Source of the DNA: Arcobacter sp. F2176
GTDB lineage: Bacteria > Campylobacterota > Campylobacteria > Campylobacterales > Arcobacteraceae
Length of the DNA: 64,000 nucleotides
Direction: 5' to 3'
Assembly (NCBI RefSeq): GCF_004116465.1
Contig: NZ_PDJV01000008.1
Coordinates: 62,001 to 126,000 of the forward strand
The translations under genes and the position numbers were made by a program. The notes beneath the pieces were generated by a model. The model did not search any database. It had not been told where the DNA came from and saw nothing but the letters and a program-made list of their open reading frames with translations. Position 1 is the first letter of the stretch. Every line of letters starts with the position of its first letter. Shown piece after piece: positions 1-64,000 of this stretch.

Positions 1-2
1 AT

Positions 3-374
3 ATAAAGGAATATTTTGAATTACCATATAGAAATATTACAAATCCTAAGATAAATCTTTCAGAGCTAAGAGAAACCATTGCAAAAATAAAAGCAGATAA
101 AGGAGATACTCATTCACTTGATGAAATGACTCTTTTTCAAACATATAAGAGAATGAGAGATATAGAGGAAAATTCTAAAGTTAAAACAAAAAAAGCAAGA
201 CGTAAAAAAAGTTCAAAAAACCATTTAACCAAAAAACTTGAGCAAGAGAAAAAATTAGTGAAAGAAGAGATAGAAGAAAATCAAGAAGAACTTAGTAAAA
301 CAATTGTTAAAAATATAGAGATAGGAACACCAGAATTGTTTAGTTTTGATTTAATAGAGGAGGATGAAGTATGA
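3..374 (+). CDS. TnsB/TniA-like transposase, C-terminal fragment (5' end outside window)
   Basis: The frame is open to the left edge, so the first in-window ATG (126) is not the real start. The visible part begins with a segment containing LPYRN and ends with a charged tail rich in Lys and Glu. A short hydrophobic/acidic C-terminus follows. This fits the end of TnsB/TniA (Mu/retroviral integrase-type DDE transposases): a beta-barrel remnant, then a basic linker (KKARRKK), then the tail that contacts TnsC. The catalytic DDE domain lies outside the window. The stop overlaps the next gene by 4 nt (ATGA), showing translational coupling. Identification rests on this C-terminal pattern and the tniB-tniQ neighbours. 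Confidence 0.75.
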   Translation: MKEYFELPYRNITNPKINLSELRETIAKIKADKGDTHSLDEMTLFQTYKRMRDIEENSKVKTKKARRKKSSKNHLTKKLEQEKKLVKEEIEENQEELSKTIVKNIEIGTPELFSFDLIEEDEV

Positions 375-1228
375 ATGAAAATTTATCTCCTCAGCTAAAA
401 AAATATCTTGATTTAAGTGATGAAGAAAGAATCTTTTTTATTCAAAAAGATAAATGGATTGATTATCCTGATGCAAATAAAATATTGGCAAAAATTGAAG
501 ATATATACAATGCTCCTAAAAGTATAAGAAGTAGAGGGATGCTTTTGTATGGAGATAGCAACAATGGGAAATCAGCTATTTTAAAACGTTTTTACAGAAA
601 ATTTGCAAAAGATGAGTATATAGATGAAGATGGAGATTTAATTCACTTGATGCCTCTTGTATATGTCATAGCTGAAGCCTCTTCTGATGAGTCAATAATG
701 TTTACTGAAATCTTATCAAGTATGAATGTTCCAGTGAATCATAAAGAGAAAGTCTCAAAGAAAAAGGAAGAGGCAGTTTTTTATTTAAATTTGATGAAAA
801 CAAAATTGATAATAATAGATGAGATTCAAAATGTACTACATGGTCCACATAATAAAATGGCTCAACTTATTACCTCCCTTAAAACATTAAATAATAAAAC
901 AGGAATACCTATAATCCTTGCAGGTACTCAAGATGCTATGTCTGCCATATCAATTGATAATCAAACAAAATCAAGATTTAAACCTTATGAATTACCACTA
1001 TGGAATAATGATGAAAACTTCTTAAGGTTTATTGCTACTATGGAAGCTATGTTACCATTAAAAAAAGCATCAAATATATTTAAAAATTATGAATTACTAA
1101 GTTATCTTCATGGACTATCAAAAGGATGTATTGGAGAAGCAATAGATATTTTAAAAGATGCTTCAATTTATGCTATTAGAACAAAAAGTGAAAGAATTAC
1201 AAAAAAAGAGATAAAGGAGTCGTTATGA
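371..1228 (+). CDS. tniB: TniB/TnsC-like AAA+ transposition ATPase
   Basis: This 285-residue protein is the AAA+ regulator that links target selection (TniQ) to the transposase. Walker A is GDSNNGKS at about residues 61-68. Walker B is LIIIDE at about 146-151, followed by IQNVLHG, typical of TniB/TnsC. A sensor-like segment (IPIILAGTQDA) follows. The length matches Tn5053 TniB and the short TnsC class rather than the roughly 550-residue TnsC of Tn7 itself. The start overlaps the transposase stop (ATGA). The stop overlaps the ATG of tniQ in the same way, so the three genes form one translationally coupled unit. Confidence 0.9.
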   Translation: MNENLSPQLKKYLDLSDEERIFFIQKDKWIDYPDANKILAKIEDIYNAPKSIRSRGMLLYGDSNNGKSAILKRFYRKFAKDEYIDEDGDLIHLMPLVYVIAEASSDESIMFTEILSSMNVPVNHKEKVSKKKEEAVFYLNLMKTKLIIIDEIQNVLHGPHNKMAQLITSLKTLNNKTGIPIILAGTQDAMSAISIDNQTKSRFKPYELPLWNNDENFLRFIATMEAMLPLKKASNIFKNYELLSYLHGLSKGCIGEAIDILKDASIYAIRTKSERITKKEIKESL

Positions 1229-2405
1229 TCTCAAAAAAGAACTAAACTATCCATTTCAAATACATTTACACCCTTTAGAAGATGAACTTTTAAGCTCATG
1301 GCTAACAAGAATGGCTCATGCCCATTATATGTATCCTACAACCTTTTTAAATTTGCATATTAAAAATACAAGAAAAAATTCATATACTCGTAAAGACTTA
1401 GATTTTTATGACAATCAAGAGTTTTTTGATTTGTTAGCTATGAAGAGTATTTTGACAAAAGAAGAGCTACATAAGATATCTTTACGAAGTCAAGAAGGCT
1501 ATCTTTTTATAAATCAAAGTTTATATCCTCCACAGCAAATAAGAAGACTAATAGATAAAAGAACACACTTTGGCTTGATGTACTGCCCTAAATGTTTAGA
1601 AACCGATGAAATACCTTATTGGAGAAAGAAGTGGAGATACTTTTTTTATACAGCTTGTCCTAAACATAAGATTTTTTTAACTGATAGATGTTGGCATTGT
1701 TATAAACCAATAAAACTTTTAAAGACGGAATTAACGGATAAGATAAAATACTGTAGCAATTGTGGTGCAGATTTAGGTTTGACTGATACACATCAAGATA
1801 ATATCCCCGATGATTATGGCTTAGAAGCTATAAGATGGTTTGAAGAGGGTTTAGAAAGAGGATATTTTGAGATAAATGGACAAAAAGTTTGGTCTGTAAT
1901 GTTTTTTCATATCTTTTGTAGATTATATTATCTGTTAGATAGAAAACAAGATTTAGTTTTAAAAAACTTTTCAAAACTAGACGAATATAAATTAATATGC
2001 AAAAAATTAGAGGTTTATAATTCAAAAAAAGCAAGTGCTATTTATAAAACTTTTTATGTAAATAGTATGATTTATCATCTATTCAAAAACTTTCCTTTTA
2101 ACTTTTTAGATTTTATTCAATCTAATCATTTAACATATAAAGAGTTCACTCATGGACTTAAATATATACCTTATTGGTATGAACGAATGTTAAAAGAACT
2201 TATTCCTAAAGAAAATAAAAGTGGAAGAATAATTAGTGAAAGTGAAGTAATTGGTGCGATAAATTATTTAGAAAGACAAGATAAAATTGTAAATCAGAAA
2301 AATGTAGCCGAAATTGTAGGTTGCCATTTTACAATTCATAAGGGATTTGTAAAAATTTATAAAAATTCACAAAGTAAAATTTGTTTTACGTTTTCTCCAT
2401 CTTGA
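1225..2405 (+). CDS. tniQ: TniQ target-selection protein; frame broken by -1 at an A-AAA-AAG heptamer
   Basis: TniQ proteins choose the target and recruit the TniB/TnsC ATPase. From 1239 on, the frame gives a typical TniQ N-terminus (LSSWLTRMAHAH). Two zinc knuckles follow (CPKC with CPKH; CWHC with CSNC), then a C-terminal helix-turn-helix-like region. No ATG exists in this frame before 1311, and starting there would delete the conserved N-terminus. A start with a good ribosome-binding site (AAGGAG at 1214-1219) lies at 1225 in another frame: ATG ATC TCA AAA AAG AAC TAA. A -1 slip at 1233-1239 joins the two frames into a product of about 393 residues, close to Tn5053 TniQ. The break could be programmed frameshifting, a homopolymer mutation, or a sequencing error. 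Confidence 0.85.
1233..1239 (+). other. Candidate -1 ribosomal frameshift heptamer A-AAA-AAG at start of tniQ
   Basis: In the frame set by ATG 1225, the codons read TCA AAA AAG AAC TAA. The heptamer A AAA AAG is the X-XXY-YYZ slippery sequence used in E. coli dnaX and in many IS3-family transposases. A Shine-Dalgarno-like AGGAG lies 13 nt upstream, the kind of spacing that stimulates -1 slippage. After the slip, the first codon (GAA at 1239) is in the TniQ frame and the zero frame stops at 1243. I saw no strong downstream stem-loop. Confidence 0.55.
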
Positions 2406-5348
2406 AACTTCATAACCTATAGGAAGGGGTTTAAACTTAGGATTTAGAGAAGACTTTTTTTGTCTTTGAAATCTTCTTAATTCATCAAAGTTAATACTCC
2501 CTAAAACATAAAAGTCACTAATTCCCCCTTTTACACGAATTAAATCTCTTTTATAGGATTCCTTAAAAGGAACTCTTATTCTACTGTCACCATATGTTCT
2601 ATTGTTTATTTGTATAACAAATGAATGTAAATCATATGCAGTAGATTCTATTAGGGAATTAAATGTTTCAATATCTGAATTCCATTCTAAAATAAATAAA
2701 CCATCAATTTTACCTTGAAAAAAAGATCTATTTAGAATATTTGTAAGATCACTGCATATCAATAATCCAAAATAAAATTCACCATGTTTATAAATTGGAA
2801 GGTTTGTATTGGAAATTGGTGGTTCATATAGTTTTTTACTTTGTGTAGTTAAGTATTTTTTTTCAGCTAATGCTGGTTTTAACTTTGATTGTAAATAAAT
2901 TAAATTAGTTTTATATCCTGGCCAATCAGTAACTAGGGATAGTAAACTATCATTCTTCAAACCTTTTATTTTAGGTTCTGAATAATATTCTAAGCCACAT
3001 ATTAATGAAATTCCATGTTGGGCAAGCTTATATGCTATACTGAAGGCCCATCTTCTTGGTATACTACATTCAGGAAAAGTTATATAATTAATTTTGTTCT
3101 TTTCTTTTAGTATTTTATTAATTAATTGCGTTAGATTTGAGTATCTTTGAACAGACCTATCGGGGGTACCTTTTACAACAGCTTCCCATTGCTTATCCTC
3201 TGTTTTATAACTTGTTAAAGCAACAATAATTTGTTTATTTATAATTTTATTTGGAATATTAAGGAGTAATGTCTCATCCAAAGCTGAAAAGCCTATAATC
3301 TCATCACTTTTAACTCCTGCACCTCTTAATCCTAAGATAGCTCTTTTTAAGAGGCTTCTATTATGTAGTGTTTCTGGAATTATTAGTATAATTTCTTGTA
3401 GGGTTAGAGGTCTTGTGGGGAAGGTTAATGCTTTCCAATGAGGTATTTTTAAATTTGCAGCCTCTCTAAAGTACCTTATAGAAGCGAGTTTAAGTATTTT
3501 TTGAATAGATCTTCTTTTTGGTATATCTTTATCCTTCGCATCTTCAGTTTGAGAGTAATACCAATATTCTTTATATGGACGTTTCCCTAAATCTTTAATT
3601 AATAAGGTATTACTTAGTTTTTTTATAGAGTCTCTTCTAGAAGGAAGATTTTTATCTTGAGTAATATTTTGTAGCTTGCGTATAATTCTCCCAAGTTTCG
3701 TCCATTCCTCAAAGCCTTTAACTGTTGAAGAAACAAAAGCAGTTTCTATAAGGACTTTAACCATATATTGTTTATAGCTATTAAATTTAATTTGTATATC
3801 TGTTTTATCATCTGTAGTTTCTTCAAGGAGTTGAAAGGTAAAGATTAAATTATCGATAAACTCTGAAGCTTCTTTTAAATCATTACAAGCAATCATAATA
3901 GAGAATATTCTATTGTAATATCCTGTATAATCAAAAATACCTGAAGGTGCTAAGAGATATCTATTTATTAGAGTATAAAATTTTACTCTCAAATCTTTCC
4001 AATTACTTGATTTTAAGTCTTTTGCATAAGATTCAATATCTTTTAATAATAGTGAAAAGCCTAGCCTTTTTATAGAAACTACATCTGTTTTTCTAAGTGC
4101 ATCTGCTTCAAGGCTAGCATCTGCTGTACTAAGTAATGCTCTTGCTGCCATTTCAGAAGTTGAATCAGGTAGATTAGCTAATAAGCGATATTCACTAGAT
4201 TGAAGTTTAATTTGCTTATTAATATTATTGATTAAATCAAGACCATGTTCACTAGATAAATAGAATATTTTTTGCTTATCACTACCAAAAATTAAGGTTG
4301 AATCTAAACTATACTGAAAGTTAATTGTTAAACTATCATTATTTTTTTGCAAACATGGTATATTGGTAGTTATCCAATTCATTAGATTTTCTGCATTTTG
4401 AATCTCTTGGGGAGAATTAATAACTAAAAAAATATCATCTACATATCTACCATAGTAGAGAGGGTTAATGTGTTCGTTAATTTGCTTATCAAATTCATAT
4501 AATAAAATATTTGAGATTATTTTTGAAGCAGAAAGTCCTACGGGCAATGCACCCTCTGTTCGAGAATCGTAATCTGGAGTGTATTTATACCAAGTGTTCA
4601 TGGCACTAATAATTTCTTCTGTCAATAATTTACTATTTGTATCTAAAGTTACCCCAATAATCTTTAGAAATGTTGGGGCTAAAATAAAATTTGGACTTAC
4701 ATTATGATAAAATCTTGATAAATCCATTGTAATTGCATGAATATTCAATCCCTTTTCTACAGATATTTTCATTGTATCGAGACCTTTTTCTCTCCACTTC
4801 TTGTATGCTGAAAAATATGGTTGAAATAATCCTAAGGTATCTGTGTTAATTTCGCCTATCTCATCAGTTTTTTCTTTATATCTTCTAAGTCTATTTCCAT
4901 AGGTAAAGTTTTTATTAAGTTTTTCTTCAAATAGGTGACCTACTTTTAGAATCCAAAGGCTTGAAATAATATGAAAATTAACAGATGCATCAATGACTAA
5001 TCTATATGTAGTTTCGAGTTTTTTTTTGTTATTTAAATCAAATTGTCTGGACCAGTTTTCAAAAGGATCAAGACCTACATAGTGGCTTTTTTCTTGCCAA
5101 TTTGAAGTATTGATTGATTTAGGCATATAAAGGGAGTTTCCTAAGTATTCTTTATCTAAATGCCATAGTGTTTCTTTATCTTGTAATTTTTTTTGTAATT
5201 TTTTTAGGTTATTATCCAAATTTTCTTCATATTTGGCGAATGAAATGGAAGTTGGATGGTTACCATCATAAAAAGATTCAACTTTTGCTTTTTTGTAAGC
5301 TAAGTAGAGATCTGCTAATGTAATAAAATTATTAGAATATTTTTTCAT
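2367..5348 (-). CDS. Reverse transcriptase-nitrilase fusion, class 1 defence RT (DRT1-like)
   Basis: The 993-residue protein has an N-terminal reverse transcriptase with motif A (MDLSRFYHNV, about 208-217), motif B (ALPVGLSASKIISN) and the catalytic YVDD box at about 302-305. A long helical middle follows. The C-terminal third resembles the nitrilase/C-N hydrolase fold: FPECS supplies the catalytic Glu and LLICSDL the catalytic Cys. RT plus nitrilase is the architecture of DRT type 1 (UG1-like) anti-phage systems. The start at 5348 is preferred over an upstream in-frame start at 5441 because it lies 10 nt after the NurA-like stop. The 3' end overlaps tniQ, convergently, by 39 bp. No group II intron maturase features or retron msr/msd are evident. 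Confidence 0.85.
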   Translation of the reverse strand: MKKYSNNFITLADLYLAYKKAKVESFYDGNHPTSISFAKYEENLDNNLKKLQKKLQDKETLWHLDKEYLGNSLYMPKSINTSNWQEKSHYVGLDPFENWSRQFDLNNKKKLETTYRLVIDASVNFHIISSLWILKVGHLFEEKLNKNFTYGNRLRRYKEKTDEIGEINTDTLGLFQPYFSAYKKWREKGLDTMKISVEKGLNIHAITMDLSRFYHNVSPNFILAPTFLKIIGVTLDTNSKLLTEEIISAMNTWYKYTPDYDSRTEGALPVGLSASKIISNILLYEFDKQINEHINPLYYGRYVDDIFLVINSPQEIQNAENLMNWITTNIPCLQKNNDSLTINFQYSLDSTLIFGSDKQKIFYLSSEHGLDLINNINKQIKLQSSEYRLLANLPDSTSEMAARALLSTADASLEADALRKTDVVSIKRLGFSLLLKDIESYAKDLKSSNWKDLRVKFYTLINRYLLAPSGIFDYTGYYNRIFSIMIACNDLKEASEFIDNLIFTFQLLEETTDDKTDIQIKFNSYKQYMVKVLIETAFVSSTVKGFEEWTKLGRIIRKLQNITQDKNLPSRRDSIKKLSNTLLIKDLGKRPYKEYWYYSQTEDAKDKDIPKRRSIQKILKLASIRYFREAANLKIPHWKALTFPTRPLTLQEIILIIPETLHNRSLLKRAILGLRGAGVKSDEIIGFSALDETLLLNIPNKIINKQIIVALTSYKTEDKQWEAVVKGTPDRSVQRYSNLTQLINKILKEKNKINYITFPECSIPRRWAFSIAYKLAQHGISLICGLEYYSEPKIKGLKNDSLLSLVTDWPGYKTNLIYLQSKLKPALAEKKYLTTQSKKLYEPPISNTNLPIYKHGEFYFGLLICSDLTNILNRSFFQGKIDGLFILEWNSDIETFNSLIESTAYDLHSFVIQINNRTYGDSRIRVPFKESYKRDLIRVKGGISDFYVLGSINFDELRRFQRQKKSSLNPKFKPLPIGYEVSRWRKRKTNFTL

Positions 5349-5358
5349 TTCTTCGCAC

Positions 5359-6771
5359 TTATATAGTTTTAGAGTTACTAATTGACTCTTTTGTAAATAG
5401 TGTAAGCATTTTATTACTTGGAATATCTGAAAGTGACACAAGTTTATTTATTAGAGTAACTGGAATAAAAGCTCTATTATACATATCACACCGAAGTTCA
5501 CAAAGTATATTAATCATTGTTTTAAGATTTAAGAAATCTTCAACATTTGGGTTATTAATATATTTTATATAATCCATACATTTATTATTTTCACTAATGC
5601 AAGGAAGAGGAAAATCTACTACAAAGGATAAACTATTGTCAAGTTTATACATCATCTTTGTACCAAAATAAGTATTCTCACCAAAGACAGTTGACGTATC
5701 TCCTGTTATGTATTTTTTTATATATTTTAAGTTAGGTAAAACAAGAGTGTTATTTTTAATTTTATTTTCCATATTAGAAAGATGTTCAATAAACATACCA
5801 CTCTTTTCTAATCCTACGATATTTACAAAACTTCTTTTACCTTTAATCGATGCTTTATATAAAGTTTGAATAAAAGGTCTTACTACATATTTATTAAAAT
5901 CATCTAGCCTACTATATAAAGCTAAAGAACCATCTTTTATAAACATGCACTTTGCTAATTCTTGTGCTTTTTTATTTTCATGGGCTACCCTAAAAAAAGT
6001 TAAAATCAAACAGACTTCAAAAACACTCATTAAATAAGAAACTATACCTGTTGCACCATTAAAATCATCAACTAAATCATGTAAACTAAAAATATCTGTA
6101 AAATATATTATTTCTCCGCAATCACACTTAATAGTATCGTTAATACAATCATCATAGGTTGATTTTTTTTTAAAGGCTACTCTACTTTTACAATTATGGC
6201 AAGTTACACTAATTTCACCTTTACCTTTATTCTCATGACTAAGATATTCTTTAAAAGTAAGCCATTTAACAGTATTTAAAAGAGTACTTTTTGAATCTCT
6301 ATCAGTTAATTTATTTTCAAGAAAAATTTTGAAAATAGTTTCTCTTATTGTATTAACAAAGGTTCCTGTTTTAAATTTTATTATTTTAACAGGAAGCACA
6401 AAATGATATTTATATAAATTTTTTAATTTTCCAATATCATCAGGATCAATAGTTTGTTGTTCATTTAAGGTTTTAAGTAATTTTCTATCAAAGTATAAAA
6501 AGCCTAAACTATAATATGCAAGTTGAGCAGAAGGATAGTTGTCTTTTATCGTAACTATTTGATAGCCTCCATCTACAACGAAGATTTGTTCTATGTCTGA
6601 TTCCACTTTATCTTCTATAGTTGAAAAATCTGTACTAAATTCTTTAAGATCAAGATCTGATAAATGTTCAACATCAGGTATATAACAATTTTTTAAGTAG
6701 TCTTGAACCTTTTTATCATTAATAATATATTGATGATTAAATTTTGATGCTTTTTCCCCTGGTTGTCCCAT
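5359..6771 (-). CDS. NurA-like nuclease with zinc-finger insertion
   Basis: Seen: VDGG near residue 70, an IKDGSLALYSRL segment in the middle, a GLEKSGMF segment, and an N-R-A-F-I-P region near the C-terminus. These match the order of conserved acidic motifs in NurA, the 5'-3' DNA nuclease that partners HerA. A four-cysteine element (CHNC then CDC, about residues 190-220) is inserted between them and could bind zinc. ATG 6771 is chosen over a TTG at 6783 because it directly follows the HerA stop (TAA-C-ATG) and has GAGG upstream. At 470 residues it is longer than archaeal NurA. The adjacent HerA-like translocase supports the call. Confidence 0.65.
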   Translation of the reverse strand: MGQPGEKASKFNHQYIINDKKVQDYLKNCYIPDVEHLSDLDLKEFSTDFSTIEDKVESDIEQIFVVDGGYQIVTIKDNYPSAQLAYYSLGFLYFDRKLLKTLNEQQTIDPDDIGKLKNLYKYHFVLPVKIIKFKTGTFVNTIRETIFKIFLENKLTDRDSKSTLLNTVKWLTFKEYLSHENKGKGEISVTCHNCKSRVAFKKKSTYDDCINDTIKCDCGEIIYFTDIFSLHDLVDDFNGATGIVSYLMSVFEVCLILTFFRVAHENKKAQELAKCMFIKDGSLALYSRLDDFNKYVVRPFIQTLYKASIKGKRSFVNIVGLEKSGMFIEHLSNMENKIKNNTLVLPNLKYIKKYITGDTSTVFGENTYFGTKMMYKLDNSLSFVVDFPLPCISENNKCMDYIKYINNPNVEDFLNLKTMINILCELRCDMYNRAFIPVTLINKLVSLSDIPSNKMLTLFTKESISNSKTI

Positions 6772-6772
6772 G

Positions 6773-8743
6773 TTATACCTCAAATCTTTTGATTTGTACA
6801 GGGATAATAAAATTATTAGAATAAGTTTTTATTCTAGCATATCCTACATCACTATTTTTCATAATACTATCACTAAAATCACCAAAATCATAATATTTTT
6901 CTAAAGCTCTTAATTCATCCCTATTATTAAGATGAGAAATAAACCAATTTTGTGTATTTTTTAAGATACTTGAAGAAATTGAACTAACTTCTTGAGTAGA
7001 GTAACTAATACCAAGTTTTAGTTTTGCCCCCTCTTTGGCTAATCTATTGTAAATACTTTTTAAATCTTTATCATCTTTTGGAAAGATATTATGTGCCTCT
7101 TCAAAATACATCTGTATAAATTCAGGTTCTATATCCTCTGTAAATTTATTCATGGATTCATTAAAAATATGAGTACAAAGTCTTGTGATATAAGTCTTTT
7201 GAATTTGTTCACTAGCACTTGATAAATCCACTAGAACAATTTTTCCTTCTCTTAACAGTTTATCTATCTCAATTTTATAATCACTATCCCCATTAGTTGA
7301 GTGCAATTTAGAATATTCTAATAAAATTTTATAACCGCCACCTCTATTGGCGAGGAGCATATTATATAAAGCTTCATAATCTCTATCCCAAACATCTAAA
7401 CTTGTACTTTTTGATTTTACAGTTTGCATTAATTCATAATTAGTTTCAAACCATTTATCTGCATCTTTAATAGAAATTCCATCATTACTAATAGAGGCTC
7501 CATCTATACCTTTAAAATAAAGTTTGTAATTTTGATTAACTTTAAAGCCAGCTCTGTATAAAATACATTTGTATAGAGCAATTTTTCTAAGCCTATTACT
7601 TTTATAAAAAGATTTTTCTTTTTCATTTTTTTCAATATCATCTTCATCATAAGTATCAAATAATTTAACATTTTTAAAAGCACTTACATATTGTTTATCT
7701 TGAAACATCAATTGTTCACATAAAAAATCAAAGGTAAATTCTAACATAGAGTTATTGTAAAAATTATACTGCAAAGCTCTAACATCTGCATATTTATCAA
7801 CTTTTTTAGGAGATACAGAATACCTGATAACTGTTCCATTTGTACTAAATTTATCATAAATAGAACCAACATCTTGTTTATTAGGAAAAGTATATTCACC
7901 GTTTATGTCAAAGACAATTTGCCCTATAGCTTTTTTAAAGTTTTCACTTTCAGTTGTTAGTTGCTTTGTTTTATTGTGCTCGATAAATTTTTTATTTAAA
8001 TCAACTATAGCACTCATTACTATTTTAATAGTATTTGATTTACCAGTTCTTGTCATACCAAAGAATGCTGTTCTTCTTGCAACGATATCATTTGGTTTTA
8101 TGACAACAGGAACTGAATAATCACCTTGATTTAATAAAGTATAGGATTTACTTGAAGAGTACCTAAGATCTCCAATTTTTACCTCTAGATTAATTTCATC
8201 AGTGTCTTTTTCATTTTTAGAGTTTACAATCTTTGCTAGTTGTTCATTAGAGGGTTTAAATACTTTATATTTGTGTGCCCCTAAAAAGTTTTCAAGGTCT
8301 GTTCCAAATTTTAACTCTTTTTCTTCAAAAAAGAAAGTACCTAAAATTCTACAGTTCAAACCTGAAAATTGATAATAATTTTTAGTATAAACATCAGGAG
8401 ACAAATTCTTTCTAGCTTCAGGTTGTTCCATATAAGTGTCAATCATAGCTTCAATTATCATACTTGATTGAGGAATTTTCGCAATATCTACAACTCTCAA
8501 TAAAATTCCCTCTTTAGAATATTTTGATAGTTCATTATTATAAATTGCAATTAAGAAGGTACCATGAGGGAGCCCTTTTACATTAAGTTTCCATTTGTCA
8601 TTAGTAAGAATTTTTGCATTATTGTAATCTACTTCGTATGTAAACCCAACAAATTTTTCATCATTATATTCAATTGATTCGAAAAAACCACCTGCTATTT
8701 CTGATTGAGAATTTTTAGATGTGAGATTATCAAGAAATTCCAT
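6773..8743 (-). CDS. HerA-like hexameric DNA translocase ATPase (DUF87 family)
   Basis: The 656-residue protein has an N-terminal barrel-like region ending in KIGDLRYSSS, then Walker A GMTRTGKS at about 229-236. A Walker B region (FIQMYFEEAHNIFP) follows, then a sensor/arginine-finger region (YSTQEVSSISSSILKNTQN). This is the FtsK/HerA arrangement. HerA forms rings that pump DNA and activate NurA-type nucleases. A strong Shine-Dalgarno (AAGGAGAA) sits just upstream, and the gene is 4 nt from the methyltransferase stop. Next to a methylase, it likely acts as the motor of a restriction-like or phage-exclusion complex. That role is inferred. Confidence 0.85.
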   Translation of the reverse strand: MEFLDNLTSKNSQSEIAGGFFESIEYNDEKFVGFTYEVDYNNAKILTNDKWKLNVKGLPHGTFLIAIYNNELSKYSKEGILLRVVDIAKIPQSSMIIEAMIDTYMEQPEARKNLSPDVYTKNYYQFSGLNCRILGTFFFEEKELKFGTDLENFLGAHKYKVFKPSNEQLAKIVNSKNEKDTDEINLEVKIGDLRYSSSKSYTLLNQGDYSVPVVIKPNDIVARRTAFFGMTRTGKSNTIKIVMSAIVDLNKKFIEHNKTKQLTTESENFKKAIGQIVFDINGEYTFPNKQDVGSIYDKFSTNGTVIRYSVSPKKVDKYADVRALQYNFYNNSMLEFTFDFLCEQLMFQDKQYVSAFKNVKLFDTYDEDDIEKNEKEKSFYKSNRLRKIALYKCILYRAGFKVNQNYKLYFKGIDGASISNDGISIKDADKWFETNYELMQTVKSKSTSLDVWDRDYEALYNMLLANRGGGYKILLEYSKLHSTNGDSDYKIEIDKLLREGKIVLVDLSSASEQIQKTYITRLCTHIFNESMNKFTEDIEPEFIQMYFEEAHNIFPKDDKDLKSIYNRLAKEGAKLKLGISYSTQEVSSISSSILKNTQNWFISHLNNRDELRALEKYYDFGDFSDSIMKNSDVGYARIKTYSNNFIIPVQIKRFEV

Positions 8744-8747
8744 TATA

Positions 8748-10016
8748 TTATGTTCTCCTTTTTAGTATCATAATGCGGTCAACTTCAGTTGCTTTTCCTT
8801 TTTTATTTCCCCATATTTTAGTAACTTTAACTTCCCCATTTTCATTTAGGTTATCTGTAATAATATTCATTAGATTAAGTTTACAGCCACCATTTTTTTG
8901 TATCAAATTCCAAGTTTCCTGGGCAAGATTTAAAGTTTCACCTTTACCTTCATTTACATCTCCAATAACTACAAAAGCATAACCATCTTTTTTTAGTATT
9001 TCGTTCCAACTATTAAAAAGATCCTGCATGTATAGGGCATATTTTACAAGTGATAAATTGTCTGATAAGTTTTGTTTTTGGGTTTTATGGTATATACCAA
9101 CATTTTTATCTACTTTTTCTATATCTTCATCTAGAAGCCATAATCTTATCCAATTATATTTTCCATAATTAATTACTTTTAAATAAGGTGGAGAGGTTAC
9201 AATTAATTTAACACTTTCCTTCCCATATTTAGATTTTATTTTTGCAGAACTTTTAATTGCATCAGCATTAAAACAATACCCTTTAACATAGTTTTTTAAT
9301 GATTTAAAACTATTTTGTTGATCAATTGTATTTGTCGTCTCTTTTAAAATAGTTTCAACTCTATTTTTTATAAGATTAAAAACATTTTGTTTTGGTTTAG
9401 TTAGGCCATGTTTTTTTACAAAGTTTTTTATATAATTAGGAGACATACTAAAAGTATTAGGCATATCAATACTACAGTAGATAGAAGAACCATCTTTTCG
9501 TTGTTTACCGTGCATTAAACCTGTTAATATTGCTAAAATAAAGTTATCAATCTTTTTCTTTTTACTTAATTCTTTTTTTAAATATATTAGCTGAGCTAAA
9601 GTAGTTTCTTCATCGTATAAAATTTTTATGTCTTCAGAAATGTTATTAGTATCAGGTTTTATGTATCTCTTTTCAAGTTCATTAATACGCTTATGGATAT
9701 TTTTAATATTTAAAGGTAAGTTAGCCTTTGCTTTTGTTAAGCATACAGCCAATGGGTTTAAATCATTTCCAATACCAATTCTTCCCAATCTACATGCTTC
9801 AAAGATAGTTGTTCCTCTTCCTGAAAAAGGGTCAAAAACTAAATCATTTTTTTTTGAAAAGTTTTCAATAAAATAGTTTGGTAGGCTAGGTGGAAACATT
9901 GCAAGGTAAGCAGTCATTTGATGAATTTTAGAAAATGTTGAATATGAAAGTGTATTATAAGAAGATGAATTAATATTGTATTTAGAATCTCTAAAATATT
10001 CTGTCTTTATTGTCAT
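8748..10016 (-). CDS. DNA methyltransferase, TSPPY type (N4-cytosine or N6-adenine)
   Basis: The SAM-binding motif FDPFSGRGTT is at about residues 61-70 and the catalytic TSPPYL at about 274-279. The order motif I before motif IV and the DPFSGRGTT wording are typical of solitary or type II-like amino-methyltransferases. TSPPY often indicates N4-cytosine specificity, but N6-adenine cannot be excluded. A target-recognition-like stretch rich in Lys lies between the motifs. The ATG overlaps the upstream stop (TAATG), so it is translationally coupled to the DUF6471-like gene. Its likely job is marking host DNA so that the HerA-NurA pair spares it, which is inferred from context. Confidence 0.85.
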   Translation of the reverse strand: MTIKTEYFRDSKYNINSSSYNTLSYSTFSKIHQMTAYLAMFPPSLPNYFIENFSKKNDLVFDPFSGRGTTIFEACRLGRIGIGNDLNPLAVCLTKAKANLPLNIKNIHKRINELEKRYIKPDTNNISEDIKILYDEETTLAQLIYLKKELSKKKKIDNFILAILTGLMHGKQRKDGSSIYCSIDMPNTFSMSPNYIKNFVKKHGLTKPKQNVFNLIKNRVETILKETTNTIDQQNSFKSLKNYVKGYCFNADAIKSSAKIKSKYGKESVKLIVTSPPYLKVINYGKYNWIRLWLLDEDIEKVDKNVGIYHKTQKQNLSDNLSLVKYALYMQDLFNSWNEILKKDGYAFVVIGDVNEGKGETLNLAQETWNLIQKNGGCKLNLMNIITDNLNENGEVKVTKIWGNKKGKATEVDRIMILKRRT

Positions 10017-10243
10017 TAGGGTCTTTCAAACTTTATTTTTTGTACATCAATTGCAAGTAAACACTGAATAAAAAAGACACTACTAAAAGTTCCTCTATTA
10101 ATTTTAGTATTTATTGATTCTGGAGTTTCTAAAACTCCTAAGTTTTTTAATTTAATAGAAAGTTGTTCATAAGTTATATTTTTCTTTTTTATTTCTGCTT
10201 TCAATAAAGATTTAATATAATTCGACCATTTTTTATCTATCAT
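10016..10243 (-). CDS. DUF6471-like small DNA-binding protein
   Basis: This 75-residue protein starts with W-x-x-Y-I-K-x-L-L-K and contains an ITYEQLSIKLKNLG segment followed by a conserved-looking INRGTFSSVFFIQCLLAI. It matches my recollection of the DUF6471 family, small helix-turn-helix-like proteins often found beside DNA methyltransferases. It is the first gene of the defence operon and ends in a TAATG overlap with the methylase. It could be the operon repressor or a controller protein; the palindrome upstream fits that idea. The function is not established. Confidence 0.65.
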   Translation of the reverse strand: MIDKKWSNYIKSLLKAEIKKKNITYEQLSIKLKNLGVLETPESINTKINRGTFSSVFFIQCLLAIDVQKIKFERP

Positions 10244-10361
10244 TAAAACCTAACTAATAAACTTTCTTTAATTACTATAATATACCATAAACTAAATAAA
10301 AAACATTGAAAGAAAAATACAACATAAGTGATATAAATATAACACATATGTTATATTTTTC
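10244..10361 (-). promoter_or_regulatory. Promoter/operator region of the defence operon, possibly also terminator of the upstream gene
   Basis: On the minus strand, an extended -10 (TGGTATATT, boxes at 10279-10284) lies 36 nt before the DUF6471-like ATG. Further upstream is a perfect interrupted palindrome, ATATAACA-CATA-TGTTATAT on the plus strand (10337-10356). A larger inverted repeat, 10312-10326 with 10347-10361, is 14/15 complementary and surrounds its left part. The large repeat ends in a T-rich tail on the minus strand, so it could terminate the exonuclease transcript. The small palindrome looks more like a dimeric repressor site. Confidence 0.5.
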
Positions 10362-11147
10362 TTAAATTACTAATTCTATCCCAATTGGACAATGATCCGA
10401 ACCTATTACTTCATCAAGAATAAAAGCATTCTTTAAATTGTTTTTTAAATCTTTTGAAATAAAAATATAATCAATTCTCCAGCCTTCATTTTTTAATCTT
10501 CCATTAGAACGATAGGACCACCATGTATATGCTTCTTTTTTTTCTCCATGTATAAATCTGTATGTATCAAGATAGTTTTTTTTAAGAAATTTATCTAGAC
10601 ACAATCTTTCTGTATCTGAAAATCCTGATTTTGAATGTATTTTTGTTTTTTTTAAATCTATATTTTTATGAGCAGTATTAAAATCACCACATATGATAAT
10701 AGATTTTCCTTCTTTTCTTAATCTTTCACTGTATCTATAAAATTTATTCAAAAAATTGATTTTATATTTTAGTCTTTTTTCTGATGATTTTCCATTTGGA
10801 ATATAAACATTAAAAATAACAATATTTTTATGATGGTGTTCAATAATTCTACCTTCACTTTTTATATCCACTTCTTCAGTAAAACTTTCGCTTTCCAAAT
10901 TTAAGTCTGTATAGGTCAAGGTTCCAGACATTCCTTTTACATTTCCACAGTTAATGGCAATATTTTTATAAACTTTGTTAAAGGTATTTGGGATGTCTTT
11001 TTCTTGAGTTCTAATTTCTTGTAAGCATAAAATTGTTGGTTTAAATGTATCAACCCAAAGTAAAGCTTTTTTATTAGAAATAGCTTTTATTCCATTTACA
11101 TTCCACGAAAAGATTGTTATTGTTTTAGTATTCAAAATTTTATCCAA
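10362..11147 (-). CDS. Exonuclease III / AP endonuclease family protein
   Basis: Members of this family cut DNA at abasic sites and degrade duplex DNA 3'-5'. Seen in order: FSWNVNGIKA, the metal ligand in LQEIR, a YIPNG segment, catalytic GDFNTAHK, GWRIDYIF, and the terminal GSDHCPI. All key residues are present. The 261-residue length is normal. The likely start is TTG at 11147, with another TTG four codons later; there is no clear ribosome-binding site. It lies on the same strand as, and just upstream of, the defence operon, but is separated from it by a promoter region. It may be cargo or chromosomal. Confidence 0.9.
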   Translation of the reverse strand: MDKILNTKTITIFSWNVNGIKAISNKKALLWVDTFKPTILCLQEIRTQEKDIPNTFNKVYKNIAINCGNVKGMSGTLTYTDLNLESESFTEEVDIKSEGRIIEHHHKNIVIFNVYIPNGKSSEKRLKYKINFLNKFYRYSERLRKEGKSIIICGDFNTAHKNIDLKKTKIHSKSGFSDTERLCLDKFLKKNYLDTYRFIHGEKKEAYTWWSYRSNGRLKNEGWRIDYIFISKDLKNNLKNAFILDEVIGSDHCPIGIELVI

Positions 11148-11270
11148 TATAAGAAAATATCTAATTATATAAAGTTTAAGTTTTATTATACAATATTAAA
11201 TAAATTAGCATTAATTCCAATTTATTTTTAAAGTATAAAAGTATTTATAAAGGTAAGAACTATTTTATTA

Positions 11271-12203
11271 TTATTTTTTTATTATTAAATTAGTAATATA
11301 AGCTTCTGTTACTTTTCCTTTATTCTTCACAACAGTAACTTCTAATTTTCTTGCCTTATTATTATCTGCATCCTCAAATAGTTTAATATTATTTTCTGGT
11401 AATAATTTTGAAGTTGCCCAAAAAGTTTTTGGTTTCATTTCTTTATTGTGACTTTCTATTTTAATATTCCATCCATAGGTTTCTTTTGTAAAACCTTTAA
11501 TATTGAAACTTTCATTATATTTTGTGATAGTATCTTTTTCTTCTTCATCATAAGCAAATTTTTCAGCATCAGTTTCATTGTATAATTCTTTTTTTGTTTC
11601 ATCTGTTTGTATCTCTAATTCCTCATTTGTAGATAACATTTCAATAGCTGTTTTTATAGGTCTATTCTTTCTCACTTCAAGTTTTTTATTTTCTTTTAAA
11701 ATATCTATTGCATTGGAAGCAATTTCAAAAGCATCTGATTTATTTTTACTGTCTAAATAAATTTTTAATGTTTCTTTTTGAGTATCTAAATAATTTTGCC
11801 AAGAACTTGAAGAAAAGTATGCTAATATAGCAATTATTAGGGTTATTGAAATTTGTTTTCCAGTCATTTTATTAATTTGCTCCCATATTTCTTTTGGTAG
11901 ATCATTAAGAAAGTCTAATTGAATACTACCATCTTCAACTTTGAAAAATATTTCAGTTTCTCTTGCTTTTGATTTGCCAATAGTAGTTACTAAAAATTCT
12001 CTATAATCTTTTTTAAATGTAACTAACAAATCTGCAAAGTCTGCAGAAATATAACCATTATTAACTTTAAACTTTTCACCTTTAAATCTTAAGTTAAATG
12101 CAATAGGTTTTACTTCTTTAATTTCTATTTCTTTATCTTCTATTATAGCTAAAAGTAATTTTTCGAGGTCTTGCTTAGATTCAATGTTTATTAGTTCTTT
12201 CAT
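11271..12203 (-). CDS. Hypothetical protein with one central membrane helix
   Basis: I do not recognise the family. The 310-residue protein has a mixed alpha/beta N-terminal domain (1-135), then one hydrophobic helix with the core ISITLIIAILAYF at about 137-151. An acidic, Lys/Glu-rich linker follows, and then a C-terminal beta-rich domain (about 235-310). There is no signal peptide. It could be a membrane-anchored sensor or effector. It lies 55 bp downstream of the TnsE-like gene on the same strand, so the two may be co-transcribed. The 123 bp downstream is AT-rich with no obvious terminator. Confidence 0.6.
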   Translation of the reverse strand: MKELINIESKQDLEKLLLAIIEDKEIEIKEVKPIAFNLRFKGEKFKVNNGYISADFADLLVTFKKDYREFLVTTIGKSKARETEIFFKVEDGSIQLDFLNDLPKEIWEQINKMTGKQISITLIIAILAYFSSSSWQNYLDTQKETLKIYLDSKNKSDAFEIASNAIDILKENKKLEVRKNRPIKTAIEMLSTNEELEIQTDETKKELYNETDAEKFAYDEEEKDTITKYNESFNIKGFTKETYGWNIKIESHNKEMKPKTFWATSKLLPENNIKLFEDADNNKARKLEVTVVKNKGKVTEAYITNLIIKK

Positions 12204-12258
12204 ACTTGTCCTTATTTTATATATTATTATTGTAAAATAATTCTTAAAACATTCTAAG

Positions 12259-13953
12259 TTAATGCCAATTAATTATATTTAGTAATCTTAATAACCATCT
12301 CTCCAGAACCTCTTCATGCTCATTTTCATCATTGATTTGAGCATGCCGATGAGTATTAAACTTTAGTGTATTTAAATCATTATAAGTATCTTTTATTTCT
12401 TGTAAAACCTTTTGTTCAGAATATCTCATCTCAAGAGCTTCAGTAATTGCATCTTCAAATATTTCATTTTTTGAAGCAATAACCCAAGTTGCAAAGTCAT
12501 TATGTTCTGACTCTACTTCAATTAAAACTATTTTTATGTCATTGTATTCAAAAGCACAAGTAACATATTGTTTTATTCTGTTATGGATAGAACATTGACT
12601 TGTTAGTTCATCACTTTTTGTATAGCTAACAGGTACATTCTTTGGTATGTCATTATATATAAATTCACTAACAAGATTAGAGTTTTCAATAAATTCAATA
12701 CTTTCTAAAAAGATATCAAAAGTAGGAGGTTTAGAAACTTCATTTTTATTATCATTATCTGTTTCTAATCTTGATTGTTGTGCTGTTTCATCACCAGAGT
12801 TTTCTCCTTTTGAAAAACTTACTGATACTTCACCTTTTTTTTCTTTGTCAGTTACTATAGGTACATTTGGGTTCTCTTCTTCAAGTGAGCCATATGTAAT
12901 ATCTTTATTTATTAATGATAGGTTTTGAGTATTTTCAATTTCTCTAATTTTGTTTGTACCATAAATCAAAGAAGGTGTATCAGTATTAACAGTTTTCTTT
13001 CTTTTTTTAGGTTTTCTACCTTTTATATGCAATCCCTCTTCATCATTTGGATCAATCTTCCTATCTTTTTTCTTTTTCTTTAAAATAGTAAGCTTTTCAA
13101 AATCTAAGGTTGAATCATCATTTTGTATTTCATTTACAAGATAAGTTTTTTTATTGCTAGAACTATCTTCTATTTCAATGTATCGTATTTTGATATTAAA
13201 AATTTCTCTTGTCGGGAATAAGGCTTTTATAGGGATTAAAACCGTAGGCTTTTTATCCATATCATTTTTAGTTTTAAATGCTGAAATATATCTTGAAAAA
13301 TCTACGAAACCTTTTTGTGCAATTTCATCTGTCAAAAATCTATATATAAATGGTCCATCAAGTTTAGAAGCATGTGACTCTAATACTAAGATAGCATCTG
13401 TCTTATCGCCTAGATTTGAATTTACACTATCATATAAAATAAATGGATTTCCTTTATACAAAGACTCTTTCATAGAAGAAGATTTAAAATAGTAATAAAG
13501 TGCTATAACATATGAAGGAATAATATATTTAGCATCTTCATTTTCATGTACATAGCAAAAGTTCCCTCCGTATTTAAAGGCATTAAAATCATTATTACCT
13601 AAAATATATTTGATACTATTTTTTGAAAGTACTTTATAAATAGGTTGTTGTTCTTTCATTTGTAAAGTATCAATTTCAAGATAATCTTCAAACTCATTTA
13701 AATCTTTATTAACGAGTTTACCTTCTTTATAAGTATTTCCTAGTTTAAATTTATATCTTAAAAGTTCTGGGGTGATTTCAACTGTTTCTAGATAGTTAGT
13801 CTTTATGTTTTGGAACTGTACTAAAAAGTTGTGGCTATTTTTATTATTGTGGTTATATTTTAATCCAAGAATAGCATTTAATTTAAAACTAGAATATTGA
13901 CCTTTTTCAGTTTGCATAAAATCAAGGGTCAAATTTCTAGTTGAAGTAGGCAT
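12259..13953 (-). CDS. 564-residue protein with a TnsE-like layout
   Basis: By eye, several stretches line up in order with Tn7 TnsE. One is an IPSYVIALYYYFKSSS helix (TnsE has an IPQLELARSLF-type helix). Another is an IEIEDSSSNKKTYLVNEI strand pair (TnsE has a VKGRSS...YLVEEI-type strand). A Lys-rich then Ser/Glu-rich linker follows (about 290-400), then a C-terminal domain with VLIEVES (TnsE: VLLEVDAS) and a final LERWLLRLL helix. TnsE is 538 residues and directs insertion into replicating DNA. The similarity is weak and remembered, not computed. Against it, the small TniB/TniQ type of element usually lacks TnsE, and the gene is far from tniABQ. It starts 31 bp from the mnmG stop. Confidence 0.45.
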   Translation of the reverse strand: MPTSTRNLTLDFMQTEKGQYSSFKLNAILGLKYNHNNKNSHNFLVQFQNIKTNYLETVEITPELLRYKFKLGNTYKEGKLVNKDLNEFEDYLEIDTLQMKEQQPIYKVLSKNSIKYILGNNDFNAFKYGGNFCYVHENEDAKYIIPSYVIALYYYFKSSSMKESLYKGNPFILYDSVNSNLGDKTDAILVLESHASKLDGPFIYRFLTDEIAQKGFVDFSRYISAFKTKNDMDKKPTVLIPIKALFPTREIFNIKIRYIEIEDSSSNKKTYLVNEIQNDDSTLDFEKLTILKKKKKDRKIDPNDEEGLHIKGRKPKKRKKTVNTDTPSLIYGTNKIREIENTQNLSLINKDITYGSLEEENPNVPIVTDKEKKGEVSVSFSKGENSGDETAQQSRLETDNDNKNEVSKPPTFDIFLESIEFIENSNLVSEFIYNDIPKNVPVSYTKSDELTSQCSIHNRIKQYVTCAFEYNDIKIVLIEVESEHNDFATWVIASKNEIFEDAITEALEMRYSEQKVLQEIKDTYNDLNTLKFNTHRHAQINDENEHEEVLERWLLRLLNIINWH

Positions 13954-13984
13954 TAAATTATCACTAACTAATGTATATTATCAT

Positions 13985-15865
13985 TTACTTTTGTATCTTA
14001 CATTGTAAATTTATATACAAATGAATAACATCAACTGCAGCTGGTGTTATTCCTGAAATTTCTCCTGCATTGAAAAGAGTTGGTGGTCTAAACTTTTCTA
14101 GCTTTTCGATTGCTTCATTTGAAAGTCCAGGGATTTCTTTATAATCAAAATTTTCTGGTATTTTTAATTGAATCATTTTTTTCATTTTTTCTATTTGTTT
14201 TTGTTGTTTTTCAACATATCTATAATATTTCGCTTCAATTATTATTTGCTCTTTTATATAGTTATCTAGCTCTTTAAATTGAGGGCAAAGTTCATCAAAG
14301 TTTTCTGTTGTAACACCATTTCTTCCAACTATATCAAGTAATAAAACTCTATCTTTGATTTTATCTTGTCCAAGTTTTTCTAGAAGTTCTAGATTCTCTT
14401 TTTTTGAAGTAAACCACTCTTCTTTCATAAAATCAATTGCTCCTTTTATACATTTTTCTTTGTATTGTACTTTTTGGATTGTTTCATCACTTATAAGTCC
14501 AATTTTATGACCGTACTCACTAAGTCTTATATCTGCTCCTTCTTCTCTTAGAAGTAGTCTATATTCTGCTCGACTTGTAAACATTCTATATGGTTCAGCT
14601 GTTCCTTTTGTAACTAAATCGTCAATCAAAACACCAATGTATGCTTCATCTCTTCTTAGGATTAAAGGCTCTTTATTATCAATTGCAAGTGAAGCATTGA
14701 TACCAGCCATTAGTCCTTGAGAAGCTGCTTCTTCATATCCTGTAGTAGCATTAATTTGCCCAGCATGATATAGGTTTTTTACTTTTTTAGTTTCAAGGGT
14801 ATGTTTTAGTTCTGTTGGGTCAACATAATCATACTCTATGGCATATCCATATCTCACAATTTTGGCATTTTCTAAACCAGCTATTGAGTGTATCATCTCT
14901 TTTTGAACATCAATTGGCATAGAAGTACTTAATCCATTGATATAATATTCTGTTGCCATTGCAGTTTGAGGCTCTAAAAACAGTTGATGTCTATCTCTCT
15001 CAGAAAATCTATTTACCTTATCTTCAATACTTGGACAGTATCTAGGTCCACTTCCTTTGATTTGTCCAGTAAATAGAGGTGCTCTGTGGAAATTACTGCT
15101 TATTTTCCCATGTGTTCCCAAGTTTGTATATGTGATATAACAAGGGTGTTGTTTTGGGTTAAAAGTTGACTTATCTGTTCTAAATGAGAAAGGAGTTGGT
15201 TTTTCATCTCCTCCATGCTCTTCCATTTTTGAAAAGTCTATTGATTTTGCATCAATTCTTGCAGGTGTTCCTGTTTTTAATCTTCCAACATTTAGTCCAA
15301 ACTCTTTTAGCTGTGTTGATAAAGTAGAAGAGGGTAATTCCCACGCTCTTCCCGCATCATAAGTTGAAGTTCCTATGTGAATAAGACCTTTCATAAATGT
15401 TCCCGTTGTAAGGATTACTTTTTTTGATTCGAACTCTTCACCAAGTTTTGTTTTTACACCACAAACCTCAAGACCATTTTCATCTTTTGTTAAAAGTGAA
15501 CTTACTTCATCTTGATAGATTTCTAGATTTTCTGTATTGTGACATACTTTTCTCATGTATGTTCTATATCTATCCATATCAATTTGTGCACGACTTCCTT
15601 GAACTGCTGCACCTTTAGAAGCGTTTAATATTCTAAATTGAATACCTGCACTATCTGTACAAAGTCCCATCTCTCCACCAAGGGCATCTAATTCTCTTAC
15701 TAAATGTCCTTTTGCCAATCCACCAATAGCGGGGTTACAACTTGCTGCTCCGATTTGTTCAACTAGCATAGTTACAAGAAGAGTTTTTTTACCCATTCTT
15801 GCACTTGCCAATGAGGCTTCAATTCCAGCATGTCCTCCACCGACTACGATTACATCATATTTCAT
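13985..15865 (-). CDS. mnmG: tRNA uridine-5-carboxymethylaminomethyl modification enzyme, FAD subunit
   Basis: MnmG (GidA) works with MnmE to make the cmnm5/nm5 modification at U34 of several tRNAs. The Rossmann FAD motif [11 protein letters not shown] is at the N-terminus, with the signatures [18 protein letters not shown] and [14 protein letters not shown] further on. The C-terminal helical domain is complete. I place the start at ATG 15865, with GGAG just upstream and [11 protein letters not shown] following, rather than at a TTG seven codons earlier (15886). It is 626 residues long, normal for the family. It is divergent from ribE. Accessory DNA begins directly after its stop. Confidence 0.97.
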
Positions 15866-16037
15866 TTTATCTCCATAAGTATACAATTGTCTAATGTATC
15901 TTTATCTTTTTTTGTTTATATTGAAAAGTGTTTGAAAGTTAGGTTAAAAAATTAGAATAGTTTAAAATTAGCTTCTCAATAAGTTTTCGGTATTATACCA
16001 AATATTTCAAGATTTACAGCAATTTTAAAGGAAAAAC

Positions 16038-16655
16038 ATGTTCACAGGACTAATAAGAGAGATGGCTGAGGTGCTAAGTTTCAAATCAAATGTACTTACA
16101 CTAAAAGCAAAATATGAACCAAAGATTGGAGACTCTATCTCAATAAATGGAGCATGTTTGACAGTTGTTAGAGTTTCAAGTGGGACATTTAGTGTAGAAC
16201 TTTCTCCTGAATCTCAAAAAATATTAGCTATGGAAAACTATAAAGGTAAGGTTCACATGGAGCCTGCTATGATGATGGGTGATAGATTTGAAGGACATAT
16301 TGTACAAGGTCATGTGGATTGTCTAGGAACTGTAAAATCAATAAAAAAAAATGGAAATTCTACTGATTTTATAATCTCTCTACCTAAAGAGTATTCAAAA
16401 TATATTATTCCAAAGGGAAGTGTTAGTATTGATGGGGTTTCTTTAACTGTTAATGAAGTGATGGAAGACTCTTTTAGGCTTACAATTATTCCCCATACTG
16501 TTGAAAATACTCTGTTTAAAACTTATAAAATAGGCTCAAAAGTAAATTTAGAAACAGATATGTTTGCAAGATATATTTACAATATGTTTAAAAAAGATAA
16601 AAAAAGTGATGACTTAACCTGGGGGCAAGTTGATAAGATGATGGCATCATATTAA
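16038..16655 (+). CDS. ribE: Riboflavin synthase alpha chain
   Basis: This enzyme dismutates two 6,7-dimethyl-8-ribityllumazine molecules to riboflavin and the pyrimidinedione. The N-terminus MFTGLIRE is the hallmark. The two lumazine-binding repeats each carry an SINGACLTV or SIDGVSLTV motif, and GHIVQGHVD joins them. The length of 205 residues is normal. AAAGGA precedes the ATG. A -10-like TATTAT lies at 15991-15996 in the intergenic region shared with mnmG. Its 3' end overlaps that of the convergent sensor kinase by 9 bp. Confidence 0.96.
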   Translation: MFTGLIREMAEVLSFKSNVLTLKAKYEPKIGDSISINGACLTVVRVSSGTFSVELSPESQKILAMENYKGKVHMEPAMMMGDRFEGHIVQGHVDCLGTVKSIKKNGNSTDFIISLPKEYSKYIIPKGSVSIDGVSLTVNEVMEDSFRLTIIPHTVENTLFKTYKIGSKVNLETDMFARYIYNMFKKDKKSDDLTWGQVDKMMASY

Positions 16656-18338
16656 ATCTTTATAAAGGGTGATTGTAAAGACTGCTTTATTGTCTAAGTT
16701 TTTGGCAGATATTTTACCATGAAAGTTATTTTCAATAATTAATTTAGACATATAAAGCCCTAGTCCAGTCCCTTGTTGTGCTTCTTTTGTTGATTTGTAA
16801 GGTTCGAAGATTTTATCTTTTATAGAATCTTCTATTCCACCTCCATTGTCAGAAATTTTTATGTTTATAATATTCTTTTTGCTAGATAACTCTATTGTGA
16901 TTTTTTTATCAGCTTCTTCATTACTCATTTTTAATGCATCTATTGAATTATTTAAGATATTAATTATTACATGTTTAAATTCATTTTCATAAGAAGTTAT
17001 AGTATATTCATTTATTGAATTAGAATTATTTATAATCTCACACGATACATAATCATTTAAAAATTTTGCATCAATTAAGGTAATGGTATCTTTTATTGCA
17101 TCTAAAATATTAAATTTGTTTTTTTCTTTTGAGGGTTTTAAAAAATCTCTAAAGTCATTTATTGTATGGGACATATAAGATAAACTATTTTTTATTTTGT
17201 TTGAAATAGTTTCAAACTCTTCATCACTTAAAAGATTTAGCTGTTTTTTGAATTCTATTTCTTGTATCAAAACAGAGATTTGATTCAATGGCTGTCTCCA
17301 TTGGTGCGCAAGTATTGCTATCATCTCTCCCATTGCAGATGTTTTTGATTGTTGGATTAGTATTTCTTGCTGTGAAGTAATTTTATCAAAAAGTTTTTTT
17401 GGAATCCTAGCTAAATAATAAGCTGAAAGAAAAGCTATGAATATAACTAAGGCAAATAATAAAAAGATTTTATAGTCAAAAAAAGCCAAAAATCTATTGA
17501 GCCAACTTTTTGAAGAAAAAGCTATAAACAAGTTCTCATAATCAGAACTTTTTATTAATAAATCTTCAAAAATAATAGAATTTTTATTTATTACTTTTGC
17601 TTTTTTTAAATATCTTGTCCATTCATTTTGCAAGTTATTATTAGATACTAAAACTTCTTTATCTTGGTCGTAAATAGTTATATCAAAATCTTTTGATTCT
17701 TTTATAGTGTCTAATAATTCTTCTGCAAAAATATTTATTATGAGGATACCAACTCTTTTATTCTCTTCAAAAATAGGTACTGCAAATCTTAAAACTGGTT
17801 TATAAGGAATTTCTATTTTTTTATTTTCTATATTTAAATCGATTTTTGAGGTATAAACTTCACCTTTTGCTAGTTTGATACTTTTTTCAAAATAATCTCT
17901 ATGTTCTTTATTTTGTAAAATAGGATTTTTTATGATTTTGTAATTACTATTTACATTTGATCTATCAATTCTTATTTGTTCTTGTCCTTTTATATCAATA
18001 TATCTCAATTGAGTTATATGTTTATCATAAGAAACAAAACTTTCAAAAAGGGATATGGAATTCTTTAGATTCTCTTTAGAAGGATTTTTTAGATAGATTG
18101 TAAACAAAGGATTTATTTGTATAGATTTTAAAAGTTGCTTATAGTTATCATAGTATTTGTTTATAGTATTTGTTTTTTGAGAATCTTCATGTTGTGCTTT
18201 CTCTTTATAAATAATATCTCTATATTTTACAATCTCATATAGTGCAAAACACAGTATTAAAATAGTAAAAGATACAGCTGATAATATGAAAAATATACTA
18301 AATTTTTTAAGATAATTTTCTTTTTTTATTTGTTCCAT
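16647..18338 (-). CDS. Membrane sensor histidine kinase with periplasmic Cache-like domain
   Basis: Transmembrane helices lie at about 13-36 and 290-308. They flank a periplasmic region with a Cache-like FAVPIFEENKRVGILIINI segment. The cytoplasmic part has the H-box MGEMIAILAHQWRQPLNQ with the phosphorylated His at about 345. The N-box NILNNSIDAL and the ATP-lid motifs DNGGGI and GTGLGLYM follow. HQWRQPLN is the variant common in Campylobacterota kinases. The ATG overlaps the stop of the response regulator (TAATG), so the two are a coupled pair. The ligand is unknown. Confidence 0.93.
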   Translation of the reverse strand: MEQIKKENYLKKFSIFFILSAVSFTILILCFALYEIVKYRDIIYKEKAQHEDSQKTNTINKYYDNYKQLLKSIQINPLFTIYLKNPSKENLKNSISLFESFVSYDKHITQLRYIDIKGQEQIRIDRSNVNSNYKIIKNPILQNKEHRDYFEKSIKLAKGEVYTSKIDLNIENKKIEIPYKPVLRFAVPIFEENKRVGILIINIFAEELLDTIKESKDFDITIYDQDKEVLVSNNNLQNEWTRYLKKAKVINKNSIIFEDLLIKSSDYENLFIAFSSKSWLNRFLAFFDYKIFLLFALVIFIAFLSAYYLARIPKKLFDKITSQQEILIQQSKTSAMGEMIAILAHQWRQPLNQISVLIQEIEFKKQLNLLSDEEFETISNKIKNSLSYMSHTINDFRDFLKPSKEKNKFNILDAIKDTITLIDAKFLNDYVSCEIINNSNSINEYTITSYENEFKHVIINILNNSIDALKMSNEEADKKITIELSSKKNIINIKISDNGGGIEDSIKDKIFEPYKSTKEAQQGTGLGLYMSKLIIENNFHGKISAKNLDNKAVFTITLYKDLI

Positions 18339-20347
18339 TATTTGAAATCTTCTATAGGTTTTGGTTTACTAAAATAGTACCCTTGAAACCAATCAACACC
18401 AAGACTTTTGAGAGTTTCAAAAGTCTTTTCATCTTCAACAAATTCAGCAACAACTTTGATATCTAGTTTTTTGCAGAAATTAACTATAGCCTCTACTAAA
18501 ACATATCCTTTGTATTCATTCACTTTTTTTATTAAACTTCCATCTATTTTAATTTTATCTATTGGTAGAGTAAAAAAATACTCAAAATTTGAATATCCTG
18601 CTCCAAAATCATCAATAGCAATTTTTGCTCCATAATCTTTCATTAAGTTACAAAAATTAATAGTCTTTTCTATATCTTTTAATCCTTCACTTTCCAATAA
18701 TTCTATAGTTATAATAGAACTATATTTTAATAGTTTCTCTTCTAAAAAAAGTATGATTTCGGGATTTGAGATATCTTCAAAAGATAGATTTATAGATATT
18801 TCTTTTTGCAAAATACTTGTGCATTGTAAAGATTTTTCTATAATTGTTTTTGTAAATTTAGAGTAGTTTTTCGAAGCTTTTATTTGCTCTAAAAAGAAAA
18901 AAGGAGTTAGCACTTTATTATCTTCTGTGTCAATTATTCTAGCTAAAGCTTCATATTTTACTACATTTTTATTTTTGTCTATTATTGGCTGAAAATAAGG
19001 AATAATTTTATCTTCATCAAAGGCGTTTTTTATCTTTTTTTGTAACTGTAAATTTCTAGCAAATATATTTTTTATTCCTTTAATTTTATTATAAATGACA
19101 AAATCTTTTTTTGATTCTCTTGCTACATCTTTTGCAATTAAAGCTTCTGTTAAAATATCTTCTTCTTCATTATAAGCAATTCCAAAAGTAAAAGATATAT
19201 CTAAAGATACATTTTCTTCTATTTCAAATGAATTATCTTCTAATTTATTTATTAAATTACTCATTATTGCATTAATATCATCATCTTCTAAAGGGCTTTT
19301 CGGTAAAACTAAAAGTACAAATTTATCAGACTCAAGTTTGTATAATTCAAATAAGAGTTCCTCTTTTTGTTCTACATTTATGATTTTTAATATTTTTTGG
19401 GAAACGATTTTTAAGATTTTATCTCCCATTTTATATCCATATAATTTTGTAAGTTTTCTAAAATCATCTAAATCAATTATACAAAGCATTAAATCACTAG
19501 TAGAAAGTTCATTTATCCTTTTATATAAAGCAAATTTATTTTTTAAATTTGTACTTTGATCAATATAGAGGCTTTCTATTATTTGATCTTTTTTCTTTAA
19601 TGTTTTTGTTAAATCTTTGAGAATAAGATTTATTGTTTTTACATCATCCCCATATTCATTTGCAAATGCAGTTATATTTACAGTATATTGTTCTTCATTT
19701 ATTTTTAAAGATAAGTTTTTATGAAATATATTTAAGTCATTAACACTTTCTAAAATATGTAAAAAGTTTTCATCACTTATACACTCTTTTATATTTGTTA
19801 TTTTTATTTTATCTGGATTGAATAAATCAAATTCTATTGAATTTTCTGTAGAGATACTTAATATCTCACCTTCTTGTGAAATATCAAGTATCAAATTTGA
19901 GAAATTGACTGCTTTTTTGAATTGTTCAAGTTGTTGTTTCTTCTTCTCCAATTCTTTTTTAGTTGATATGATTTTTGCTAATTTCGTAATTGATTGTATC
20001 AAAGAAGTTATATTTAAAGGTTTTGTGATAAATGCATCAATATTTAGTTCTATTGCTTTATGTAAGTAATCTATCTCATCATGTGCTGTTGTGATTAAGA
20101 TTGGTATATTTAAATTTAATTCTTGTATCTTTTTTGATAACTCAAGACCATCTAATTTTGGCATTTTTATATCTGTTATAACTAAATCAATTGTTTGGTT
20201 TTTTATTATTTCTAGTGCTTGAAGTCCATCACTAGCTGGATAAATCTTTTTTGATAAAAGTTTTAAGGTAGAGGATAGTGACTCTCTAACAGTTGCATCA
20301 TCTTCAACATATAGAATTGATAAATCATTAATAAGTGTAGTTGACAT
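18338..20347 (-). CDS. Response regulator with degenerate GGDEF and active-looking EAL domain (c-di-GMP phosphodiesterase)
   Basis: The N-terminal receiver domain has the acidic pair EDD, the phosphoacceptor Asp at about 59 (LVITDIKMP) and a conserved Lys (FITKPLN). A PAS-like linker follows. The GGDEF domain (about 250-410) has ESDKF in place of GGDEF, so diguanylate cyclase activity is unlikely. The C-terminal EAL domain keeps YEALAR, NLSFED, the IDDFGAGYSN loop, IKIDG, an AEFVEDE segment and QGYYFSKP, so c-di-GMP hydrolysis is likely. The protein is 669 residues long. It is co-translated with the kinase downstream and probably lowers c-di-GMP in response to its signal. Confidence 0.92.
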   Translation of the reverse strand: MSTTLINDLSILYVEDDATVRESLSSTLKLLSKKIYPASDGLQALEIIKNQTIDLVITDIKMPKLDGLELSKKIQELNLNIPILITTAHDEIDYLHKAIELNIDAFITKPLNITSLIQSITKLAKIISTKKELEKKKQQLEQFKKAVNFSNLILDISQEGEILSISTENSIEFDLFNPDKIKITNIKECISDENFLHILESVNDLNIFHKNLSLKINEEQYTVNITAFANEYGDDVKTINLILKDLTKTLKKKDQIIESLYIDQSTNLKNKFALYKRINELSTSDLMLCIIDLDDFRKLTKLYGYKMGDKILKIVSQKILKIINVEQKEELLFELYKLESDKFVLLVLPKSPLEDDDINAIMSNLINKLEDNSFEIEENVSLDISFTFGIAYNEEEDILTEALIAKDVARESKKDFVIYNKIKGIKNIFARNLQLQKKIKNAFDEDKIIPYFQPIIDKNKNVVKYEALARIIDTEDNKVLTPFFFLEQIKASKNYSKFTKTIIEKSLQCTSILQKEISINLSFEDISNPEIILFLEEKLLKYSSIITIELLESEGLKDIEKTINFCNLMKDYGAKIAIDDFGAGYSNFEYFFTLPIDKIKIDGSLIKKVNEYKGYVLVEAIVNFCKKLDIKVVAEFVEDEKTFETLKSLGVDWFQGYYFSKPKPIEDFK

Positions 20348-20405
20348 AAGAATCCTTTATTAAATAAATTTAATCATAAAGATACTTACTGACGACTTAA
20401 TAAAA

Positions 20406-21176
20406 TTATTTAGTTTTTTTTAGTGACTTTTTAGAATATATATAGAAGAAATTTTGATTAAGTGCATTAATATAAGGTTCAATTTGAGCTTCCTGCATAT
20501 CTGCCATTTTTTTGATTGCTATTACTTTACCAACTTTTAGACCTTCAAAAAAGATATTATCCATGCCAGAAGTTATTACTTCATCTCCTATTTTTATATT
20601 TATCCAAATTGGAATAAATTTTGCTAAAAGGATATTTGAATTTGCTTTACCATGAGTAATTCCAGGTGCTTTATTTTCACCAATATAAACCGCATAATTA
20701 CTTTTTTCATTTCCATTTAATAAAGCTAGTGCTTGATTATTTTTATTTACAACTATTCCAGCTGCATAGTTTTCAGAAATCAATCCCTCTATTTGAGAGT
20801 CTGTTTTTTTTGCATCTAACCAAACTTTTGTAAAGTCATCAAATTCAACATATGATAATACTTGTGCAAGTCTTAAATCAGCTTTGTAGTTTTTTAAGTC
20901 CACATGAACGTCTTTTATGTGAGTAAGTTCTAAGTTTTTTTCTGCATAAAGTAGTCTAAATTTTTTTAAATCTTGGTTCTCTAGGGTAAGATCTTCTATG
21001 GTTTGGGCTTGAAAAAAATATTTTGTTAAGGTCTCTTCAACAATTACAAGTTTTTCTGTGTAGTAATCTTTTATCTTATTGATAAAAATAAATTTTGAAG
21101 ATAATGATTGGTCTACATTAAAAATGTATAGACCAACCATGATTATAAAAAGGAGAACGAAGAGTAGTTTATTCAT
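20406..21176 (-). CDS. mreC: Rod shape-determining protein MreC
   Basis: The protein has 256 residues with an N-terminal membrane anchor (LLFVLLFIIMVGLYIFN), a coiled-coil stretch (about 35-75) and a C-terminal beta-barrel core with IGDEVITSGMDNIFFEGLKVG. It scaffolds the elongasome between MreB and the periplasmic cell-wall enzymes. The start overlaps the mreB stop by 8 bp. No mreD is seen in the window; the next gene downstream is the c-di-GMP regulator after 58 bp. Confidence 0.93.
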   Translation of the reverse strand: MNKLLFVLLFIIMVGLYIFNVDQSLSSKFIFINKIKDYYTEKLVIVEETLTKYFFQAQTIEDLTLENQDLKKFRLLYAEKNLELTHIKDVHVDLKNYKADLRLAQVLSYVEFDDFTKVWLDAKKTDSQIEGLISENYAAGIVVNKNNQALALLNGNEKSNYAVYIGENKAPGITHGKANSNILLAKFIPIWINIKIGDEVITSGMDNIFFEGLKVGKVIAIKKMADMQEAQIEPYINALNQNFFYIYSKKSLKKTK

Positions 21177-22200
21177 TAGAAATTAATCTTAATAAAGCTT
21201 CCTCATCTAATACTTTACTTGTACCGTAAGCTACAGCTAAAAGTGGCTCATCAGCAACTCTAACTGGTAATTTAATAATATCAGCTAAATATGTGTCTAA
21301 ACCTCGAATAAGTGCTCCACCTCCTGTTAGTGTAACACCATTATCAACAACATCACCTGCTAAATCAGGTGGCATATCTTCTAATACACTTCTTACAGCA
21401 GCAACAATTTCTCTAAGTGGTTCTTTTATTGCTGTTCTAACACCTTCAGAACCTAATTCAATAGTAGATAAAAGCCCAGAGTTATCTCTACCTTTTACTC
21501 TTATTTTTAACTCTTGGTCAAGTTTAACAGCAGTTCCTATTTCTATTTTGATAGTTTCAGCAGTTCTTTCACCAATATATAAATTATAATTTTGTCTTAC
21601 ATAATCCATAATCGCTTTATCACATCTGTCACCAGCTGTTTTAATTGATTTAGATAGAACTAGTCCCCCAAGTGAAGTAACACCTATCTCAGTTGTACCC
21701 CCACCAATATCCACAACTACATAACCAGATGGATCAGAAACTGGAATTCCAGCCCCAATTGCAGCTGCCATTGGTTCTTCCACTAAGAATACTTCTCTTG
21801 CTCCTGCACTTAGTGCTGACTCTCTTACAGCTTTTCTTTCAACTTGAGTAATTCCATAAGGAATACAAATGATGATTCTAGGTCTTATAAAAGATTTTCT
21901 TGAGTGAGCTCTTTCGATAAAATATCTAATCATTCTCTCTGTCATTTCAAAGTCTGCTATAACTCCATCTCTCATTGGTCTAACAGCTTGAATATTCAAA
22001 GGTGTCTTCCCTATCATCTGTTTAGCTTCAACACCTACTGCTAATATTTTATCTTTTCCATACTTATCATGTTGAACAGCTACAACTGATGGTTCATTGA
22101 TAATAATACCTTTTCCTTTTACAGAAACGATAGTATTCGCAGTACCAAGGTCGATAGCCATATCATTAGAAAAGAATCCAATTAATTTGTCTAAAAACAT
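21169..22200 (-). CDS. mreB: Rod shape-determining protein MreB (actin homologue)
   Basis: MreB is the actin-like filament that organises lateral cell-wall synthesis. Seen: phosphate-1 loop AIDLGTANT, VEEPMAAAIGAG, phosphate-2 VVDIGGGTTEIGV, the adenosine motif LTGGGALIRGLD, and an amphipathic N-terminus (MFLDKLIGFF) for membrane binding. The 343 residues are complete. It lies 21 bp downstream of clpX on the same strand and overlaps mreC, so clpX-mreB-mreC are likely co-transcribed. Confidence 0.98.
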   Translation of the reverse strand: MFLDKLIGFFSNDMAIDLGTANTIVSVKGKGIIINEPSVVAVQHDKYGKDKILAVGVEAKQMIGKTPLNIQAVRPMRDGVIADFEMTERMIRYFIERAHSRKSFIRPRIIICIPYGITQVERKAVRESALSAGAREVFLVEEPMAAAIGAGIPVSDPSGYVVVDIGGGTTEIGVTSLGGLVLSKSIKTAGDRCDKAIMDYVRQNYNLYIGERTAETIKIEIGTAVKLDQELKIRVKGRDNSGLLSTIELGSEGVRTAIKEPLREIVAAVRSVLEDMPPDLAGDVVDNGVTLTGGGALIRGLDTYLADIIKLPVRVADEPLLAVAYGTSKVLDEEALLRLISNE

Positions 22201-22221
22201 ATACTCTTTCTCCTTTTTAAA

Positions 22222-23445
22222 TTAAGCGATTTTTGGGTCTTTTTTATCACTTACTACATCTTTTGTAATAGTGATAGTTTTCTCTTTGTAATTTGGTAAA
22301 TCAAACATAATATCAAGCATAATATCTTCTAAAATTGATCTAAGACCTCTTGCCCCTGTTTTTCGCTCAATTGCTTTTTTAGCAATAGCAAGTAAAGCAT
22401 CTTTGTCAAATTCTAAATTTACTTTGTCCATCTCAAAAAGTTTAATATACTGTTTTATTAAAGCATTTTTTGGTTCAGTTAAAATATGAACCATATCTTC
22501 TTCTGTTATCTCATTTAATGTAGCAATCATATGTAATCTACCGATTAATTCTGGAATTAGGCCATATTTAACTAAGTCATCAGCTTCAACTAAAGAGATA
22601 AGATCAGATTCATCTTTTTTACTACTTTTAGTTTGGTTAAAACCTAAAACATTATTACCTTTTTTTCTTTTGATAATCTCTTCTAAGCCGTCAAAAGCAC
22701 CACCACAAATAAATAAGATATTTGTAGTATCCACTTGAGTCATATCTTGACCTGGATGTTTTCTTCCACCTTTTGGTGGAACATTTACAACACTTCCTTC
22801 GATGATTTTAAGCATAGCTTGTTGAACACCTTCACCTGATACATCTCTAGTGATTGATCTATTTTCACTCATTCTAGCTATTTTATCAATTTCATCTATA
22901 AAAATAATTCCAGTTTCTGCTTTTTTAATATCACCATTAGCTGCTTGTAAAAGTCTAGTAATAACATTTTCAACATCATCTCCAACATAACCAGCTTCTG
23001 TCAAACTTGTAGCATCTGCTATTGCTAAAGGAACATCTAAATATCTTGCGATTGTTTGTGCAAGTAGTGTTTTACCAGAACCTGTTGGTCCTATTAGTAA
23101 AACATTTGATTTATTAATCTCTGTATCTTCACCAATTTCATCTCTTCTAAAAATTCTTTTATAATGGTTATATACCGCAACTGAAAGAACCTTTTTAGCT
23201 CTATGTTGTCCAACGACATAATCATCAAGTAAAGCTTTTAATTCACTTGGTGTATGAAGTTTTATTTCACTTTCTGCTTTAACATCAGGATTTAATGTTT
23301 GTTCATCTTCTGCTGGTTCTTTACCACTAATAATATCATGGGCAGCGTTTACACAAGATTTACAAATACAAGCATTGTCTCCTGATATTACTGGATTTTG
23401 AGCACTATCTATTGCTCCACAAAAATCACATTTTAATTTGCTCAT
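22222..23445 (-). CDS. clpX: ATP-dependent Clp protease ATP-binding subunit ClpX
   Basis: ClpX unfolds substrates for ClpP. The N-terminal zinc-binding domain has CDFC and CICKSC. The AAA+ module has Walker A GPTGSGKT, Walker [12 protein letters not shown], and the pore-loop region [10 protein letters not shown]. The ClpP-contacting IGF-type loop region is probably GNNVLGFNQ (LGF). Sensor 2 lies in the GARGLR motif. The 407 residues are of normal length. lpxA lies 5 bp upstream on the same strand. Confidence 0.98.
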
Positions 23446-23450
23446 ATGTT

Positions 23451-24239
23451 CTATCTCTCCTGCTTTCTTATAAAGGGAATACCTCTTTTTGTATTTATAA
23501 TAAAGTTTGCAAATTCTAATACATATTTATTATCTTGAGTTTTTACTAATTCATTTGCAATCTCTTGGATTGGCTGTCCTGATTCAAAAACATCTTTGTA
23601 TGCTTTTTTCACAGCATTTATATCTTCTCTTCCTAGTCTTCTTCTAAGTCCATTTAGATTTAGACCTCTAAGATTTGCTCTATTTCCTTCTGCTAAACAA
23701 AAAGGTGGTATGTCTTGAGTTAAGACAGAACCTCCACCAATCATAGCATGGCTTCCAATTTTGCAAAACTGGTGAATTGGTGTTAATCCACCAACAACTA
23801 CATAATCATCAATTTCAACATGTCCTGCAAGTGTTGCAACATTTGCAAATACACAATGATTCCCAATAATTACATCATGGGCAACATGCACATAACCCAT
23901 AAAAAGATTATTATCACCAATTTTTGTAATTGAACCTCCACCTTTAGTCCCTGGATTAAAAAGTGTGAATTCTCTAATTTTATTATTGTTTCCAATAATT
24001 AGTTCAACTTCTTCACCATCAAATTTTAAATCTTGAGGATCAGTTCCAAGGGCTGCATGTGAGTAAATCTTATTATTATCACCAATTGTAGTTTTACCTT
24101 CAATTACAGTATGTGAGCCAATTATATTTCCATTTCCAATTTTTACATTAGAGCCTATGATAGTATAAGCGCCAATAGTAACATTATCACCGATAATTGC
24201 GCCATCTTCTATTATAGCTGTTTTATGGATATTATTCAT
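23451..24239 (-). CDS. lpxA: UDP-N-acetylglucosamine O-acyltransferase LpxA
   Basis: This is the first step of lipid A synthesis, moving a 3-hydroxyacyl chain from ACP to UDP-GlcNAc. The protein is a left-handed beta-helix of hexapeptide repeats ([IV]G-x-x-x motifs throughout the first 180 residues). The catalytic His region is [18 protein letters not shown]-terminal helical domain with [13 protein letters not shown] follows. The length of 262 residues is typical. It is 7 bp after fabZ and 5 bp before clpX. Confidence 0.97.
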
Positions 24240-24246
24240 ATATTTA

Positions 24247-24690
24247 TTATTTATCCACTACCATAGCTTTTAATTCAGCCTCTGCAACTAACTTATCATC
24301 AACAAAAGCTTTACCATCAAGCACTATTAAAGTACCTCTTAGTTTTTTTACTTCAATTCTGTATTCTAATTTATCACCAGGTTTTACTGGTGTTCTAAAT
24401 TTTGCCCCATCAATACTCATGAAATAAATAACTTTACTTTTCATCTCTTCATATGATAAATCATTGCTTTTTAAAGCTAAGATTCCACCAGCTTGCGCCA
24501 TTCCTTCAAGAATTAATACACCTGGATAAATTGGATGCCCAGGGAAATGTCCCATAAAAGCAGGTTCACTAATAGAGATATTTTTAAAACCAATGATACT
24601 TTTGCCTTCTTCCATGCTTGTAATTCTATCTACAAGTAAGAAAGGGTATCTATGTGGAAGTATCTCTTGAATCTGTGTAACGTCTAGCAT
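24247..24690 (-). CDS. fabZ: 3-hydroxyacyl-ACP dehydratase FabZ
   Basis: The protein is a hotdog-fold dehydratase of fatty acid elongation, 147 residues long. It has the N-terminal [13 protein letters not shown] motif with the catalytic His region, [20 protein letters not shown] with the catalytic Glu, and [12 protein letters not shown]. It sits between lpxB and lpxA, the usual lipid A/fatty acid grouping. The pairing lets the cell balance use of 3-hydroxyacyl-ACP between lipid A and phospholipid synthesis. Confidence 0.97.
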
Positions 24691-24741
24691 ATATTTTCCT
24701 ATATCTTTTTATTTAAGGCATATATTCTATCAAAATTTAAA

Positions 24742-25785
24742 TTAGTTTTGAATTATGCGAGCCACATTCTTAGAACTTCCAAATTTAAGATATTCTCTTA
24801 GAACTTTTGAATTTTCCATAAACTTGTTTGTATCCATTTTTTTATAATCATTTAAGAGGTTTTCAACAGTTACATTTTCTTGTAAAAACTCACTATGAAT
24901 TAGCTCTTTACCCATCTTTGAAAAGAATATATTTGCTAATCCAACAGCTGGAAGTTTTACAAGTCGTGAACCTATAAAATAATCTAACTTCTTAGCGATA
25001 TAGCTAAGTGTAAAAGGTGTTCCAATAAGTGCTGCTTCTAGGGTTGCTGTCCCACTACAAATAAAGGCATAATCGCTTTTCTTAAGGCTTTCATGGGCAT
25101 TATTTGAAATAGTAAATGCTGAAATATCTCCATAAATGTTCTTAATATATTCTTCATCAAACTTAGAAGGGATAATTAAAATGTACTCTTTATTTGGAAT
25201 ATTTTTAATAAGTTTTTTAAATATTGGCATAAGATTTATAATCTCATTTTTTCTGCTTCCTGGCATAAAAGCTATTTTGTTAGAAGTTGAAGCTGTAGTT
25301 TTATAATCTTCTATTTCATCAAGTAAAGGGTGACCAACATAAGTGATTTTTTCTTTTTTTGAGTAATAATCTTTTTCAAAAGGTAAGATTGAACAAAGCT
25401 TATCGCAATATTTTTCAATTTTAGGAATTCTTCCTTTTTTCCATGCCCAGGCTTGTGGTAAAATATAATAAATAACCTCTTTATTTGGATATTTTTTCTT
25501 AATTGCTTTTGCTAGCGGTAAATTAAAACCAGAAGAGTCCATAAGTAAAACTTTATCAGCATCTTTTGCTAATTCTACCATTTCATCTTTTAGTTTAAAA
25601 AAGAAAGGTAACCTTTTTAGGGCATCTACAAATCCCATGATAGCAAGTTGCTCAATATCATAATTTGGATTTCCAAGTTTTTTATCAAATATTCCAATAA
25701 GTTCAATGTCATCATTTAGGTGTTTTTTAAGTTCTGCTAAATGTATATTTGAAGAAGTTTCCATAGCGCTTACTAGAAGTTTCAT
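24742..25785 (-). CDS. lpxB: Lipid-A-disaccharide synthase
   Basis: This GT-B glycosyltransferase joins UDP-2,3-diacylglucosamine and lipid X to form the lipid A disaccharide. Seen: the N-terminal MKLLVSAMETSSNIHLAELK (the family's SGExSGD-like start, here METSSN), YYILPQAWAWKKGR, VGHPLLDE, the donor-site FMPGSRKNEI, and CSGTATLEAALIGTPF. The length of 347 residues is slightly short for the family but typical of Campylobacterota. It begins directly after the queH stop with no gap. Confidence 0.94.
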   Translation of the reverse strand: MKLLVSAMETSSNIHLAELKKHLNDDIELIGIFDKKLGNPNYDIEQLAIMGFVDALKRLPFFFKLKDEMVELAKDADKVLLMDSSGFNLPLAKAIKKKYPNKEVIYYILPQAWAWKKGRIPKIEKYCDKLCSILPFEKDYYSKKEKITYVGHPLLDEIEDYKTTASTSNKIAFMPGSRKNEIINLMPIFKKLIKNIPNKEYILIIPSKFDEEYIKNIYGDISAFTISNNAHESLKKSDYAFICSGTATLEAALIGTPFTLSYIAKKLDYFIGSRLVKLPAVGLANIFFSKMGKELIHSEFLQENVTVENLLNDYKKMDTNKFMENSKVLREYLKFGSSKNVARIIQN

Positions 25786-26859
25786 TTATATAATTACCTC
25801 TTTTACATCTTCATAGGTTTTTGCATCAATAGAAATCTCATATTTCCCTTCACTTATCTCATCAACAACTATAATTGCAGATAAGCCATAAGGATTTTGA
25901 GTGATTTCATTTCTTACTTTTAGTTCAGCTTCAAAAGTCAAAGGATGATACATCAAGTCTTTAACATCTCTATAGTGAGATTGAGTAAAATCATTGAAAG
26001 TATCTATTGTGATTATTTTAACTTCATCTTTATTTAAATAGTGAACTTCTGCTTTTTCAAATGCTATTTTTCCACTTGTTCTACCTTTACTTATTGTTGA
26101 ATAACATAAAAAATATGAAGGAATAACTTCTTTATTTACTTTAACTTTTGCATTTAAAAGTCTATAGTTTAGAAATTTTTGTTTAACTATTTTATATGGA
26201 ATATTTGTTTCATCTAAATTTGTTCTATTATTATATAATTCTAGTCGATATTCTATTGATTGGGGTAAAATTTGGTTTGAAATAGGTAAAAACATCTCAT
26301 CCATAAGTTTATCTTGACTCTCTCTTTGGGGAGCTAATCCAAATAAACAGCCGCAATAATTTTGTCTATAAAAAGAGTTTTCTTTTACAACTTTTGCTTG
26401 CTCTTCCATTCCTTTACCACTTCTATAATCTTTGAAAATCCATTGTAAATCATATCTTTTTTCTAAATCGGCTCCAATTATTTCTAATTTTTCTTGTGAT
26501 TTTTTTGGTGAGATAAGTAGGGTTGTAGTAAATTTGTCGTGACCTAATTCAACAGCTTTTTTTACACTTGTTTCTAATCTATCATCATAACAAACTGTGC
26601 ATCTATCACCTTTTTCAGGTTCATTCTCTAGGCCTTTTACTTTTCTTAACCACTCTTCAAGATTATATGGGCCTTCTATTAATTCTATGCCTAATTTATG
26701 GCAAGAGTATTCAACATCTTTTAGTCTTAGTAAATATTCATTGTAAGGATGAATATTAGGGTCATAAAAAAAACCAACTAATTTTTCATCGGGGAAATCT
26801 TGTTGTAGTCTTTCTAAAAAATAGTGACTATCAACGGAACAACATATGTGAACGAGCAT
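25786..26859 (-). CDS. queH: Epoxyqueuosine reductase QueH (DUF208 family)
   Basis: QueH reduces epoxyqueuosine to queuosine in tRNA. The N-terminal motif LVHICCSVDS supplies an adjacent Cys pair. RCTVCYDDRLE supplies a further CxxC, and QNYCGCLFG a third Cys group. These are the iron-sulfur and metal ligands of the family. The length of 357 residues exceeds the roughly 200 of minimal QueH; the extra C-terminal 150 residues are a beta-rich domain often seen in Campylobacterota QueH proteins. It heads the queH-lpxB run and is divergent from a lipoprotein gene. Confidence 0.9.
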   Translation of the reverse strand: MLVHICCSVDSHYFLERLQQDFPDEKLVGFFYDPNIHPYNEYLLRLKDVEYSCHKLGIELIEGPYNLEEWLRKVKGLENEPEKGDRCTVCYDDRLETSVKKAVELGHDKFTTTLLISPKKSQEKLEIIGADLEKRYDLQWIFKDYRSGKGMEEQAKVVKENSFYRQNYCGCLFGLAPQRESQDKLMDEMFLPISNQILPQSIEYRLELYNNRTNLDETNIPYKIVKQKFLNYRLLNAKVKVNKEVIPSYFLCYSTISKGRTSGKIAFEKAEVHYLNKDEVKIITIDTFNDFTQSHYRDVKDLMYHPLTFEAELKVRNEITQNPYGLSAIIVVDEISEGKYEISIDAKTYEDVKEVII

Positions 26860-26920
26860 TTAAATCCTTTATTTAATCGTATTATAGTAAAATTATTTTC
26901 AAATTCAAAGAGGATCTATT

Positions 26921-27307
26921 TTGTTAAAAAAAATTACTAGTTTTATTTTTATTATTTTATTTTTTTCATCTTGTGCACAAAAACAGGTTATACACTCTAC
27001 AAGTGCGACGATTCTTATAAAAACACCTACTATGAAATTTTATGATAAAGGCTTTATTTCTAAGTTTAATAATTATACTCAAGTTCAAATTTACAGTGCA
27101 GGGAAAACTATTTTGGACATGAAAATATATAAAGATAGAGTTTGTACTTCTACTTTTGAGTGTGAAAGTATAAAAGAGTTTAATAGAAAATATTTGAGCA
27201 GTTCTTATGAAGATGATTTTTTAGAAACTGTTTTTAATAACAACAAAAAAGAGACAGTTTTTAGGGATAAAGAACATAATATTTTAATAAAGATAAAAAA
27301 AGATTAA
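26921..27307 (+). CDS. Small putative lipoprotein
   Basis: This 128-residue protein is of unrecognised family. The start is a TTG at 26921 with AGAGG seven bases upstream. The N-terminus is a lipoprotein signal, a Lys pair then a run of Ile/Phe/Leu ending in the lipobox FSSC, so the mature protein starts at about Cys18. The rest is soluble and Lys-rich with two further cysteines (C-T-S-T-F-E-C). Its last four bases overlap the stop region of the convergent IclR gene. Confidence 0.7.
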   Translation: MLKKITSFIFIILFFSSCAQKQVIHSTSATILIKTPTMKFYDKGFISKFNNYTQVQIYSAGKTILDMKIYKDRVCTSTFECESIKEFNRKYLSSSYEDDFLETVFNNNKKETVFRDKEHNILIKIKKD

Positions 27308-28029
27308 ATAACAGGATTAACCAAGTCAAAAATCTTTTTACCTAGTTCGTGGGACTTTTGTTTATTTACCCTTGCAGATAATCCAGATATTCCAAGAGTT
27401 CCTACAAACTCTTTTTTATTATTGAAGTAGGGAACAGCTATTGAGAAAAGTCCAAATTCGTACTCTTCAAAACCAATGGCATAACCATTTTTTTTCACTT
27501 CTTCAATCTCTTTTTTTAGCCTTGTAACGGTAGTAATTGTATTTGCTGTGTATTTTTTCAAATCTAAAGTTTTAAAATCCACATTTTCATATGCTAATAA
27601 AACTTTTCCAAAGGCATTGGCATGTAGTGGGGCATGAAGACCTATAGAGTCTTTTGTTTTTAAAACTCGATTTGATTTATCCACTTGATTTAAATATAAA
27701 ACGGCATTTTTTTCAAGTATTCCAATATATGAACACTCTTGGGTTAAATAAAATATTTCATCAAGTAAAGTTCTTGTTTTCTCAACTATTTTATTTCTAG
27801 CTTCTATTTGTGATATATTATTCATAATATCACTTAAAACTATCTCTTTAGAGTTTTCAACATATTCGATGAAACCTTCATTTACTAAAGTTGTGATAAG
27901 TCTTGACATGGTACTTTTATCTATATCATGGGTTTGACATAAAAAGTTAGCTGTTAAAGGTTTATTTGAATTCATGATTGATTTTAAAATCAACAAACCT
28001 TTTGTTAATGACTTATTTTGATTTTGCAA
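27304..28029 (-). CDS. IclR-family transcriptional regulator
   Basis: The protein has 241 residues. The N-terminal winged helix-turn-helix contains LTANFLCQTHDIDKSTMSRL, and the C-terminal effector-binding domain contains LHANAFGKVLLAY and GTLGISGLSARV. IclR proteins sense small carboxylic acids or aromatic intermediates. It is divergent from the CoA-lyase/ligase cluster across 351 bp, so it most likely controls that cluster. Confidence 0.92.
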   Translation of the reverse strand: MQNQNKSLTKGLLILKSIMNSNKPLTANFLCQTHDIDKSTMSRLITTLVNEGFIEYVENSKEIVLSDIMNNISQIEARNKIVEKTRTLLDEIFYLTQECSYIGILEKNAVLYLNQVDKSNRVLKTKDSIGLHAPLHANAFGKVLLAYENVDFKTLDLKKYTANTITTVTRLKKEIEEVKKNGYAIGFEEYEFGLFSIAVPYFNNKKEFVGTLGISGLSARVNKQKSHELGKKIFDLVNPVI

Positions 28030-28380
28030 TATATTATCTCTTTATTTAATTTTGTTTATTTTAACATTTTTTATTTAAATTGCTTTTGTTTTTGTCTGTG
28101 TATGTTTAATTTTAACTTAATAGATTTTTATTTGACCAAAAGTAACATCTTAATTAAATAATTACAAAAGTTTTATTTTAGATTGCAAGATTTATTGAAA
28201 AAATTTTCTCACTATGTGAAACTTGCTTTTAAAACATTTTGTAAAAGCACTTAAAGATGGTATTTAGAACTATTTATAAATTATTACTTAATATAAAAAT
28301 TAATATTATAATTTATATTTGAGTTTATTTTACCTATGGATTAATTCCCTTACAAAAAGAAAATTATAAAGGTAAATATC
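28030..28380 (+). promoter_or_regulatory. Divergent regulatory region between the IclR gene and the CoA-lyase cluster
   Basis: No gene is seen in these 351 bp. A consensus -10 TATAAT lies at 28307-28312, 69 bp before the lyase ATG. Upstream are two dyads that could be IclR operators. One is a TCAC-TAT-GTGA core at about 28208-28218. The other is the inverted repeat GCTTTTA/TAAAAGC at 28225-28231 and 28242-28248. AAAGG forms the ribosome-binding site shortly before ATG 28381. Confidence 0.5.
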
Positions 28381-29514
28381 ATGACTTCTTCTGTAATAGA
28401 TTTATCAAAATTAACAGCAAATGACGATTTGAAACCAGTACTTGGTGGATATTGGCCAGGGATTCAAATATATTATCCTCCAATTAAGTTTAATCCACTA
28501 GATGGAAGCTATGAGACTATGGAGCAAGCAAAACTTAGACTTCAAAAACACGCTTATAAAACAAAAGCACATACAGTGTTATTTGATTTAGAAGATGGTT
28601 GTAGACAAAAAGCTATGAGTAGGGAACTTTTAATTCAAGAGTTACCAAAATTTCCTCAAAGGGATTTTCAAATAGCTATTAGAATTAACCCTTTTAGAAC
28701 TGATGAGTATGAAGAAGATTTAAAGATGTTAAAACAAGTTCATAAATACATCGATGCAATTGTATTAGCAAAAGCTGGTGAAGTTTATGGAGATGCTGAG
28801 ATTAGAGATTTATCTTCTTGGTTGGTTTCTATTGGTAGTAGTTTACAAATTCAACCAATCATTGAGCATCCAAAATCACTTCAAATAGCTGATAGACTTA
28901 TGAGTCACTCAACTGTTCAACATGTGGTATTTGGTATCCATGACTTCTCAAAAGCAATGGCATATAAAATCACACCTGAGGGTTGGATTGATGAGTTAGA
29001 GACATTTTTTAATATGCTTACAATGGAAGCTAGAATTAAAGGTAAAGGTGTAATTGGAGGGGTTGAAGTTTTACTTACTCCTAATTCATTACCTGATTCT
29101 TGTGTTGAGAAAAAAGATATTAGAAGATGGTTAGATTTACATGGTGATAATGCTTCACGACATGTTTATGAACACGCAAAAAGAGAGACAGCTATGGGCT
29201 TAACAGGTAAACAAGTAATTACTCCAAACCACATAAATGTTTGTAAAGTTGCTTTTACTCCAAGTCCTAAAGAAATAGCAAAAGATATAGAAATATTAAG
29301 TGCTGCAATTGAAGCAGATGCACTTTTAAGTGGAGCTATTAGATATAAAGGTGAGATGTTAGATCCTCCAATGTTTGGTAAGTCTTTGCAAAATCTTCTA
29401 AGAGGATATGCACTTAGAAGTTTAAGTAAAGAGGATCAATCTTTTGCCTTAACAGTATTAAATAAAATGCCGTTACATACATTTAAAGAAAACTGGCCTT
29501 ATGGTCAAATATAG
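28381..29514 (+). CDS. HpcH/HpaI-family CoA-ester lyase (malyl/citramalyl-CoA lyase type)
   Basis: The protein has 377 residues with the CitE/HpcH TIM-barrel signatures: VLFDLEDGCRQKA, the catalytic Arg in IRINPF, the metal ligands in PIIEHPKS and FGIHDFSKA, and ITPNHINVCKVAF near the C-terminus. Members cleave or form the C-C bond of malyl-, methylmalyl- or citramalyl-CoA. It is the first gene of the cluster and lies 12 bp before the ligase-lyase fusion. It probably cleaves the hydroxyacyl-CoA made by the hydratase two genes on. The exact substrate cannot be read from the sequence. Confidence 0.85.
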   Translation: MTSSVIDLSKLTANDDLKPVLGGYWPGIQIYYPPIKFNPLDGSYETMEQAKLRLQKHAYKTKAHTVLFDLEDGCRQKAMSRELLIQELPKFPQRDFQIAIRINPFRTDEYEEDLKMLKQVHKYIDAIVLAKAGEVYGDAEIRDLSSWLVSIGSSLQIQPIIEHPKSLQIADRLMSHSTVQHVVFGIHDFSKAMAYKITPEGWIDELETFFNMLTMEARIKGKGVIGGVEVLLTPNSLPDSCVEKKDIRRWLDLHGDNASRHVYEHAKRETAMGLTGKQVITPNHINVCKVAFTPSPKEIAKDIEILSAAIEADALLSGAIRYKGEMLDPPMFGKSLQNLLRGYALRSLSKEDQSFALTVLNKMPLHTFKENWPYGQI

Positions 29515-29526
29515 TAAGGAGATAAT

Positions 29527-32046
29527 ATGAGTTCAACTATTAAAATCGAAGTACCTGAATTTTTAAATATCGGGGTTGCTTGTACATCAGCTCATTTGGG
29601 AACACCAAAAGAGAATAATACAGCAATGGTTATAGAAGATGACAAATTAGGTACTGATGAAATAACATATAAAGATTTAGCTAAAAAATCTGATCAAGTT
29701 GCAAATTTCCTTACAAGTATTGGAATTGGGGCAAGAGATAGAGTTTTAGTTTGTTTGAAAAATTCATTGGCTTATCCAATTTCATTTTTTGGAAGTATCA
29801 AAGCTGGAATTATTGCAGTTCCTACTTCTACACTTTTAAGTGGTTCTGAGGTTAAGTATCTTGCAGAAGATTCTCAAGCAAGTGCTATAGTATTATCTGC
29901 AACTATGTATGAAAACCTAGTTCCATACTTAGAAAATGTAGATAATCTAAAAACAATAATTGTAGCAGCAATTGATAGTGTTGATAATCTTAAAAAACCA
30001 AAAGGTATAAATGTATATTCTTTAAATGAGATTTTAAAAAATGGTGATGCAACACCAAATCATTACAAATCAAAATCAGGTGAGCCTGCATATTTGGTTT
30101 ATACATCAGGAACAACTGGTTATCCAAAGGGTGTTTTACATTCACATAGATCACTTGTGGGAAGAACTCCTGCAACTGAGTATTGGTTTAACTTTAAAGA
30201 AAATGACAGAATTATGCACTCTGGGAAGTTTAACTGGACTTATGTTTTAGGTTCAGCTTTGATGGATCCTTTATATAATGGTCATACAGTTATTGCTTAT
30301 GAAGGTGCAAATGATGCCTCAACTTGGATAAACCTAATTAAAAAACATAAATGTACTATTTTTATTGGAGTTCCAACTATTTATAGACAAATTATCCAAA
30401 AAACAAAAACAACGATTGAAGATTGTCCAAGTTTAAGATACTGCATGAGTGCAGGAGAGCATTTATCAGATGAGATGTTAGGACTTTGGAGAGAAAGATT
30501 TAAACAAGATATTTATGAAGCAATAGGTATGAGTGAATGTTCTTATTATATTTCACACTCTGTTAATAATCCAATTAGACCAGGAAGTGCAGGTTTTGTA
30601 CAACCAGGACATATCGTAAAACTAATAGATCCAAATACTTTAGAAGAAGTAGATACTGAAGAAGAGGGAATGATTTGTATAGGAGTTGATGATCCAGGGT
30701 TATTTTTAGAGTATTGGCAACTAGATGATGAAACATCAAAAGCTAAACATGATGGATACTTTTTCACAGGTGATTATGCTAAAAAAGACAAAGATGGCTA
30801 TATTTGGTTTATAGGTAGAAAAGATGATATTATCAATACTTTTGGATTTAGAGTATCTCCACATGAGATTGAAAGAGTTGTAAAAACTCATGATAAAGTT
30901 GCTGATTGTGTTGCTTTTGGTTTAGATATTGAAAAAGATAAAACATTAGTTGCCATTGCAGTAATTGGACATAAACCTTTAAGTGAAAAAGAAGAAGCTG
31001 AGATTTTAAAATATTCTCAAGATAACTTGGCAAAATACAAAGCGCCTAAAAGAATCTTTGCCATGAGTGATTATCCAAGAACTAAAAATGGTAAAGTTTT
31101 AAGAAAACAACTTGTTAAAAATATCCATGAACAAGAAGTGGCTTTAAGTGTTGGTGAAGAGATTATTGAATACAAAGCAAGAAGATCACTTTTATATGTA
31201 CCTTCATATAATAAAAAGTATGTGCAAAAAGCAAAAACTGTTTTAGCAGATACTGTGATTTTTGATTTGGAAGCTATTTTAACAGAACAAAAAGAAGCTG
31301 GAAGAGCTGTTTTAAAAGAAGTATTTAAAGAAGAGGGTTCAAAATTTGGGGAATCAGAAAGAATTCTTAGAGTTAATAATCTAGGAAGCGAAGATTTACA
31401 AAAAGATTTACAACTAGCAAAAGAGATAGAACTTGATGGAATACTTTTTTCTAAAATAGATAATAAAGAAGATGTGTTAGAAGCTGCAAAACTAATTGAT
31501 GAGGTAAACCCAGAATTAACAATGATGATAATGATTGAGTCGCCATTGTCAGTTTTAAATATCCAAGAAATATGTGCTGCATCTTCTAGAGTAGAAGTAG
31601 TAGTTGCAGGTTCTAATAAACTTGCAAATAGACTGCAAATAGATGTAAAAAAAGGTTCAAAAGCTATTCTTAATTATCTATGTCAAATATCACTTGCTGC
31701 TAAAGCTTATGATAAAGTAGTAATTGATGGACCTCATTATGATGTACATGATGAGTTTGCTTGTGAAGATTCTACAAAAGATGCCTTTGATTTAGGATTT
31801 GATGGAAAAGCTTTAGTTCATCCTGTGCAAATAGAGTATATAAATGATATCTTTACTCCAAAAAGAGAAGAGGTAAAAGAGTATGAAGAAATGATTTCTC
31901 TATATGAAGATGCTGTAAAAGATGGTAAAGAAGTTATTTTATATCAAGATAAACTTGTGGATATAAGTAGAATCAAATGGGCTAAAAAGATGATAACACT
32001 TTATGAGACTTATAAATCTTTAGGTCAAAATCTATTTGGTAAATAA
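29527..32046 (+). CDS. Acyl-CoA ligase fused to a CitE/HpcH-like lyase domain
   Basis: The protein has 839 residues in two parts. Residues 1 to about 540 are an ANL-type AMP-forming CoA ligase with AYLVYTSGTTGYPKGVLHSH, YEAIGMSE, FFTGDYA, and the C-terminal catalytic Lys in PRTKNGKVLRK; it most resembles the benzoate/short-acid branch. Residues about 548-839 resemble a CitE lyase (RRSLLYVPSYN, FDLEA, LRVNN, MIES). The usual DLED is DLEA, and the Asp metal ligand in the GxxD region appears as SNK, so lyase activity may be altered or lost. The gene lies in the same operon as two intact lyases. Confidence 0.85.
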   Translation: MSSTIKIEVPEFLNIGVACTSAHLGTPKENNTAMVIEDDKLGTDEITYKDLAKKSDQVANFLTSIGIGARDRVLVCLKNSLAYPISFFGSIKAGIIAVPTSTLLSGSEVKYLAEDSQASAIVLSATMYENLVPYLENVDNLKTIIVAAIDSVDNLKKPKGINVYSLNEILKNGDATPNHYKSKSGEPAYLVYTSGTTGYPKGVLHSHRSLVGRTPATEYWFNFKENDRIMHSGKFNWTYVLGSALMDPLYNGHTVIAYEGANDASTWINLIKKHKCTIFIGVPTIYRQIIQKTKTTIEDCPSLRYCMSAGEHLSDEMLGLWRERFKQDIYEAIGMSECSYYISHSVNNPIRPGSAGFVQPGHIVKLIDPNTLEEVDTEEEGMICIGVDDPGLFLEYWQLDDETSKAKHDGYFFTGDYAKKDKDGYIWFIGRKDDIINTFGFRVSPHEIERVVKTHDKVADCVAFGLDIEKDKTLVAIAVIGHKPLSEKEEAEILKYSQDNLAKYKAPKRIFAMSDYPRTKNGKVLRKQLVKNIHEQEVALSVGEEIIEYKARRSLLYVPSYNKKYVQKAKTVLADTVIFDLEAILTEQKEAGRAVLKEVFKEEGSKFGESERILRVNNLGSEDLQKDLQLAKEIELDGILFSKIDNKEDVLEAAKLIDEVNPELTMMIMIESPLSVLNIQEICAASSRVEVVVAGSNKLANRLQIDVKKGSKAILNYLCQISLAAKAYDKVVIDGPHYDVHDEFACEDSTKDAFDLGFDGKALVHPVQIEYINDIFTPKREEVKEYEEMISLYEDAVKDGKEVILYQDKLVDISRIKWAKKMITLYETYKSLGQNLFGK

Positions 32047-32055
32047 GGAAGAAAA

Positions 32056-33117
32056 ATGTCTAAAATAAGTACTAAAATCAATTTTGGGAACTTCTTTGAA
32101 GATTTTGAAATTGGTCAAAAAATAGTTCATCCACTTCCAAGAACAATAAGTGATGGTGATGTATCTTTTTACATCGCCCTTACTGGAAGTAGATTTTCTC
32201 TAAATTCATCGGATATTTTAGCTCAAGATATGGGTTATGCAAAAAAACCACTTGATGATTTGTTGATGTTTCATTTGACATTTGGAAAATCTGTTCAAGA
32301 TATCTCTTTAAATGCAATTGCAAATTTAGGTTATGCCGAAGTGTCTTTCCCCAATCCCGTATTTGTAGGAGATACAGTAAGACTTGAGACTGAAATTATA
32401 GGTTTAAAAGAGAATTCAAATGGTAAAAGTGGAGTGGTTTATGTGCACTCTATTGGATACAACCAAGATGAAAATGAGGTATTAAATTTAAAAAGATGGG
32501 TTATGGTTCATAAAAGAAATAAAGGTGAAATGAGTGGAATAAATACTGTTCCAACTTTTGCAAAAACTCAAACCATAGCACAAGAGATAAATATTCCAGT
32601 TTTAAAAGATATAAACACTGATGTTACAGGTGGAGTTTATTTTTTTGAAGATTATGAAGTAGGTGAGAGATTAAATCATGCAGAAGGTATTACTATTGAT
32701 GATAGTGATCATACCTTAGCTACTAAACTTTATCAAAATAATGCAAAAGTACATTTTGATGATTTTATGATGAAAAGCACTCCAATGGGTCAAAGACTTA
32801 TGTATGGGGGACATGTTATCTCAATAGCTAGAAGTATTTCATATAATGGCTTACAAAATGCCCAATGGATTTACTCAATAAATAGTGGAGCTCACGCCAA
32901 TCCAACATATGCAGGAGATACTATTTATGCCTTTACTGAAGTAATTGAAACAATTAATCATGAAAGAGAAGATTTGGGATTATTGCGACTTCGAACAGTA
33001 GCACTTAAAAACCAAAGACCAGAGACTTTTGATACTACTTTTGATGAAAATGGGAAGTATAAAAAAGAAGTTGTATTAGATTTAGATTACACTGTTGTAA
33101 TCCCTAAAAAAAATTAA
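32056..33117 (+). CDS. MaoC-like double-hotdog hydratase, mesaconyl-CoA hydratase type
   Basis: The protein has 353 residues with two hotdog repeats. Each opens with a similar phrase: FFEDFEIGQKI followed by PRTISDGDV, and YFFEDYEVGERL followed by EGITIDDSDH. MYGGHVISIARS fits the second active-site helix. The two-repeat layout and length match mesaconyl-CoA (beta-methylmalyl-CoA) hydratases. It lies 9 bp after the ligase fusion. It likely hydrates the activated C5 acid to a substrate for the neighbouring lyases. The name is by resemblance. Confidence 0.8.
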   Translation: MSKISTKINFGNFFEDFEIGQKIVHPLPRTISDGDVSFYIALTGSRFSLNSSDILAQDMGYAKKPLDDLLMFHLTFGKSVQDISLNAIANLGYAEVSFPNPVFVGDTVRLETEIIGLKENSNGKSGVVYVHSIGYNQDENEVLNLKRWVMVHKRNKGEMSGINTVPTFAKTQTIAQEINIPVLKDINTDVTGGVYFFEDYEVGERLNHAEGITIDDSDHTLATKLYQNNAKVHFDDFMMKSTPMGQRLMYGGHVISIARSISYNGLQNAQWIYSINSGAHANPTYAGDTIYAFTEVIETINHEREDLGLLRLRTVALKNQRPETFDTTFDENGKYKKEVVLDLDYTVVIPKKN

Positions 33118-33138
33118 ATTAAAGAGTATTACGATAGA

Positions 33139-33286
33139 GGCAACTCGTTGCCTTCTTTAGGTTTTGCTTCTTTTCAAGGAAACTTTTCGCAAAGCGAAAC
33201 CGCATTTGCTAGTTTTAATGGGAATTTAATTCCCATGATGAAAAGAAGACATTAAATAAAAAAGGTCCCTTTTAAAATTGAGGGAC
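33139..33286 (+). other. Multi-stem structured intergenic element
   Basis: Five inverted repeats are packed into about 150 bp. GGCAAC-TC-GTTGCC is at 33139-33152. An outer stem pairs CTTCTTTTCA (33167-33176) with TGAAAAGAAG (33239-33248). Two hairpins lie inside that stem: TTTCGC-AAA-GCGAAA (33185-33199) and ATGGGAAT-TTA-ATTCCCAT (33218-33236). A last hairpin, GTCCCT/AGGGAC (33265-33286), lies just before the ribosome-binding site of the next gene. Together this is a three-way junction flanked by two hairpins. It may be an RNA regulatory element, an mRNA stabiliser/terminator, or a dispersed repeat. Confidence 0.6.
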
Positions 33287-33307
33287 GAAATTTAAAAAGG
33301 AAATATT

Positions 33308-34291
33308 ATGACACATCCAAATAAAGCACTATTTGAATCAGGAAAATCTTTACCAATCATCCCAACTTGTGAGCACTTTGCAGGAAGTGAAAAGCTTATT
33401 TTAAAAGGCTTTGAAATGCAAAAAAAACTAGGACCAGTTTTTGATATCACTTGTGATTGTGAAGATGGAGCAGAAACAGGAAAAGAAGTAGAACATGCAG
33501 AAATGATAGTAAGAGTTGTAAACTCAGAAGCAAATCCTTATGCGATGGCAGGGACTAGAATCCATGATTTTTCACACCCTGATTGGAGACAAGATATTGA
33601 TATTTTAGTACCTGGTGCTGGTGAAAAACTTGCATATATTACTCTGCCAAAATCAACTTGTTATGAAGACGCTAAAACACAAATTGAGTATATTCAAAAA
33701 GTAGCAAAGGAAGCTGGAATAAAAAGAGAGATTCCAATTCATATCTTAATTGAAACTCATGGGGCATTAAGAGATGTTGAAAAAACTGCAACGCTACCTT
33801 GGTTACAAGTTTTAGATTTCGGTCTTATGGACTTTGTATCTGGTTACCAAGGGGCAATTCCAGCTATCAATATGAGAAGCCCAGGTCAATTTGAACATAG
33901 ATTAATTGCAGCTGCTAAAGCAAAAGTATGTCAAGCAGCTATTGAAAATCATGTTATTCCTTGTCACAATGTAACTTTAGATTTAAAAAATCCATACCAA
34001 ACATTTAAAGATGCAGAGCGTGCAAGAAATGAGTTTGGGTTTATGAGAATGTGGTCAATTTATCCAACACAAGTACAAGCAATTGTAGATGCTATGAAAC
34101 CAGATTTTACAGAACTTGAAGCTGCTCAAAATATTTTATTAGCTGCACAAAATGCTGAGTGGGGACCTATTCAATATGATGGGGAACTACATGATAGAGC
34201 AACATATAGATATTTTTGGGAACTAGTTCAAAGAGCTAAATTCTCTGGTGGGAAACTTTTAGATGAAGTAGAAAAAAGATTTTTTTCTTAG
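33308..34291 (+). CDS. Second HpcH/HpaI-family CoA-ester lyase
   Basis: The protein has 327 residues. Seen: DITCDCEDGAETG (the DLED-equivalent loop), GTRIHDFSHPDW with the catalytic Arg, the ligand Glu in ILIETHGAL, and the ligand Asp in FGLMDFVSGYQGA. It is a CitE-like lyase of a different subfamily from the one at 28381. A strong AAAAAGGA ribosome-binding site precedes ATG 33308. It is separated from the hydratase gene by the structured element. It may take the alternative hydroxyacyl-CoA isomer. Confidence 0.82.
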   Translation: MTHPNKALFESGKSLPIIPTCEHFAGSEKLILKGFEMQKKLGPVFDITCDCEDGAETGKEVEHAEMIVRVVNSEANPYAMAGTRIHDFSHPDWRQDIDILVPGAGEKLAYITLPKSTCYEDAKTQIEYIQKVAKEAGIKREIPIHILIETHGALRDVEKTATLPWLQVLDFGLMDFVSGYQGAIPAINMRSPGQFEHRLIAAAKAKVCQAAIENHVIPCHNVTLDLKNPYQTFKDAERARNEFGFMRMWSIYPTQVQAIVDAMKPDFTELEAAQNILLAAQNAEWGPIQYDGELHDRATYRYFWELVQRAKFSGGKLLDEVEKRFFS

Positions 34292-34571
34292 TTTAAAATT
34301 TTAAGCTGATTTTGAAGATAAGAGAGTAATCTTTTATCTTCAAAAATTACGAAAGGATAAAAGATGACAAACTACAACTTTACAGTACTTGCTAATAAAA
34401 AACTGGTCATGCTCGCCAACAATAGTGAGAAGAGTTTATACCGCTGGTAGATTTTTAGATAAGATAATTTAACTACCCACATAAACTTCACGAAAATATT
34501 CTCACTTTAATAAATAATCATCCCAAAATAAAAAATAAATTGTCATAAATTTTAAAATTTAAAGGCAAAAA
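34292..34571 (+). other. Intergenic region with a 15-bp hairpin and a 28-codon ORF
   Basis: A near-perfect hairpin pairs 34310-34324 with 34331-34345 (one G-T pair, 6-nt loop). It lacks a following T-run, so it is not a classical terminator. Just after it, AAAGG precedes ATG 34364, which opens a 28-codon frame ending at TAG 34450 (starts MTNYNFTVLANKK). The frame could be a small peptide gene or a remnant of a broken gene. Nothing else is visible before the next gene. Confidence 0.35.
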
Positions 34572-35414
34572 ATGAAAAAATACAATATAAATACAGAAGA
34601 CTTAAAAGATTATTTAGGTTTTGGTGTTGCAGGAAACTTTGCAAATCACTTAGGGGAAGCAGGGGAAGCAGATGAATTTTCAGTAATCAAAACAGAGGAA
34701 AAAGATGCACCAAAAGGATTATTTCCTTTTTATATTCCAAATGATAAGAGTTATTTAGGACAATTTCCTATTTGTACAGATGAAATAAATCATAATGGAA
34801 TAGAGCATTTACAAGTTGAAGCAGAAGTAGGATTAATTTGTGATTTCGTATATGAAAATGACAAATTAGTAGACTTAAAACCAAGATTTTTTGGGGCATT
34901 TAATGATTGTTCAAATAGAGTACAAGATGGGAAGATGCTAAGTAGCAAAAAGAACTGGGGAGCATCATCAAAGGGAATTGCAACTGAATTTATCGAAATA
35001 GATAGTTTTGATGAAAAAGGAATTTTAAATAAATATCACATCGCTTCATTTTTAAAAAGAGATGGGATTGTACATGATTATGGAACAGTTAGTGCTGTAA
35101 ATTCATACTCTTACTTTTTTGGTCAATTAAAAGATTGGATGATAGACAAATTTAATACCCAAGAAGAAGTAGGACCACTTGAAGCACTACCTCAATATTT
35201 TAAAGAAATAAATAATAAAAAAGGTATCTTAATAGCAGCAGGTGCTACGGCATATACTGAGTTTGGTAAACATCACTATTTAGAAAAAGGGGATGAAATA
35301 TTTATATATGTTTATAATGCACACTTTCACTCTTTTGAAGATATTTTACACGATATGTCAGGATCAGATGTATTACTTTCACAATGTTCTAAACTTCATC
35401 AAATAGTTCAATAA
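34572..35414 (+). CDS. Fumarylacetoacetase-superfamily-like protein (DUF5718 type)
   Basis: This 280-residue protein is of a family I recall as DUF5718, found in Campylobacterota. Features resembling the FAH fold are the metal-binding-like pattern VEAEVGLICDF, the GAFNDCSNR segment and a C-terminal VYNAHFHSF stretch. FAH-fold enzymes hydrolyse, decarboxylate or hydrate keto acids. Its place between a CoA lyase and fumarase suggests action on a related dicarboxylic or keto acid. The substrate is unknown. Confidence 0.6.
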   Translation: MKKYNINTEDLKDYLGFGVAGNFANHLGEAGEADEFSVIKTEEKDAPKGLFPFYIPNDKSYLGQFPICTDEINHNGIEHLQVEAEVGLICDFVYENDKLVDLKPRFFGAFNDCSNRVQDGKMLSSKKNWGASSKGIATEFIEIDSFDEKGILNKYHIASFLKRDGIVHDYGTVSAVNSYSYFFGQLKDWMIDKFNTQEEVGPLEALPQYFKEINNKKGILIAAGATAYTEFGKHHYLEKGDEIFIYVYNAHFHSFEDILHDMSGSDVLLSQCSKLHQIVQ

Positions 35415-35474
35415 TATTTTTTAAATAATCTCTTTGTTTTTTGATATATAATTAACAAAAACAAAGGGATTATT

Positions 35475-36872
35475 ATGGATTATAGAATTGAAAAAGATAC
35501 TATGGGAGAAATCAAGGTTCCAAATGATAAATATTGGGCAGCACAAACCCAAAGAAGTTTGGAAAACTTTCCCATAGGTATTGAAAAAATGCCAAAAGAG
35601 ATAATCAAAGCTTTTGCATATTTAAAAAAATCATGCGCAATAGTAAATTTTGATTTAGAAAAACTTCCAATAGAAAAAAAAGATGTTATCTCAAAAGTTT
35701 GTGATGAGATTATTGAGGGAAAACTTGATGATAATTTTCCTTTAGCTGTTTGGCAAACAGGAAGTGGAACCCAATCAAATATGAATTTAAATGAAGTAAT
35801 AGCTTCAAGAGCAACTGAACTTTTAGGAAAAGATTTTAGAGTCGAAAAACTAATTCATCCAAATGATGATGTAAATAAAGCTCAAAGTTCAAATGACACA
35901 TATCCAAGTGCTATGAGAATAGCTTTTGTTTTAGAAATCCAAAAACAATTAATTCCTTCAATAAAGCAACTAAAAATAACACTAGAAAATAAAACAAAAG
36001 AGTTTGAAAATATTATCAAAATAGGAAGAACACATCTTCAAGATGCTACGCCACTTACTTTGGGGCAAGAATTTTCAGCTTATGTTGAGATGTTAAAAAA
36101 AGCACTAAATCAAATAGATGATAGTATGAAATACATCTGCGAACTAGCTATTGGCGGAACAGCTGTTGGTACTGGATTAAATTCCCACCCAGATTTTTCG
36201 CGCCTTGTTTGTGAAAACTTGAATTTAAATACTAATACAAAATATAAATTTGTATCACATCCAAATAAATTTCACTCTTTAACTTCACATGATGGAGAGG
36301 TTTTTTTAAGTGGAGCTTTAAATGCCTTGGCTTCTAATCTTATGAAAATAGCAAATGATATAAGATGGTTAGCTTCAGGTCCTAGATGTGGAATAGGTGA
36401 GTTAAGTATCCCAGAAAATGAACCGGGAAGTTCAATCATGCCTGGAAAAGTAAATCCAACCCAAAGTGAAGCCATGACAATGGTTGCTGTTCAAGTTATG
36501 GGAAATCATACAACAGTTAGTGTTAGTGCTAGCCAAGGAAACTTTGAATTAAATGTCTTTAAGCCAGTGATTGCTTATAATATTTTGCAGTCAATCAGAC
36601 TCTTAAGTGATACGATGAAAGCTTTTAATGATAATTGTGCAGTTGGAATAAATGCAAATATAAAAAATATAGAAAAATACTTAAATGATTCTTTGATGTT
36701 AGTAACTGCCCTAAATCCTTATATTGGTTATGAAAAAGCAGCGCTTATAGCAAAAACAGCCCATAAAAATGGAACAACTTTAAAAGAAGAAGCTCTACGA
36801 TTGGGAATACTTAGTGAAAAAGAGTTTGATGAGTATGTAAAACCCGAAGAGATGGTAAGACCTAAAATTTAA
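35475..36872 (+). CDS. fumC: Class II fumarate hydratase
   Basis: FumC hydrates fumarate to L-malate. The family signature [13 protein letters not shown] is present. So are [26 protein letters not shown] and [11 protein letters not shown], which carry active-site residues. The length of 465 residues is normal. Class II fumarases can also hydrate mesaconate to citramalate, which fits the cluster, although a plain citric acid cycle role is equally possible. The 3' end overlaps the convergent flavin reductase gene by 4 bp. Confidence 0.95.
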
Positions 36873-37432
36873 AGGTCTACCATAGCTTTAAAAAATGCTC
36901 CACTTCTTCCTATATTTTCTACATTTACATGCATTTTTTCATTGATTCTATCATCTTCTATGAACTGTTTTTTTATCTCTAAAATAAGAGGCGTAGTTTT
37001 CCCCGGTATTTTAACTGTGTCATAATATTCACAAAATAGAGCACTTTGGGAAGATGAAATCATAGGTGGGAAATCTTCAAGTATTTTTTGCACTTTTATA
37101 TCATACTCTTCTATTTCGCTTTGTTCTTTTTTTAACATAGTTGAACAAAGTTTTACTTTGTCCACATTGTCTTTATTTGCAAAACAAATTGTGGCCTTTT
37201 TTGTTTTTAAAATATTTGCTAAACTATCTTTTGGACTTCCATCATCTTTTCTTCCAATAGCTACAATCAAAGTAGCTGGATTACTTGATATTGGAATAAA
37301 GTATGAAAAAGGAGCTGCATTTAAAACTCCATTATCTTCTGTAACTATCCAAGCAATAGGTCTTGGAACTACTGTATCAGATATTATTTTATATCTATTT
37401 AAATCATCTATTTTCTCATAATCTAGTATCAT
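36869..37432 (-). CDS. Flavin reductase-like FMN-binding split-barrel protein
   Basis: The protein has 187 residues. The split-barrel signature is seen as [35 protein letters not shown] and [11 protein letters not shown]. Such proteins bind FMN and often reduce free flavin for a partner oxygenase or act as flavoprotein oxidoreductases. No monooxygenase partner is nearby. It is convergent with fumC. Confidence 0.85.
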
Positions 37433-37634
37433 CTAGTAACCTTTTATTTAATTATATTTTAGTTTATTATAGCAATTTTTAAAATTACATAAAATGTTAA
37501 TTTCTATGCATAAAAGATTATTTAAACTATCTTAATTATTTGCAAAGATATTAGGTTAATTGTCTCCTTTGTAATCAAATTGATGTATAATATTATATTA
37601 ACGAATTATTAACAGAAACAAAAAGGGAGAATAG

Positions 37635-40043
37635 ATGAAAAGCCGATTGGGGTTTGGTAATAAGTTATTATTACAAGTATTAAGTACTATGTTTATAGTT
37701 TTTGGAATAACAATGTTTTTTGTTATTAAGTATTCATATGAAACTTCACAAACTGAAGCTAAAAAATATTTACAAGAGGCTGCATTCAAAGAAGCTAGTA
37801 TAATACAAGGAGAAGTTGACCAAACTATTCTTATCACTAGATTGATGGCTAAAAAGTTTGAATCGCCTTTTAAAACTGGTATTGCTTTGGAGCAAAAAGA
37901 AGTTATTCAATATTTCAAAGATATTTTAAATCAAAATAAACTTATAGTTGGAATTTGGTTTAAAATAAAAGATAAGACACTCCTTTTCCCAGAAAATATG
38001 GAATTGGCTGGAAAAGAAGGTTATGATATAGTTGGACAATTTAATCCTTATATCACAAGAACAGATTCTGGTATAAAGGTTTCTCCTGGTGCTGTTTATT
38101 CTGAGAAAGATGCATGGATAAAAGGTCCTATGGAAAGTGGTAAATTATATATTACTAAGCCATATTTATATCCTGTAAATGGCAAAAAAGTAATTATGGT
38201 AAGTATTGGAGTACCTATCTACAACAATAACCAATACATAGGGGTAGCAGGGATTGATATTAATTTAGAAACTTTTGCTAAAAAATCAAAAGAGACAAGG
38301 TATTATGATACTGGTTACTTTTTCCTTGTAGGACAATATAAATATAATCTAGCACATCCCAAAAAGGAAAATCTAGGGGTTTTAGTTACTCCCACTGGAA
38401 ACTTTGAAAACGCTATGAATAGAGCACAAGAGAATAAAGATACAACCTTTTCAAGACTTAAAGAAACTGGGTTAGTTAATTTTTATTATTCAAAAGCTGT
38501 CTCTATTGGAAATGAAGGGATTTATTGGAATCTGTTTTTAACTGTGCCTGAAAATGAGTATTTAAAGGATGCATATTTTATAAGAAATTTTTCAATAATA
38601 GCTTCTTTAATTGGAATCTTATTAATGGCTGGAGTAGTTATTTTTTCTATTAAAAAACTTAATTTTAATCTACGATCAATTTCTAGTGGACTTGATGGAT
38701 TTTTCTTATACTTAAACAAAGAGACAAACAAAACAGAACCAATTGAAATTAAATCAAATGATGAATTTGGTGACATGGCTAAAAGTATAAATAAAAATGT
38801 AACTAAAATTCAAGAGGGAATAAATCAAGATAATGAACTACTTGAAAATGTTAAAAATGTAGTAAATCATGTGGGTGAAGGATATTTAAATAAACGAATA
38901 GATAAAAGCACAAGCACAGATTCTCTTAATGAATTGAAAAATCTTCTTAATACTATGTTAGAGAACTTAGAACAATTAGTTGGAGAAGATTTAAATAAAA
39001 TAAGTCAAATCTTATCATCATATATGAAAAGAGATTTTACAGCTACATTAGATAGTGAACATTCTGGAAAAATCGGAAAAGAAATAATAGAGATGAATAG
39101 AATGATTACAGATATGCTAAGAGATAATCAAGAAGATGGTTTATCTTTACAAAAAAGTTCAGATGAACTTACTTCAAATGTAAAAACATTAAGTTCAAAT
39201 GCTACATCTCAAGCTGCATCATTAGAAGAGACGGCTGCTTCAATAGATGAAATCACGGGTACAATTGAACAAACAAATCATAAAGCACAAGAGATGAATG
39301 CAATCTCAAATGAGACAAAAGAATCAGCAACTCAAGGTAAAAGCTTGGCAAATGATACTGTTAGTGCAATGGAAGATATCAATAATACAGTTATAAATAT
39401 AAATGAAGCAATTACTGTGATTGATCAAATTGCTTTCCAAACAAATATCCTAAGTTTAAATGCAGCAGTAGAAGCTGCAACAGCTGGTGAAGCTGGAAAA
39501 GGTTTCGCAGTAGTTGCACAAGAGGTTAGAAACTTAGCATCTCGTTCTGCAGAAGCTGCAAAAGAGATTAAGAAGTTAGTTGAAAGTGCTACTACAAAAG
39601 CAAATAATGGTAAAACAATAAGTATTAAAATGATAGAAGGTTTTACTAACCTTGAATCAAAAATTGTAGAAACAAGTAAATTAATTGATGATGTAACAAA
39701 TGCAGCAAAAGAACAATCTATAGGTATGGCACAAATAGCTGATGCAGTTGGTCAGTTAGATAAATTTACACAAGAAAATGCAGCAGTTGCAGATAAAACA
39801 AATGATATTGCTCAAATAACAAATGAAATAGCAATTGATATTGTAAATAATGTAAATCTAAATAACTTTGAGGGTAAAGGTAAATCAGTAAATATAGTAA
39901 AAAAAGAAAGTTCTACAAAAGTGGTTGAATCTTCTAAAACTATAAATAAAAAAATAAGTGAAAAAACTTCTACTCAAAAAGAAAAATCAAAAGTGATTAC
40001 AGCAGAAAAGTCAAATGCTAATGATGAGTGGGAAAGCTTTTAA
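37635..40043 (+). CDS. Methyl-accepting chemotaxis protein with periplasmic Cache domain
   Basis: The protein has 802 residues: a membrane helix at about 13-33, a double-Cache sensor (about 40-310) with [20 protein letters not shown], a second helix at about 320-342, HAMP-like linkers, and the signalling hairpin. The tip reads [17 protein letters not shown] followed by [13 protein letters not shown]; the usual EAARAGE is EAATAGE. The last residues are DEWESF, which fits the xWxxF pattern of CheR/CheB tethering pentapeptides. AGGGAGA precedes ATG 37635. A -10 TATAAT lies at 37586-37591. Confidence 0.95.
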
Positions 40044-40060
40044 TAAATATAGAGGTATAG

Positions 40061-40474
40061 ATGAAAATAATTCTTTTAATAGTATCATTGATTTCAATTA
40101 TTTACGCTATTACTCCAAAAGAACTTGTAGGAATTTGGGAAATGAGTAATTTAGAGGACAAAAGAAGTAATATATCTTTTGGACTCTATAATAGTTTTGA
40201 TGAACCATTTAGCATCGAGTTTAAAGAGAATAACATTGTGAAATATGTGGATTATGAAAGTTATTATATTTTTGATACAAATAAAATTTTTGTATCTAAA
40301 CATAAGCCCGTAGATGGGATTTTCCCAAATCCTAAATCAATAGATGTATATGAAATAACAGGACTAGTAAATAGAAGTAAAACTAATGGAAGAGTTTGTT
40401 ATGAAATACATATTTTACAAAAAGCTATTAATGGACTATATAGTAAGAAAAGTAATCAAAAAATTTGTAAGTAG
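40061..40474 (+). CDS. Small secreted protein of unknown function
   Basis: The protein has 137 residues. The N-terminus is a signal peptide (a Lys, then a run of Ile/Leu/Val ending near IYA), so the mature protein likely starts at about residue 17. The remainder contains LVGIWEMSN, a lipocalin-like or DUF-type opening, and two late cysteines that may form a disulfide. It follows the chemoreceptor by 17 bp and may be co-transcribed. I do not recognise the family. Confidence 0.6.
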   Translation: MKIILLIVSLISIIYAITPKELVGIWEMSNLEDKRSNISFGLYNSFDEPFSIEFKENNIVKYVDYESYYIFDTNKIFVSKHKPVDGIFPNPKSIDVYEITGLVNRSKTNGRVCYEIHILQKAINGLYSKKSNQKICK

Positions 40475-40477
40475 TAT

Positions 40478-40505
40478 TTACAAGGAGAAGAGTTTCTCCT
40501 TGTAA
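40478..40505. terminator. Bidirectional terminator between the secreted-protein gene and the lactate permease
   Basis: A perfect 12-bp stem (TTACAAGGAGAA with TTCTCCTTGTAA) and a 4-nt loop (GAGT) sit between two convergent stops. AT-rich tracts flank both sides, so it can serve both strands. It begins 3 bp after one stop and ends 2 bp before the other. Confidence 0.85.
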
Positions 40506-40507
40506 GT

Positions 40508-42199
40508 TTATTTTACTAATGGATCTGTTATTCCAAAATAGTACATTGCAATTAAACCAATAATTCCAGTAACTAAACAATAGTAAAGTGTAGGAATAAC
40601 TGTTTTTCTTATTGTTTCCCCTTCTTGGTCAAGTAATCCAACCGTAGCAGATGCTGCCACAACATTGTGAATAGCAATCATATTTCCAGCTGCTGCTCCT
40701 ACTGCTTGAAGAGATACCATAAGTGCAGTTGAAAGTCCAAGGGCATTTGCAACACCAAATTGGAATTGACTTAGCATCATATTTGAAACAGTATTACTTC
40801 CTGCAATAAATGCCCCTAAAGCACCGATAAATGGAGCAAATAATGGGAAAATATCACCAACAGAATGTGCCACAAAGTTTGCCATGGCTACAGGCATAGA
40901 ATCAAAACCAGCAGTATTTACACCTGAGTTAATAAGGATTCTAACTAATGGAATAGTAAATACAAGTACAAACCCTGCACCTAACATAACTTTTGAAGAC
41001 TCAGAAAAAGATTCTTTTATCTCTTTGAATTCCATTTTGTGTAAGAAAAAAGTGATTAAAACTACAAATATTAAAATCCCACCTGGTAAATATAAAGGTG
41101 TAATTGAATAGTTTAATCCTTCACCTAAAATATCTTTAAAAGGTATTACCCAAGCTGTAACAAAAGCTTTTGCTTCGCTCGATACTCTTGTAATAACTAA
41201 GATAATTGCAACAAGTACATATGGAATCCAAGCTTTAGTTAAGGACATATTAACTTTAGTATTCATCGCATCCATATTCATCTCAAGTTTAGATACCCAA
41301 CTGATTGGCCATTTTTCTTTTGGTGCAAAATCCCAAGTATCTTTTGGAATTAAAAAACCTTTTTTAGCAGCAAAAATTACAATTGGAAGTCCAACAAGAG
41401 AACCTATAATAGAAGGAAATTCTGCCCCTAAAAATATACCTGTAAGTGCATAAGGAATAGTAAATGCTAATCCACCAAAAATAGCAAAAGGTAAGATAGA
41501 TAAACCTTCTGACCATGATTTATTTTGACCAAAAAATCTAGTCATCATAAGAGTCATAAAAAGTGGAATTAGTGTTCCTGTAATAGCATGAATAATTGCA
41601 ACTTCACTTGTGATGATTTGTAAGTATGTTTCCCAACTTGAACCAACAGCTTGTAAAGAGTTACTAATACTTTGTGAATCTAAGCCTTTATCAACTCCTA
41701 TTAAAATAGGAGTACCAACTGCACCAAATGATACAGGAGTACTTTGAATCATCATCCCTACCATTACAGCAGCCATTGCAGGGAAACCAATAGCAACCAA
41801 AAGAGGAGCAGCAATGGCAGCTGTTGTCCCAAACCCAGAAGCCCCTTCAATAAATGATCCAAATAACCAAGCTATGATAATAACTTGTACCCTTCTATCT
41901 GGGCTTACATTATTAAACCCTTCTCTAATTGCTTTTATAGCACCTGAGTGTTTAAGTGTATTTAACAATAAAATTGCACCAAAGATTATCCATAAAACAG
42001 CAAGTGTAATTAAAAAACCTTGAATTGATGATGCAAGTATTCTATTAAAACTTACTTGCCATACATAAAAGGCTACAAGTGCAGTCACTACAAATACAAC
42101 TGGCATCGCTTTCTTAGCTGGCCATCTAAATCCAACTAATAAGATTGCTGCAACAAATATAGGAAGTGCAGCAAAAAGAGCTTGTGTGCTTATCTCCAT
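40508..42199 (-). CDS. lctP: L-lactate permease
   Basis: The 563-residue integral membrane protein has about 12-14 hydrophobic helices. The family signatures [19 protein letters not shown] and [16 protein letters not shown] are present. So is a late [16 protein letters not shown], typical of LctP/LldP proton-coupled lactate (and glycolate) transporters. No lactate dehydrogenase gene is adjacent. TCTCC/GGAGA forms the ribosome-binding site just upstream of the start. Confidence 0.95.
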
Positions 42200-42262
42200 A
42201 AAATCTCCTTATTTTTTCAGGCTAAATAATAATTAAAGGAAATGATATTCACATGATAAAAA

Positions 42263-42281
42263 TAGCATTTGTGTAGCATTT
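42263..42281. promoter_or_regulatory. Tandem TAGCATTT repeats in the lctP-nfo divergent region
   Basis: TAGCATTT occurs at 42263-42270 and 42274-42281, an 11-bp period or about one helical turn. The repeats are 64 bp upstream of the permease start and 90 bp upstream of nfo. The spacing suggests a regulator binding one DNA face, possibly a lactate-responsive one. There is no further support. Confidence 0.3.
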
Positions 42282-42370
42282 ATTAATATATGAACTAAAA
42301 TGAAACAATAAGGAACATAAAATCCAAGATTGAGTAAAATCCCCCATAAAAAATGACACTAGGATGATAA

Positions 42371-43216
42371 ATGAAATATGTAGGAGCACATGTAAGCGCA
42401 AGTGGGGGAGTGTACAATGCACCCATCAATGCAACAGCAATAGGAGCAAAAGCCTTTGCCCTTTTTACAAAAAACCAAAGACAATGGGCAGCAAAACCTT
42501 TAGAAAATGATGTTCTTGATAAATGGTTCGAAGAGATGGACAAATGTGGAATATTGCCAAAGCATATTTTACCCCATGATAGTTATTTAATAAACTTAGG
42601 ACACCCAGTTGAAGAGAGTCGTCAAAAATCACTAAATGGATTTATCCATGAGATTGAAAGATGTGAAATCCTAAAACTAGACAGACTAAACTTTCACCCA
42701 GGAAGTCATTTGCGAAAGATAAGTGAAGAAGAGTGTTTAGACAATATAGCAGTTTCAATGAACAAAGCAATCGATGCCACAAAAGATGTAAAACTAGTAA
42801 TAGAAAACACAGCAGGACAAGGAAGCAATTTAGGCTATAAATTCGAACATCTAGCTTACATCATTGATAAAATAGAAGATAAAAGCAGAGTTGGAGTTTG
42901 CATAGACACCTGTCACATGTTCACAGCTGGATACGACATAAGAACAAGAGAAGCCTATGATAAAACATGGAACGAGTTCGATCAAATAGTAGGAAGACAA
43001 TACCTAATGGGTATGCACATAAACGACTCAAAACCAGATTTAGGAAGTAGAGTAGATAGACACGATTCTTTAGGTGTTGGTAAAATTGGTTGGGATGCCT
43101 TTAAGTTTATTATGAATGATGAGAGAATGGATGATATTCCGTTGGTTTTAGAGACTATTAATGAGGAGATTTGGCAACAAGAGATAGAAGCACTCTATAA
43201 TCTTGTTGAGAAATAA
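42371..43216 (+). CDS. nfo: Endonuclease IV (AP endonuclease)
   Basis: The TIM-barrel zinc enzyme cuts DNA at abasic sites. Seen: [85 protein letters not shown] and the final LVLETIN. All metal ligands are in place. The length of 281 residues is normal. Together with the exonuclease III-type gene at 10362, the window carries both AP endonuclease families. Confidence 0.97.
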
Positions 43217-43258
43217 AGACTTATTTTAATAAGCATCTTCCTTCATAACTCTGCGTTA

Positions 43259-43318
43259 AAAAAGAAAAGGTTTTAGTCACTTACTCCAAATGTAAGCTCC
43301 TACAAACCTTTTCTTTTT
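43259..43318. terminator. Long stem-loop downstream of nfo
   Basis: A 15-bp perfect inverted repeat (43259-43273 with 43304-43318; arms AAAAAGAAAAGGTTT) encloses a 30-nt loop. The loop has its own 5-bp stem, CTTAC/GTAAG (43280-43284 and 43292-43296). A GCG/CGC pair can extend the base. The right arm ends in five T, so it can act as a terminator for nfo. The large two-tier loop is unusual for a simple terminator. Confidence 0.6.
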
Positions 43319-43391
43319 CGCCTTGATTTTCTGTGAAATCTATTCACTGATTTAAATCTTGTAGCTTTTAAACAAAATAAATATGATTGGC

Positions 43392-43487
43392 TACATTAAT
43401 CAGTACAGATCTTACTAATTAATGTAATTTTAAGTTTTATTCTTTTATAATTCTATTATGTACTATATAAATAGTACAGATCTTACT
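43392..43487 (+). promoter_or_regulatory. Repeat-rich control region of the degenerate methylase gene
   Basis: The 15-mer AGTACAGATCTTACT occurs twice, at 43402-43416 and 43473-43487. The first copy is bracketed by a perfect dyad, TACATTAAT (43392-43400) and ATTAATGTA (43418-43426). The second is entered by a hairpin, GTACTAT-ATAA-ATAGTAC (43460-43477). The second copy ends 13 bp before ATG 43501, so a bound protein would block transcription or translation. This looks like an operator pair, perhaps autoregulatory. Confidence 0.5.
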
Positions 43488-43500
43488 TAATGGAATTGAT

Positions 43501-45198
43501 ATGTTTAAACTACAAGAACTTGAAAACCTAAAACAAAATTTAACTATTGAAGAAGTATTAGAACTTCTTTATACGCTAGTAGTGTTGAAAAAGTTATCTG
43601 CTATCCCTCATACTAGAATTAACTTATTTAATGAGAAAAGTATACGATTTGAAGATTTAAAAAGTCAATTAAAAGAAGTAAAAAATATATATGATGTTAC
43701 TGAGATATTAGATGGACTTGAAAAAATCGAAAATGTTAAAGATGATTTATTTATTGAACTTTTTAATATTTCACAAAATGTAGAAATACCTTCAATTTAT
43801 GAAGCTTTTGAATATAGAGAAGGTTTACATACATCTGTAGTATCAAAACAAATTGTTGAATTAAGTATAAAACTTCTGGACGAAGAAAATGAGTCACCAA
43901 TTTATGTACCATTTAAAGATGGTTTAAAAGTCTCAGAGTTAACTACTAGAAAAGTTTGTTGTGAATATGATGATTCTAAGAAAAGTTTTGTTGCTTCATT
44001 GTTAAGGTTGTGGGATAATAAAAAAATAGATTTTAGATTAACAGATAGCTTAGAAAAACCAAAATTTTCACAAGAAAATTCATTAGAAAAATTTGATTCT
44101 GTTATTGCATTTCCACCATTAAGTTTAATGAAACAATTTGATACGATGGGGGATAAATTTAATCGATTTAAGATTCATAAGAATGTTAAAAGATTAGATG
44201 TTGCACATTTCGAACATGTAATATCTCAAACAAAAAACAAAGCTGTGATTTTGATGCCAGTGGGATTCACCTTTCGATCTGGTATTGAAGAAGAATTTAG
44301 AAAGTATTTAATAGAAAATAATATTCTTGAAACAATGATACAGTTGCCCCCTAACATGTATTCTGCAACATCAATTGAAACAACACTTTTTATTATTAAT
44401 AAAAATAAGAATAATAAAAATATACAGTTTATAAATCTAAAAGATGAAAAATTTTTAACTAAAATCGGACGTAAAACGGTTTTAAAAGATATTAATGAGA
44501 TAGTAAAAATTTATTTAGAGAAAAAAGTTGAGAGTCATAGTAGAATTATTTCTTACGAGGTAATTAAGAACAATAATTTTAATTTTTCAATTGATAGATA
44601 TATTACAAAAAATGAGAGTATTCCCTCATCCTTCAAATGGATAAAGTTAGAGAATGTATCAATAATCAGAAAATCACAAACATTAAAAGATGTAGATGAT
44701 GGCGAAAATGTAGTTGAGTTATCACCATCAGATTTTTCATTTGCAGGATATACAATTAGTGGAAAGAAAATTAAAAAAATAAATATTAATGAAAAACAGT
44801 TTGAAACTTATAAATTAAAGCCTTATGATATTCTAGTTAGTGCAAAAGGAGTTGTAGGAAAAATAGGAATTGTAGGTGAAAATATAAATTATCTTCTTGC
44901 TTCACAAGCAATACAAGTAATTAGACTTGAAAAGGATAACGACATAAAAAGTGAAGCCATCTGTTTATATATGTATTTAAAGTCAGATATTGGACAAAAG
45001 GCATTAATGAAAATTGTTCAAGGTACTGCAATGCCTCAAATATCTACAAAAGAATTAAAGAATTTTAATATACCAAAATTAAGTGTACTTGAAAAATCTA
45101 ATGTTATAAATACATTTAATAAAGAGATTGAAAAATATGATGAGATTGCAAAGTTGCAAAATGATATTTTAAAAATTCATGCTAATTATCTAAAGTAA
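43501..45198 (+). CDS. HsdM-HsdS-like fusion with degenerate methyltransferase motifs
   Basis: The protein has 565 residues. The first two thirds follow the N6-adenine methylase (HsdM) plan, including the late LIENNILETMIQLPPNMYS region. The SAM-binding DPxxGSG motif is replaced by VPFKDGL, and the catalytic NPPF/Y by AFPPLS, so methylation is doubtful. The last roughly 190 residues resemble one type I specificity (HsdS) half with a target-recognition domain (KWIKLENVSIIRK to MPQISTKELKNF). No restriction subunit is nearby. It could be a DNA- or methylation-sensing module. A small membrane protein follows after 19 bp. Confidence 0.75.
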   Translation: MFKLQELENLKQNLTIEEVLELLYTLVVLKKLSAIPHTRINLFNEKSIRFEDLKSQLKEVKNIYDVTEILDGLEKIENVKDDLFIELFNISQNVEIPSIYEAFEYREGLHTSVVSKQIVELSIKLLDEENESPIYVPFKDGLKVSELTTRKVCCEYDDSKKSFVASLLRLWDNKKIDFRLTDSLEKPKFSQENSLEKFDSVIAFPPLSLMKQFDTMGDKFNRFKIHKNVKRLDVAHFEHVISQTKNKAVILMPVGFTFRSGIEEEFRKYLIENNILETMIQLPPNMYSATSIETTLFIINKNKNNKNIQFINLKDEKFLTKIGRKTVLKDINEIVKIYLEKKVESHSRIISYEVIKNNNFNFSIDRYITKNESIPSSFKWIKLENVSIIRKSQTLKDVDDGENVVELSPSDFSFAGYTISGKKIKKININEKQFETYKLKPYDILVSAKGVVGKIGIVGENINYLLASQAIQVIRLEKDNDIKSEAICLYMYLKSDIGQKALMKIVQGTAMPQISTKELKNFNIPKLSVLEKSNVINTFNKEIEKYDEIAKLQNDILKIHANYLK

Positions 45199-45217
45199 AA
45201 TATATAAGGAGAAGTTA

Positions 45218-45532
45218 ATGTCAGTAAATATTAGTATATTTATATCATTGAGCATTTTAATGATTTATGTTTTATTATTTTTAATGAAAATGAAAAAATT
45301 ACCTTCGCTTAGTAATATAATGAGTTTAATAATAGCCTCAATGTCTTTATATACAAGTATATTATTGTTTTTAGATTTAATTAGTATAAATAAATCTCTA
45401 GGAGATTATGAAGAGTATAAATTAATTGTTTTTTTAGGTTCTGTTGCTATGGCGTGGGTGTCATTACAAACAATATTAGAAAAATTTTTGTCAATATTTA
45501 AGAAAAGTGGCGTAGATATTGAAATAGTTTAA
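45218..45532 (+). CDS. Small three-helix membrane protein
   Basis: The protein has 104 residues and a strong AAGGAGAA ribosome-binding site. Hydrophobic segments lie at about 5-23, 33-54 and 68-88, with a short charged loop (GDYEEYK) before the third. I recognise no family. Being directly behind the degenerate methylase-specificity fusion suggests a shared operon. In defence systems small membrane proteins are often effectors, but that is only an inference here. Confidence 0.65.
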   Translation: MSVNISIFISLSILMIYVLLFLMKMKKLPSLSNIMSLIIASMSLYTSILLFLDLISINKSLGDYEEYKLIVFLGSVAMAWVSLQTILEKFLSIFKKSGVDIEIV

Positions 45533-45995
45533 AACAGTTGTACAAAAAATCAACATTTGCAATCGCCAAATTGTTGACTTTGATTTGCGTAACCCTCAAA
45601 TAACTGTTTGAATGTTAAGAAATGAGTTAAACGGTCATTTTCATGAGTTTTATTTGAAAGTAAATCATAGTCATAAGATTTGGGAAGTCGAAGACTGATA
45701 CGAGCCGTAGGGAGCTTTTTTCGTTATTTTTTTACGGATAAAAAAAGTAAAAGCGAGACATCCAAAGGATGTTCAAGAGAGATTAAGAAAATTTAAATCA
45801 AGTTTTCGGAATTATTGAATAACTCTACGGAATCAAACACAAAAGATAACTTTTATATAACTTTAGTATAATTATAAGAAATTAATTAAAAGAGTAATAA
45901 GTGTTTTTAAGTGCACCTAAAGAAAATCTAAGATATTATTTCATTAACACACCCCCTCCACCTCTGCTTCAAGTGCCAAAGAGAGGGTTTTCTTC
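45533..45995 (+). ncRNA. Structured noncoding region upstream of the Abi_2 gene
   Basis: These 463 bp have no convincing protein gene. Folded pieces include AAACAGTT (45533-45540) paired with AACTGTTT about 65 bp later. Within it is a TCAACA-TTTG...CAAA-TGTTGA hairpin. ACATCC-AAA-GGATGT lies at 45758-45772. A -10 TATAAT is at 45867-45872. Near the end, C-rich runs (45951-45965) can pair with the ribosome-binding site GAGAGGG (45981-45987) of the next gene, hiding it. AbiF-type HEPN proteins have been reported with neighbouring noncoding RNAs, so an RNA partner or antitoxin is plausible. Only the repeats are seen directly. Confidence 0.4.
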
Positions 45996-46958
45996 ATGTT
46001 AGACTTCAAAGAACAACTACAAAACATAAAAAATCAAGAAAATTCGTATCAAAAAAAACATAAAACTTTTAATGAACAATTAGAAATTTTAAAACAAAGA
46101 AAATTGCTTATTTCAAATGAATCTTTTGCTTTGACAAAACTACAACATATAAACTATTATAGACTTAGTGCATACTTTTTACCTTTTCAATATCCACAAA
46201 ATAGCGAAAACAAAAATATATTTTTACCTGATAACTCTTTTGAAGATATAATCTCTTTATATTATTTTGATGCGGAGTTAAGAAAAATTATCTTTGAAGC
46301 AATTGAAAGTATAGAAATATATTTTAGAACTCAAATAGCTTATTTCCATTCATTAAAGTATGATGCCTTTGGCTATTTAGTCCTTAATAATTTTAGAGAA
46401 AACAAAGCAGACAAGTTTTACGAACTACAAAATGATATTTTAAAAGAAAAATCTCGTTCAAAAGAATATTTTATAAAACATTTTAAAGAAAAATATAATT
46501 CAGTTGATTTACCTGTTTGGAGTGTAGTTGAAATTATCTCTTTTGGAACTTTGTCAAAGTTTTTTATGATATTAAAAGAGGAAGAACAAAAGCAAGTCAT
46601 AAAAAGGATAAAGGGGATAAATAAGGTAGTTTTCTATAAATGGTTGCATGCATTATCTAGTGTTCGAAATATTTGTGCTCACCACAGTAGAATTTGGAAT
46701 AGAACACTGGGAGTTAGTTTTGAAGTACCCAAAGGATTTAAGGCTTTTGAACAGATGAAAACTAGTAAAAATAAAATCTTTTTCGCATTGAGTGTAATTG
46801 AGTTTATTCTTACAAGCATAGGAGAAGATGAAATAGAGTTTAAATCAAAGATAAAAGCATTATTAGTAAAATATCCTAAAGTAAAACTTGAAAGTATGGG
46901 CTTTATAGAAAACTGGGAACAAAATCAAATTTGGAGTAAAACGAATTACTTTGCTTAA
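45996..46958 (+). CDS. Abi_2 (AbiD/AbiF-like) HEPN abortive-infection protein
   Basis: The protein has 320 residues. Typical of the family are the N-terminal LEILKQRKLLI, YYRLSAYFLPF, LYYFDAELRKIIFEAIESIE and the C-terminal SVRNICAHHSRIWNR. The last contains the R-x4-H motif of HEPN ribonucleases (R224, H229). AbiF proteins stop phage spread by cleaving RNA and have been proposed as relatives of the Cas13 ancestor. GAGAGGG sits 8 bp before the ATG. The gene follows the methylase-like pair, making a small defence island. Confidence 0.88.
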   Translation: MLDFKEQLQNIKNQENSYQKKHKTFNEQLEILKQRKLLISNESFALTKLQHINYYRLSAYFLPFQYPQNSENKNIFLPDNSFEDIISLYYFDAELRKIIFEAIESIEIYFRTQIAYFHSLKYDAFGYLVLNNFRENKADKFYELQNDILKEKSRSKEYFIKHFKEKYNSVDLPVWSVVEIISFGTLSKFFMILKEEEQKQVIKRIKGINKVVFYKWLHALSSVRNICAHHSRIWNRTLGVSFEVPKGFKAFEQMKTSKNKIFFALSVIEFILTSIGEDEIEFKSKIKALLVKYPKVKLESMGFIENWEQNQIWSKTNYFA

Positions 46959-47072
46959 AAATAGTTTAATAAACTGTTTTTCATCTCTAATTCTTATCAT
47001 TTCATACAAAATCTCATTCCAAAAAAATCTTCAAAAATATATAATAAACCTAAGATAATAAAGGTATGGTTT

Positions 47073-47645
47073 ATGATAAACAACAATGAGCAGAAAAATA
47101 ACAACACTCTTGACTTAAATAGAACAGCAACACTTTTTAATAGCAGTTTTGAACACAAAAAAATAGTAGCAAGACCACTTGATAGAAAACAATTTAATAA
47201 CTACTTTCTTATGATGTCAGCATTACCACAGTTTAAAAAGAAAAATGTACTTGATATTTGTCCTTTGTATGATTTATTTGCTAAAAGTGATAAGATAATT
47301 TATGAGCATTATGATTGTGTTGATATTGATTCTATAAAAATAAAAAGTAATAAAATCTTTATTCATGTAGTAATAAACCCTAATCTTCCTTTGGGTTTCA
47401 GTGATGATATTGCAAAAAATATACAAAAAAATGCTTTTGCAAATAGCCAAATCTTTGTAAAAACTACAAGTGATGAACGAGTGGATTATATAAAACTTGA
47501 ATTTGTATATGCATCAGCTGATGATATTTCAACATTTGAAGAATCAGAATTATTAGAGATTTATAATAGTCTAAAAATCTTAGATAAAAATCCTGATTTA
47601 CAAGAAAAAATAAAAGATATGATAGAAAAATCTTTTTCTATTTAA
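47073..47645 (+). CDS. Hypothetical cytoplasmic protein
   Basis: The 190-residue protein has no signal peptide or membrane helix. The N-terminus is Asn/Lys-rich, the middle contains PLYDLFAKSDKIIYEHYD, and the end is an acidic amphipathic helix. I recognise no family. AAGGTATGG precedes the ATG. It lies between the Abi protein and the AAA+ ATPase region, so it may still be part of the accessory stretch. Confidence 0.5.
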   Translation: MINNNEQKNNNTLDLNRTATLFNSSFEHKKIVARPLDRKQFNNYFLMMSALPQFKKKNVLDICPLYDLFAKSDKIIYEHYDCVDIDSIKIKSNKIFIHVVINPNLPLGFSDDIAKNIQKNAFANSQIFVKTTSDERVDYIKLEFVYASADDISTFEESELLEIYNSLKILDKNPDLQEKIKDMIEKSFSI

Positions 47646-47780
47646 TACTTTAAAAAACAACTACAAAATCTCAGCTTTTAACTAAAGAGATAAAATTTAT
47701 TTCTTTAGTTAATTATATTTTCATAATCTACTTTAATAAAAACTCATGTAAAATATAAAAAAATATTAGGGATCTTTTTT

Positions 47781-48137
47781 ATGATTTTACTTCTTTTGTT
47801 TTCTCCGTTTTTAGTTGCTATTGGGTGGGTTTTATATATGGATTCATCTAATATAAATATGATAGAAGAGTTTTATAAAAATAATTCTTGTAATACGATA
47901 TATGATTATAAGTCAAGATATAAGGGCTTATGTAAAGATAATATAACAATTATAAATAATCAGTTTAATATAGATTTTACAAAAAATGTATATATTAAGT
48001 ATGATGATATCAAAAATGTAAAAAAAGAAGATAAGGAGATTTTAATCGATACATTAAAAAGAAGTGAGAAGCTATACTTTAAAGAAAAAATCGACACTGA
48101 TACTTTTTATGAAGGCTTAAATAAAATCTTAAAATAG
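47781..48137 (+). CDS. Hypothetical protein with N-terminal membrane anchor
   Basis: The 118-residue protein has one hydrophobic helix at residues 1-19 (LLLLFSPFLVAIGWVLY) followed by a soluble Lys/Asp-rich domain. Two cysteines (NSCNT, GLCKD) could form a disulfide if the domain is periplasmic. AGGGATC serves as ribosome-binding site. I recognise no family. Confidence 0.5.
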   Translation: MILLLLFSPFLVAIGWVLYMDSSNINMIEEFYKNNSCNTIYDYKSRYKGLCKDNITIINNQFNIDFTKNVYIKYDDIKNVKKEDKEILIDTLKRSEKLYFKEKIDTDTFYEGLNKILK

Positions 48138-48226
48138 GAGTATCTTCTTTTAAGATTTTTTAATGTATTATTGATATTTATGGAAGAAAAATTTACAGAT
48201 ATAATAAAAACAGGAATAACTATTAA

Positions 48227-49960
48227 ATGAACGAATTAATTAAATTTATACAAAGCATAGACTTGCAAAAAGAGGACCTTTTTGTACAATTGAAGTGTAA
48301 CTTAGAAGAGGGAAAAATACTTCAATATCTTACAAAAGAGTATATAAGTGGAAGAGATGCTTTGATGGTGATTGATATTTTATCAGAATTTTATGATGTA
48401 AAGAAATATGAGCATTTAGAGAAACTTGAAGTTATCAAATCATTACTTGAACTGGGTTGGTTAGTTCAAAACTCATTTACACCTGTAAAACTAAGTGAAT
48501 TATCAAAGTTGGAGTTACTAAATTCTAGTGTATCTTTAACTCCATCATTTTTAAAACTTATGGAAGATGGTTCTATGGATATGTCTTTACCTGAGATTAC
48601 AAAATATAGTGATCATTTAGAATATTTGCAAGACCAGTTTTTCAAAATAGATTTAGCACAAAAATTAAATGTAGTGAAACATAATTTTGATGAAAAATCT
48701 CCAAATATAAAAAGACTAAAATCAAAACTTACACTTTTGGAAAATAGAATAAAAGAAAGAGTAATAGCAACGCCACATGAAATCATGCTTGTAGGGTTTT
48801 TCAAAGAAAATGATCTAAATGAACAAGAGCAAATGATATTTATTGCTTTATTAAAAGAGGAGTATTCAGGTGGTGATGAATCAATAAGAGATATGAATTC
48901 ACTTATTGATTTGATTTCACATGATGATTATGAAAAAATCAAAAACAGAAGTTTATTAGAAGAGAGTTCAAAATTAGTTTCAACTGGACTTGTAGATTAT
49001 GATGAGATGTTAACTCCTTTTGGTGGGATAAATAGAAATTTTTATATTCCAGATGAAGTTTTATACAAAATCTCACACCCAGCAAAAAAGAAAACAAGAG
49101 CTTCAAAAATCAAAATTGATAATGTAATAAAAGAGCAAGATATGTTTGAACTAATATCTACTGATAAAACATTAGAAGATGTTGTTTTAAATCCAAAAAC
49201 AAAAGAAACATTAGATGCTCTTTTACAACAAGTTGACAAAAAAGTAATAAATAGACTTAAAGAGTGGGGGATAAAAGATAGAAAAAAAGGAATTGATGCA
49301 AGAATCATTTTCTATGGTATTGCAGGTACTGGTAAAACACTTACAGCTTTAGCTATGGCAAAATCACTTAAAAGACAAGTCTTAGCTTTTGACTGTTCTA
49401 AAATACTATCTATGTATGTGGGTGAGAGTGAAAAAAATGTTAGAAAAATCTTTGAAACATATGTTGATATAAGAGATAGAACAAAAAGTGAGCCAATACT
49501 ATTACTTAATGAAGCAGATCAATTCTTAAGTTCAAGGGTAACAGAATCAACAAGTGGTAGTGATAAGATGCATAACCAAATGCAAAATATCTTTTTAGAA
49601 CAAATTGAAAGATTTGATGGAATACTAATCGCTACAACAAACCTTTTAGAGAGTTTGGATAAAGCATTTTCAAGAAGATTTAATTATAAAATTGAGTTTG
49701 TAAAACCAAACAAAGAACAAAGGCTAGAACTTTGGAAAAAACTATTACCAGAAAATATCCCATTGGATAAAGACTTTGATATAAATAAAATATCAGAGAT
49801 AGAACTAACAGGTGGACAAATAGAGTTGGTGATTAAAAATACTGCTTATAAAGTGGCAGTTATGGATGAGCCAATTTTCAAAATGGAAGACTTCAAAGAA
49901 CATATTACAAAAGAGCAAAAATCTCAATTTGACTCTGAAAATAAGGTTGGTTTTTTTTAA
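48227..49960 (+). CDS. AAA+ family ATPase
   Basis: The protein has 577 residues. The N-terminal 300 residues are helical and unassigned. The C-terminal AAA+ module has Walker A GIAGTGKT and a Walker B region ILLLNEADQFL in which the usual Asp is Asn, as in several bacterial NEAD-type AAA proteins. Sensor 1 ATTN and the arginine-finger region AFSRRFNYKIEF follow. The sequence resembles FtsH/Cdc48-type ATPases without a protease domain. The function is unknown. Its stop is followed by a terminator. Confidence 0.8.
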   Translation: MNELIKFIQSIDLQKEDLFVQLKCNLEEGKILQYLTKEYISGRDALMVIDILSEFYDVKKYEHLEKLEVIKSLLELGWLVQNSFTPVKLSELSKLELLNSSVSLTPSFLKLMEDGSMDMSLPEITKYSDHLEYLQDQFFKIDLAQKLNVVKHNFDEKSPNIKRLKSKLTLLENRIKERVIATPHEIMLVGFFKENDLNEQEQMIFIALLKEEYSGGDESIRDMNSLIDLISHDDYEKIKNRSLLEESSKLVSTGLVDYDEMLTPFGGINRNFYIPDEVLYKISHPAKKKTRASKIKIDNVIKEQDMFELISTDKTLEDVVLNPKTKETLDALLQQVDKKVINRLKEWGIKDRKKGIDARIIFYGIAGTGKTLTALAMAKSLKRQVLAFDCSKILSMYVGESEKNVRKIFETYVDIRDRTKSEPILLLNEADQFLSSRVTESTSGSDKMHNQMQNIFLEQIERFDGILIATTNLLESLDKAFSRRFNYKIEFVKPNKEQRLELWKKLLPENIPLDKDFDINKISEIELTGGQIELVIKNTAYKVAVMDEPIFKMEDFKEHITKEQKSQFDSENKVGFF

Positions 49961-49973
49961 AAAGAGTTATCTT

Positions 49974-49997
49974 ATAAGTACTCTTTCGAGTACTTAT
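49974..49997. terminator. Bidirectional terminator between the AAA+ gene and the Sel1 lipoprotein gene
   Basis: A perfect 10-bp stem (ATAAGTACTC with GAGTACTTAT) and a TTTC loop lie between two convergent stops. They have a T-rich tail on the plus strand and an A/T-rich flank on the other. The stem overlaps the lipoprotein stop codon. Confidence 0.8.
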
Positions 49998-52384
49998 TTT
50001 AGGCCTTTTAATTTATCTTTTGCTTTCTTATAATTTGAATTTTTATACCACTCTTTTGCTTTTTTAATATCTTTTTTGATATCACCTTTTCCATATTGAT
50101 ACACTAATCCAAGATTGTATGCAGCTATATCTTTTTGCGATGTATTTTTTTTGTAAGCTCTTTCATAATACTCAATAGCTTTATTAATATCTTTTTTCCC
50201 ACCTAGACCTTTTTCGTATAAAACTCCCAAATCAATAAGAGATTCACCATAATTATTACTTGCAGCATAAGAAAAATATTTTCTTGCATTTTCATATTCT
50301 TTTCTTTTTTTATAATAATTACCTAAAAAATTAGAAACACTGTCATTTGAATAAGCTACTCGTTTATAATATTCAACTGCCTTTTCAAGATCTTTTTTAA
50401 CTCCAAAACCTTTTTCATAAAATTTTGCTAATAAAAAGGCACTATCTTTGTCATGTTCTTCATATCCCAATTTTAAGTATTTTAATGCTTCATTATAATC
50501 AAGTCTTATTATTGGTAAAGTTTTATCATCATGATAATATAGATTTGCAAGTCTGTAATATCCAGATTTATATCCTTTATCTATTGCTATTGAATAATTC
50601 TCTTTTGCTTTTTCTAAGTTAACTTCTACGCCTTTTCCATAGTTGTAAAGCCAAGCAAGTGTTGCATAGTCTCTAGCTTCTCCTCGTAGTTTTATTAGTT
50701 GATTAAGGTATTTAATTCCTTCTTTATAATCTATATATTTTCCATTTCCACAAGTATCACAAATATAGAAAATAGTTAATTTTTCAATAGACCTAATATC
50801 ACCTTTTAGTGCATATTTTTTATATATTTCCATTGCTTTTAGTGGTTGTTTCTCATATCCATATGGAGGGTATGTATAAAGTGATATTAAATCTTTTCTT
50901 GCTTCTTCATCTCCCTTATTTGTAAGTTCTTCTAGTATTTTGACTGATTCATCATATTTGTTTACCTTACTATCTAAATAAAGTTTGGCAAGGCTTCTTT
51001 TACTAAATATGTCACCATAAGAAGATGCTAAAGTGTAGTATTTTATAGCTTCTTGATAATCATAAGCACGATAGCTTTCTTTTGCAAGATTTCTTAGTGT
51101 TAAAATATTTTTGTAATCTTGAGTATCTGATTTTTTTAATTCTTCTAAAAAGTCTGTAAAATATTTCTTACGGTAACTTAATGTTATTTTTTTAATTATT
51201 TCTTTTTTAAGTTCTTTATCATCACTTTTTATAGCATACTCTTGCCACTTTTTTATTAGTTGAAACTCTTCTGGGTCAAAATTATATTTTGATTGAGTTC
51301 TTGTTGTGATTTCAATTATTGCATCAATATTACCTTTTTCTGCAAGTTCTTCAAAAAGTTCATTTGCAGCATTATTTTTCCCATGGGTTTTATAATATTT
51401 TGCTAATACCAGTTTCCCTTTATCCTTTTGAAGTAGTTTTTCTTTTAACTTTACATACTCTTTTATATACTCTTGTGATTTTGCGTATATTCTTAATAAT
51501 TCGTTCGAAGCATCTTCATTAGACAAATCAGAAGCTTTTTCTAAGTAGTTTATAGCCGTTTCTTTATCTATATTTAGACCATCTTTTTCTCTTGAAAAGC
51601 TAAAGACTCTATAAATGTCATAATAAGCTTGAGCATTTGAATGATCATACTTTATAACCTCTTCATATACTCTAATTGCATCATTTCTATAATAATATTG
51701 TCTTCTAAGTAGTTGTGCAGTTGTAATCATATTTTCTATATTTTTAGAAGCAATTACTTCATTTACAAAAGTTGAGACCTTTTCTTTCTCAGTATCTTTT
51801 TTATTATATATCAATGATCTAAAATATTTCATTTTTACTATAAAAGGTTCTTCATAACCTTTGTTTTTCATTGTTTCTAAAATTTTATCTGCTGGTTTAC
51901 TATTGTATTTTTTTGAAAATTCAGTGTACAAATCTGACAATTGTTCTTTTGATAATTTATCAATTATTTTATTTAATAATTTATTTGCATCTTTACTTGC
52001 ATATCCTTTTAAATATATTTTTATAAGAAGCACTGAAGACTTTATGTCTCCTAAGTCAGATGTTTTAATTAGTAAATTAGTAGCTTTTTCTTTTCCATTT
52101 ATAAACATATCTGCATATTTATAATAGATTTCTGCAATATTTGTTTGCCCTTGGGTATCTTTGCTTTTTTCTATAAGGGGATACCATTTATTAAAATAAT
52201 ATAACCCTTCTTTTGTCTCTGGGAACTTGTAATATTTTACTAAGTCTAACATTGCATCAATATTATTATTGTTTGCTTTTTGGATTAAGATTTCTTTTGA
52301 TTCTATAGTTCTATTTTCTGGATTAATATTTGAACAAGCTACAAAAAATAGAGCAATAAAAAGTAACGATGATAGTAGTTTCAT
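49994..52384 (-). CDS. Sel1-repeat (TPR-like) lipoprotein
   Basis: The 796-residue protein starts with a lipoprotein signal ending in FVACSN (lipidated Cys at about 17). The rest is a superhelix of many Sel1-like/TPR units, most recognisable in the C-terminal half (for example LAKFYEKGFGVKKDLEKAVEYYKR, given here as YEKGFGVKKD, and LGVLYEKGLGGKKD). Such proteins act as scaffolds for cell-envelope complexes. The partner is unknown. It is divergent from the nuo operon. Confidence 0.88.
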   Translation of the reverse strand: MKLLSSLLFIALFFVACSNINPENRTIESKEILIQKANNNNIDAMLDLVKYYKFPETKEGLYYFNKWYPLIEKSKDTQGQTNIAEIYYKYADMFINGKEKATNLLIKTSDLGDIKSSVLLIKIYLKGYASKDANKLLNKIIDKLSKEQLSDLYTEFSKKYNSKPADKILETMKNKGYEEPFIVKMKYFRSLIYNKKDTEKEKVSTFVNEVIASKNIENMITTAQLLRRQYYYRNDAIRVYEEVIKYDHSNAQAYYDIYRVFSFSREKDGLNIDKETAINYLEKASDLSNEDASNELLRIYAKSQEYIKEYVKLKEKLLQKDKGKLVLAKYYKTHGKNNAANELFEELAEKGNIDAIIEITTRTQSKYNFDPEEFQLIKKWQEYAIKSDDKELKKEIIKKITLSYRKKYFTDFLEELKKSDTQDYKNILTLRNLAKESYRAYDYQEAIKYYTLASSYGDIFSKRSLAKLYLDSKVNKYDESVKILEELTNKGDEEARKDLISLYTYPPYGYEKQPLKAMEIYKKYALKGDIRSIEKLTIFYICDTCGNGKYIDYKEGIKYLNQLIKLRGEARDYATLAWLYNYGKGVEVNLEKAKENYSIAIDKGYKSGYYRLANLYYHDDKTLPIIRLDYNEALKYLKLGYEEHDKDSAFLLAKFYEKGFGVKKDLEKAVEYYKRVAYSNDSVSNFLGNYYKKRKEYENARKYFSYAASNNYGESLIDLGVLYEKGLGGKKDINKAIEYYERAYKKNTSQKDIAAYNLGLVYQYGKGDIKKDIKKAKEWYKNSNYKKAKDKLKGLK

Positions 52385-52771
52385 TTTTCCTCATTTATAT
52401 TAAGTTATTTAAGTGATGATAATATAAAAAGGTGCCTTAATAAAAGATGAGAAAAAATTATTTCTATAGTTTAAAAGAGTTAAGAGTAAAATAATGGAAT
52501 AAATATTGCATATATAGAACTTTGGAAGTGGTTATTAAAAAAACTAATATAAACTGTTTATTTTATTTTAAGCTAGGCTTATTATAAATCCATAATGAAA
52601 TAGTTTTATCGTACAAGTGTGTAAATATGGAATAAATTTTTTAATAGATGCATATTTTATATGCATAAATATTAAGTCTAGATTTAAAAGCTTTTTGCTA
52701 ATATCTAACTGAATATAACTTAAAATGAAAAAACTAAATTCTTTAAATATAAATAAATTAAGGATATAATT
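52385..52771 (+). promoter_or_regulatory. Intergenic promoter region upstream of the nuo operon
   Basis: These 387 bp are very AT-rich with no credible gene. A reverse-strand frame of 75 codons here overlaps nuoA and looks spurious. A short dyad TAAGC-TAG-GCTTA lies at 52569-52581. AAGGATATAATT before ATG 52772 includes the nuoA ribosome-binding site. The promoter of the whole nuoA-N operon must lie here, but I could not fix the -35/-10 boxes with confidence. Confidence 0.5.
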
Positions 52772-53161
52772 ATGACTCATATGGATTTCTCCCATCCGTA
52801 TTTTGGTGTTTTTATCATGTTTGTTTTAACCTTTGGTGCCTTTATTGCAACAGTGTGGTTAGCAAGGCTTGTAAGTAGAAAAATGGCAAGACTTGATACA
52901 GAAAAACTAAAAACTACATACTATGAATGTGGACCAGAAGTTACAAAACAGCCAAATACAATCTCTGTGCAATTTTATCTTATGGCTTTATTATTTATTT
53001 TATTTGATATAGAGATTATCTTCATGTTTCCATGGGCAGTTGATTTTAAAGTTCTAGGTTGGTTTGGATTTGTGGAAATGATTCTATTTATTGTTTTATT
53101 AACTATTGGCTTTATTTATGCATGGAAAAAAGGAGCGCTTGAATGGCACAGCATAAAATAA
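52772..53161 (+). CDS. nuoA: NADH-quinone oxidoreductase subunit A
   Basis: This small membrane subunit of complex I has 129 residues and three helices. The conserved YYECGPEV loop, with the Cys near the quinone site, and [14 protein letters not shown] are present. It is the first gene of the operon, and its end overlaps nuoB by 19 bp. Confidence 0.97.
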
Positions 53162-53652
53162 AATATTTTCAAGATGGAGGAGCACCTATTGCTCTTTCAA
53201 CTGTTGACAAAATTGTAAACTTCGGACGAAGTAACTCTTTATGGCCTTTAACTTATGGTTTGGCATGTTGTGCAATAGAAATGATGGCATCTGGTGCTTC
53301 AAGATACGATTTTGACAGATTTGGAACTATATTTAGAGCAAGTCCAAGACAAGCAGATGTACTTATTGTTGCTGGAACTTTGACAAAAAAGCATGCTGAA
53401 TATATGAGAAGACTATATGACCAAATGCCAGATCCTAAATGGGTTATTTCTATGGGGTCATGTGCAAATACAGGTGGAATGTTTAATACCTATGCCACTG
53501 TTCAAGGAGTAGATAGAGTAATACCTGTGGATATTTATCTTCCTGGATGTGCTCCAAGACCTGAAACCTTACAATATGCACTTATGATGCTTCAAAAGAA
53601 AATAAGAAGAGAATCTTCATTTTTATCTAAAAAGAAAAAGAGGTTAGTATAA
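53143..53652 (+). CDS. nuoB: NADH-quinone oxidoreductase subunit B
   Basis: NuoB carries the terminal N2 [4Fe-4S] cluster next to the quinone. The 169-residue protein has the ligand motif [11 protein letters not shown], then [12 protein letters not shown] and [10 protein letters not shown]. Its stop overlaps the ATG of nuoC. It uses a start inside nuoA. Confidence 0.98.
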
Positions 53653-54473
53653 TGAGAAAATATACTCCTAAAGATAATGTACAAAAAAAATCATACTACA
53701 CTGATAGATTTTTTGTCTCTCCTATGGTTCCTAGAAGTGATCCCAGAAGTGATGAAATCTATGAAAAAGATATAGAAAAAATAAGTTCAAAAGTTCAAAT
53801 ACTAGAAGCTTATGTTGAAAATAAAGAGTTAGTAATATATATAAACCCAAAAGATAATGTAACTACACTAAAACTTTTAAAAGAAGAGTTAGAATATGAC
53901 ATGCTTATGGAACTTTCTGCAATAGATTATTTATCTGCTAGAAGTGGTTTTGAAATCTTTTATGAAATGCTTTCTATGAGTAAACATAAAAGAATGAGAG
54001 TTAAGTGTTTTATTGAAGAAAAACAAACTATAGAGTCAGTTTACTCTTTATTTAAAATGGCAAATTGGTCAGAGCGTGAAATGTACGATATGTATGGTGT
54101 AAAAGTAATAAATCATCCAAATATGAAAAGAATACTTATGCCTGATGATTGGTATGACCACCCTTTAAGAAAGACATATCCTCTTCATGGTGATGAAGTT
54201 GCACAATGGTACGAAGTAGATCATATTTTTGGAAAAGAAGCAAGAGAAGAAATAGGTCCAGAAGAGAGAGACGATGCAGCTATTGATAGATATGACACTA
54301 CAAGATTTTCAAGATTGGGTCATGAAGTTCCTTTTGGAACACCAATAGTTGAGGGAGAAGAAAAAGAAACCCCACTTGCTTATACAGAAGAGGGTGGAGT
54401 TAAACTTTTCGGAAAACGACTTGTTAAAGATTTTGATGAGAAAAAATCAAAAATATTAGATGAGAGAAGGTAG
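53652..54473 (+). CDS. nuoC: NADH-quinone oxidoreductase subunit C
   Basis: NuoC is a hydrophilic connecting subunit of the quinone module. It has 273 residues with WSEREMYDMYGV and LMPDDWYDHPLRKTYPL, the family signatures. A charged N-terminal extension and a C-terminal tail rich in Glu/Lys make it longer than many homologues, as in other Campylobacterota. It is separate from nuoD, which follows 3 bp later. Confidence 0.95.
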   Translation: MRKYTPKDNVQKKSYYTDRFFVSPMVPRSDPRSDEIYEKDIEKISSKVQILEAYVENKELVIYINPKDNVTTLKLLKEELEYDMLMELSAIDYLSARSGFEIFYEMLSMSKHKRMRVKCFIEEKQTIESVYSLFKMANWSEREMYDMYGVKVINHPNMKRILMPDDWYDHPLRKTYPLHGDEVAQWYEVDHIFGKEAREEIGPEERDDAAIDRYDTTRFSRLGHEVPFGTPIVEGEEKETPLAYTEEGGVKLFGKRLVKDFDEKKSKILDERR

Positions 54474-54476
54474 ATA

Positions 54477-55703
54477 ATGCAACAAACCAATAGACTAAAA
54501 CCTTTTTTTGAAAATATAAACTTTGAGCGAGAAGATAATACTATGGTGGTCAATTTTGGACCACAACATCCATCTGCTCACGGACAAATGAGACTTATTT
54601 TAGAACTGCAAGGTGAAGAGATAGTAAAAGCTAGGCCTCATATTGGATACTTACATAGAGGTATGGAAAAAATGGGTGAGAATATGATTTATAATGAATT
54701 CATGCCCACAACTGATAGAATGGATTATATAGCCTCTACTTCAAATAATTATGGATTTGCCCTAGCAGTTGAGAAGCTATTAGGAATAGAAGCACCAAGA
54801 AGAGCAGAGATAATAAGAACTATGTTAATAGAGCTAAATAGAATAATCTCTCATCTATTTTGGCTTGCAACTCATGCTTTAGATGTGGGAGCAATGTCTG
54901 TATTTTTATATGCCTTTAGAGAAAGAGAGTTTGCTTTAGATTTGATAGAAGACTATTGTGGAGCAAGACTTACTCATAGTGCAGTTAGAATAGGAGGAGT
55001 ACCTTTAGATTTACCTGATAATTGGTGTGAAGATTTAGAGAAGTATTTAGACATCTTAGCTGTGGAAATACCAAAATATGAAGCACTTTTAACAGATAAT
55101 AGAATCTGGAGAATGAGACTTGAAAATGTTGGAGTAATAAATAATGAAACAGCAAAATCTTGGGGATGTACAGGACCAATATTGAGAGCTACTGGTCAAA
55201 AATGGGATTTGCGAAAAGAGATGCCTTATGGTATCTATCCAGAGCTTGATTTTGATATACCAATAGCAACTGCTGGGGATAGTTTTGCAAGATATCAAGT
55301 GCATATGCAAGAGATGAGAGAATCATCAAAAATATTAAGACAATTAGTCCCTATGTATAAAGCTTCTCCTTCACAACTTATGGCAAATGAGCCTGAATAT
55401 ATCTCAGCTACAAAAGAGGATATTATGACTCAAAATTATGCCTTGATGCAACACTTTGTTTTAGTAACTCAAGGTATGAGACCACCTCGTGGTGAAGTTT
55501 ATGTGGCAACAGAATCACCAAAAGGTGAGTTAGGATTTATGATTGTAAGTGATGGAAGTCCTTATGCTTATAAGATGAAAGTAAGAGCTCCTTCTTTTTG
55601 GCATACATCTATTTTGGAAGAAATATTAGTTGGTCACCAATTAGCTGACGTTGTTACTATTATTGGTAACTTGAACGTAGTTTTTGGTGAGATTGATAGA
55701 TAA
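54477..55703 (+). CDS. nuoD: NADH-quinone oxidoreductase subunit D
   Basis: NuoD forms the quinone-binding cavity with NuoB. It is 408 residues long with [24 protein letters not shown], the DRMDYI region and [17 protein letters not shown]. All expected motifs are present. Confidence 0.98.
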
Positions 55704-55714
55704 GGAGTAGATAT

Positions 55715-56011
55715 ATGAAAAGATATGATTTAAGACCATTAAAAGATGATTTTTATTCTAGAATGCTAGAACTTATGGATAAAGATATAAAAGATGGTGA
55801 AAATGCAATATTTCTTTTTGAAATAGGAGATTTTTCACATATCCAAAAATCAGCTGATGTTATTTATGAAGCTGGATATACTTTAATGAACTCTTTAAAA
55901 TTCAATGAAGTAGATTGGACAATAGTTGTAAAAAAAGTAAAACCAGAAATAAAACCGTTTGAAGAAGAACCAAAAAAAGAAAAAGATAAAGAAGATGAAG
56001 ATGATGAATAA
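55715..56011 (+). CDS. Small Campylobacterota-type NuoE-position protein
   Basis: The 98-residue protein sits where nuoE normally lies. It lacks the four-Cys [2Fe-2S] motif of true NuoE and so cannot be the 24-kDa NADH-module subunit. It has a Tyr/Asp-rich N-terminus and a very acidic/basic C-terminal tail (KEKDKEDEDDE). This matches the short protein seen at this place in Helicobacter and Campylobacter nuo operons. It probably helps couple a non-NADH donor such as flavodoxin. Confidence 0.8.
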   Translation: MKRYDLRPLKDDFYSRMLELMDKDIKDGENAIFLFEIGDFSHIQKSADVIYEAGYTLMNSLKFNEVDWTIVVKKVKPEIKPFEEEPKKEKDKEDEDDE

Positions 56012-56810
56012 AAATACAAATTTAGAAATAGTTTCAAAAAGTGATTACATTATATGTTTAGGTTCAATGATTTCAAGAGATAACGAAGAAGTTAAAGATT
56101 TGATTTTAGAAGCTATTGCAAAAAATGAAGCAGAATTTATTTATATGCATCCTATAGATGATATTGATTTAAAACTTTTCTATACACAGTTTTTAAAGTA
56201 TGAAGTTGGAAGTGAAGAGGGAGTTTTAGCTCTACTTTTAGATTTTTTTACAAAAAATAGAAGTGCTTCTTTAGAAAAATATTTAAAAGACTTAGATCAT
56301 GGTTATATCTCCGCTGAAAGTAGTGCCGGGGAAGAAGAGTTTGAAGAGATGGTTAAAAGATCTTTAGATAAAAAAAACAAAACTATAATTATAGGGCAAG
56401 ATTTATTTACCCATGAAAGAGTAGACAATCTATACTCTATGCTAAAAGCTTTTGAAGAGTTTACTGATTTTAATGTAGTTATATTAACAGATGATGAAAT
56501 AACTTCAAATGAAACTCTCGAAGATGTTGAAGAGTTAAGTTCATATAATGGAACAGTAATTTATAAATATAACACAGATGAAGATGATAGTTTTGTATAT
56601 GGAAGTGAATCATTTGCTAGAGTTGCAAAAGTGCAAGATAAAGATGATATCTTTTTAAATTATGGAAAAGATTCTGTTCAAAAAACTTTTATTTTAGATA
56701 AAAATTTACAAGGTACTATTGCAATTTGTGGTGTAAATGAAGAAGATAGTAGTTTCTTATCTCGAGGCTATAGGTATAAACAAGTAAAAATTGAAAAGGT
56801 TGAAGAATGA
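55995..56810 (+). CDS. NuoF-position protein, paralogous to the C-terminal region of NuoG
   Basis: The protein lacks the FMN/NADH-binding Gly-rich motifs and the [4Fe-4S] ligands of real NuoF. Stretches align in order with the C-terminal half of NuoG encoded next door: IICLGSMISRD with VISVGSYLKSD; EEGVLALLLDFF with EESILYFILDRF; TIIIGQDLFTH with TLILGEDLITH; FNVVILTDD with FKVVIIPTS; and FLSRGYRYKQVKIEKV with LFDGYRFTSANVKKV. The likely start is one of the ATGs at 55995-56004, overlapping the previous stop; an earlier frame opening at 55959 would add a Lys-rich run. Its role is probably structural or in electron entry from a non-NADH donor. Confidence 0.8.
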   Translation: MKMMNKNTNLEIVSKSDYIICLGSMISRDNEEVKDLILEAIAKNEAEFIYMHPIDDIDLKLFYTQFLKYEVGSEEGVLALLLDFFTKNRSASLEKYLKDLDHGYISAESSAGEEEFEEMVKRSLDKKNKTIIIGQDLFTHERVDNLYSMLKAFEEFTDFNVVILTDDEITSNETLEDVEELSSYNGTVIYKYNTDEDDSFVYGSESFARVAKVQDKDDIFLNYGKDSVQKTFILDKNLQGTIAICGVNEEDSSFLSRGYRYKQVKIEKVEE

Positions 56811-59281
56811 GTGACTTGATTACTTTAACAATTGATGGCAAAGAGTTAAAGGCAAAAGAGGGTGAAAGTGTACTAAATATTGCTAGAGCAAATGGAATAT
56901 TTATACCTGCGATTTGTTATTTAACTAGATGTTCACCAACATTAGCCTGTAGATTATGTTTAGTTGAATCTGATGGAAAACAAATCTATGCCTGTAATTC
57001 AAAAGCAAAAGATGGTATGAATATCACAACTACAACTGATAATATAGAAAAAGAAAGAAGAGCAGTAATGGAAGTTTATGATGTAAATCATCCATTACAA
57101 TGTGGAGTTTGTGATCAAAGTGGTGATTGTGAACTTCAAAACTATACTCTTTATCAAAAAGTAGATTCTCAAAGCTATGCCATAAGAGATGTAAACAGAC
57201 CAAGGGAACATTGGGGAGTTATGAATTATGACCCAGGACTTTGTATTGTTTGTGAGAAGTGCGTAACAGTATGTAAAGATATGATTGGTTCAAATGCTTT
57301 ATCAACTGTAAAAAGAGGAGCTGACGCTCTTCCTAGTGTGTTTAAAGCAAGTATGCCAAAAGATGCATATGCTATGTGGAATAAACTAAATAAATCACTT
57401 ATAGGATTTGAAGAAGATAAGTGTGTTGATTGTGGAGAGTGTATCTCTGTTTGTCCCGTGGGAGCACTTGTATCAAATGATTTCCAATATAAATCAAACT
57501 CTTGGGAGCTTACAAAAATACCAGCAGCAAATCCTCACTCAAGTGATTGTGCCTTGCTTTATTATGAAGTGAAACATGAGTCAATAGTAAATCATAATGT
57601 GCAAAAAATCTATAGGGTTACAAATGAACATCATTATGCTTCAATAAATGGCGCTGCTAGATTTGGATATGACTTTGAAAATAGAGTTGAAAGCCAAGAT
57701 GAGGTAGCTTTTGATAAAGCAATTGAAGCATTTAAAAAAGCTGATACTATTAAGTTTAATTCATTTATTACAAATGAAGAGGCTTTTATTTTACAAAAAT
57801 TAAAAGAGAAGTTTGCATATAAACTTATAAATAATGATGCCTTATCTTATAAAAAATTTCTTGATGCATATTCAAGTGTTAGTGGTAAATCACTTTATAG
57901 TGCAGATTTAAAAGATATACATAACTCTAACTTTGTAATTTCTGTTGGCTCTTATTTAAAATCTGATTCTCCAAATACAAAGTATGCTTTTAATAACTCA
58001 GTTGTTATGAATAAGGGAGCTGGATTATATTTTCATCCAATGGGTGATCCAGTAATGGAACAATGTGGTAAAAGGGGAAAAACTACAGAGTTTATTTATC
58101 ATAATCCACTAGCAGAAGAGTCTATTTTATACTTTATTTTAGATAGATTTGGTGAAAACTTGCCAGAAAATATTCAAACAACTCTTAACTCATATAAAGA
58201 GACAAGAGTTAAATCTATTACAGAGATGATAAAAGAAAAAGTAGTATCTATTGTAAAAGATGAAGAGAGTGGTGAAGAAAAAGAAGTAACTAAGATGGTT
58301 CCTAAAAAAGTTACAAAAGAAGTTGAGTATGAATATACAAGATTACTTGATGAGATAAATGCAGATGCAACACTACTTGAAACTATTGAAGCTATGAAAG
58401 ATAAAAAAGATAGCTACACTTTGATTTTAGGTGAAGATTTAATCACTCATCCAAATTCACAAAATCTTGCAAAATTAGCAGCCTTAGTAGAAAAATATAC
58501 GCAATTTAAAGTTGTGATTATCCCTACTTCTACAAACACTTTAGGGGTTAGTTTGATTTGTGATTTAGATGAAGTTGAAGGAAGTTATTGCGTAGGATAC
58601 AATGTAAAAGCAGATTTCCAACTATCAGCTTTAGGAGATGGAGATTTAGATATGCCAGCTCTTAACCAACAAGAAGGAACATTTGCAAATATAGATAAAA
58701 GAGTTGTTCCTACAAATGCAGCTTTACCTTATAAGGGTTATGTATTAAATGATATTGCAAATACCTTACTTGGAACAGAAGTTGAACACACTATTTTGTA
58801 TACAAAATCTTTACCAGTAGATAAAGGTTTCCAAGCTCTTGAATTTGATAGTTTAACTAACTACTTTGCAAATGATTGGAGTGAACATAGAGGTTATATT
58901 TTAAATACCCTTGATGTGGATTCAAGTGATGAAATAGCCAAAAAACAAAATGCAAGTTTTGAAGTTAATTCTTCAGAAATAACTATTTATAAAGCAAATC
59001 CAATCAATCAATTCAATGAATTCACAGCAATAGCCCATGAGTTTAAAGATAATTTAGAAAGTGGAATGTTTGCAAATGAGTCATTTTTAGAAGAGTTGGA
59101 ATTAAGTGTTGGAGATAAAGTACTATTAAGTGCAAATGGAAGTGAAATAGAAGTAAATGTTTATTTTGATAATCAAGTATCAGGGGAAATTGCATATGTA
59201 TCAAGCTTTGAAAAACAGTTAAATACAAAAGCTCTTTTTGATGGATATAGATTTACAAGTGCAAATGTGAAAAAGGTGTAA
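56807..59281 (+). CDS. nuoG: NADH-quinone oxidoreductase subunit G
   Basis: The protein has 824 residues. N-terminal [2Fe-2S] ligands are C37, C42/C48, C51 and C63. A His-Cys3 [4Fe-4S] site is in HPLQCGVCDQSGDC (about 95-108). Two more [4Fe-4S] sites are CIVCEKCVTVC (146-156) and CVDCGECISVC (206-216). The C-terminal molybdopterin-like part is diverged, with a Lys/Glu-rich insertion around 475-510. It overlaps the preceding gene by 4 bp and is followed by nuoH after 1 bp. Confidence 0.93.
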   Translation: MSDLITLTIDGKELKAKEGESVLNIARANGIFIPAICYLTRCSPTLACRLCLVESDGKQIYACNSKAKDGMNITTTTDNIEKERRAVMEVYDVNHPLQCGVCDQSGDCELQNYTLYQKVDSQSYAIRDVNRPREHWGVMNYDPGLCIVCEKCVTVCKDMIGSNALSTVKRGADALPSVFKASMPKDAYAMWNKLNKSLIGFEEDKCVDCGECISVCPVGALVSNDFQYKSNSWELTKIPAANPHSSDCALLYYEVKHESIVNHNVQKIYRVTNEHHYASINGAARFGYDFENRVESQDEVAFDKAIEAFKKADTIKFNSFITNEEAFILQKLKEKFAYKLINNDALSYKKFLDAYSSVSGKSLYSADLKDIHNSNFVISVGSYLKSDSPNTKYAFNNSVVMNKGAGLYFHPMGDPVMEQCGKRGKTTEFIYHNPLAEESILYFILDRFGENLPENIQTTLNSYKETRVKSITEMIKEKVVSIVKDEESGEEKEVTKMVPKKVTKEVEYEYTRLLDEINADATLLETIEAMKDKKDSYTLILGEDLITHPNSQNLAKLAALVEKYTQFKVVIIPTSTNTLGVSLICDLDEVEGSYCVGYNVKADFQLSALGDGDLDMPALNQQEGTFANIDKRVVPTNAALPYKGYVLNDIANTLLGTEVEHTILYTKSLPVDKGFQALEFDSLTNYFANDWSEHRGYILNTLDVDSSDEIAKKQNASFEVNSSEITIYKANPINQFNEFTAIAHEFKDNLESGMFANESFLEELELSVGDKVLLSANGSEIEVNVYFDNQVSGEIAYVSSFEKQLNTKALFDGYRFTSANVKKV

Positions 59282-59282
59282 T

Positions 59283-60290
59283 ATGGAGACAAGTATTATA
59301 ATTGAGACAATCGTTAAAGCTGTAGTTATATTAGCTGTATTTTCAGCAATTGCTGGGTTTACAACTTATATTGAACGAAAAATATTAGCTTTTATGCAAA
59401 GAAGATTGGGACCTACAAATGTTGGACCTTATGGATTATTACAAATTGTTTGTGATGGGATAAAACTATTTACAAAAGAAGATTTTATTCCTCAAAATGC
59501 TGTAAAACCAATCTTTATGATTGCTCCAATTATAACAGCAGCCACAGCCTTTATTGCAATGACCGCAGTTCCCTTTTTCCCAGAGTTTGAAATCTTTGGA
59601 TATACGATTAGACCAATTATTGCAGATATCAATGTGGGTGTTTTATTTGTAATGGGTGTGGCTTCAGTTGGACTTTATGGGCCTTTATTAGCTGGTATGA
59701 GTAGTGGAAATAAATGGGCACTATTAGGAGGGGCAAGAACTGCCATTCAACTTTTATCTTATGAAGTTGTATCTGGACTTGCTCTTTTAGCACCTCTTAT
59801 GTTAGTGGGTTCTTTATCTTTAATTGATATAAATGAGTATCAAAGTGCAGGATTTACTTCTTGGATTATTTGGACTCAACCCTTGGCTTTTATTCTTTTT
59901 GTGATGGCAGGATTTGCAGAGACAAACAGAACACCATTTGATTTACTTGAACATGAAGCTGAAATTGTTGCAGGTTATGCAACAGAGTATTCTGGAATGA
60001 GATGGGGAATGTTTTTTATAGGTGAATATGCAAATTTATTTACAATCTCATTTTTGATTTCACTGATTTTTCTTGGTGGGTACAATGATTTATGGTTTAT
60101 TCCAGGTGGATTAGCGATTATTTTAAAAGTATCATTTTTAATATTTTTCTTCTTATGGACAAGAGCTTCTTGGCCACATGTCAGACCAGATCAATTGATG
60201 TGGTTATGTTGGAAAATATTAATGCCACTAGCAGTAGTTAATATTTTACTTACTGGTGCATTTGTAATGATAGTTGGGAGTATAGGATGA
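59283..60290 (+). CDS. nuoH: NADH-quinone oxidoreductase subunit H
   Basis: NuoH is the membrane subunit joining the quinone cavity to the proton-pumping arm. It has 335 residues and about eight helices. Seen are YIERKILAFMQRRLGPTNVG, the loop FAETNRTPFDLLEHEAEIV, and RASWPHVRPDQLMWLCWK. All are hallmark motifs. It overlaps nuoI by 4 bp. Confidence 0.98.
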   Translation: METSIIIETIVKAVVILAVFSAIAGFTTYIERKILAFMQRRLGPTNVGPYGLLQIVCDGIKLFTKEDFIPQNAVKPIFMIAPIITAATAFIAMTAVPFFPEFEIFGYTIRPIIADINVGVLFVMGVASVGLYGPLLAGMSSGNKWALLGGARTAIQLLSYEVVSGLALLAPLMLVGSLSLIDINEYQSAGFTSWIIWTQPLAFILFVMAGFAETNRTPFDLLEHEAEIVAGYATEYSGMRWGMFFIGEYANLFTISFLISLIFLGGYNDLWFIPGGLAIILKVSFLIFFFLWTRASWPHVRPDQLMWLCWKILMPLAVVNILLTGAFVMIVGSIG

Positions 60291-60910
60291 ATTTAGAAGA
60301 TTTAAAAAATAGAAATATAAGCGAGCATGATTATATAAATATTCAAGATAATAGTTCTCCTGAAACTCCTTGGCAAGAGTTTAAACAAATATTTAAAAGA
60401 TCAATAAAAGGGGAACTTTTTACTGGACTAAGAGTTACTTTTAATATGATGAGAGAAGCTTTATTTAATAAACAAATGCACACAGTGCAATATCCTGCTG
60501 AAAAACTACCAATAGGACCTAGATATAGAGCTGTACATAAACTACTTGGTCTTTTAGAATCAGGTGAAAACAGATGTATTGGATGTGGACTTTGTGAAAA
60601 AATTTGTATCTCTGATTGTATTAGAATGGATACACGAATTGATGAAAACTCTAGAAAAGAGGTTTTAGAATATACAATAAACTTCGGTAGATGTATTTTC
60701 TGTGGATATTGTGCTGAGGTTTGTCCAGAACTTGCCATTGTTCATGGGGGAAGATATGAAAATGCAGGAGAACAACGAGCGCACTTTGTTGTAAAAGATG
60801 ATTTATTAACTCCACTTGATAAATTAGCACAACAACAAGAGTATCCAGGTTTTGGTGCAGTATCTCCTGATGCTGATGAAAAAATCAAAAAAACTCCACT
60901 AGAGTATTAG
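60287..60910 (+). CDS. nuoI: NADH-quinone oxidoreductase subunit I
   Basis: NuoI carries two [4Fe-4S] clusters (N6a/N6b) in the connecting arm. The protein has 207 residues with CIGCGLCEKICISDC and CIFCGYCAEVCPE. An extended N-terminus of about 35 residues precedes the core. It is followed by nuoJ after 5 bp. Confidence 0.97.
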   Translation: MNLEDLKNRNISEHDYINIQDNSSPETPWQEFKQIFKRSIKGELFTGLRVTFNMMREALFNKQMHTVQYPAEKLPIGPRYRAVHKLLGLLESGENRCIGCGLCEKICISDCIRMDTRIDENSRKEVLEYTINFGRCIFCGYCAEVCPELAIVHGGRYENAGEQRAHFVVKDDLLTPLDKLAQQQEYPGFGAVSPDADEKIKKTPLEY

Positions 60911-60915
60911 GAGAT

Positions 60916-61491
60916 ATGATGTTTGAAATAGTAGCTTTTTATTTGTTTGCAATCTTGACAGTATTTATGTTTGGAATAACAGTATTTACAAATAATGCCT
61001 TATATGCACTAAGTTCTCTGGCAGCTGGTATGATTTTTATCTCTGCTTTTTTCTTTTTGTTAAATGCAGATTTTTTAGGAATCGTACAAATTGTAGTTTA
61101 TACAGGTGCTGTTATGGCTCTTTATGCTTTTGGAATGATGTTTTTTGATTCTATGAGTGAAGTAAAAGAAAAAATTCAAAACCCAAGATTAGTATTTTTA
61201 TTTAGTGGATTAGCAGCACTTATTACGGTTGTAGCTTTTCTTTCTCCAATTATATCAACTAATATAATTTCTGATTATGCAGTTCATCCAGAGTATGGAA
61301 ATACTCAAGATGTTGGGGTTATTTTATTTACAAAATTTTTAGTTCCCTTTGAAGTTGCAGCTGTAATGTTATTAGTTGCAATGATAGGTGGAATTATACT
61401 TGCTGGTAAAAAGATGGATGTATCATATTCAGAACTTAGTGAAGATGAAATAGATGCCCTTGAATCATCAAATGAAAAGGATAGCAAATGA
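60916..61491 (+). CDS. nuoJ: NADH-quinone oxidoreductase subunit J
   Basis: NuoJ is a membrane subunit with five helices over 191 residues. VQIVVYTGAVMALYAFGMMF contains the conserved pi-bulge helix residues. The C-terminus is a short acidic tail. It overlaps nuoK by 4 bp. Confidence 0.96.
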   Translation: MMFEIVAFYLFAILTVFMFGITVFTNNALYALSSLAAGMIFISAFFFLLNADFLGIVQIVVYTGAVMALYAFGMMFFDSMSEVKEKIQNPRLVFLFSGLAALITVVAFLSPIISTNIISDYAVHPEYGNTQDVGVILFTKFLVPFEVAAVMLLVAMIGGIILAGKKMDVSYSELSEDEIDALESSNEKDSK

Positions 61492-61787
61492 GTTTAAATG
61501 AGTATTTAATACTTTCATCACTTCTATTTTGTTTAGGTTTAGTAGGTGTGATTAGAAGAAAAAATCTTTTAATGCTATTTTTTTCAACAGAGATAATGTT
61601 AAATGCTGTGAATATCGGACTTGCTGCTGTTTCACATTTCCATCAAGATTTGACAGGTCAAATGTTTGCATTTTTTATAATAGCAATTGCTGCAAGTGAA
61701 GTTGCTGTTGGTTTGGGATTATTAATTTTATTATATAAAAGAAAAAATTCTATCAACTTAGATACTTTACAAAATATGGAGGGGTAA
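61488..61787 (+). CDS. nuoK: NADH-quinone oxidoreductase subunit K
   Basis: NuoK is a 99-residue membrane subunit with three helices. LMLFFSTEIMLNAVNIG and IAIAASEVAVGLGLLILLYK carry the two conserved membrane Glu residues of the proton path. The stop directly abuts the nuoL start. Confidence 0.97.
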   Translation: MSLNEYLILSSLLFCLGLVGVIRRKNLLMLFFSTEIMLNAVNIGLAAVSHFHQDLTGQMFAFFIIAIAASEVAVGLGLLILLYKRKNSINLDTLQNMEG

Positions 61788-63719
61788 ATGGAAAAATTTG
61801 TATATATTGCGTTATTTGCTCCTTTAGTTGGTTCAATAGTTGCCTCACTATTTTCAATGAAACCTAAAACTTTGTTTACTGGGATTTTCACAAGTTTGAT
61901 GTTAGCTGTTTCTATGGTTGCTTCATTGATTTTACTTTTTAATATTATTTCATCAGATGAGATAATAAGTGTAAAACTTATGGATTGGATAGTAATAGGA
62001 AATCTTAGTATTCCTTTTGGTTTTGTAGCAGATGCAGTTAGTGCTACGATGATGGTAGTCGTAACTATTGTTTCAACTATGGTTCATATTCATTCAATTG
62101 GTTATATGGATCATGACAAATCATTTAATAGATATTTTGCTTGGTTATCAGCTTTTGTTTTTTCTATGATGATATTAGTTATGAGTGATAACTTTGCTGG
62201 ATTGTTCATTGGATGGGAAGGGGTTGGTCTTTGTTCTTGGGGATTGATTGGATTTTGGTATCACAAAGAAGATAAAGCAAAATCAAAAGATGTATATACT
62301 TCACCATATTCTACTCTTTCACCTTACTCTTCAATCTCACCTTCATATGCAGCAAATGAAGCTTTTATTATGAATAGAGTTGCAGATTTAGGTATGTTAG
62401 TTGGAATATTTTTGATTTACTGGAATCTAGGCTCTCTTCAATATGATGTCGTATTTGCAAATGTTGGAAACTTGTCCCATGGAATTATTATAGCAATTGC
62501 AATTTTCCTTTTTATTGGTGCTATGGGTAAATCAGCACAATTTCCATTTAATCAATGGCTTGCAAATGCAATGGAAGGTCCAACACCAGTATCTGCACTA
62601 ATTCATGCAGCGACTATGGTAACAGCTGGGGTTTATTTACTTGTGCGAGCAAATGTAATTTTTACAGCTGTTCCAGAAGTTGGTTATGGTATCGCTTGTC
62701 TTGGTGCTTTTGTTGCAGTATTTGCAGCATCTCAAGCAATGGTAGCTTCTAATATTAAAAAAATCATTGCATTTTCCACTTTGTCTCAACTTGGATATAT
62801 GTTTGTAGCAGCTGGTCTTGGAGCTTATTGGGTGGCATTATTCCATTTAGCAACCCATGCCTTTTTTAAATCAGTTCTTTTCTTAGGAGCTGGAAATGTT
62901 ATGCATGCTTTAAATGATGAGATAAATATAAAAAATATGGGTGGACTATATAAGCACATGAAAGGTACGGCTATTATTATGATAATAGCTTCTGCCGCTC
63001 TTTCAGGTATTTGGCCACTTGCAGGATTTTATTCTAAAGATTTAATCTTAGAAGTTGCCTTTGGTGCTCATGAATATATTTTATGGACTATTCTTTGGGT
63101 AACAGCTGGCTTGACTGCTTTTTATTCATTTAGACTTGTTATGTATGTATTTTTTGGTGAAGAGAGATTTAAAAAGCTTGGTTATCATCCACATGAAACT
63201 TATAGCTTTGTAATAGCAGCTATGAGCCCACTTGCAATACTTGCAATTGTTACAGGTTGGTTTAAAGATTCTTTTGAAGAGATGATAATAAAAGTATTAC
63301 CAGGATTAAATGTTCATGTTCATGAAGAAGTTGTACTTGTACTTATTATAGTTACAAGTGCCATGGCAATCGCTGGAGTCTTATTTGCAACACTTAGGTA
63401 TGTAAGAGCAGGTACTTATTTTAGTGAAAATGTAAAAGATAGCTTCTTTTATAAACTATTAGCAAATCAATATTTCATGCCTCATTTTTTAGAGTATGTA
63501 ATAACAAAACCATATTTGGCAATGAGTAAATTTGCATGGAAATATATTGATCTTAAAATTATTGATTTTATTGTTGATGGTATTGGAAAACTGGTTTATG
63601 CCTCAGGTAAAGGGGTTAGACCTCTTCAATCAAGTAATTTATCGACACTATTAAAAGTGATGGTTTATGGGTTTGTTTTATTATTAGTTCTAAGTGTAGC
63701 GCTTGGGTTTTTAAAGTAA
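61788..63719 (+). CDS. nuoL: NADH-quinone oxidoreductase subunit L
   Basis: NuoL is an antiporter-like proton-pumping subunit of 643 residues with about 15-16 helices. Seen are GWEGVGLCSWGLIGFW, KSAQFPFNQWLANAMEGP, TPVSALIHAATMVTAGVYL and LATHAFFKSVLFLGAG. The lysine and glutamate network residues are present. A Ser/Tyr-rich insertion (TSPYSTLSPYSSISPSYA) lies after the third motif region. nuoM begins 13 bp later. Confidence 0.98.
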   Translation: MEKFVYIALFAPLVGSIVASLFSMKPKTLFTGIFTSLMLAVSMVASLILLFNIISSDEIISVKLMDWIVIGNLSIPFGFVADAVSATMMVVVTIVSTMVHIHSIGYMDHDKSFNRYFAWLSAFVFSMMILVMSDNFAGLFIGWEGVGLCSWGLIGFWYHKEDKAKSKDVYTSPYSTLSPYSSISPSYAANEAFIMNRVADLGMLVGIFLIYWNLGSLQYDVVFANVGNLSHGIIIAIAIFLFIGAMGKSAQFPFNQWLANAMEGPTPVSALIHAATMVTAGVYLLVRANVIFTAVPEVGYGIACLGAFVAVFAASQAMVASNIKKIIAFSTLSQLGYMFVAAGLGAYWVALFHLATHAFFKSVLFLGAGNVMHALNDEINIKNMGGLYKHMKGTAIIMIIASAALSGIWPLAGFYSKDLILEVAFGAHEYILWTILWVTAGLTAFYSFRLVMYVFFGEERFKKLGYHPHETYSFVIAAMSPLAILAIVTGWFKDSFEEMIIKVLPGLNVHVHEEVVLVLIIVTSAMAIAGVLFATLRYVRAGTYFSENVKDSFFYKLLANQYFMPHFLEYVITKPYLAMSKFAWKYIDLKIIDFIVDGIGKLVYASGKGVRPLQSSNLSTLLKVMVYGFVLLLVLSVALGFLK

Positions 63720-63732
63720 AGGGTTAGAAAGT

Positions 63733-64000
63733 ATGGAACATATTTTATCAATTTTAATATTTTTTCCGGCATTTGCTGCATTTATAGGGTTTTTAGTAAA
63801 GAGTGATTCTATTAGAACTTATGCAATTATTGTAACAGCCGTTGAGTTTTTCATTTCACTATTAGTTTGGTATGGCTTTGATAGTTCAATGCCTGATATG
63901 CAGTTTTTAGAAACAGCACCATTAATTGATGCTTATGGAATCAGTTATGTTGTAGGAATAGATGGTATTTCACTATTTTTAGTTCTTATGACTACTTTTA
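63733..64000 (+). CDS. nuoM: NADH-quinone oxidoreductase subunit M (3' end outside window)
   Basis: The frame opens at ATG 63733 and runs off the window edge after 89 codons. The visible part is a hydrophobic helix start (ILIFFPAFAAFIGF) and the conserved GIDGISLFLVLMT of NuoM, which lines the antiporter channel. Its place directly after nuoL is the universal order. Confidence 0.93.
   Translation, partial: MEHILSILIFFPAFAAFIGFLVKSDSIRTYAIIVTAVEFFISLLVWYGFDSSMPDMQFLETAPLIDAYGISYVVGIDGISLFLVLMTTF

Follow-up and report, generated by a model that had tools for sequence, protein, structure and literature searches.

Probable expression of tniQ through a conserved −1 programmed ribosomal frameshift in a Tn7-like transposon inserted at mnmG of Arcobacter sp. 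F2176

Small insertion sequences are well known to set their transposase levels by frameshifting; in IS3/IS911, a shift fuses OrfA to OrfB and thereby yields the transposase. In E. coli, a single tRNA-Lys(UUU) reads both lysine codons, while in prfB the CUU-UUU re-pairs well and is followed by UGA-C. The Tn7-like family of transposons gave rise to CRISPR-associated transposases. The heptamer A_AAA_AAG belongs to the most shift-prone motifs in E. coli (PMC4066793; PMC5009743). Shine-Dalgarno (SD) stimulators lie at a distance of 9-14 nt for −1 shifts and of 3 nt for +1 shifts, and for one IS element, IS911, a single SD is reported to serve both initiation and frameshift stimulation (PMC5009743). 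Our literature search found no description of an mnmG attachment site or of a tniQ frameshift in a Tn7-like element.

In this work, we analysed a 64,000-nucleotide stretch (hereafter, the window) of the Arcobacter sp. F2176 genome (G000). A 17.6-kb Tn7-like transposon, whose left end lies upstream of the window, was delimited here; it is inserted into the mnmG 3′ end and flanked by a TTGTA duplication. The Tn7-like gene set is present and in order: TnsA endonuclease, TniA/TnsB-like transposase, TniB/TnsC-like ATPase and TniQ. The element shares with the described Tn7-like transposons (TnsABC + TniQ/TnsD) the gene order, the TGT ends, the duplication of 5 bp, the defence cargo and a fixed site located at the 3′ end of a conserved gene, but differs from them in that the attachment site is mnmG and that tniQ apparently needs a frameshift. 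The tniB/tniQ junction has the following layout:

371..1228, plus strand: tniB, a TnsC-like AAA ATPase of 285 aa (Pfam TniB, E=1.5e-52); its final TGA, 1226-1228, lies inside the ATGA
1214..1219, plus strand: AAGGAG Shine-Dalgarno with a proposed double role, lying 5 nt upstream of ATG 1225 and 13 nt upstream of the heptamer; identical in 3/3 clade members
1225..1245, plus strand: zero-frame start and six-codon frame MISKKN-TAA (ATG 1225-1227, TAA 1243-1245); MISKKN-stop and MISKKH-stop in the relatives
1233..1239, plus strand: A_AAA_AAG slippery heptamer in phase with ATG 1225, kept in L004 and L005
1239..2405, plus strand: tniQ coding sequence in the −1 frame, proposed product MISKK + ELNYPFQIHL..., from the frame reading, Pfam and the codon comparison

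The tniQ open frame extends over 1215-2405 and, as read directly, is shut on its upstream side by the in-frame TAA 1212. Between this stop and 1311 the frame lacks ATG, GTG and TTG; the only start candidates up to 1311 are ATA 1260 and ATG 1311. The Pfam TniQ match, which starts at open-frame residue 16 (about position 1260), includes ATG 1311, so that a start at 1311 would cut the domain. The sole well-placed start is ATG 1225, which has AAGGAG 5 nt upstream and forms the ATGA overlap with tniB; its own frame reads ATG ATC TCA AAA AAG AAC TAA, that is, six codons (MISKKN*). The TniQ frame is −1 with respect to ATG 1225, and A_AAA_AAG, with its A run at 1233-1238 and G1239 as the last base, is in phase with this ATG. 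A preliminary description of the locus had pointed out both the well-placed start whose frame stops after six codons at TAA 1243 and the TniQ N-terminus lying in the −1 frame right after A-AAA-AAG, and direct reading bears out both, the heptamer ending at G1239.

To find relatives, we used TniQ protein queries against the family (104 genomes), two further families of the order, and samples of the order and class. Within this scope only two homologues were more than 60% identical to TniQ, both from other genera of the same family: L004 in G132 (TniB 91%, TniQ 77% identical) and L005 in G279 (TniB 82%, TniQ 71%). Their junctions read AAGGAG-N5-ATGAT[C/T]TCAAAAAAG with TAA two codons further on, which is the same break, and 13 nt separate the SD from the heptamer in each of the three. 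A maximum-likelihood tree of 42 rows placed the frameshifted TniQs in a single clade (support 100/100), whereas the remaining 39 TniQs, at no more than 58% identity, had an in-frame start. Thus, the break belongs to one clade and not to TniQ generally; clade members beyond the three were absent from the family (104 genomes), the two other families, and the order and class samples. In the sister of the clade, L006 (G128), the in-frame tniQ ATG lies 43 nt inside tniB without a clear SD, and the tniB/tniQ frame relation is that of the frameshift clade. The preliminary description had proposed a comparison of homologues and had named relatives with an intact frame as evidence against a shift: break and heptamer proved to be conserved in the two closest relatives, both of other genera, and a single frame was found only at a distance (≤58%).

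A homopolymer run is the usual site of sequencing and assembly errors; however, this break recurs in three assemblies of different genera, and a neighbouring run of seven A, located inside tniB about 27 nt upstream of the six-A run, was resolved as seven in two of the three. The slip signal being kept in the two closest relatives, a sequencing error is very unlikely, and we give almost no credence to an artefact or a dead gene at this place. Transcriptional slippage, in which RNA polymerase would add an A on the six-A run and produce a single-frame mRNA, is known for IS elements on A runs, but the runs prone to it typically have nine and sometimes eight A (PMC1088944). The run at tniQ has six, while the seven-A run in tniB stays in frame in two of the three clade members, which makes such slippage most improbable here.

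In a search of 298 genomes, exact copies of the full motif occurred only at the two homologous tniQ genes. A survey of about 180 kb of these genomes gave 192 SD-ATG matches, of which only eight had an in-phase A_AAA_AAG within the first nine codons; all eight had an early zero-frame stop, and the five listed were tniQ junctions (with double counting). The combination of SD-ATG and an in-phase heptamer at tniQ is not due to chance. On the other hand, the viral contigs contained one exact motif match, in an unrelated, ordinary phage gene whose start is ordinary too; the motif is thus no proof in itself, and the argument rests on the missing start and the conservation rather than on the motif. 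A protein scan of the viral contigs for TniQ gave no match, and the plasmid search returned only distant TniQs (~35% identity and below).

All three clade members keep the TniQ frame open over 387-396 codons, with no other disruption. The NG86 estimates of dN/dS for the three pairs were 0.15/1.03, 0.20/1.12 and 0.20/1.33, showing purifying selection on the −1 frame (dN/dS ~0.15-0.18, dS >1). This speaks against a dead gene, as does the apparently recent transposition of the element. Selection also bears on whether TniQ might begin without any frameshift, either at ATG 1311 or from a non-standard codon. All three members keep ATG 1311, but no SD precedes it, a start there would drop the conserved LEDELLSSWLTR at the beginning of the domain, and the 24 codons before it are under coding selection; the non-standard candidate ATA 1260 is GTA in L005. 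From the heptamer to ATG 1311, the −1 frame had 18 synonymous and 10 non-synonymous differences summed over the pairs, while the other two frames had 5:22 and 2:26. The synonymous excess argues that the stretch before ATG 1311 is translated as TniQ despite having no start, and translation of a stretch that has no start in its own frame almost of necessity implies initiation in another frame followed by a shift. The informative comparison for these 24 codons is that of synonymous and non-synonymous changes between frames; a permutation test of third-position bias was not significant (P=0.18), since many of the changes are synonymous first-position changes in Leu codons. We therefore regard initiation at 1311 or at a non-standard codon as exceedingly improbable.

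Taken together, the data make it probable that tniQ is expressed via conserved −1 programmed ribosomal frameshifting four codons after initiation. The features of a −1 cassette were found at tniQ: an X_XXY_YYZ site in phase, a downstream frame that is −1, and conservation of the site in the three members. According to the proposed mechanism, ribosomes finishing tniB at TGA 1226 would restart on the overlapping ATG 1225, guided by AAGGAG, and read ATG ATC TCA AAA AAG. A fraction of them would then slip back by one base on A_AAA_AAG (1233-1239), where both tRNA-Lys(UUU) could re-pair with AAA, and go on in the TniQ frame to yield MISKK-ELNYPF..., while the non-slipping ribosomes would end at TAA 1243 after six residues. 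The initiation SD, 13 nt before the heptamer, probably doubles as the slip stimulator. The occurrence of the shift, its rate and the stimulation by the SD are inferred from sequence, and the expected effect would be to keep the amount of the target selector low relative to TniB; a low, fixed TniQ:TniB ratio may limit transposition, as the preliminary description had proposed.

The closest parallel is dnaX of E. coli, which has the same heptamer in the same phase, an upstream SD-like stimulator within the 9-14 nt range, and tRNA-Lys(UUU) only. Four tRNA-Lys genes were found in the genome studied here, all with the anticodon UUU, and the spacing of 13 nt at tniQ falls inside the range given for −1 shifts (PMC5009743), in agreement with the SD-like stimulator noted in the preliminary description. 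The likeness to dnaX/IS3 that it had drawn stands for the heptamer, the SD spacing and the tRNA-Lys set; it does not extend to a downstream stem-loop stimulator. The dnaX shift gives two products, both useful, and is accompanied by a strong 3′ stem-loop; tniQ has a six-residue zero-frame product, and its SD doubles as the start signal. The search for a downstream stem-loop or pseudoknot, which is common in −1 cassettes but not obligatory, revealed none (z ~0 to −1.7, no common stem in the three), and an Rfam search of the window gave no match. The junction shares with IS3/IS911 its location in a mobile element and a predicted −1 shift on an A-rich heptamer, but tniQ encodes the probable target selector of a Tn7-like transposon, and the ribosome would slip four codons downstream of the gene's own start.

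These genomes do not avoid in-phase A_AAA_AAG (30 occurrences against 22.6 expected), so the bare heptamer is probably only mildly shifty here and a stimulator is probably needed. No candidate other than the initiation SD was found for this role. AAA makes up about 89% of the Lys codons in these genomes, so a conserved AAA AAA is partly expected.

The main rival to the programmed shift is a tolerated indel: the ancestor of the clade would have lost one base in a run of A, and fortuitous slippage on A_AAA_AAG, which was never under selection as a regulator, would make just enough TniQ. It differs from the programmed reading only in whether the shift was selected as a control, and our confidence in the two overlaps because the mechanism is common to both. 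A runs lose bases easily, the product would be that of a seven-A run, and the heptamer is not avoided in coding sequence and has no second stimulator beside it; all this is compatible with a simple loss. However, a six-A run should easily regain its base, and yet the break has been kept in three lineages with dS >1, together with the SD, the spacing and the early stop. We infer from its retention, given how easily it could be mended, that a reduced output of TniQ is at least tolerated. Moreover, the tniB/tniQ frame relation of the clade is also that of L006, which means that this arrangement need not have arisen by simple loss of one base. On balance, we consider the tolerated indel possible but clearly the less probable of the two.

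A +1 frameshift at the end of tniB (UUA_UGA) would, as in prfB, read through the stop and produce a TniB-TniQ fusion. The likeness to prfB lies in the SD-like AAGGAG 3 nt before the codon preceding UGA, which is exactly the spacing of +1 stimulators (PMC5009743); the step from the TniB to the TniQ frame is indeed +1, and UUA UGA is conserved in 3/3. Nevertheless, re-pairing of tRNA-Leu(UAA) from UUA to UAU would involve two mismatches, as judged from sequence, which is not a slippery codon of the prfB type, and the stop context is UGA-U instead of UGA-C. An ordinary coupled start would have the same SD-ATGA geometry, many homologues combining an ATGA overlap with an in-frame start, and a +1 shift would leave the conserved in-phase heptamer, the ATG and the early stop without explanation. 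The −1 heptamer accounts for TniQ better, and a TniB-TniQ fusion appears very unlikely.

If the −1 shift at tniQ is real, it would represent frameshifting in the target-selection protein of a Tn7-like transposon, where the amount of the target selector itself is held down in translation and one Shine-Dalgarno both starts the gene and causes the slip four codons later. It would also be a warning for annotation, as such tniQ genes may be called pseudogenes or be started too late, at ATG 1311.

The other parts of the element in the window are as follows:

3..374, plus strand: 3′ end of the tniA/TnsB-like transposase gene (632 aa), whose start, G000:C8:60476, lies upstream of the window; matches Mu-transpos_C and, weakly, rve
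2367..5441, minus strand: defence cargo, a DRT-type reverse transcriptase-nitrilase (RT_UG5-nitrilase)
5359..10016, minus strand: cargo, comprising a 474-aa ORF without Pfam match, a HerA/DUF87 ATPase and an N6/N4 DNA methylase
12259..13953, minus strand: 564-aa gene at the right end of the element, within the family present only in the three genomes with a frameshifted tniQ
13975..14002, minus strand: right terminal repeat TGTAAGATACAAAAGTAAATGATAATAT, whose first 18 nt are the last codons of mnmG
14003..14007, no strand: target-site duplication TTGTA, the other copy being at G000:C8:58435-58439

Blind inverted-repeat searches did not find the element ends, which were defined from an empty site in G001, a genome of the same genus whose MnmG is 99% identical; the joined flanks of the G000 element align with this site. 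The left end is TGTGAGATACATTAATTAATGAGAATAT at G000:C8:58440. Both ends are intact, start with TGT and form imperfect inverted repeats (22/28 positions in G000) bordered by the 5-bp target duplication; the G279 element has AAACA on both sides. G001 has no TniQ match and G000 has one TniQ in its genome. A recent insertion in G000 is the simplest reading of the alignment; loss of the element in G001 is possible but less simple. Given the single TniQ of G000 and the clade-wide break, the element with the frameshifted tniQ was probably the one that moved, and a lost element may have helped in trans.

The insertion site is the mnmG 3′ end in all three clade members. In several more distant relatives with an in-frame tniQ, mnmG lies ~1-16 kb from tniQ, and several of these have element-like repeats directly after mnmG, such that mnmG targeting is probably older than the frameshift. 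The mnmG 3′ end seems to serve this Tn7-like group as a standing attachment site, with TniQ probably acting as the target selector. At 13985-14002 of the window, the element supplies the last codons of mnmG (CKIQK*).

The substrates of MnmG/MnmE include tRNA-Lys(UUU), which is the required slipper on A_AAA_AAG. MnmG acts with MnmE to modify the wobble uridine of several tRNAs (PMC9626948). Since the element rewrites the final codons of mnmG, MnmG activity could influence how much TniQ is made; the frameshift would then sense the element's own landing site, and the target gene would feed back on the target selector. Elements of relatives whose tniQ is in frame also lie near mnmG, so the link between mnmG and tRNA-Lys may be mere coincidence, and we hold such a feedback to be very unlikely.

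The 564-aa right-end protein had no match in Pfam, NCBIfam or PDB. In other mnmG elements, the first gene at this position seems to be a different one, and the defence-like cargo differs in the two sister elements. In G132, the best left-end candidate (24/28 positions) was seen left of tnsA (L048/L050), the five flanking bases differing from those at the right end; this copy may be rearranged. Right after mnmG in G198, L109 is a degraded sequence similar to the 564-aa gene and seems to be what a lost element left behind.

Follow-up and report, generated by a model that had tools for sequence, protein, structure and literature searches.

Five adjacent genes on the minus strand of Arcobacter sp. 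F2176 DNA raise the question of whether they form one defense system or two that share an operon. The stretch analyzed here, 64,000 nucleotides in length, is referred to as the window, and the genes occupy positions 2367 to 10243 within it. A preliminary description had placed a DUF6471-like protein, a methylase, HerA, a NurA-like nuclease, and a reverse transcriptase (RT)-nitrilase on this strand, and the ORFs and family searches agreed on all five. In order of transcription, they encode a small DUF6471 protein of 75 amino acids (10016 to 10243; PF20075, 1e-25), a DNA methylase of 422 amino acids (8748 to 10016; N6_N4_Mtase PF01555, 6.9e-19; PADLOC MTase_II, 3.6e-40), a HerA-type hexameric translocase of 656 amino acids (6773 to 8743; DUF87 PF01935, 2.2e-9; PADLOC HerA, 2e-15), a NurA/TdpB-like nuclease of 470 amino acids (5359 to 6771; assigned by the fold match of its AF2 model to TdpB and NurA), and an RT-nitrilase of the UG5 family of 993 amino acids (2367 to 5348; PADLOC RT_UG5-nitrilase, 4.8e-288, versus 3.8e-32 for Drt1a). 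No domains other than DUF6471, N6_N4_Mtase, DUF87, NurA, and RVT_1 were identified in the five genes, and the DISARM and BREX markers drmA/drmB and pglZ/brxC were absent from their PADLOC matches.

The junctions were read from the DNA. The DUF6471 and methylase genes overlap by one base (TAATG), 4 bp separate the methylase from HerA, and 10 bp separate NurA from the RT-nitrilase, all as first described; the HerA/NurA gap, previously given as 2 bp, is 1 bp (TAA-C-ATG). The 3′ end of the RT gene lies inside the convergent tniQ gene, with an overlap of 39 bp. On the operon strand, no terminator-like sites were found within the five-gene block, and the promoter-like sites in the scan were at chance level (66 against 53 +/- 9 expected). 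Thus, a single transcript covering all five genes is predicted to be likely.

The operon is carried as cargo by a ∼17.6-kb Tn7-like transposon spanning contig positions 58440 to 76002 (window 14002). The tnsA gene (220 amino acids; PF08722, 2e-13; PF08721, 7e-8) lies just upstream of tnsB and outside the window (L137:9824-10483). On the plus strand, the 3′ part of tnsB/tniA is at window positions 1 to 374 (gene L137:10476-12374; 632-amino-acid protein; Mu-transpos_C, 6.8e-9; rve, 1.6e-4), followed by the tnsC/tniB ATPase gene (371 to 1228; PF05621 TniB, 1.5e-52) and that of the target selector TniQ (1311 to 2405; PF06527, 9.8e-13). The TniQ match began at profile position 19; the N-terminal part is apparently encoded in another frame upstream (1226 to 1311), beside an A-run, and the break could represent a frameshift, slippage, or an assembly error. 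Upstream of the operon on the minus strand are two further cargo genes, one for exonuclease III (xth; 10362 to 11147; TIGR00633, 1.1e-70) and one for a 310-amino-acid protein with no family match above the cutoff (11271 to 12203). The right end of the element carries, also on the minus strand, a gene for a TnsE-like protein of 564 amino acids (12259 to 13953). Its assignment draws on a homologue in G044 (L154:5382-7088), which matched PF18623 (TnsE_C) at 6e-4, below the cutoff; the AF2 model, built from an alignment of 3 sequences, was poor (pLDDT, 34).

Both ends of the transposon were located. The right terminal inverted repeat (13978 to 14002) reads TGTAAGATACA... inward and the left end reads TGTGAGATACA at contig position 58440; the repeats have the form TGT...ACA and are identical at 24 of their first 35 bases. 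A 5-bp target duplication (TTGTA, 14003 to 14007) is repeated at the left end and is present as a single copy in G122 (L157), a genome of the same genus in which alignment identified the empty site. The target is mnmG (gidA; 13985 to 15886, minus strand), which is 99% identical to the mnmG gene of G122. Insertion occurred in its last codons, and the right repeat encodes new last codons and a stop codon. Related elements were found at the same site in two other Campylobacterota genomes, G044 and G009, where the TnsE-like gene also adjoins mnmG. A Tn7-like family targeting the last codons of mnmG, and rewriting the MnmG C terminus, was observed in several Campylobacterota (window 13978 to 14007; L154, 5299; L155, ∼11440; L159, 6366 and 13790), with L159 (G330) holding a relict element with a truncated TnsE-like gene. 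The overall layout resembles that of Tn6022 and Tn7-like elements, with TnsA, TnsB, TnsC, and TniQ encoded at one end, an opposite-strand TnsE-like gene at the other, a 5-bp duplication, and defense cargo. In Tn6022, TnsE-like genes are distant from tnsABC and in the opposite orientation (PMC10293859), and the cargo of Tn7-like elements is rich in defense genes (PMC8649781). The window element differs in its target, the 3′ end of mnmG, which was not found as a target in the main text of PMC8649781 or PMC10293859.

Whether the RT-nitrilase and the other genes belong together was addressed through their occurrence elsewhere. A HerA scan of 84,980 species genomes identified 94 relatives; the best 80, together with the window, made up the set of 81 HerA loci. 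No RT-nitrilase was found within the fetched flanks (≤10 kb) of any of the 80 other loci, and a search for the UG5 RT-nitrilase anywhere in the genome returned none in 40 genomes carrying the methylase-HerA-NurA cassette, the same family search having matched other genomes. Across 397 Campylobacterota genomes, HerA was present in 16 and the RT-nitrilase in 8, with both only in the window genome. The one dedicated five-gene system first proposed is therefore not what the sample holds: its parts occur apart, the window being the only joined case. As the combination is unique in the sample, it is not a new multigene system, and the finding of wider reach is the three-gene cassette. Judged from these sequence searches, the UG5 RT-nitrilase is a module separate from the cassette. 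The preliminary description had also offered the alternative of two stacked systems sharing a promoter, and it is this alternative that agrees with the separate occurrence of RT and cassette elsewhere.

The best explanation, to which we give a probability of roughly 0.7, is that the operon is defense cargo of the Tn7-like transposon and stacks two independent anti-phage modules. The first, methylase-HerA-NurA plus DUF6471 as a small methylase partner, would carry out modification-dependent DNA degradation. The second would be the UG5 RT-nitrilase, a self-contained abortive module added in the 3′ slot downstream of NurA and presumably cotranscribed with the first. A restriction module with an abortive one appended in this way is plausible; the two might be functionally linked, but no such link would be needed.

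The RT-nitrilase had been described as a DRT1-type abortive module. The abortive-type reading is retained here as a prediction; membership of DRT1 (UG1) was rejected, as the protein scored 956 bits with the UG5-nitrilase profile and 109 bits with Drt1a (PADLOC profiles). The UG5 profile spans residues 30 to 1020 of the 1,024-amino-acid ORF, and the next best profile reached 1.9e-51. The RT motif YVDD is at residues 302 to 305, and D304 and D305, together with E760, K822, and C865 of the nitrilase, do not vary among 8 aligned UG5 proteins. DRT1 (PDB 9yfd; PMC13275509) has the same layout of an RT with a C-terminal nitrilase and is likewise a class 3 UG/Abi RT, but by profile score its family is separate. 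In DRT1, protein-primed DNA activates the nitrilase and defense is by abortive infection; the system has been linked to the phage helicase Dda, and its priming serine is reported not to be conserved in other class 3 RTs (PMC13275509). By analogy, protein-primed DNA synthesis would control the toxic nitrilase domain of the window protein.

A UG5 RT-nitrilase from a P4-like satellite, encoded there with a partner containing one transmembrane segment (1-TM), confers protection on E. coli in the absence of HerA (PMC9122126). The window protein matches the UG5-nitrilase profile over its full length and has intact RT and nitrilase active sites; however, it lacks the 1-TM partner, which only some UG5 members have and which does not define the RT family, and is appended to a restriction-type operon. 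The closest RT relatives (50% and 47%) are on prophage contigs (L191 and L192), each beside a small 1-TM protein, and tblastn searches with the partners from L191, L192, and L193 found no match in the window or the element. Since the partner of its closest relatives is missing here, the window RT may rely on a different factor. The E. coli UG5 copies are also without a 1-TM partner.

The survey of RT relatives covered about 1,100 genomes and, in addition, viral contigs, plasmids, phages, and E. coli. Stand-alone UG5 RT-nitrilase genes were present in 253 of 5426 E. coli genomes, beside AbiE, and the gene was also found alone in prophage contigs, a Sinorhizobium meliloti plasmid, G338, G642, and others. 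Alphaproteobacteria gave one partial RT match and the phage records none. Against the viral contigs, single RT and HerA proteins gave no match, and the RT alignment reached the prophage relatives. Matches in G351 and G315 were left out of UG5, as they belong to a different three-gene set of a primase-like protein, an RT, and a separate nitrilase. In L143 (7403-12418) and L144 (4413-9554), this arrangement comprised a 335-amino-acid zinc-finger primase-like protein, an RT of ∼1,060 to 1,090 amino acids, and a separate nitrilase-like protein.

In four of approximately fourteen separate UG5 contexts, the window among them, the RT lay inside or against another multigene DNA-targeting operon. A type I restriction-modification (R-M) operon in G239 (L141:1099-13726) has the order HsdM, HsdS, RT (4-bp overlap), GHKL, Schlafen-like protein, and HsdR. 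The DISARM operon of G690 (L271:1231-17093) has DrmMI, a gap of 16 bp, the RT, and then DrmA, DrmB, and DrmC; its DrmMI gene is interrupted by a transposase gene, read as IS66-like. In G952 (L278:735-13431), a helicase-like gene and the RT with its nitrilase precede a four-gene block which, by our reading of size and sequence, is a candidate Wadjet JetABCD. In two other operons, 16 bp or less separates the UG5 RT from a methylase or specificity gene; this hints that more than chance lies behind the stacking and counts against two independent modules. Additionally, 15 Bacteroidota loci (L030, L044, L046, L056, L059, L068-L070, L072-L074, L076, L077, L081, and L040) have Septu PtuA-PtuB in the slot directly after NurA, and 14 of these show an overlap of 4 bp; this assignment was profile-verified in L070 only. 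The PtuA following NurA has an HNH-like N-terminal part. Given the UG5 RTs embedded in other operons and Septu after NurA, the appending of a second defense to such operons is, on gene order, recurrent. The operon end can thus be regarded as a slot for second defenses (Septu or RT-nitrilase), and mutual guarding of stacked modules becomes testable.

The anticodon nuclease PrrC acts as a back-up for EcoprrI, and the RT-nitrilase could similarly kill the cell once inhibition or overload has disabled the restriction arm. The tight junctions of the five-gene operon favor such a layered guard, as do the UG5 RTs in the type I R-M and DISARM operons and before the Wadjet-like block and the presence of Septu in the same slot in Bacteroidota. 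We nevertheless consider it unlikely, if conceivable: UG5 RT-nitrilases are mostly free-standing, the pair with the 1-TM protein protects alone (PMC9122126), DRT1 is tied to Dda and not to failing restriction (PMC13275509), and defense genes mostly cluster with other defense genes anyway. Equally doubtful is its broader form, in which the UG5 RT-nitrilase would repeatedly have joined modification-based restriction operons as a guard, by independent additions to methylase-HerA-NurA, type I R-M, DISARM, and Wadjet-like operons, making one layered system whose toxic nitrilase fires if the restriction arm is inhibited.

The first of the two stacked modules was characterized across the 81 HerA loci (the window and the best 80 of 94 relatives). 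NurA was directly downstream of HerA in all 81, and a methylase was upstream of HerA in 69. Of the 12 loci without a methylase, 4 were at a contig edge and 4, from cyanobacteria, had an HTH gene instead; in the latter (L013, L014, L019, and L028) this small gene precedes HerA-NurA. Cassette loci among these best 80 relatives span over ten phyla, including Campylobacterota, Cyanobacteriota, Bacteroidota, Bacillota, Chloroflexota, Pseudomonadota, Planctomycetota, and Patescibacteria, and at least one archaeon, a Methanosarcina; most lie outside transposons of the window element's family. All 60 relatives compared share the HerA Walker A motif (GMTRTGKSN), and D67, D226, and E252 of the NurA-like protein are invariant in 40 sequences. 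Protein distances co-vary between HerA and NurA (r, 0.92) and between HerA and the methylase (r, 0.78; Mantel p ≤ 0.0005; n = 60), which in part reflects shared descent of the hosts.

The methylase varies among loci. Most relatives have a PvuII-type enzyme of 320 to 340 amino acids (profile versus 1boo, 2e-90), whereas those of the window, Helicobacter, Deferribacter, L017, and L052 (the last two with tns-like genes) are ∼395 to 430 amino acids. The motif order of the window methylase is reversed, with the motif I-like DPFSGRGTT before TSPPY, and it and the PvuII-like methylases of cassette relatives are different, circularly permuted types. Thus, HerA-NurA was retained while the methylase was exchanged. 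Methylase-HerA-NurA is, by these comparisons, a conserved stand-alone cassette. No named methylase-HerA-NurA system was found in the open literature searched, PADLOC 2023, or NCBIfam models; absence from PADLOC 2023 and open-access literature is not proof that the cassette is unnamed, and it is described here as widespread and apparently unnamed as a system.

TdpABC is a phosphorothioation-based system in which the TdpAB pair degrades unmodified DNA and tdpC is the phosphorothioation gene. The nearest solved relative of the window HerA is TdpA (8wet, 8e-20), and the AF2 model of the NurA-like protein (pLDDT, 86.3) had its best fold match in TdpB (8wfd; Z, 20.9; rmsd, 4.3; 319 residues), with NurA structures of RNase H-like fold scoring lower (2ygk, Z 13.0; 7f6d, Z 11.7). 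Pfam NurA gave 18.3 bits, below the 21-bit cutoff, and a search of PDB sequences with the NurA profile found no NurA chain, the match being via fold comparison only. Given these likenesses of HerA to TdpA and of the NurA-like protein to TdpB, the cassette looks like a methylation-coupled relative of TdpABC (8wet, 8wfd, and 8y1k), with which it shares a modification gene, a translocase, and a nuclease. It differs in having a DNA methylase in place of the phosphorothioation enzyme, tdpC being absent among the domains of the five genes, and in the size of its NurA-like protein (470 versus 358 amino acids). The earlier view of methylase plus HerA-NurA as a restriction-type module is retained here, and the solved relatives point to a methylation-coupled form of TdpABC that would occur across many bacterial phyla and in at least one archaeon. 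From the likeness to TdpAB, the cassette probably works like TdpABC: the methylase would mark host DNA, the HerA hexamer would thread unmarked incoming DNA in a process blocked by modification, and a NurA-like dimer would cut the threaded DNA. Compared with type II R-M systems, the module similarly combines an N6/N4-type methylase, a linked nuclease, here NurA-like and putative, and the small DUF6471 partner; however, the HerA-NurA pair stands in place of a classical restriction endonuclease.

Classical HerA-NurA resects DNA ends, and methylase-HerA-NurA could instead serve the transposon in DNA repair or maintenance, with no role in defense. Structures of NurA and of HerA-NurA complexes do match, an exonuclease III gene adjoins, and in the related transposons of G044 and G009 a different HerA-NurA pair (HerA, 32 to 33%) lies beside the TnsE-like gene. 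This explanation is improbable given the co-conservation of the methylase across over ten phyla, the defense pair TdpAB as the nearest solved relatives, the appending of Septu in Bacteroidota, and the location of the cassette mostly outside transposons of this family. Least probable is one obligate system needing all five proteins: the operon is continuous, with gaps of ≤10 bp, but the cassette and the RT are apart in every other locus seen, and DUF6471 was not found upstream of the methylase in other cassette loci.

DUF6471 was present in 22 of the 397 Campylobacterota genomes. In these Campylobacterota loci (L164-L187), 10 proteins encoded beside DUF6471 were tested, and eight proved to be DNA methylases of several unrelated kinds, comprising N6_Mtase, D12, C5, EcoRI-type, Eco57I-type (weak), and N6_N4 enzymes. 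Further neighbors show methylase motifs. On the basis of these neighborhoods, DUF6471 is probably a small protein that regulates R-M methylases or acts as their partner, which would account for its place in the operon and gives it a working role beside DNA methylases. Elsewhere in the window, the L141 HsdM has a homologue (35%) at positions 43501 to 45198, which may represent another type I R-M gene.

Follow-up and report, generated by a model that had tools for sequence, protein, structure and literature searches.

Probable derivation of a NuoY-type subunit from a second NuoG in the complex I operons of Campylobacterota

Relation to described complex I variants

The complex I subunit NuoY (Cj1574c, HP1265) is encoded between nuoX and nuoG, lacks an NADH-binding domain and has been reported to be necessary for the flavodoxin-driven form of the complex (PMC4178425, PMC6682613). 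The NADH module is also missing from the 11-subunit complex I-like enzymes that lack NuoEFG (PMC11238625). Among the papers covered by our literature search, which left most subscription papers outside, none derived NuoY from NuoG or reported either repeated truncation or orphan NuoY. NuoY is already known as a subunit; its proposed origin from a second NuoG, its repeated truncation and its orphan copies are added here.

The window, a 64,000-nucleotide stretch of an Arcobacter sp. F2176 contig, contains a nuoA-N operon in which a short gene, here called Y, occupies the NuoY position between nuoX and nuoG. The features are as follows.

48227..49960, + strand: AAA ATPase with a winged-helix domain, on the upstream flank of the nuo operon
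52772..53161, + strand: NuoA
53143..53652, + strand: NuoB
53652..54473, + strand: NuoC
54477..55703, + strand: NuoD
55715..56011, + strand: NuoX, in the NuoE position (Pfam PF16514; related to 2LXR, an H. pylori structure solved by NMR)
55995..56810, + strand: Y, NuoY/Cj1574-type, in the NuoF position; open frame of 271 aa that encodes two molybdopterin-oxidoreductase-fold domains without Fe-S ligands
56807..59281, + strand: NuoG of the NuoG2 type, 824 aa
56807..57706, + strand: Fe-S half of NuoG, spanning roughly aa 1-300, without counterpart in Y
57899..58531, + strand: first NuoG stretch with homology to Y (Y 7-168), about aa 365-575 in the profile alignment
58916..59278, + strand: C-terminal NuoG stretch with homology to Y (Y 170-271), about aa 704-824
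59283..63719, + strand: NuoH, NuoI, NuoJ, NuoK and NuoL, in this order

The frames of NuoX and Y share 17 bases, and the start of Y is uncertain since further in-frame ATGs occur at 56001 and 56004. Y and NuoG lie where the original prediction had placed them, at 55995-56810 and 56807-59281. Its claim that the NADH-binding subunit was lost holds for the operon, from which the NuoF domain is absent, but not for the genome, which keeps canonical NuoE and NuoF in a second complex I cluster; the single PF01512 match in the genome is located outside this operon. Unlike the 11-subunit enzymes, the operon retains NuoG, together with NuoX and Y. Y has the operon position of NuoY/Cj1574c/HP1265, a similar size and likewise no NADH-binding domain, and it is probably an orthologue and not another system. 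Homologues of Y were found in the same place in two groups of genomes (f10 and f13) of presumed Campylobacter and Helicobacter affinity.

Homology and predicted fold of Y

A BLASTP comparison of Y with the adjacent NuoG yielded one significant alignment (Y 7-234 to NuoG 365-640, 22% identity, E = 1e-12), and the two C-termini were paired in a separate weak piece (E = 1.4). Alignment of profiles built from 46 Y-type and 31 NuoG2 proteins with hhalign gave a probability of 99.85 and E = 1.3e-30 over 263 columns, with Y 7-271 collinear with NuoG 365-824; the C-terminal match is convincing only at this profile level. The similarity is far above chance, and Y and the C-terminal half of NuoG are homologues. 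The original prediction of a paralogue aligned in order over the whole of Y, including the C-termini, is thereby borne out. The NCBIfam NuoG model PRK08493 matched Y in three stretches (E = 8.9e-27), under the full-length cut-off of the model, and Pfam PF00384 matched at E = 0.018, also under its cut-off.

The AlphaFold2 model of Y (pLDDT 93.4, pTM 0.90) was superimposed by VIA-align on residues 359-907 of E. coli NuoG (Z 17.6, 245 residues, 3.5 Å) and on residues 152-690 of formate dehydrogenase H (Z 22.2, 260 residues, 3.1 Å), and the predicted folds thus agree. Since a search of PDB sequences with Y returned no match at E values up to 10, the link to solved structures is made only via fold comparison. 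We relied on VIA-align because the Foldseek alignments of Y to several formate dehydrogenases extended over about 530 columns at 11-13 Å rmsd. Y thus shares with NuoG, the 75-kDa subunit of complex I, the two domains of the C-terminal half in the same order and with the same predicted fold, whereas NuoG additionally has the Fe-S half, the cluster ligands and a stretch between the two homologous segments that is absent from Y.

Two operon architectures and the source of Y

Many Campylobacterota have a longer operon, architecture A, which consists of nuoABCD, nuoX, a gene for a flavoprotein, a full-length NuoG1 and NuoG2, whereas in architecture B, the form in the window, Y is located between NuoX and NuoG2. 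The flavoprotein joins the 4Fe-4S tail of NuoF and a GltD-like FAD/NAD(P)H domain in one chain, and the flavoprotein-NuoG1 pair contains the same kinds of modules as StnC of the Stn transhydrogenase, reported to combine NuoG with a GltD-like NADPH domain (PMC10482914). Unlike in StnC, the modules of architecture A are separate genes within a complex I operon and include the NuoF tail, and NADPH is only a possible donor. Single-contig genomes of both types (A in G096, B in G070 and G131) and the presence of B in isolates, named as Malaciobacter halophilus and Poseidonibacter, speak against the difference being an assembly artefact.

The profile of Y matched NuoG1 at E = 6.2e-75 with 42% identity, in regions 365-537 and about 651-773. 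Y also contains motifs that are specific to NuoG1 and missing from NuoG2 (E70, D101, G103, E115 and neighbours). The original prediction that Y duplicates a domain of its neighbour is therefore not supported, since NuoG1 is far closer than the adjacent NuoG, and neither is a direct replacement of NuoF by Y, since the longer operon has the flavoprotein in that place. In 31 pairs of NuoG1 and NuoG2 from the same operon, identities were 0.26-0.41 in the segments homologous to Y and reached 0.56 in the stretches that directly precede and separate these, where they exceed those between NuoG1 proteins. The loci L063 and L098 are 84-88% identical in DNA sequence on each side of the replaced stretch. 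The Y of Sulfuricurvum is about 70% identical to its NuoG1 source, against 84-88% in the flanks, and must therefore have evolved fast, which is a point against a derivation from NuoG1; so is the low identity, 22%, of Y to NuoG within the genome.

These comparisons make it likely that Y is left over from a full-length NuoG1 formerly in the same place, and that A was reduced to B several times. The path would have started with the duplication of a whole NuoG, giving NuoG1 and NuoG2 in one operon, after which the flavoprotein, the Fe-S half of NuoG1 and an internal segment of about 113 aa would have been lost, while the two domains most specific to NuoG1, with the greatest divergence from NuoG2, were retained in Y. 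Locus L112 has neither the flavoprotein nor the Fe-S half but retains the internal segment. The flavodoxin-driven complex I found in Campylobacter, Helicobacter and related bacteria could thus be viewed as the product of a stepwise path with living examples, from two NuoG and a flavoprotein via an intermediate such as L112 to an end that was reached several times.

To estimate the number of origins, we inferred trees for the operon backbone and for Y. Names of metagenome-assembled genomes (MAGs) at odds with their operons, such as 'Helicobacter cetorum' (SulCav samples) and 'Aliarcobacter butzleri' AS10, were disregarded as taxonomic evidence. For the backbone, 83 loci had four or all five of the genes NuoB, C, D, H and I, and these were thinned at 88% identity to 47 loci (1388 columns). 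On this tree B requires 6 architecture changes, none of 200 bootstrap trees was compatible with a single change, and B as one clade was rejected (p = 2.9e-7), as were pairwise mergers; repeated loss is thus seen in the backbone sequences. In the Y tree, the Y of Sulfuricurvum was nested in Sulfuricurvum NuoG1 (support 97) and the Y of L057 in Arcobacteraceae NuoG1 (95, 99), with the same placements in separate trees for each half of Y. A single origin of Y was rejected (dlnL 97.6, p = 0.0046) in a tree built without E. coli NuoG, the canonical L115 NuoG, the cut-off NuoG of L002 and the long-branched Y of L120, L121 and L133, and with only some half of the NuoG2 rows. L057 and L083 are each represented by one genome, and the position of L083 was unstable.

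The original idea, that Y arose once by partial duplication of the neighbouring NuoG and then spread without involvement of NuoG1, would account for the BLASTP and profile similarity of the two and for the clustering of most Campylobacter-, Helicobacter- and Sulfurospirillum-type Y in the tree. It is largely refuted and highly improbable, given the much better fit to NuoG1 with its specific motifs, the rejection of one Y clade and the scatter of B over the backbone tree. Another possibility is that only one or two formations of Y from NuoG1 took place and that the product then spread as a cassette to operons of other lineages, where homologous recombination at nuoX and nuoG2 would have put it in place of the flavoprotein and NuoG1. 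Arcobacteraceae Y and L057 as one clade were not rejected (p = 0.245), L083 is unstable and the Y of the three types just named cluster, so that fewer origins are supported by the Y gene on its own than by the backbone; separate transfer of Y into other operons could explain this. The internal cut is at almost the same position in all Y, and one MAG (G118) has two B operons. A cassette is nevertheless rather unlikely, since Sulfuricurvum Y falls in Sulfuricurvum NuoG1 in the whole-Y and both half-Y trees, its merger with Arcobacteraceae Y was rejected (p = 6e-4), and it was cut at another point on the N-terminal side, with some 20 additional NuoG1 residues retained.

Role of Y within and outside complex I

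No conserved cysteine was found in Y (in an alignment of 66 Y, cysteine exceeded 30% in no column), which therefore cannot hold Fe-S clusters. Y had no match to the FMN/NADH domain PF01512 at E values up to 10, and it lacks the N-terminal half with the Fe-S ligands that marks an electron-carrying NuoG. Judged from these sequence features, the likeliest role is that of a redox-inert docking or scaffold subunit, and NuoY would be expected to be a docking part without an Fe-S cofactor. Electrons may enter from reduced flavodoxin, the donor according to work on C. jejuni, through the FMN-binding NuoX, the exposed Fe-S chain of NuoG2 or both, with Y keeping NuoX, NuoG2 and the electron donor together by putative binding.

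Copies of Y were also present in genomes without the remainder of the operon, in about five lineages, and some of these genomes had no detectable NuoD. The frames were intact in every orphan read through (6 in Aliarcobacter and 11 others); for G012 the match of the genome search included one flagged stop, yet the frame of 209 aa is open. The dN/dS values were 0.08-0.30 in most pairs outside Aliarcobacter, namely in the six for which they were computable, and 0.23-0.77 in Aliarcobacter, where selection appears partly relaxed.

That Y itself carries electrons, via a flavin or another non-cysteine cofactor, might be read from C. jejuni, where Cj1574c is described as mediating electron transfer from flavodoxin (PMC4178425). 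The lack of conserved cysteines and of a PF01512 match, and the report of NuoX as the FMN binder (PMC6269979), make this decidedly unlikely. The orphans could be decaying relics that merely happened to escape the deletion of the operon, in line with the faster evolution of the Aliarcobacter copies (dN/dS up to 0.77) and with the failure to find a significant Y in 6 NuoX-less genomes of two related genera. We consider such decay doubtful in view of the open frames, the low dN/dS of the six computable pairs and the retention in separate lineages.

Purifying selection on Y after loss of the operon points instead to a second role, and Y probably has a function outside this complex I, which would open a second function of a respiratory-chain subunit to a direct test by gene deletion. 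We are evenly divided on whether the NuoY module has a conserved job independent of the remaining complex I, as a protein of general use in docking or assembly that would serve low-potential electron carriers or some other redox partner. Neither molybdopterin enzymes (PF01568) nor POR-type oxidoreductases (PF01558) were associated with orphan Y, each family being present in 15 of 15 genomes with or without Y; since Y-less genomes keep both, neither accounts for the orphans. In Aliarcobacter, the direct upstream neighbour of orphan Y is an AAA ATPase of the type that flanks the window operon.

Homology of Y to NuoG

The window belongs to contig 8 of a Campylobacterales genome (3.27 Mb), whose nearest named relatives are Arcobacteraceae. 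The 271-residue NuoY/Cj1574-type protein, here Y, takes the NuoF position of a nuo operon (window positions):

48227-49960: gene for an AAA ATPase with a winged-helix domain, upstream of nuoA
49994-52384, minus strand: gene that separates the AAA ATPase gene from nuoA and is opposite to them in strand; its 796-residue product is lipoprotein-like and rich in Sel1-like repeats (judged by eye)
52772-63719, plus strand: nuoABCD, nuoX (Pfam PF16514), Y, nuoG and nuoHIJKL
55995-56810: Y, an open frame of 271 residues that shares 17 bases with nuoX and 4 with nuoG

Among 52 loci whose upstream sequence extends 3.5 kb or more, the AAA ATPase gene precedes nuoA in 39; it is also the upstream neighbour of Y genes in Aliarcobacter that lack the rest of the operon (orphan Y); its product is a possible candidate for an assembly factor. 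The genome also carries a second, canonical complex I cluster (L115; G000 contig 2, 262000-281900) with NuoA, B, a CD fusion, E, F, a short NuoG of 478 residues and H-L, in which a citrate synthase-like gene, recognised by eye, lies between nuoF and nuoG (L115 12405-13688, minus strand).

The original prediction, that Y is homologous in order to the C-terminal half of NuoG including both C-terminal ends, was borne out. A direct BLASTP comparison gave E = 1e-12, and the C-termini, for which the BLASTP match was insignificant (E = 1.4), were recovered with profiles: 46 Y-type proteins aligned to 31 NuoG2 proteins, the NuoG type adjoining Y, with a probability of 99.85 and E = 1.3e-30, the 263 aligned columns running in order. 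Structure prediction with AlphaFold2 agreed, with a confident model for Y (pLDDT 93.4) and a good one for NuoG (pLDDT 87.2). The Y model superposed on residues 359-907 of Escherichia coli NuoG (Z = 17.6, 245 residues, 3.5 Å) and on residues 152-690 of formate dehydrogenase H (Z = 22.2, 260 residues, 3.1 Å), and the NuoG model matched the same two families along its whole length. Since Y spans residues 152-690 of formate dehydrogenase H, in which we take residues 136-335 to be domain III and 541-715 domain IV, it would correspond to domains III and IV and lack domains I and II.

Two operon architectures and the segment shared with NuoG1

A search with Y gave matches in 141 of 149 genomes of the order, NuoG matches included, and in many of them the best match fell in a frame of about 750 residues instead of a short one. 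Annotation of 80 named and further loci revealed two architectures. In B, that of the window, nuoABCD and nuoX are followed by Y, NuoG2 and nuoHIJKL; in A, by a flavoprotein of about 670 residues, a second full-length NuoG (NuoG1, about 750 residues), NuoG2 (about 820 residues) and nuoHIJKL. The 103 classified loci held Y with other nuo genes in 60 cases, NuoG1 with other nuo genes in 35, Y without nearby nuo genes in 5 and a called NuoG1 without them in 3 (one of these, L132, is an orphan Y on closer reading), counts that are not frequencies because the 80 named loci were chosen as most similar to Y. Two A-type genes are placed as follows:

L065 4921-6930: flavoprotein in the NuoF place, combining the 4Fe-4S tail of NuoF with a GltD-like FAD/NAD(P)H domain, likewise in other A-type loci
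L100 2712-4976: single NuoG directly before NuoH, likewise in L026

The flavoprotein contains the NuoF 4Fe-4S tail (PF10589), Fer4_20 and Pyr_redox_2 domains, resembles GltD-type NADPH-dependent subunits and gave no match to PF01512. Architecture A may encode a complex I that has two NuoG subunits and is driven by NAD(P)H, the electrons of which the flavoprotein may feed in by analogy with the GltD part reported for StnC (PMC10482914).

Y matched the NuoG1 profile with E = 6.2e-75 and 42% identity, its counterpart in the NuoG1 of L065 being residues 365-537 and about 651-773; the Fe-S half of NuoG1 is complete. Within the same operon (n = 31), NuoG1 and NuoG2 were 0.56 identical both at residues 300-365 and at 537-651. 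Between operons, NuoG1 proteins were less alike over these residues (0.51 and 0.49), a pattern that in these alignments is a sign of gene conversion between the tandem paralogues. The Y-homologous segments gave 0.28, 0.41 and 0.26 for NuoG1 against NuoG2 and 0.47, 0.51 and 0.40 among NuoG1 proteins, so the divergence of NuoG1 from NuoG2 is greatest in the part that corresponds to Y. The lost internal stretch looks homogenised with NuoG2, and the lost Fe-S half was 0.49-0.51 identical between the two. Residues E70, D101 and E108 (Y numbering) are invariant in both Y and NuoG1, and G103, E114 and E115 nearly so; with the exception of E108, these mostly differ in NuoG2. The single NuoG of L100 is NuoG1-like in front and partly NuoG2-like at its end, as if tandem copies had fused.

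The alignment of NuoG1 with NuoG2, at L065 NuoG1 positions 178, 205, 208, 211 and 241-280, shows additional conserved cysteines in both types that E. coli NuoG lacks, suggesting from sequence an added 4Fe-4S cluster. NuoG1 retains the cysteines at 241-280, several of which align with E. coli cysteines, and most NuoG2 have lost them.

Repeated truncation

When 115 sequences of Y, NuoG1 and NuoG2 were placed on one tree, Y did not form one group: Sulfuricurvum Y was nested within the NuoG1 sequences of Sulfuricurvum (97*), and L057 Y within those of Arcobacteraceae (95*, 99*). Separate trees of the two Y halves agreed for both, so neither is a patchwork. On a set of 94 rows, a single clade of all Y was rejected (dlnL 97.6, p = 0.0046) and starred branches forced four changes. 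On an independent backbone tree, built on NuoB, C, D, H and I of 47 operons, the architecture had to change six times; of the 200 bootstrap trees none needed only one change, and a single clade of B was rejected (p = 2.9e-7). Mergers of Arcobacteraceae B with L057, L063 or L083, of Sulfurospirillum-type B with L063, and of L063 with L083 were each rejected (p of 2e-6 or less), that of the Campylobacter- and Helicobacter-type with the Sulfurospirillum-type more weakly (p = 0.02). However, the Y gene tree did not reject Arcobacteraceae Y and L057 as one clade (p = 0.245) and the placement of L083 was unstable, and we therefore give three to six truncations, six being the backbone at face value with losses only.

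In the closest B/A pair (L063/L098), the DNA was 87.7% identical as far as the stop codon of nuoX and 84.4% identical downstream of a point close to the end of Y, and the Y piece was about 70% identical to NuoG1. L112 is an intermediate, with a NuoG1 of 483 residues that lacks the Fe-S half and retains the internal segment, and no flavoprotein. Sulfuricurvum Y begins with about 20 residues more than Arcobacteraceae Y. One metagenome-assembled genome (G118) holds two B-type operons of different descent (L146 and L147), one of which may be foreign or contamination.

Proposed working and orphan Y

No cysteine column exceeded 30% among 66 Y proteins, and the window's Y has only C21 and C245; Y can therefore not carry Fe-S clusters as NuoG does. 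Flavodoxin is reported to pass electrons to complex I by way of Cj1574c and Cj1575c (PMC4178425; PMC6682613), the Helicobacter pylori NuoX, HP1264, to bind FMN (PMC6269979), Cj1575c to be indispensable in both C. jejuni and C. coli (PMC10077673), and HP1265 to be among the rapidly diverging H. pylori genes (PMC3561388). Electrons from flavodoxin would enter at NuoX-bound FMN, at exposed NuoG2 clusters or at both, with Y as a docking scaffold.

NuoX was present in 79 of 101 genomes of the phylum sample. Y was found at E = 1e-3 or better in 12 of 15 tested genomes lacking NuoX or from NuoX gaps; the other three (G157, G156, G163) and G166, G168 and G171 gave no significant Y (best E among the six, 0.09), and G060 and G073 no PF00346 match at all. 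Six Aliarcobacter-type genomes, one of them A. vitoriensis, lack NuoX and have as sole NuoD that of the canonical CD-fused complex I, and still contain Y. Comparison of flanks placed it in G008 and A. vitoriensis precisely between the gene for the AAA ATPase, which in operon-bearing relatives flanks the operon upstream, and the mqnD-like and murB genes, which follow nuoN there; the other four have the same neighbours, as judged by eye. In five further genomes (G060, G073, G012, G030, G152) orphan Y adjoins one family of TPR proteins, three of which were examined and contain DUF7494 and TPR; we take these to be PflA, a protein encoded after nuoN in C. jejuni and H. pylori.

Orphans occur in about five places on the tree, four of them forced by starred branches. 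Simple Nei-Gojobori estimates for these AT-rich genes gave dN/dS of 0.08, 0.08, 0.15, 0.21, 0.23 and 0.30 for six orphan pairs (two further pairs were saturated). The two closest Aliarcobacter pairs gave 0.23 and 0.39 and the remaining ones 0.39-0.77, compared with 0.16-0.35 for operon Y. A search for a partner of orphan Y among molybdopterin enzymes (PF01568) and POR-type oxidoreductases (PF01558) found none. Its retention and dN/dS values indicate that Y is probably active in some role without this complex.

The subunit already goes by the name NuoY, and for Sulfurospirillum two types of complex I within one genome have been described (PMC11238625; PMC4794192). In the literature searched we found no statement on where NuoY came from, on its repeated truncation or on the survival of orphans. 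A review gives A. butzleri as having nuoEF instead of nuoXY (PMC6682613); the orphan Y in its relatives qualifies this statement.
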